Shown: one piece after another, positions 1 through 17,182 of the stretch | How the letters are laid out: every line of letters starts with the position of its first letter | Position numbering within the stretch: the first letter of the stretch is position 1 | DNA from: Thiomonas sp. X19 | Lineage (GTDB): Bacteria > Pseudomonadota > Gammaproteobacteria > Burkholderiales > Burkholderiaceae_C | DNA: 17,182 bases | Reading direction: 5' to 3' | Assembly (NCBI RefSeq): GCF_900089495.1 | Contig: NZ_LT605203.1 | Location: forward strand, 3,011,017 to 3,028,198 | Translations under genes and position numbers: made by a program | Notes under the pieces: model-generated | Databases searched by the model: none | The model's input: the letters and a program-made list of their open reading frames with translations, nothing else | What the model was told of the DNA's origin: nothing

Positions 1-485
1 CCAGCAGGAATGGGACGCTGATACGGTGGAATGCTCCGAGAGCGCCACGGCTGCCTTCCAGGCGCAGTGCAATCAGGTTGGCCAGCGAACCGATGCCCAG
101 GCCAAAGCCGCCGACATTCACCGCCACGGCCAGCGCGGTGTAGTCCGTGGTGTAGTGCGACAGCAGCACGGCGGTGGGGACGTTGCTGATGAACTGCGAC
201 AGCAGCGTGCCGCCCAGAAACATCACCCAGGCCTGTTTCCAGTCCAGCGTCTGCACCAGTGCTTGCACCGGAGGCCATTGCGCCAAATGCCCCAGCCCCA
301 GGAACATGGCCGCGAACGTTGCCAGCAGCAGCCAGTCCACCTGCTTCAGCACGTCGCGGTCGGTCAGCACGAAAACGGCCAGCACCAATCCGCAAGCCAG
401 CGATGCGCGCCCCTCTTGGAGCAAAACCACCGTGGCTGCAAGCAGTAAACCCGCGACCACGCCAAGCATGGGGCGCTTGGGCGCG
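1..485 (-). pseudogene. SLC13/DASS-type permease, C-terminal part, 5' end cut off by IS3
   Basis: The reverse strand is open from 485 to the window edge and encodes about 160 residues of a polytopic membrane protein. Hydrophobic runs, a loop motif SQFISNVPTAVLLS and a downstream GGFGLGIGSLANLIALRL segment are visible. The SN-x-x-T type motif and the glycine-rich segment after it are typical of the second half of SLC13/ArsB/CitM-like anion permeases, which move carboxylates or inorganic anions across the inner membrane. The N-terminal half is absent because the IS3-family element begins at 486, and no start codon of the original gene remains. The 3' end continues past position 1, so the C-terminus cannot be judged. 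The family is fairly sure; the substrate cannot be inferred. The gene is almost certainly non-functional unless it is expressed as a half protein. Confidence 0.72.
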
Positions 486-535
486 TGAACCGCCCCGGTT
501 TTTGAGGAGGCTCCAACCTTGAAGAGAATGGAGCC

Positions 536-859
536 ATGAACAAGTCAAACAAGTTTTCCCCTGAAGTCCGCGAGCGCGCCGTGCGGATGGTGCAGGAGCA
601 CCGCGGTGAGTACCCCTCGCTGTGGGCCGCTGTGGAGTCGATTGCCCCCAAGATCGGCTGCTCGGCGCACACCCTGCTGGAGTGGGTCAGACGCGACGAG
701 GTCGATGCAGGCACGCGCCCAGGCGTGACCTCGGCAGAAGCGCAGCGGGTCAAGGATCTGGAGCGCGAGGTCAAGGAATTGCGCCGGGCCAACGAGATCC
801 TCAAGCTGGCCAGCGCGTTTTTCGCCCAGGCGGAGCTCGACCGCCGACTCAAGAGCTGA
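536..859 (+). CDS. IS3-family transposase OrfA (DNA-binding subunit)
   Basis: This 107-residue protein has an N-terminal helix-turn-helix of the HTH_Tnp_1 type ([14 protein letters not shown] at the start, then a second helix around [12 protein letters not shown]). A C-terminal leucine-zipper-like coiled coil follows ([18 protein letters not shown], roughly residues 70-90). This is the normal OrfA layout: it binds the terminal repeats and supplies the N-terminus of the OrfAB transposase. The ATG at 536 is preceded by GAGAATGGAGCC. Near the end, GTTTTTC at 817-823 lies in the phase expected for a -1 ribosomal slip (GCG TTT TTC read in frame 0), which joins this frame to the downstream one. OrfA ends at a TGA at 857-859. 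Confidence 0.9.
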
Positions 860-1767
860 AGGCATTTGTTGATCAATATCGTGACCGCTTCGGGGTCGAG
901 CCGATCTGCAAGGTCTTGCAGATCGCCCCAAGCGGTTACCGCCTGCATGCGGCCCGGCAGCGCCATCCTGAGTTGCTGCCGGCACGCACCCAGCGCGATC
1001 AGCGGCTGATCCCCCACATCCAACAGGTCTGGCAAGCGAACATGCAGGTCTATGGCGTTGACAAGGTCTGGAAGCAAATGCACCGCGAGGGTGTGGTGGT
1101 GGCGCGCTGCACGGTGGAGCGGCTGATGCGCAGGCTCGGATTGCAGGGCACCAGGCGCGGCAAGGTCGTGCGCACCACGATCCCTGACGCCAAGGCGCTG
1201 TGTCCGCTGGACCACGTCCACAGGGTCTTCAAGGCTGCGCGGCCCAATGCCCTTTGGGTGTCCGACTTCACCTACGTGTCCACCTGGCAGGGCTGGCTGT
1301 ACGTGGCGTTCGTCATCGACGTCTTCGCCCGGCGCATCGTCGGCTGGCGGGTGAGCAGTTCCATGCGCACGGACTTTGTGCTCGACGCGCTGGAGCAGGC
1401 GCTCTATGCCCGCCAACCCGAGCGGGACGATGCCTTGATCCATCACTCAGACAGAGGTTCGCAATATGTCAGCATTCGCTACACCGAGCGGCTGGCTGAA
1501 GCTGGGATTGAGCCTTCTGTAGGCAGCAAGGGCGACTCCTATGACAACGCCCTGGCCGAGACGATCAACGGGCTGTATAAGACCGAGCTGATCCATCGCC
1601 GTGCCCCCTGGAAGACCAAAGAATCGGTGGAGCTGGCGACCCTGGAATGGGTAGCTTGGTTCAACAACCACAGACTGATGGAACCCCTGGGCTATATCCC
1701 GCCGGCAGAAGCTGAGGCAAACTACTGGCGGCAGCAAGCCAGTCAGGCCACCACGGTGGCGGCCTGA
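820..1767 (+). CDS. IS3-family transposase OrfB / catalytic part of OrfAB
   Basis: This is the rve/DDE integrase-core transposase, read in the -1 frame relative to OrfA. The recognisable protein starts at about [19 protein letters not shown] (from 853). An HTH_21-type region follows, with [14 protein letters not shown] and [12 protein letters not shown]. The catalytic core shows all three acidic residues: D in [11 protein letters not shown] in HHSDRGSQY and E in [17 protein letters not shown]. No good independent start codon precedes the conserved region, so production as an OrfAB fusion through the GTTTTTC slip at 817-823 is more likely than separate initiation; the start given here is the slip site. 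No internal stop or lost catalytic residue is seen, so the element may still be active. Confidence 0.88.
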
Positions 1768-1806
1768 CTTAGACCAACTGGCCTCCACGGAACCCGGGGC
1801 GGTTCA

Positions 1807-2669
1807 AAGCGCCGCGCGTGAGCATTGCCGGTCTTGGTGATCGAGCCGCGCCGCACACTGTTGCCGCTGGAATGCTCCGAAGGCACGAGTCCAAGGTAGC
1901 CCATGAGCTGGCGCGCCGTGCCGAAGCGGCTGATGTCTCCGACCTCGCACACCAGGCCGATGGCGCTGACGGTGTCGATGCCGCGCAGCGCCCGCAGCGC
2001 CGCCACGACCGGCTCGAAGCGCCAGCCTTGGACTATCTGCTGCAGCGCAGCCGTCAACCGCTGCACTCGCTCCTCGGTCGCTTGCACGGCCAGTTGGTAT
2101 TCCGTCAGCGCGATCTGATCTGCAGGGTGAGCAAAGTGCTGATCGGCGATCCAGCGCTGATGCATCTTGGTCCAGGACGTCTTGCCGGCATAGCGGCGGT
2201 CCTGGCGCAGCAGGAACGCTTTGAGCTGTTGACGCACCTTCAGGCGCAGGTTGACCGCGTCCTCGCGTGCCCGCCAGAGATTGCGCATCGCTTCGTGGGC
2301 CTCGTCGGGCACCCAGATGGCCTTGAGCTCGCCGGCGCGCGACAGCTCGGCCAGCCGGGCGCAATCGCGCCGATCAGTCTTGATTCGTTCGCCTGCTCGC
2401 CGCGGTATCAACGAGGGTGCAATGATCTCGCAGCGATAGCCGCGCCGAGTCAGCTCTCGATGCAGCCCGTAGCCGGTGGGCCCGGCCTCGTAGACCACGC
2501 TCACCTGCCGCGCCGGACCGTACTTGCGCAGCGTCTTGAGAACCCCCTGCACGTCGGGCCCGAGGGTGCCCACGAAACGGCTCGGCTCTCGCCCGGCTTC
2601 GCACACAGCAACCGCGATGCTGTCCTTGTGCGCATCCAGACCAACGAAGAACTTGATACTCTCGTCCAT
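1807..2669 (-). pseudogene. IS110-family DEDD transposase, C-terminally truncated
   Basis: The start is set at the ATG at 2669 (MDESIKFFVGLDAHKDS), because the family begins with this FVGLDAHK-type motif; a longer reading frame to 2741 adds only non-conserved residues. The N-terminal RuvC-like DEDD domain is intact: D12 in GLDAHKDS, E61 in VVYEAGPTGYGL, and D99/D102 in KTDRRDCARL. The C-terminal Tnp_20 region includes LRGIDTVSAIGLVCEVGD and VPSEHSSGNSVRRG, whose serine pair is where the family's catalytic serine sits. Native coding ends after GNAHARR (about residue 287). The reading frame then runs into the IS3 terminal repeat and adds roughly 20 foreign residues. Full-length relatives continue for some tens of residues, so this copy is judged defective. 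Confidence 0.85.
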
Positions 2670-2792
2670 GGCTCGTCTCCATACGGTTTGCGGCTGGGGA
2701 AACCCGCCGCATGTGGCTCGGCACACTCTCAGAGTGCGCAATCCACGATACCGGAGACGGGCCTTCCTTCGCCTATAGAGCGACCATCATGT
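2670..2792 (-). ncRNA. candidate IS110 left-end / bridge-RNA region
   Basis: In IS110-family elements the non-coding end upstream of the transposase encodes a structured bridge RNA that specifies target and donor DNA. Here the stretch upstream of the transposase start is retained and holds a stem-loop, GCACACTC (2721-2728), loop TCA, GAGTGCGC (2732-2739), pairing at seven of eight positions. The position and hairpin fit a bridge-RNA region. No target or donor loop was identified, and the transcript is inferred only from family knowledge. Confidence 0.3.
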
Positions 2793-2796
2793 CTAG
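2793..2796. repeat. target-site duplication CTAG, left copy
   Basis: CTAG immediately outside the left inverted repeat of the IS5-family element; it matches the copy at 3628-3631. Confidence 0.75.
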
Positions 2797-2805
2797 ATAA
2801 TGTCG

Positions 2806-3207
2806 TCACGAGATATGCAGCCAGAGGGCGAGACAGCGAATTTGCACGGCGGCAACGAATGAGGCGACGTTTTTCGCGTAGCGCGTCGCGATTCCCCTCC
2901 ACCGCTCGAGATGCAGGAAGGCGTTCTCGACCAGATGGCGTAGCTTGTCGAGCGCTTTGTCGTACGTTCTGGGTTGCTTGCGATTCTTGCGCGGCGGAAT
3001 CACGGCCTGGGCACCTTGCGCTTGGGCTTTCGCCACGATGGCATCGCTGTCGTAGCCTTTGTCAGCAAGCAGGCAGTCCATCTTGAACCCGTCCATCAAC
3101 TGCTCAGCCTCTGCGCAATCTGCTCGGGTACCTTCTGTAATAGCCGCTCTGAGCGGCAGACCATGCGCATCCACGGCCAGATGTATCTTGGTGTTGAGCC
3201 CCCTTTT
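2806..3207 (-). CDS. IS5-family (IS427-type) transposase OrfB, catalytic C-terminal half
   Basis: The frame is open from 3291, but recognisable transposase sequence begins at the frameshift run, with KRGLNTKIHLAVDAHGLPL. Next come ITEGTRADCAEAEQLMDG, LLADKGYDSDAIV (second catalytic aspartate), AVIPPRKNRKQPRTYD, and VENAFLHLERWRGIATRYAK, which holds the catalytic glutamate and the Y-x2-R-x3-E-x6-K-like signature of the DDE_Tnp_1 family. It is in the -1 frame relative to OrfA, and the slip sequence is AAAAGGGGG. The protein ends within the left inverted repeat region. No internal stop is seen, so the element looks transposition-competent. Confidence 0.82.
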   Translation of the reverse strand, partial: KRGLNTKIHLAVDAHGLPLRAAITEGTRADCAEAEQLMDGFKMDCLLADKGYDSDAIVAKAQAQGAQAVIPPRKNRKQPRTYDKALDKLRHLVENAFLHLERWRGIATRYAKNVASFVAAVQIRCLALWLHIS

Positions 3208-3569
3208 GTACGGCTCATGCCCTGATTGCTTCCACGCGCTCCCGCTGCGTGCGGGTGAACCTTGCAATGGCTGGCATCCAGCATGAGCCATTCGTAGTCG
3301 GGCTCAACCATGAGTTGCTCCAAGAGCGACTCCCATACGCCCCCGTCACGCCAGCGACAAAAACGTCGATGGGTGTTTTTCCACCCGCCATACGAGGCCG
3401 GTAGGTCTCGCCACGGCGCGCCGGTGCGAAGAATCCAGAACACGGCATTGATGAATTGGCGGTTGTCCAGCGCAACCCCACCCCAAACACCCGCTCGTCC
3501 CGGCAAAGAGGGTTCGAGCAAGGCCCAGTGCCTGTCTGAAATGTCGTGTCGATGAAGAGTCTCTGCCAT
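3096..3569 (-). CDS. IS5-family (IS427-type) transposase OrfA
   Basis: This is the N-terminal half of the transposase (DUF4096-type). It has DISDRHWALLEPSLPGRAG, FINAVFWILRTGAPWRDLP and WKNTHRRFCRWRDGGVWE, then LMLDASHCKVHPHAAGARG, which contains the first catalytic aspartate (MLDAS). The start is placed at the ATG at 3569 (MAETLHRHDISD). An upstream ATG at 3611 lies against the terminal inverted repeat and is less likely. The conserved reading leaves this frame at the AAAAGGGGG run (minus strand, 3207-3199); beyond it the residues to the stop at 3096 are out-of-frame sequence. The family makes the full transposase by frameshifting between OrfA and OrfB. Confidence 0.82.
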   Translation of the reverse strand: MAETLHRHDISDRHWALLEPSLPGRAGVWGGVALDNRQFINAVFWILRTGAPWRDLPASYGGWKNTHRRFCRWRDGGVWESLLEQLMVEPDYEWLMLDASHCKVHPHAAGARGSNQGMSRTKGGSTPRYIWPWMRMVCRSERLLQKVPEQIAQRLSS

Positions 3570-3627
3570 CTCAAGAGCGCGGTTGTTGAGAACAACGCCA
3601 TCATGCCACATCTCGTGACGACACTAT

Positions 3628-3631
3628 CTAG
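3628..3631. repeat. target-site duplication CTAG, right copy
   Basis: CTAG immediately outside the right inverted repeat of the IS5-family element; it matches 2793-2796. Confidence 0.75.
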
Positions 3632-3654
3632 GTGTCCGCAGCGTCCTGGAGCAG

Positions 3655-4359
3655 TCAGGTCGATGGCAGGTTGCCGACAACCCGCTGAGCTGCCTGCTGA
3701 ATATGGAGCAGCGAGAGCCTTTCAGCTTCCTGCTGGTCGCCGCTCAGGACTGCATCGAGGATTCGCGCGTGCTCGTCCCACACCCGATCACGAACGGTCG
3801 ACGGCTCAAGCACGGTAACCATTGCCCGCCGCAGGTGATTCCAATAGAGGCGCAGTGTCTCCAGAAGCAGCGGATTGCCGGCCGACTCATATATCCATAT
3901 GTGAAATGACATGTCGGCACTTGTGAGTTCCGCGATACGTCCATCTCGCAGAGCGGCATGCCCGCGCTCCATCAACGCGTCTACACGCTCCCGCGACAGC
4001 TTGTCGCTGTGTCGAGCGGCCAGCTTTGCCGCCATGGGGTCAAGAGACTCGCGCAGCTCATAGAGCGACTCGAAAAAAGCTCGACGTATCGGTGCCACTA
4101 GCAAGCCTCGACGGCCGGAGTCCTGCACGAAATCCTGCGATCTGAGTACCGTCAGCGCCTGCGTCACGGGTTGACGTGACACGTTCAGTCTGGCGGCAAG
4201 CTCGTCCTGATTGAGACGGTCGCCTGGACGAAGGATCCCTCCGCATATTGCCTCCAGAATCGATGAATAGACCTGCTCATACAGGGACGGCGACGTCTGC
4301 GGAATGCTGATCTGAATGCTACGGTGTTGCGCTTGAAACGTGATCGGTGCAATGGGCAT
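3655..4359 (-). CDS. GntR-family transcriptional regulator, FCD (FadR-like) subfamily
   Basis: This 234-residue regulator has an N-terminal winged helix-turn-helix (residues about 25-90: YSSILEAICGGILRPGDRL, then DELAARLNVSRQPVTQALTV). A C-terminal all-helical FCD ligand domain follows. The metal- or ligand-binding residues of FCD domains are present: D149 and H153 in ADMSFHIWIYESAGNP, H197 in WDEHARILDAV and H219 in LLHIQQA. Regulators of this subfamily usually repress catabolic genes and are released by an organic acid or acyl-CoA. The start at 4359 is chosen for the AGG six bases upstream; ATG 4383 and TTG 4422 are alternatives. It is the last gene of the same-strand cluster, about 166 bases after the tandem beta-helix gene, so it probably controls the hydroxyisobutyrate cassette. 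The effector is an inference: 2-hydroxyisobutyrate or its CoA ester. Confidence 0.87.
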   Translation of the reverse strand: MPIAPITFQAQHRSIQISIPQTSPSLYEQVYSSILEAICGGILRPGDRLNQDELAARLNVSRQPVTQALTVLRSQDFVQDSGRRGLLVAPIRRAFFESLYELRESLDPMAAKLAARHSDKLSRERVDALMERGHAALRDGRIAELTSADMSFHIWIYESAGNPLLLETLRLYWNHLRRAMVTVLEPSTVRDRVWDEHARILDAVLSGDQQEAERLSLLHIQQAAQRVVGNLPST

Positions 4360-4525
4360 ATCGGACCTACGAACAACTTCCATGGTGTGCTTTGATGGCA
4401 ATAAAGTGTTCAAGCTCGCCAACCCTGGGAACTATACAGGGACCTATAGAATCGTCCGGGTCCACTCGCGCGTGACCATGCACTTCAAGGCGACGCGCTC
4501 GGTGGACGATCCACCTGACGACGGT

Positions 4526-5626
4526 TCAGCGATCCGCACCGCGCAGAACAGCCTCCTGGTTGGCCGCAAACTCAGTCGCGTACTCGCGATAGATCTCGGC
4601 CGATACCTGAATGACTTGATGCATGCGGCCGCTCATGCGGGACATGGCGCGCGCCGGACGGCCGCCCCACAACCACCCGCTCTTGAGTACTTGTCCTGGA
4701 GCGGTACATGACCCTGCGGCAACGAACGTGTCGTCCATGACGACAGTGCCAGGTGCCAAGGTACTCCCCATGCCGACCAGGACGCGCGCACCAACGGTGC
4801 AGTCATGCAACAGCACGTTGTGCCCAATCGTTGACCCTTCGCCGACCCTTACCAGGTGCTCCTCGGAACGCAGAACAGTATTGTCCTGAACGTTCGCGCC
4901 CGAGGCGATGGTGACACCGAGCGCGCCGGACTCCAAGACGCAGCCAAACCAGAGGCTGCTGCCTTCCCCCATGCGAAGGGTGCCTGAGCCCGTAACAGTC
5001 GCCGCCACGTAGCCGTGATCGCCGCCGCTGATTGCGACCGAGTTCGCAACCCGCTCAATCGCCTTTGACGAACCAATCAGCCCGTCAGCTCGTACGCGTT
5101 TATGCAGCTCGCGCAATTCGACTGAATCTAGAGGTCGCATTGGTACCGCAGGCGACCCCTCACACCACTGCCCGGGGGGCAACACGCTTCGGGGATAGAC
5201 CACTGACCCGGCAGCCACGACGCAGCCCTTTCCGACAATCGCGCCATCCAGTACTGCGACGTTTTCCTCGATGACGCAGTCATCGCCCACGGTGCACGCG
5301 TGGACGACTGAGTTAGATCCGATGGTGACACGCGCTCCGAGCTTCGCACTATAGAGCTCGTGCGCGATGTGCACCGTGCTATGCAGGCCGAGATACAAGT
5401 TGTCCCCGACTTCGACCACATGGCCATCACCACGCAGGACGGCAAACGGCCCGAGTATGGCGTCGTTGCCCAACGTTACCCGTCCAAGTACGGCACTCCC
5501 AAATCCGCTGGAGCGCACGGGCCCGTTGAAGGCGGGTCGAACCCCCATGTACTCAAGCACGAAGGGGGAGGCCTCAAGCGCGCTCATGGTTCGCATCGCC
5601 AACCGCACCCCGCGCTTCCAGTCCAC
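4526..5626 (-). CDS. tandem gamma-carbonic-anhydrase / PaaY-like left-handed beta-helix protein
   Basis: This protein of up to 366 residues is made of two hexapeptide-repeat (left-handed beta-helix) domains, about 25-170 and 200-335, each ending in a helical tail. Each resembles a full gamma-class carbonic anhydrase/YrdA/PaaY/CaiE unit, normally a single-domain trimer of about 180-200 residues. Domain 1 keeps the LRGD segment (64-67) and histidines at 86 and 109, but Ser104 replaces the histidine of the usual GHN motif. Domain 2 has GHNVLLHDC with H269 and H274, but Arg253 replaces the first ligand and the RGD segment reads ESG (232-234). Members act as carbonic anhydrases, carnitine-pathway proteins or thioesterases (PaaY). 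Its place in a CoA-ester cluster favours a hydrolase or housekeeping role, but this is inference. The GTG at 5626 lies 25 bases after the adenosyltransferase gene; ATGs at 5596 and 5587 are alternative starts. Confidence 0.85.
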   Translation of the reverse strand: MDWKRGVRLAMRTMSALEASPFVLEYMGVRPAFNGPVRSSGFGSAVLGRVTLGNDAILGPFAVLRGDGHVVEVGDNLYLGLHSTVHIAHELYSAKLGARVTIGSNSVVHACTVGDDCVIEENVAVLDGAIVGKGCVVAAGSVVYPRSVLPPGQWCEGSPAVPMRPLDSVELRELHKRVRADGLIGSSKAIERVANSVAISGGDHGYVAATVTGSGTLRMGEGSSLWFGCVLESGALGVTIASGANVQDNTVLRSEEHLVRVGEGSTIGHNVLLHDCTVGARVLVGMGSTLAPGTVVMDDTFVAAGSCTAPGQVLKSGWLWGGRPARAMSRMSGRMHQVIQVSAEIYREYATEFAANQEAVLRGADR

Positions 5627-5651
5627 CGACCTGTGTCCACACGCCTCAGCC

Positions 5652-6227
5652 TCAAGTACTTCCGACCCTTGTTGTACGACCAGCAGTGGATGGCCAATAG
5701 ACCTCGGCCACGCCGGCGTGCCTGTTCAATACCTGAGCCAGTACAAAGAGGAGATCGGAAAGGCGGTTCAGGTACGGCACTCGCGCCGACGATGCGATGG
5801 GATCAATCTGTTCGAGGGAAACGATCGCGCGTTCGGCCGAACGACACGTCGTTCGCGCAATGTGACAGATTGCCGCCGGCTCGGATCCGCCAGGAAGAAT
5901 GAATTCCGTCAGAGGTGGAAGGCCAGCGTTGAATCGCTCGATCTCTTGACCCACATAGTCGACGCGCTCACTCGAAAGAACAAGTTTTCCGGGCTGACAA
6001 AATTCTGCACCCAGATCGAACAAGTCATTCTGAACCGTTGCGATCACGCGCTGGATATCTGGATCGACGACCTTGCTCATCAGCAAACCAAGCATGGAGT
6101 TCACTTCGTCGACGGCACCCAAAGCACAGACGTATGGGCTGTTCTTCCCTACGCGAGTGCCGCCAGCAAGTGAGGTTTCACCCGTGTCACCGGTCTTGGT
6201 TGTGATCTGACTCAAGCGATAGCTCAT
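5652..6227 (-). CDS. PduO-type ATP:cob(I)alamin adenosyltransferase
   Basis: The 191-residue enzyme transfers the 5'-deoxyadenosyl group of ATP to cob(I)alamin, making the adenosylcobalamin that the neighbouring mutase needs. The N-terminal ATP-binding loop TKTGDTGETSLAGGTRV (10-26) is complete. DEVNSMLG (40-47), SERVDYVGQEIERFN (86-100), FILPGGSEPAA (109-119), the helix ICHIARTTCRSAERAIV and LNRLSDLLFVLAQ (153-165) carry the residues conserved in PduO/MMAB proteins. The ATG at 6227 is chosen because GGAGA lies about nine bases upstream; a GTG at 6242 is in frame but has no such site. It follows the 103-residue gene by about 127 bases on the same strand. A dedicated cofactor enzyme next to a B12-dependent mutase suggests cassette-style acquisition. 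Confidence 0.92.
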   Translation of the reverse strand: MSYRLSQITTKTGDTGETSLAGGTRVGKNSPYVCALGAVDEVNSMLGLLMSKVVDPDIQRVIATVQNDLFDLGAEFCQPGKLVLSSERVDYVGQEIERFNAGLPPLTEFILPGGSEPAAICHIARTTCRSAERAIVSLEQIDPIASSARVPYLNRLSDLLFVLAQVLNRHAGVAEVYWPSTAGRTTRVGST

Positions 6228-6354
6228 GTCGGAGTTCTCCACTGTTGATCGTCGCTTTGGCCGCTTGGCGTTGAAGGTTCTTTTCTCATGGTTCCTACCC
6301 CAACCACAGACGATCGATCAATATTCATAGGGTTCCCCAGCGCCCTGTGGGCGA

Positions 6355-6666
6355 TCAAGGCTGCCGAAAAGACAGAGCCCGGGTATTCCAGACGCGATCC
6401 ATGTGCTCGAAGGCGCGCTGAATGTCTTCTGGACTCAAACTCGCCGCCACGGCGCTGCAGTAGCCTTCAAAGGCTGCACATCGCGTCGGATCAAGCCGAC
6501 GCAGGAGAGCGTAGCGATGCAGCGCCAGTTTGTCGTGCCCTTTGCGCGTACTGTCGACAAGCAATTGCTCGGCGGCTTGAGCGCTCCCTGTGGTCGCGAT
6601 CTCCTTCTTCAGGCGTCGGATTTCCTGACGCGTGAGAAGCAGTCGGACAACATCTTCCTCATGCAT
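6355..6666 (-). CDS. uncharacterised 103-residue protein coupled to hcmA
   Basis: I do not recognise this protein. Its ATG lies two bases after the stop of hcmA (TGA CC ATG), so translation is probably coupled. The first 50 residues are strongly charged and look helical (RLLLTRQEIRRLKKEIA, then KGHDKLALHRYALLRRLDP). The C-terminal half includes SLSPEDIQRAFEHMDRVWN. There is no signal peptide, membrane segment or metal-binding cluster; two cysteines (63, 70) are spaced seven apart. Its position in the mutase operon suggests a small accessory factor, or an adaptor for the mutase-chaperone complex, but that is inference. The following 127 bases before the adenosyltransferase gene contain only a short hairpin (CGCCC TGT GGGCG, 6341-6353) without a T-tract. 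Confidence 0.72.
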   Translation of the reverse strand: MHEEDVVRLLLTRQEIRRLKKEIATTGSAQAAEQLLVDSTRKGHDKLALHRYALLRRLDPTRCAAFEGYCSAVAASLSPEDIQRAFEHMDRVWNTRALSFRQP

Positions 6667-6668
6667 GG

Positions 6669-8360
6669 TCAGAACACCGGCACTTCGCGATAGGTTCCCC
6701 AGATGGACTTGAGGCGCTCGATGATGTCACCCATGCTTGCACCAGCGCGCACGAGTTCGATCGTGACCGGCATGATGTTTTGCTTTTCATCCTTGGCCAC
6801 CGCCACCAGCTCATCGAGCAACGTGTTGACCTTCACGCCGTCGCGCTCGCGCCGGATGCGCCGGAGTCGCTCGATCTGCCTCCGCTCGGCAGTCGGATCA
6901 TGTGGATGAGTTTCCAGGTCAGCCACCTCGCCGGGTTCCTGGAATCGGTTCACGCCAATCACTGGTTTATCCCCGCTTTGCTTGTTCAGCGCCTGCTCGT
7001 AGGAGAAGTCCGCGATGTGGCGCTGGAACCATCCTTCCTCGATCAGCTTGATGGTGCCGCCGTTGTTCTCGACCTCCTCCATGATCTCGAAGACCCTGCG
7101 CTCGTACTCGTTGGTGAGGTGCTCGACGTAGTACGAACCGCCGACCGGATCCACGACCTCCGTGACGTGCGCCTCTTCAGCGATGATCTGTTGCGTTCGC
7201 AGCGCGATCTTCATCGCCTCCTCGGTCGGAATCGAGAAAGCCTCATCCATTCCGTTGGTGTGCAGACTTTGTGCACCACCCAACACCGCCGACAGGGCCT
7301 GAATCGCAGTGCGAACGATGTTGATCTTGTATTGCGGCTTGGTCAGCGTGGCGGCTGCCGTTTGACAGTGGAACCGCAGTCGCATCGATTCCGGATTCGT
7401 GGCGCCGAAGCGATCACGCATGATCTTTGCGTAGACACGACGTGCAGCGCGAAACTTGGCGATCTCTTCGAAGAAATCTGTTTGGCACACGAAGAAGAAC
7501 GCCAGGCGAGGCGCGAACTCGTCCACCCGCATGCCTGTCTCCAGCACCGCTTCGACATAGGTGACCAGGTTGCACATCGTGAACGCCACTTCGTGCAAGG
7601 GCGACGAGCCGGCTTCGGAGATGTGATAGCCCGATACGTTGATCGGGTTGTAACGTTTCATGTTCTTCGCGCAATACGTGATGCAATCGCGCACGATGCG
7701 CACCGATGGCGCGATCGGAAAAACATACTCCTTCTGCGCCATGTATTCCTTGAGGATGTCCGCCTGGATCGTGCCCGACAGCTTGTTCATGTCGTAGCCG
7801 CGCTGCTGCGCAAGTGCCACATACATCGCCAGAAGGATCCAGGCCGACGGGTTGATGGTGAGCGACACCGAAATCTTCTCAAGGTCGATGCCGTCCAGCA
7901 GCGCTTGCATGTCGGCGAGTGTGTCGATCGCCACGCCTTCGCGCCCCACCTCACCTTCTGACATCGGGTGGTCAGAGTCGTAGCCCATCAAGGTCGGCAT
8001 GTCAAAGTCCGTGGATAGGCCGGTTTGACCCTGCGCTATCAAGTATTTGAACCGCTTGTTGGTGTCTTCCCCGGTCCCGAAACCAGCGATCTGGCGCATC
8101 GTCCACGTGCGGCTGCGATACATCGTCGGGTACGGTCCACGCGTGAACGGGTATCGGCCTGGCAGGCCGATGTCCTCAACCGGGTGGTCCTCGATGTCAA
8201 GCGCTGTGTATGTGCGCTTCAGCGGAAAGCCCCCGTAGGTGAAAAACTGCTCCTTCTTCTCCGTTTGCTTGGCAAGGAACGCGGCAACCTCTGTAGCCTC
8301 CCATTCCTTGACTTGTGCTTGCAGCGATTGTTTGGCTTCGGTCGCAGGCTTGGCGTTCAT
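6669..8360 (-). CDS. hcmA: 2-hydroxyisobutyryl-CoA mutase, large (substrate-binding) subunit
   Basis: The 563-residue subunit holds the TIM-barrel CoA/substrate domain of B12-dependent acyl-CoA mutases without the cobalamin domain, which is encoded by hcmB. YPFTRGPYPTMYRSRTWTMR (70-89), SGTIQADILKEYMAQKEY, SGYHISEAGSSP with H246, and RLRFHCQTAAATLTKPQ are classic for the family. The specificity positions read Ile91 in RQIAGFG and Asp118 in LSTDFDMP. These correspond to Ile90 and Asp117 of the Aquincola tertiaricarbonis enzyme, whereas methylmalonyl-CoA mutase has Tyr at the first. It should therefore convert 2-hydroxyisobutyryl-CoA to 3-hydroxybutyryl-CoA by a radical carbon-skeleton rearrangement. 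The start overlaps the meaH stop (ATGA), with AAGGA just upstream. Isobutyryl-CoA mutase is the main alternative, argued against by these residues and by the hcl neighbour. Confidence 0.93.
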   Translation of the reverse strand: MNAKPATEAKQSLQAQVKEWEATEVAAFLAKQTEKKEQFFTYGGFPLKRTYTALDIEDHPVEDIGLPGRYPFTRGPYPTMYRSRTWTMRQIAGFGTGEDTNKRFKYLIAQGQTGLSTDFDMPTLMGYDSDHPMSEGEVGREGVAIDTLADMQALLDGIDLEKISVSLTINPSAWILLAMYVALAQQRGYDMNKLSGTIQADILKEYMAQKEYVFPIAPSVRIVRDCITYCAKNMKRYNPINVSGYHISEAGSSPLHEVAFTMCNLVTYVEAVLETGMRVDEFAPRLAFFFVCQTDFFEEIAKFRAARRVYAKIMRDRFGATNPESMRLRFHCQTAAATLTKPQYKINIVRTAIQALSAVLGGAQSLHTNGMDEAFSIPTEEAMKIALRTQQIIAEEAHVTEVVDPVGGSYYVEHLTNEYERRVFEIMEEVENNGGTIKLIEEGWFQRHIADFSYEQALNKQSGDKPVIGVNRFQEPGEVADLETHPHDPTAERRQIERLRRIRRERDGVKVNTLLDELVAVAKDEKQNIMPVTIELVRAGASMGDIIERLKSIWGTYREVPVF

Positions 8361-9334
8361 GCTTGTCCTTGAAGGTTGAAGCCGGCAAGCAGTTGCTCTG
8401 CGGCTTGGTATGGGGAGATCTGGCGATCTGAGAGTCGTGCGGAGATGGCGGTCAAGGTGCTCTGACGCGCATCCAGAAATCGCTGGGCCAGCAGGTCTTC
8501 CGCGGTCTTGAGCATTCGAAACTCTGCGATTTTGCGCAGGCGCTGCTGCCCTGCGCTGGAGTTGCGTATGTGCTGCGAATGGCGATCAAGACATTCGATC
8601 AACTGCTCGAATCCCTCGCCCTTGGCAGAGCTGGTGGGAACCACGGGAGGCTGCCACAAGCTACTGCCATCCAACGACAGACCCATGGTGAGCATTGCCT
8701 TGAGATCACTGATCGTACGATTGGCGTCCGAACGGTCGCACTTGCTGACAACGTGGACGTCCGCAATCTCCAGGATGCCTGCCTTGATGGCCTGAATGTC
8801 GTCGCCCAGGCCAGGTGCCGATACGACAACGACGGTGTGAGCGGCCCTCGCAATCTCGACTTCAGCCTGACCGACACCGACGGTTTCAATGATGACATAG
8901 TCGAATCCGGCGGCGTCGAGAACGTCGACCGCTTCCAGCGAGGCGCGCGCCATGCCGCCGTGGGCACCGCGTGTAGCCATGCTTCGGATGAATACGCCCT
9001 CGTCGTTGACGAGTTCCGACATGCGAATACGGTCTCCCATGATGGAACCGCCGGAGTAGGGGCTGGAAGGGTCGACGGCGATGATTCCGACACGCTTGCC
9101 CAGCGCACGCAGTTTCAGCGTGAGCATCGAAACCAAGGTGGACTTTCCACTGCCCGGCACGCCTGTGATGCCGATGACACGCGACCTGCCCGCCTTGGCG
9201 TACAGGCGCGCGAACGCAGGACGACACTCCGGCGAGGCGGCCTCGGCGCGGCTCATCAGGCGCGCCATGGCCGCGTTGTCGCCTGCAAGTGCGCGCTCGA
9301 CAAGCGCGTCGGAGCGTACAGGCGTGGCCATCAT
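8357..9334 (-). CDS. meaH: MeaB-like G-protein chaperone of the mutase
   Basis: The 325-residue G3E-family GTPase protects B12-dependent mutases and gates cofactor loading. It shows a P-loop GVPGSGKS (58-65), then DPSSPYSGGSIMGDRIRM (88-105), a signature of the MeaB/ArgK branch, and ETVGVGQAEVE (150-160) as switch II. The base-specificity motif reads SKCD (197-200) where most relatives have NKAD/NKxD, a small deviation at the first residue. Its start overlaps the ligase stop by four bases (ATGA) and its stop overlaps the hcmA start by four, so hcl-meaH-hcmA are translationally coupled. No clear Shine-Dalgarno precedes its ATG, consistent with coupling. The symbol follows the MeaB homologue of 2-hydroxyisobutyryl-CoA mutase clusters. 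Confidence 0.9.
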   Translation of the reverse strand: MMATPVRSDALVERALAGDNAAMARLMSRAEAASPECRPAFARLYAKAGRSRVIGITGVPGSGKSTLVSMLTLKLRALGKRVGIIAVDPSSPYSGGSIMGDRIRMSELVNDEGVFIRSMATRGAHGGMARASLEAVDVLDAAGFDYVIIETVGVGQAEVEIARAAHTVVVVSAPGLGDDIQAIKAGILEIADVHVVSKCDRSDANRTISDLKAMLTMGLSLDGSSLWQPPVVPTSSAKGEGFEQLIECLDRHSQHIRNSSAGQQRLRKIAEFRMLKTAEDLLAQRFLDARQSTLTAISARLSDRQISPYQAAEQLLAGFNLQGQA

Positions 9335-10776
9335 GCGGTGCTTGAGGTCAGGCGTTGGGCCATCTGCCTGAAGACCTCGCGGTCGTCGATGACCCGGCGT
9401 GCCTTGAAGTCGGTGCGCGGATAAGTTCCGGGTTCTACGACTTCGATCATCGTGCGCAGCCCGAGCATGGTGTGCACCGAGGCAGCCACCTGGCTCCTGA
9501 ACGCCTCCAATGCCTGAGCGCCCTTGGCGGTCAGGTCCGGCGTGGCTTCCACTCGAAGCAGCAGCTCATCCATGTGACCGTCGCGACTGATCACGATGCG
9601 GTGTTCGCCGCCGTAGTCGTCCAGCTTGCTCAACGCCGCATCGATCTCGCTCGGATAGACGTTTTCACCACGTATGGTGAACATGTCATCAATGCGGCCG
9701 AAGATGCCCTGAGGCAGTCTGGGATACGTGCGCCCGCAGGGTGTCTTCTCGTTGGTCCAGAGCGCGAGGTCTCCGGAGAGCAACCGGATCATGGGCTGCG
9801 AAGTGCGCTCCAGATGCGTGTAGACCGGCGTGCCACGCTGCCCATAGGGAACGCGCTCGAAGGTAGCCGGGTCGCACACCTCCGTGTAGCAGACATCCTG
9901 CCAGCAGAGCATGCCCATCGACGACTCAGCCGACGCCGCCACGTTCATGAAGGGCGACATCTCGGCCATCGATCCGCAGTCGAAGACCTCAGCCTTATAC
10001 GCCTCCTTGATGCGATTGCGTACGCCCGGCACGGAAGCACCCGGCTCACCGGAAAAGAACATCCGCTCGACGCCGAAGTCTGCGGCGCTCAGGCACTCTT
10101 TCGTTGCCGTCTCGGCCAAGTACAGCGCATACGAAGGCGTGCCGTAGAAGGCCTGGGGCCTCATCATGTTTAGCCACTGCACCGCTCGCGAGGACATTCC
10201 TGGCGCTCCGGCACCAAAGGGGAATGCTTTGGCGCCCAGTCGCTCTGCGCCGGCGAGCGCGCCCCAGCTACCCATGTAAAGGCTCAAGATGGCGGCGACA
10301 AAGACAATGTCGCCCGGCCGGATTCCCATTCCCCACATGACGCGTGCGTGCGCATTGGCTATGCTCTGCCAGTCGTCACGGCCGATGGCAAATGCAGTCG
10401 GGTGCCCTGTTGTGCCTGACGTGCCGTGGATATGGAAGATCTCGCTCTCGGGGATGCAAAGATAGTCGCCAAAGGGCGGAGCGCGGTGTTGCGCAGCGCG
10501 CAGGTCCGCCTTCGTGACCACCGGGCAGCGGCGCTCGAAATCTTCCAGGGATCGGACTTGGCTCGGATGAAAGCCCGCATCATCCCACTTGACGCGGTAG
10601 AACGCGCAACTGCTGTAGGCGTAGTCGCAGACTTCTCTGAGGCGTTGCACGATGGCTTCATCGCGCTCGCCGGCATCCATGGTCTCTCTGACGGGAAACC
10701 AGTAACGGCTGCCGTCCGTGGGGCGGTACGTGTTGTCGTAACGCGGAGGCCAGCTCCATGACTCCATCGCTTGCAT
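9331..10776 (-). CDS. hcl: 2-hydroxyisobutyrate-CoA ligase, phenylacetate-CoA-ligase-like
   Basis: The 481-residue adenylate-forming enzyme of the PaaK-like branch should activate 2-hydroxyisobutyrate with ATP and CoA, giving AMP and the substrate of the mutase. Visible motifs are the phosphate-binding loop GTSGTTGHPT (118-127), FDCGSMAEM (265-273) in the place of the aromatic/TE motif, SGDLALW (334-340), the hinge GRIDDMFTIRGENVYPSEID (360-379), and the C-terminal catalytic lysine K458 in YPRTDFKARRVID. The ATG at 10776 is preceded by GAGGG eight bases upstream. It lies 31 bases after hcmB and overlaps meaH. The substrate is inferred from the mutase-specific context; by sequence alone it is a PaaK-family ligase for a small or aromatic acid. 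Confidence 0.88.
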   Translation of the reverse strand: MQAMESWSWPPRYDNTYRPTDGSRYWFPVRETMDAGERDEAIVQRLREVCDYAYSSCAFYRVKWDDAGFHPSQVRSLEDFERRCPVVTKADLRAAQHRAPPFGDYLCIPESEIFHIHGTSGTTGHPTAFAIGRDDWQSIANAHARVMWGMGIRPGDIVFVAAILSLYMGSWGALAGAERLGAKAFPFGAGAPGMSSRAVQWLNMMRPQAFYGTPSYALYLAETATKECLSAADFGVERMFFSGEPGASVPGVRNRIKEAYKAEVFDCGSMAEMSPFMNVAASAESSMGMLCWQDVCYTEVCDPATFERVPYGQRGTPVYTHLERTSQPMIRLLSGDLALWTNEKTPCGRTYPRLPQGIFGRIDDMFTIRGENVYPSEIDAALSKLDDYGGEHRIVISRDGHMDELLLRVEATPDLTAKGAQALEAFRSQVAASVHTMLGLRTMIEVVEPGTYPRTDFKARRVIDDREVFRQMAQRLTSSTA

Positions 10777-10807
10777 CGCTAGTGCCCTCGAGCGGTAACG
10801 CAGTGGC

Positions 10808-11215
10808 TCATCGCTCGCCGCGCTCTGCGACGAGGCGTTCGATCGTCTGGATGATCGTGTTGGGCGGAGTGTCCTGCAGAAGAACTTCGTGCACGCCCAT
10901 TTGCTTCAGCGCCAAAACATCTTCATCGGGCATGACGCCGCCGCCAACGAGGATCATGTCGTCGACCCCGCGTGCCTTGAGCCCACTGATGATCTTGGGG
11001 AAGATCGTCATGTGGGCGCCAGATAACAGACTGACACCCAGCACATCGACGTCTTCCTGCACTGCGGCGGCCACAACTTCTTCAGGCGACCGGTGCAAAC
11101 CGGTGTAAACAACGTCCATGCCAGCATCGCGCAGACAGCGTGCGACGATCTTGACGCCTCGGTCATGGCCATCGAGGCCGACTTTGGCAAGCAACACGCG
11201 AATCTTGTTCGTCAT
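10808..11215 (-). CDS. hcmB: 2-hydroxyisobutyryl-CoA mutase, small (cobalamin-binding) subunit
   Basis: The 135-residue Rossmann-like B12-binding subunit carries the DxHxxG signature DGHDRG (15-20), whose histidine (H17) is the lower axial ligand of cobalt in base-off/His-on binding. SLLSGAH (62-68) and GGGVMP (91-96) contact the dimethylbenzimidazole tail pocket. It pairs with HcmA to form the mutase. The ATG at 11215 (MTNKIRVLLAKVGLDG) is chosen because AAAGGA lies about nine bases upstream and family homology begins there; a longer open frame reaches 11311 but is unconserved. It is the first gene of the operon. The split small subunit of about 135 residues matches hydroxyisobutyryl-CoA and isobutyryl-CoA mutases rather than fused methylmalonyl-CoA mutase. 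Confidence 0.93.
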   Translation of the reverse strand: MTNKIRVLLAKVGLDGHDRGVKIVARCLRDAGMDVVYTGLHRSPEEVVAAAVQEDVDVLGVSLLSGAHMTIFPKIISGLKARGVDDMILVGGGVMPDEDVLALKQMGVHEVLLQDTPPNTIIQTIERLVAERGER

Positions 11216-11345
11216 GAAGGCATTCCTTTCGTTTGCAGTCGCGACATCTTGCATTCTGCATTTCGTCTTCGGTATTCTCGTATTCTGGTACCGTGTCGCA
11301 TACGGCCGCATTCAGGTTTACCCTAGGTTCGCCGACGCTAGCCCT
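11216..11345 (-). promoter_or_regulatory. presumed promoter/operator region of the hcm operon
   Basis: This non-coding stretch upstream of hcmB must hold the operon promoter if the cluster is transcribed as one unit. A direct repeat GTATTCTC/GTATTCTG (11272-11279, 11280-11287) runs into the palindrome GGTACC (11287-11292). On the coding strand this reads as tandem AGAATAC motifs. I see no convincing sigma-70 or sigma-54 hexamers. The repeats are candidates for binding the cluster's GntR-type regulator, which is inference. Confidence 0.4.
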
Positions 11346-11364
11346 TGATGCAGGGCGGCGGCCC

Positions 11365-11393
11365 GCGCAGCAGGGGCTGCCCCTGCTGCGCGA
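11365..11393. repeat. perfect 13-bp stem, 3-nt loop hairpin
   Basis: CGCGCAGCAGGGG (11365-11377), loop CTG, CCCCTGCTGCGCG (11381-11393) is a perfect inverted repeat. No T-tract follows on either strand, so it is not a standard intrinsic terminator. It lies between the hcm operon's upstream region and the decayed PelA-like gene, at or near the right-hand border of the cassette. It could be a REP-like element, an RNA-processing hairpin or a recombination footprint. Confidence 0.6.
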
Positions 11394-11401
11394 AAAGCTC
11401 G

Positions 11402-12715
11402 CTGACCATCCATCACAACGCAATCATCCCCCGCCTCCGACCGGCCAGGATCGTTGTCGTCGACCGGCCAAGATAGCTGACGCCGCCCAATCCCATGGCC
11501 TTCGTGCAAGCCGCGTTGCGCCTGGGTGATGCTCCGATGCCCGACTTCACAACGCGCACCGGACGGCGAGTGTTGATGTCCCATTTCGACGGCGATGGCT
11601 GGGTCAATGCCTGCCAAGGACCAGGCTCTGCGCTGGCAGGGCAAGTTCTCGTGGAGGAGTTTCTGACCCGGTATGACATCCCGATCCTGGGAAGCATCAT
11701 CGTCGACGAGGTCGATCACCACGGCGAATATCCCGCCACAGCCACCGAAGGCCAGGCATGGGCACGCAAGATGTTTGCGCTTCCCAACATCGAGGTGGGC
11801 AGCCACACCTGGGCGCATCCCTTCAACTGGGTCGAGGCGGCGAAATGCCACTGTCGGGGACAGATCTCGAAAGACTACCCCTACGGGAATTTCCTGCCGT
11901 TTCCGGGTTACGCGTTCAGCACCCACCAAGAAGTGGTCGGTGCGCGCGACTACATCGAACAAAAACTCGCACCACCCGGCAAGCCCTGCAAGGCCTTGCT
12001 CTGGCCCGGGGACTGCAACCCGCCGAACCATGCCGTGGCGCTGTGCGATGAATCAGGCCTGCTCAACGTCAACGGCGGCGGGGTCACGATGCGGCCTCAG
12101 AACCCGTCGCTCACCGCGGTGTGGCCCCTTGGGGTGCCCAAGGGCAAGTGGTTCCAGGTCTATGCGGCGTGTTCCGACGAAGAGGATTACACGAACAACT
12201 GGAAAGGCCCTTATTTTGGGTTCGAGAACGTCATTGAGACGTTCGAGATGACCGATCACCCAAGACGGCTGAAACCGGTGGAGATTGACTTCCACCCCTA
12301 CATCGTCACGCGTGGCGGCAGCCGACGCAAGCATCCAGGCCCCGTCTTCGCCAGAGCTTGGGGGTTGCGGGTTGGAACGAGCATGCCGAATTCCGCTATC
12401 TCCACCTCGCCGCGAACCGCGCTGACATGGCGACGGGCGGACAAGCAGCCGACGCGATCCCAAGGCTGGTGGACGTGAACGTGGACGTCACGCATCTGTC
12501 GGTGACCGATCGGCATGTGGCGATCGGTCTGGCTGGCTACGCCCAGGTGCAGGCGAACTTGGCGTTGCCGCAGGGATGGACTGTGAAGCCGGCGCGGGGC
12601 ATCCACTTGGCGCATGACGGCGCTACGGTGGTGGTGACAAGCGAGCAGCGATCGGTCCGCATCGAGGTGGTGCGAACGGGTCTGTCCGCGCCGTCGGACT
12701 GCTCGGTCAGACCAG
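11402..12715 (+). pseudogene. PelA-like GH114/polysaccharide deacetylase remnant
   Basis: The forward strand encodes the deacetylase part of a PelA-like exopolysaccharide protein. RIVVVDRPR (11447 on) is followed by an in-frame TAG at 11474. Then come FVQAALRLGDAPMPDFTT, the active-site motif LMSHFDGDGWVN, GSHTWAHPFNW (metal-binding histidines), KALLWPGDCNPP, LLNVNGGGV, PYFGFENVIETFEMTDHPRR and KPVEIDFHPYIVT. Homology then breaks near 12310-12356 and resumes in another frame with GVAGWNEHAEFRYLHL through VVVTSEQRSVRIEVV to about 12690. The N-terminal glycoside-hydrolase half is missing, there is a stop codon, and a deletion plus frameshift removes part of the linker. The longest intact stretch is 11495-12478. 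Such proteins act on Pel-type polysaccharide in the periplasm; this copy should be dead. Confidence 0.75.
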
Positions 12716-12717
12716 GC

Positions 12718-13638
12718 TTATCCCGCCAGCGCTCCCGCACGCTCCAAAGCTTCCACCACCACCGAGCGCGACACGGCTGCGGACACAGGCTTGCCGATGT
12801 CCTCGATCAGCACGCAATGCACCTGCCCGGCAGCGCCAGCCTGATCCACCGGAAGCGATTCCAGCCACCGCGCTGCTGCCACGCGCGGCACACGCATGGG
12901 CAAGCCACAGCGGCCAAGCAAGTCCAGCAGCCGCTTGGCACTGACCTCGGACTGCACGCCCTGAATCGCCCCGATGTCCGTGGCCAGCACCATGCCCAGG
13001 GCCAGCGCCTCACCATGCAGGTAGCGTCCATAGCCCAAAATCGACTCGACCACCTTGCCCAGGGCCCACCCGAAATCCAGGTGCGGCGGTACGCGACGCT
13101 GCACCCGATCCGCAATGTCGATGGTCTCGCGCAAGGCCTGCGCCTGTTGCATCATCTGCCCCACCGCCTTGGCGTCGTGGGAGAGAATCGCATCAACGTT
13201 CACTTCCAGCCACGCAAAGAACACGGCATCGCCCACAGCGGCGCACTTGATCACCTCGGCCAGGCCGGCGGCGCGTTCGCGCGGGGACTCTTCGCGCGCC
13301 TGCAACGCGCTGCGCAGTCCCTGGGTCAACCGTGCCCAGGTCGAGGTGTTGGCAGGCGGTGCTTTGACGACCGGCTGGCTCGATGGCGCGCTTTGCGCCT
13401 CTTCTGCAATCGGCATGTCGGCGGCTGGTTGCGGGCGCACCGCAATCAAGCCCAGCGCTTCCAGAGAAGACAACGATTCCAGGCTCAACTCGGCACTGGC
13501 CAGAAGAGCGAGCAGTTCCTCGTCGCTCTTGCGGCCGTCGATGAGCAAGAGCAAGGTCCGACTGGCGCGACTGAGCGCCGGTTGGCGTGTGCTCAGGGTC
13601 TGGCGACCAGCGGGTGTTTTTTCGTAGATGGCGGGCAT
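12718..13638 (-). CDS. unknown N-terminal region joined to a defective 3-dehydroquinate-synthase-like C-terminal domain
   Basis: The protein has 306 residues. Residues 1-70 (PALSRASRTLLLLIDGRKSD, ELLALLASAELSLESLSSLE) resemble small helical regions of uncharacterised betaproteobacterial proteins. A Pro/Ala/Gln-rich linker follows (about 70-100). Residues 120-300 look like the C-terminal metal-binding half of AroB: RAAGLAEVIK (122-131) keeps the glutamate ligand E128, and YLHGEALALGMVLA (206-219) keeps histidine H208. The usual FGHTFGH reads FGWALGK (189-195), so that histidine ligand is lost, and the DKK motif reads DQA. The NAD-binding N-terminal half of AroB is absent. Catalysis is therefore unlikely; a regulatory or scaffolding role is possible. 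GAGGAG lies about six bases before the ATG, so it looks expressed. It converges on the PelA remnant. Confidence 0.72.
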   Translation of the reverse strand: MPAIYEKTPAGRQTLSTRQPALSRASRTLLLLIDGRKSDEELLALLASAELSLESLSSLEALGLIAVRPQPAADMPIAEEAQSAPSSQPVVKAPPANTSTWARLTQGLRSALQAREESPRERAAGLAEVIKCAAVGDAVFFAWLEVNVDAILSHDAKAVGQMMQQAQALRETIDIADRVQRRVPPHLDFGWALGKVVESILGYGRYLHGEALALGMVLATDIGAIQGVQSEVSAKRLLDLLGRCGLPMRVPRVAAARWLESLPVDQAGAAGQVHCVLIEDIGKPVSAAVSRSVVVEALERAGALAG

Positions 13639-13896
13639 CCCCGTCTCCTCATCGAGATTGGTACATCCTTTTTACGCAGCAGCGCCCCAATCAAGGGTAT
13701 CGATTTGTTGCGGCGTTGCGCAGGTGACACGCGAGTGCGTAACAGGTGGCGGCGATCGGGTTGGCCTGAAAAGCCGGCAGCAATCGGCACCCCGCAATGC
13801 GGTGTGAGAGGTTTGATCGCCATCGCCAGGATTCCCCAGAGGGGAAACGGCCGTCGGCGGAGCCAGGAAACGAGACAAAGCGCTGAGCGGCCTCGC
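13639..13896 (-). other. intergenic stretch with Ash/Icd-like coding remnant
   Basis: On the reverse strand one frame reads LLPAFQANPIAATCYALACH and ends RNAATNRYP with a stop at about 13691. The overlapping frame reads GFSGQPDRRHLLRTRVSPAQRR. Phrases like these recur in small proteins annotated as Ash or Icd-like host-division inhibitors of P4-type satellites. No start codon with a ribosome-binding site is seen and no frame is complete, so this is treated as a remnant rather than a gene. It also serves as the upstream region of the AroB-like gene and the downstream region of the H-NS-like gene. Confidence 0.35.
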
Positions 13897-14199
13897 TCAG
13901 GCGATGGCGAACGCGGTGATGTCCTGGCCCGCGGCGATCTCCGCAGCCAGCCAGCGCGGATGCTTGCCTCGTCCCGTCCAGGTCTGGCCGGTCGTCGGGT
14001 GGCGGTACTTCGGCGCGACCGTGCGGCCCTTGCGAAAGCTGGCGCGCTTGCCGCCCAGGTCTTCCAGGGTGATGCCATAGTCGGCCATCTTTTGCTGGAT
14101 CTCGGCGATCACGCTGGCCAGTTCCGCGCGGCGGGCAGCGTCGGCCCGGGCGGTGAGCGCGGCAATCTGGGCTTGCAGTTCGGCGTAGGTCGGTGTCAT
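13897..14199 (-). CDS. H-NS-family nucleoid-associated protein
   Basis: This is a 100-residue H-NS-like protein. The N-terminal half is a coiled-coil oligomerisation region (YAELQAQIAALTARADAARR, then LASVIAEIQQKMADYGIT). A short linker leads to the C-terminal DNA-binding domain PKYRHPTTGQTWTGRGKHPR (63-82), which holds the GRGKHP core that inserts into the minor groove of AT-rich DNA. Proteins of this kind silence foreign genes, and betaproteobacterial mobile islands often carry their own copy. The start at 14199 (MTPTYAELQ) is preferred because AGGG lies nine bases upstream; the ATG at 14208 abuts that site. It is flanked by an Ash/Icd-like remnant and an integrase fragment, which suggests it came with a mobile element. 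Confidence 0.92.
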   Translation of the reverse strand: MTPTYAELQAQIAALTARADAARRAELASVIAEIQQKMADYGITLEDLGGKRASFRKGRTVAPKYRHPTTGQTWTGRGKHPRWLAAEIAAGQDITAFAIA

Positions 14200-14353
14200 G
14201 CGGAGCATCCCTTTTGGAAAATGTCCTCAGCTTATCGCTGCACACCAGGAACAGCAAGACTGATTGCTGGGAGCAGCCCAGTAGCAAGGCTGACCGGCTC
14301 GCAAGGCACCAAGCCACGCTCCCGATTGGTGGATGCATATTCGCGGGCGTGCC

Positions 14354-14515
14354 AAGGAGCACGCCCTACCCTACATTGGCCGCTTGCCCATTGCAGAGAT
14401 CACCCCCGCGCAGATACTCGCTGTTGCGCGCCGTGTTGAGAAACGCGGCTTGCTGGAAACAACGCGCGGCGCCGTGCGATTCATCGGGCAGGTGATGCGC
14501 GATGCCATCGCCACG
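14354..14515 (+). pseudogene. tyrosine integrase (P4-type) fragment
   Basis: The forward frame encodes about 50 residues resembling the core-binding domain of P4-like tyrosine recombinases: ALPYIGRLPIAEITPAQILA, then RRVEKRGLLETTRGAVRF and GQVMRDAIAT. The catalytic domain and the N-terminal arm-binding domain are missing. At its 5' edge lies a perfect inverted repeat GGGCGTGC (14345-14352), loop of six, GCACGCCC (14359-14366). At its 3' side the frame runs directly into transposase sequence. It is a decayed remnant of a former integrative element. Confidence 0.6.
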
Positions 14516-14626
14516 AACCGCAACAAGTCACGCATCCGCGCTCGGGTGGAACATGTCTTTGCCGTGGTCAAACGGCTGATTTGTGCATCATGCATCTGGA
14601 AGGCTCCGCGGGCCTCGCCGGATTGA
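14515..14626 (+). pseudogene. IS5-family transposase C-terminal fragment
   Basis: In the same frame as the integrase fragment, the protein continues with NRNKSRIRARVEHVFAVVKR, a conserved C-terminal segment of IS5-family DDE transposases containing the E of the catalytic triad (ARVEHVF). It then degenerates (LICASCIWKAPRASPD) to a TGA at 14624-14626. No terminal repeats or further transposase domains are present. The in-frame chimera with the integrase piece marks an illegitimate junction near 14515. Confidence 0.6.
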
Positions 14627-14730
14627 CTTGAATCATGGTAAGTATCGGGTGTGCAGGCGCGATACATCAGTCGACATGAGACCATGACTCTCCCGTGACA
14701 AAGCGATGGATCCCAACGCGGGACCCTGCT

Positions 14731-16611
14731 TCAGGCATGGTGCCTGCGATCGACGAACAATTGATTGCCAGGAAGGCGCTTGGCCGCCTTCTTGATGTCG
14801 GCCAGCACATTGGAGAGTTCGCGGTGCGACTCGAAAGCGCGCGCATCCACGCACACGGCGCCAATGGACAGCGTGGGGATGGGAAAGAATACGGCGTCGC
14901 CACGCCGGTTGTCGGCCCAGAAGCCGCCATCATGCAGCACGCCTGCCTCGAAATACCCCGCCATGGCAGCCTCGAAGCCACGCAAGACCTGCTGCAACTC
15001 GGCCTCCCATGCGGGCGATTGCGACAGGGCGATGAAATCGTCGCCGCCGACATGGCCGACGAAGCTCACGGCCTGCGGCAGATGGGTTTTGAGAAGTTCG
15101 GCCACCAGCAGGATGATTTCGTCGCCCATGCGATAGCCGAACTTGTCGTTGAACGGTTTGAAGTTGTCGATGTCGCAATAGGCCGCAGCAAAACGCTGGC
15201 CTTCACGCAACCAGCGGTCGATGCAGTCGTTGATCGGCACATTGCCCGGCAACAGGGTCAGCGGGTTGGCATAGCGCGCAGCCTGCACCTGGAACTCGGT
15301 CACTAGGCGCAGGAGATCGCCCACGAGCAGGATGCCGCGGTACTGTCCCTGGTCGGTGACGAGAACTCCCTCAGTGGCATGGCGGTAGCTCGACTCGGCG
15401 ATCAGGCTGCTGGCCTGCTGCAAGCTGCTCTTGGCATCCAGGCGCAGCACGTCGCTGCTCATGACCAGACTGCATGGCTTGTTGCCGAAGAGGTCGCGCA
15501 CATGCGGGCGGAACAGCCGGTCGGCCAAGACATAGCGATTGATGATCCCAAGCGGGGTCCAGTCAACGTCGACCACAGGGACCGACATCAAATCTCTGTC
15601 CTGTTCCAGAATCTGCAGGATGACCTCGAGCTTGGTCTCGGGCCGCACCGGCTCGACCCTGCGCGCCAGGCCAAGCACCGATTGCTCAATACTGCCCCGG
15701 CTGGCCAAGGCATGCAGAGTTGGCTGCGGGCTGTCGAGCACCCGCCGAGTCATGGTGGCGGGCTCGCTGGGTGGGTAGGCGTGTGGGCGGGCGATGAAAT
15801 AACCCTGGGCCATTGGCACACCGAGTTCACGTAAGGTGAGCAGATCGCGTTCGCTCTCCACCCCCTCTGCGACGACGATGGACTGGCTGGCCTCGGCCAG
15901 CAGCAGCATGGACTGCACGAAGGCTGCCTTGAAGGGGTCGTCGCCGAGATTGGCGGTGAAGCTGCGGTCAATCTTCAGATAGCGCGGACGCAGACGTTTC
16001 CATAAGGCAAATCGTCCAAAACCCTGACCCAGGTCATCCAGCGCCAGGCCGTAGCCGAGTTCGCGTAGGAATTGCGCCTGCTCGATGGCATGGCTGTCCT
16101 GCGCCAGCGCGTCGGACTCGAGCAACTCCAGCACCAGCCGCGAGGGCGCAAGCCCCAGGGCTTGAAGCCATTGCAATGTGGTTTTTTCGGCGAACCAGCC
16201 CGAATCAAACAGCGCCTCGGTGACGTTGAGAAACAGATGGCCGTGCAGCCCTTGGGACGCGAAGGTCTCGATGCCAATCTGCGCGCAAAGACGGTCGAGT
16301 TCAGCCAGACGTCCGCATTGGCGTGCCGCCTCGAACAACTGGTCGGGGCGCTCCAGATGCGAATCCGCCGGCCCTCGCACCAGAGCTTCGAAACCGTGGA
16401 ACGTGCGATTGCGGAGATCCATCAGTGGCTGAAACACGGCATGCAGTTGGCCTGTACGCAGCACATGGTCGAGCACGGGATCGGGGCTGATCTGCGGCAA
16501 GCCGGCAGGCGACGGCACGATGGAAAGAGAAAGAACGGAAGCCATGGTGGGGCTGCGAAGTGGTTTCCTGCAGATGGTGAGCCCGGCATGTGTCGGTTTG
16601 ATGACTGTCAT
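14731..16611 (-). CDS. EAL-CBS-GGDEF cyclic-di-GMP signalling protein
   Basis: The protein has 626 residues from the chosen start. The EAL phosphodiesterase domain comes first (about 45-280): FQPL, FEALVRG, LFLNVTE, LVLELLESD, LALDDLGQGFG, YLKIDRSF, VVAEGVES and AQGYFIARP. All metal and catalytic positions look filled. A tandem CBS region follows (about 310-435, with MSVPVVDVDWTPLGIINR and EGVLVTDQGQYRGILLVGD), the place for a nucleotide ligand. The GGDEF domain is last (about 450-620), with YCDIDNFKPFNDKFGYRMGD and a signature reading GGDDF. No RxxD inhibitory site precedes it. ATG 16611 has AGGG upstream; GTG 16662 and ATG 16545 are alternatives. No signal peptide or membrane segment is seen, so it is cytosolic. 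It is divergent from the sensor gene at 16977. Confidence 0.9.
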   Translation of the reverse strand: MTVIKPTHAGLTICRKPLRSPTMASVLSLSIVPSPAGLPQISPDPVLDHVLRTGQLHAVFQPLMDLRNRTFHGFEALVRGPADSHLERPDQLFEAARQCGRLAELDRLCAQIGIETFASQGLHGHLFLNVTEALFDSGWFAEKTTLQWLQALGLAPSRLVLELLESDALAQDSHAIEQAQFLRELGYGLALDDLGQGFGRFALWKRLRPRYLKIDRSFTANLGDDPFKAAFVQSMLLLAEASQSIVVAEGVESERDLLTLRELGVPMAQGYFIARPHAYPPSEPATMTRRVLDSPQPTLHALASRGSIEQSVLGLARRVEPVRPETKLEVILQILEQDRDLMSVPVVDVDWTPLGIINRYVLADRLFRPHVRDLFGNKPCSLVMSSDVLRLDAKSSLQQASSLIAESSYRHATEGVLVTDQGQYRGILLVGDLLRLVTEFQVQAARYANPLTLLPGNVPINDCIDRWLREGQRFAAAYCDIDNFKPFNDKFGYRMGDEIILLVAELLKTHLPQAVSFVGHVGGDDFIALSQSPAWEAELQQVLRGFEAAMAGYFEAGVLHDGGFWADNRRGDAVFFPIPTLSIGAVCVDARAFESHRELSNVLADIKKAAKRLPGNQLFVDRRHHA

Positions 16612-16976
16612 ACTCGCAGCCCTGCGCATTGGTCGCTGCCGGATGACCTGCTGCATGAGCACGCCACACTTGTCCCTGCTTGACTTTCTGCCGCGCGGCC
16701 AGCATCGCCGTCAGGACTGGTGCCGCGGTTTCGACAACTTAGAACCGCAAACCCTTGATTCATGGTCGGGCCGATGGGTGGGGTTGCGGCTTTTCGATAA
16801 CAGCGGATTGTGGCCGGGCTTTATGTGAAGGAGTTCACGGCGCAGCCCAATGCATGCGACCGCGGCGAGGGTCAGCGCAGATAGAGCATCTATGCTTCAA
16901 GCATGGAGTGCCCTCAGCGGTTTGAAGCGCACCCGCTGAGGTTTTGTAGCCATTGTGATGTTGCGTCGAGGCCCGC
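16612..16976. promoter_or_regulatory. divergent intergenic region between the EAL-CBS-GGDEF and sensor genes
   Basis: No convincing gene is seen in these 365 bases. They must hold the promoters of the leftward c-di-GMP gene and probably of the rightward sensor gene. A short palindrome ATGCT TCA AGCAT lies at 16892-16904, and a strong hairpin at 16912-16941. I could not place sigma-70 or sigma-28 hexamers with confidence. Confidence 0.4.
16912..16945 (+). terminator. 9-bp stem hairpin followed by TTTT
   Basis: CCTCAGCGG (16912-16920) pairs perfectly with CCGCTGAGG (16933-16941), with a 12-base loop, and is followed by TTTT (16942-16945) on the forward strand. By structure it is a rho-independent terminator-like element. 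No forward gene ends just upstream, and it lies 31 bases before the next start codon, so it may be an attenuator or leader hairpin of the sensor gene. Confidence 0.5.
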
Positions 16977-17182
16977 ATGAAAACCATCAGAATCTTCATC
17001 ATGACAGGCTCCGTCTTGGTTTCGGCCCTGTTTTTCGGCAGCGCCTATTTCATCGTTTCGCATGCCTTCACCCGCGCCATTCAAGGAAACTCCCTCCGCA
17101 CGTCGCGCGTCATGGCCCAGTCCACCTTCAACTCGATGTTCCAGTTGATGAGCACCGGATGGACGCACGCCCAGGCTGAAGC
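16977..17182 (+). CDS. membrane sensor/chemotaxis-type protein, N-terminus only
   Basis: The forward frame is open from the ATG at 16977 to the window edge, giving 68 residues. Residues about 5-27 (RIFIMTGSVLVSALFFGSAY onward) form a hydrophobic N-terminal membrane anchor after a short basic start (MKTIR). The periplasmic part begins SHAFTRAIQGNSLRTSRVMA and continues STFNSMFQLMSTGWTHAQAE. This style is seen at the N-terminus of Tll0287-like (DUF3365) sensor domains in chemoreceptors, histidine kinases and GGDEF/EAL proteins. The output domain lies outside the window. Divergence from a c-di-GMP enzyme hints at a shared signalling theme. Confidence 0.62.
   Translation, partial: MKTIRIFIMTGSVLVSALFFGSAYFIVSHAFTRAIQGNSLRTSRVMAQSTFNSMFQLMSTGWTHAQAE

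Follow-up and report, generated by a model that had tools for sequence, protein, structure and literature searches.

The window analysed here, a 17,182-nucleotide stretch of Thiomonas sp. X19 DNA, very probably carries, as judged from its sequence, a chromosomal and probably horizontally acquired 2-hydroxyisobutyrate operon that follows the HCL/HcmAB/MeaH route. In this route, the ligase HCL would produce 2-hydroxyisobutyryl-CoA, which HcmAB together with AdoCbl would convert to (S)-3-hydroxybutyryl-CoA, and MeaH would guard and reload the mutase; the later steps would be completed by host enzymes, and a GntR/FCD protein is the probable sensor of an acid intermediate. We infer both the flux through this pathway and the roles of its accessory genes. 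When fuel ethers are degraded, 2-hydroxyisobutyrate arises as a key intermediate, and 2-hydroxyisobutyryl-CoA mutase attracts interest as a route to methacrylate precursors.

Operon Organization

Eight intact genes occupy the minus strand between positions 3655 and 11215, as found by an open reading frame and strand check of the window. The small B12-binding subunit of 2-hydroxyisobutyryl-CoA mutase is encoded by hcmB (10808..11215; 135 aa; PF02310, TIGR00640), whose start is most likely the internal ATG at 11215 rather than the first ATG of the reading frame (11311), and which is 90–96% identical to the counterparts at the same place in six other loci (L002–L006 and L008). Downstream follow hcl for the 2-hydroxyisobutyrate-CoA ligase (9331..10776; AMP-binding and AMP-binding_C_2; same position in Methylibium PM1), meaH for a MeaB-type GTPase chaperone (8357..9334), hcmA for the large mutase subunit (6669..8360), orf103 for a small, all-helical, TPR-like protein (6355..6666), a PduO-type adenosyltransferase gene (5652..6242; PF01923), and the gene of a tandem gamma-carbonic-anhydrase-like (Hexapep) protein (4526..5626). 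The last gene on this strand encodes a GntR/FCD-family regulator (3655..4422; PF00392 and PF07729), which is 75% identical to the regulator in the same place in L002. A family search of the operon proteins matched the profiles MM_CoA_mutase, MeaB, AMP-binding, B12-binding, Cob_adeno_trans, Hexapep, and GntR+FCD, and matched none for orf103.

The genes hcl and meaH overlap by exactly ATGA (9331–9334), as do meaH and hcmA (8357–8360), so that the coordinates bear out the original prediction of an eight-gene, one-strand layout with such overlaps at these two junctions. The remaining gaps are 31 bp (hcmB to hcl), 2 bp (hcmA to orf103), 112 bp (orf103 to the adenosyltransferase gene; 6243..6354, minus strand, the site of dehydrogenase and lyase genes in L002), 25 bp (adenosyltransferase to tandem gene), and 103 bp (tandem gene to gntR). 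For comparison, three plasmid loci and the window were added to the 80 closest among 325 encoding stretches, and 51 of the resulting loci, window included, were well flanked, meaning that the core had 3 kb or more of sequence upstream and 4 kb or more downstream. The order hcmB-hcl-meaH-hcmA is not a matter of chance, because it recurs in 50 of the 51; the sole exception (L044) is without hcl.

Identity of the Mutase Core

HcmA is assigned as a 2-hydroxyisobutyryl-CoA mutase on alignment scores and signature residues. Against PDB 4r3u, which we take to be the Aquincola tertiaricarbonis 2-hydroxyisobutyryl-CoA mutase, it scores 1012 bits (aligned over residues 8–563; about 77% identity, estimated by eye); the highest-scoring methylmalonyl-CoA mutase reaches 447 bits and the fused isobutyryl-CoA mutase 272 bits. 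The diagnostic Ile and Asp, here Ile91 and Asp118 at what are presumably substrate-pocket positions, occur in all 84 aligned HcmA sequences, and Tyr and Ala stand at these two positions in all six more distant mutases. The bit scores and signature residues rule out HcmA as an isobutyryl- or methylmalonyl-CoA mutase, the two classes named in the comparison, and point away from the placement with isobutyryl-CoA mutases that had been named in advance as counting against the prediction. The meaH product reaches 321.3 bits against TIGR00750 (cut-off 240.75), and a separate B12-binding subunit is clustered with hcl and meaH, as befits a member of the HcmAB group. The predicted HCM/HCL/MeaH core of the 2-hydroxyisobutyryl-CoA system is upheld by these families, the 4r3u score, and the signature residues.

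The Tandem Gamma-Carbonic-Anhydrase-Like Protein

The two genes originally left unexplained appear to encode a tandem gamma-carbonic-anhydrase-like protein and a TPR-like helical protein, unusual helpers that are assigned at the level of fold. The tandem protein has a left-handed beta-helix fold, and its start is uncertain because model quality is poor over residues 1–12. No single domain holds all three zinc histidines: His86 and His109 lie in the N half and only His269 in the C half, and these proposed ligands are divided between the halves in 119 of 121 sequences, the other two being fragments. Sorted by half, the putative active-site residues are R65, D67, H86, and H109 (N) and N245, Q247, D248, and H269 (C), and the zinc site would likely form where the N half meets the C half. 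This split-histidine pattern makes it possible to ask directly how a metal site built from several subunits becomes divided once genes have fused.

With regard to function, the protein scores 154.7 bits against the gamma carbonic anhydrase profile NF050158 and 95.1 bits against PaaY (TIGR02287), below the respective cut-offs of 250 and 319.6. The chance that it is a genuine carbonic anhydrase, or else has a structural role and no hydrolase activity, falls somewhat short of even; the best matches of the C half are to gamma carbonic anhydrases, and Asn245 (120 of 121 sequences) and Gln247 (121 of 121) are equated with Asn73 and Gln75, the residues named for Cam in PMC4519908. However, the 2-hydroxyisobutyrate pathway has no obvious need for bicarbonate, and the families that rank next for the protein, PaaY and CaiE, are both linked to CoA-ester catabolism. 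By analogy, the tandem protein may tentatively be regarded as a PaaY-like zinc thioesterase that would hydrolyse trapped CoA thioesters and free CoA. PaaY, the gamma-carbonic-anhydrase-fold thioesterase of phenylacetate catabolism, is a homotrimer according to PMC11110157 and is built of single domains, whereas the tandem protein consists of two fused domains, each with part of the site.

Among 299 family genomes (own included), all seven that have the mutase carry the tandem protein, as does one further genome. Within the well-flanked loci (from the closest 80 of 325, the plasmid loci, and the window), the tandem gene is found in 37 of 51 and missing from 14, which suggests that a working pathway often requires more than the core. 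The gene is not strictly tied to the pathway, since G160 (a 9.2-kb contig) and Methylobacterium bullatum carry it without a mutase in the fetched stretch.

Adenosyltransferase and orf103

The operon adenosyltransferase reaches 182.4 bits against TIGR00636 (cut-off 108.45), and motif and tree place it in a divergent clade. It reads CRSAER instead of CRRAER and so lacks the arginine pair of the RRxER motif, which we take to be a conserved functional feature of PduO-type adenosyltransferases; CR[ST]xER occurs in 8 of 26 adenosyltransferase sequences, all in one clade, the arginine pair is kept in 17, and L050 has CKRARR. The true start of the gene may be an internal ATG. The claim that the cassette brings its own cofactor enzyme stands only in part: a member of the adenosyltransferase family is present in the operon, but it is short of one arginine, and a second, normal copy lies on the chromosome. 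That the divergent enzyme mainly carries or stores the cofactor, with the chromosomal copy making it, is a doubtful possibility. Less likely still is the full combination, in which many proteobacterial mutase clusters would contain an undescribed fused gamma-carbonic-anhydrase accessory with an N/C-interface zinc site and CoA-releasing thioesterase activity, accompanied in this lineage by an arginine-lacking adenosyltransferase turned cofactor escort.

The orf103 product (103 aa) has an AlphaFold2 model of pLDDT 81, and its matches, all of them weak, are TPR-like (best E 0.15); 14 proteins were found for it, one of them 98% identical.

Pathway Completion and Substrate

The lyase and 3-hydroxybutyryl-CoA dehydrogenase genes, both present in PM1, are absent from the window's operon, in agreement with the prediction that the cassette has no dedicated 3-hydroxybutyryl-CoA dehydrogenase. 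A 3HCDH_N search of the genome returned five matches, two strong (frames of 810 and 823 aa) and three weak, and the two strong frames, outside the operon, could be a source of this enzyme. A lyase lies near the mutase genes in 41 of 84 loci, which raises the question of whether acetone and formyl-CoA serve as the starting point of the pathway in some of these bacteria. We infer that a larger gene set with lyase and dehydrogenase preceded the operon, which was reduced by loss rather than original absence; the loss is read by parsimony from a rapidly built tree whose forks are weak. The L002 locus comes from a metagenome bin, and its broken lyase is possibly an assembly error.

A search of the genome for the PM1 Rieske oxygenase, presumably the tert-butyl alcohol enzyme, gave no close relative (best match 45.8 bits). 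This result would suit a mutase that acts on another branched 2-hydroxyacyl-CoA (e.g., 2-hydroxy-2-methylbutyryl-CoA), with 2-hydroxyisobutyrate incidental, as would the statement in the introduction of PMC7176365 that mutase-HCL strains come mostly from pristine sites; such a substrate is nevertheless improbable, given that HcmA is highly similar to the characterised enzyme and its signature residues are intact.

Genomic Origin and Mobility

The operon, located in a 4.64-Mb contig, was probably acquired horizontally, because only 3 of 28 genus genomes (G000, G022, and G024; own included) have the mutase gene, the other two at 78% identity, and mutase genes of other genera are closer (88% in G054, 89% in G257, and 91% in bin L002, labelled Ramlibacter). 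An IS5-family element at one edge and a broken gene at the other had been noted, and both are present. The left edge carries an 839-bp IS5-type element (2793..3631, minus strand) with 25-nt inverted ends (92% complementary) and copies elsewhere in the genome (93% and 73%, plus a 53-bp piece); the right edge carries a pelA fragment (11495..12478, plus strand) that matches residues 451–725 of the 900-residue PelA of PDB 9cgy (E 2e-65).

The further claim that the cassette moves as a unit is not borne out: a search for the left-edge IS elements on the right side, to ~18 kb past the window, found no match. That the cassette is a discrete mobile element, whether a composite transposon or an island, is quite unlikely: three consecutive IS-type transposase loci at the left edge (536–3631), the broken gene at the right edge, the scattered occurrence within the genus, and relatives on three plasmids that were typed as conjugative speak for it, but no matching IS pair brackets the operon in the stretch from 20 kb to the left of the window to 18 kb to its right, and the sole tRNA call in the flanks (ARAGORN; L132 9193–9274), a candidate anchor for a genomic island, lies next to the frame of an IS3-type transposase and appears to belong to that element. 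Self-comparison of ~55 kb showed nothing beyond a tandem duplication to the right of the operon, a 73% repeat of 1.3 kb still further right, and an 88-bp pair outside the window. The latter, a direct pair (98.9%) ~27 kb apart around the window, was considered as an att-like repeat and defined no island structure. The flanking EAL/GGDEF gene occurs in same-genus genomes, yet it alone aligned (matches >150 bp) to the fetched neighbourhoods, and no empty site was definable.

Comparison with Known Systems

The core hcmB-hcl-meaH-hcmA is already known, and the proposed synteny comparison with Methylibium matched all eight genes to the locus on plasmid RPME01 of Methylibium petroleiphilum PM1 (L082), namely gntR, hcmB, hcl, meaH, hcmA, a small ORF, an adenosyltransferase, and the tandem gamma-carbonic-anhydrase gene. 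The PM1 locus differs in being plasmid-borne, in its upstream and divergent gntR, and in carrying two adenosyltransferases, a 2-hydroxyacyl-CoA lyase homologue, and a 3-hydroxybutyryl-CoA dehydrogenase. The plasmid loci of Xanthobacter autotrophicus Py2 (L083) and Agrobacterium deltaense EL101 (L084) share the core, the tandem gene, and the adenosyltransferase, and likewise have no lyase in the stretch; in contrast, their gntR is upstream and divergent, their tandem gene precedes the adenosyltransferase gene, and their adenosyltransferase retains CRRAER. The Aquincola tertiaricarbonis mutase (PDB 4r3u) has the same signature Ile and Asp, although the sequences are not identical. A ligase, mutase, and MeaH with a GntR regulator are described for these clusters in the available text of PMC7176365. 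Similarly, ibc cluster 2 of Mycolicibacterium ELW1, as far as the accessible portion of PMC13188929 describes it, contains a ligase, mutase subunits, an auxiliary protein, and a FadR/GntR regulator, to which it adds a dehydrogenase, a thiolase, cobalamin biosynthesis genes, and a thiamine-dependent lyase.

Gene Content and Mutase Identity

An ORF scan of the window recovers eight ORFs at 3655-11215, all intact and read from the minus strand. They are assigned by profile searches, in the order of transcription, to hcmB, hcl, meaH, hcmA, orf103, an adenosyltransferase, a tandem hexapeptide protein, and a GntR/FCD regulator. Both ATGA overlaps of the original prediction are found, each comprising four bases. 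In a search of PDB chains, HcmA aligns over nearly its full length with 4r3u (1012 bits), the chain of which is titled 2-hydroxyisobutyryl-CoA mutase large subunit; the second-best chain is a methylmalonyl-CoA mutase (447 bits), and fused isobutyryl-CoA mutases reach 272 bits. Ile91 and Asp118, which we take to be the two diagnostic pocket residues, are present in all 84 rows of the HcmA alignment (the window plus 83 loci), and Tyr and Ala occupy these positions in 6/6 more distant mutases from relatives. Searched at a threshold of E 1e-100, the genome yielded no further mutase. The operon is of a known type and its identification is sound; its accessory genes deserve bench work.

Comparison of Related Loci

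One scan of genome contigs yielded 325 encoding stretches, the best 80 of which, together with the window and loci from three plasmids, make up the 84 rows compared; because only the best 80 of 325 were used, the locus counts describe nearest relatives, and the rows are not independent (L022, L033, L047, and the PM1 locus L082 are near-copies). The core (hcmB-hcl-meaH-hcmA) has 3 kb or more of sequence upstream and 4 kb or more downstream in 51 well-flanked rows. Among these 51 nearest relatives, hcl and the core order recur in 50 rows, gntR in 40, the tandem gene in 37, a lyase in 27, the adenosyltransferase in 17, an orf103-like gene in 13, and, at any position in the retrieved sequence, a 3-hydroxybutyryl-CoA dehydrogenase in 7. 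The counts for orf103 and the adenosyltransferase, both fast-diverging genes, are probably too low at the thresholds used. The plasmid RPME01 of Methylibium petroleiphilum PM1 carries a counterpart of each operon gene.

Probable Acquisition and Flanking Regions

The mutase gene occurs in three of the 28 same-genus genomes examined (G000–G027), namely the genome of the window (4.67 Mb in three contigs, of which that holding the window is 4.64 Mb), G022, and G024. HcmA of the latter two is 78% identical to that of the window, the values for other genera being 88% (G054) and 89% (G257) and that for L002, the nearest relative and a Ramlibacter by bin label only, 91%. The GC content of the operon genes (0.557–0.627) against that of the flanks (0.623 and 0.646) is a weak hint of acquisition. 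Movement of the cassette as a unit, which the note had inferred, is not supported: self-comparison of the window plus flanks found no matching elements bracketing the operon. IS3-, IS110-, and IS5-type transposase genes lie in a row on the left, and a pelA fragment lies on the right. CTAG at each end of the IS5 element may either have arisen by target duplication or belong to the element's own ends.

According to family searches, a CitMHS-type transporter frame (2-469, minus strand) that does not cover the start of the family profile adjoins an IS3-type element (536-1767, plus strand), which probably broke it. On the other side, an ORF at 12718-13638 (minus strand), in which some 120 unmatched residues precede a 3-dehydroquinate-synthase C-terminal domain, seems to be a fused or truncated gene, and a phage-type integrase fragment at 14333-14626 (plus strand) comprises the central domain only. 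The 3737 bp at 13444-17180, with an EAL/GGDEF gene, an H-NS-family gene, and an integrase fragment, have a 100% identical copy immediately to their right (17184-20920), the result of either a recent tandem duplication or a misassembly. An 88-bp direct repeat (98.9%), with copies about 27 kb apart around the window (L130 18527-18614; L132 8309-8396), is possibly the remnant of a mobile element.

Adenosyltransferase and orf103

In a tree of 26 rows, the operon adenosyltransferase groups with those of L002 and L004 and the first PM1-type copy (8 rows, support 99/94). The arginine of the adenosyltransferase motif presumably matters for catalysis; the operon copy has CRSAER, and an arginine pair is present in 17/26 rows, including the chromosomal copy of the same genome (C3:1712980, from a genome search) and the second PM1 copy. 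Because the human enzyme, according to an excerpt of PMC10356863, is also responsible for handing over the cofactor and for retrieving it, a delivery role for the divergent operon copy is conceivable by analogy. For orf103 (6355..6666, minus strand), searches gave fourteen relatives, of which one shares 98% identity, and no Pfam family matched; the predicted model is all-helical (pLDDT 81), with weak, TPR-like fold matches (best E 0.15).

Tandem γ-Carbonic-Anhydrase-like Protein

Both halves of the fused protein (4526..5626, minus strand) match γ-carbonic anhydrases with scores below the curated cut-offs, and its confidently predicted model (pLDDT 92.9, pTM 0.91) has γ-carbonic anhydrases and PaaY as structural matches. 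The only histidines invariant in 53 full-length cluster copies are His86, His109, and His269, all three of which are kept in 119 of 121 database rows (the best 120 of 520 and the window, overlapping with the cluster copies); the other two rows are partial sequences (261 and 239 residues). Judged by motif spacing, His86 and His109 are the equivalents of His81 and His122 of the γ-carbonic anhydrase Cam, and His269 is that of its His117; the residues at the remaining ligand positions (N half, Ser104; C half, Arg253 and His274) all vary. In the same best 120 of 520 plus the window, His274 is His in 60/121 rows, His89 in 119/121, and His69 in 110/121; the latter two are each His in only 41/53 cluster copies, and His89 is invariant in a 64-row alignment. 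As described in part of PMC4519908, one Cam monomer supplies two ligands and the neighbouring monomer supplies His117; therefore, judged from sequence correspondence, the ligands retained by the fused protein are exactly those for an N/C interface. The N half retains R65 and D67, which the C half lacks at the equivalent positions; the C half retains N245, Q247, and D248, which are absent from the N half.

In a survey of 299 family genomes, the present one included, 7 had the mutase (E 1e-180) and 8 the tandem protein (E 1e-40), all 7 being among the 8; no more than 6 and 4 first-look candidates per genome, respectively, were scored. The Fisher value is 2e-13 with kinship ignored, G126 and G331 carrying near-copies of the PM1 cluster, and the match in G022 contains one internal stop. 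Among 72,556 plasmid records, the mutase (at least 60% identity) occurs in 3 and the tandem protein (E 1e-40) in 4, those 3 included. Tandem proteins without a nearby mutase, in G160 (a 9.2-kb contig) and Methylobacterium bullatum, have the same histidine pattern. In some loci, with the mutase operon present or absent, the adjoining gene is presumably hslO (Hsp33), as at L156 6032-8024 and downstream in L029, L031, and L058.

Because PaaY orthologues, zinc-dependent thioesterases of the γ-carbonic-anhydrase fold, recover CoA trapped in a shunt product (from a portion of PMC11110157), and a stalled B12 mutase would trap CoA as 2-hydroxyisobutyryl-CoA, the best guess, a tentative one, is that the tandem protein acts as a CoA-releasing thioesterase. 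One PaaY hydrates CO2 as well (from a passage of PMC467105). The tandem protein may instead be a carbonic anhydrase or have a structural role.

Lyase Distribution and Possible Routes

Against the NCBIfam 2-hydroxyacyl-CoA lyase model (cut-off 600), the full-length L031 and L047 proteins score 805.6 and 737.3 bits, and the second part of the broken L002 lyase 352.2 bits; the closest PDB chain to the PM1 copy (L082 14586-16346) is the lyase 7pt1 (551 bits), presumably from Actinomycetospora. The remaining lyases were called by tblastn at 250 bits or above to the PM1 or L031 copy, giving a lyase in or near the mutase cluster in 41 of the 84 nearest-relative rows, a few of them upstream of the core or on the opposite strand (e.g., L035, L039, L068, L069, and L077). 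Lyase presence is clustered on the HcmA tree (11 changes vs 28 in shuffles). The window has no lyase, and a search of the rest of the genome gave no clear orthologue; in L002, the interval from orf103 to the adenosyltransferase is exactly where a dehydrogenase and a lyase, the latter split over two frames, are located. The window and L003, sisters (SH-aLRT 90) both without a lyase, are set in a clade with a lyase in 8/11 rows; on this tree, which was built quickly and has weak forks, loss is the most parsimonious interpretation.

The lyases in or near mutase clusters, that of PM1 included, suggest a combined route from acetone and formyl-CoA to 3-hydroxybutyryl-CoA. In parts of the 2020 lyase paper, the actinobacterial lyase is presented as an alternative to the mutase and a mutase-plus-lyase pairing is mentioned for Desulfococcus biacutus (PMC7176365), and a section of a 2026 paper names a lyase of the ELW1 mutase cluster as a possible minor route (PMC13188929).
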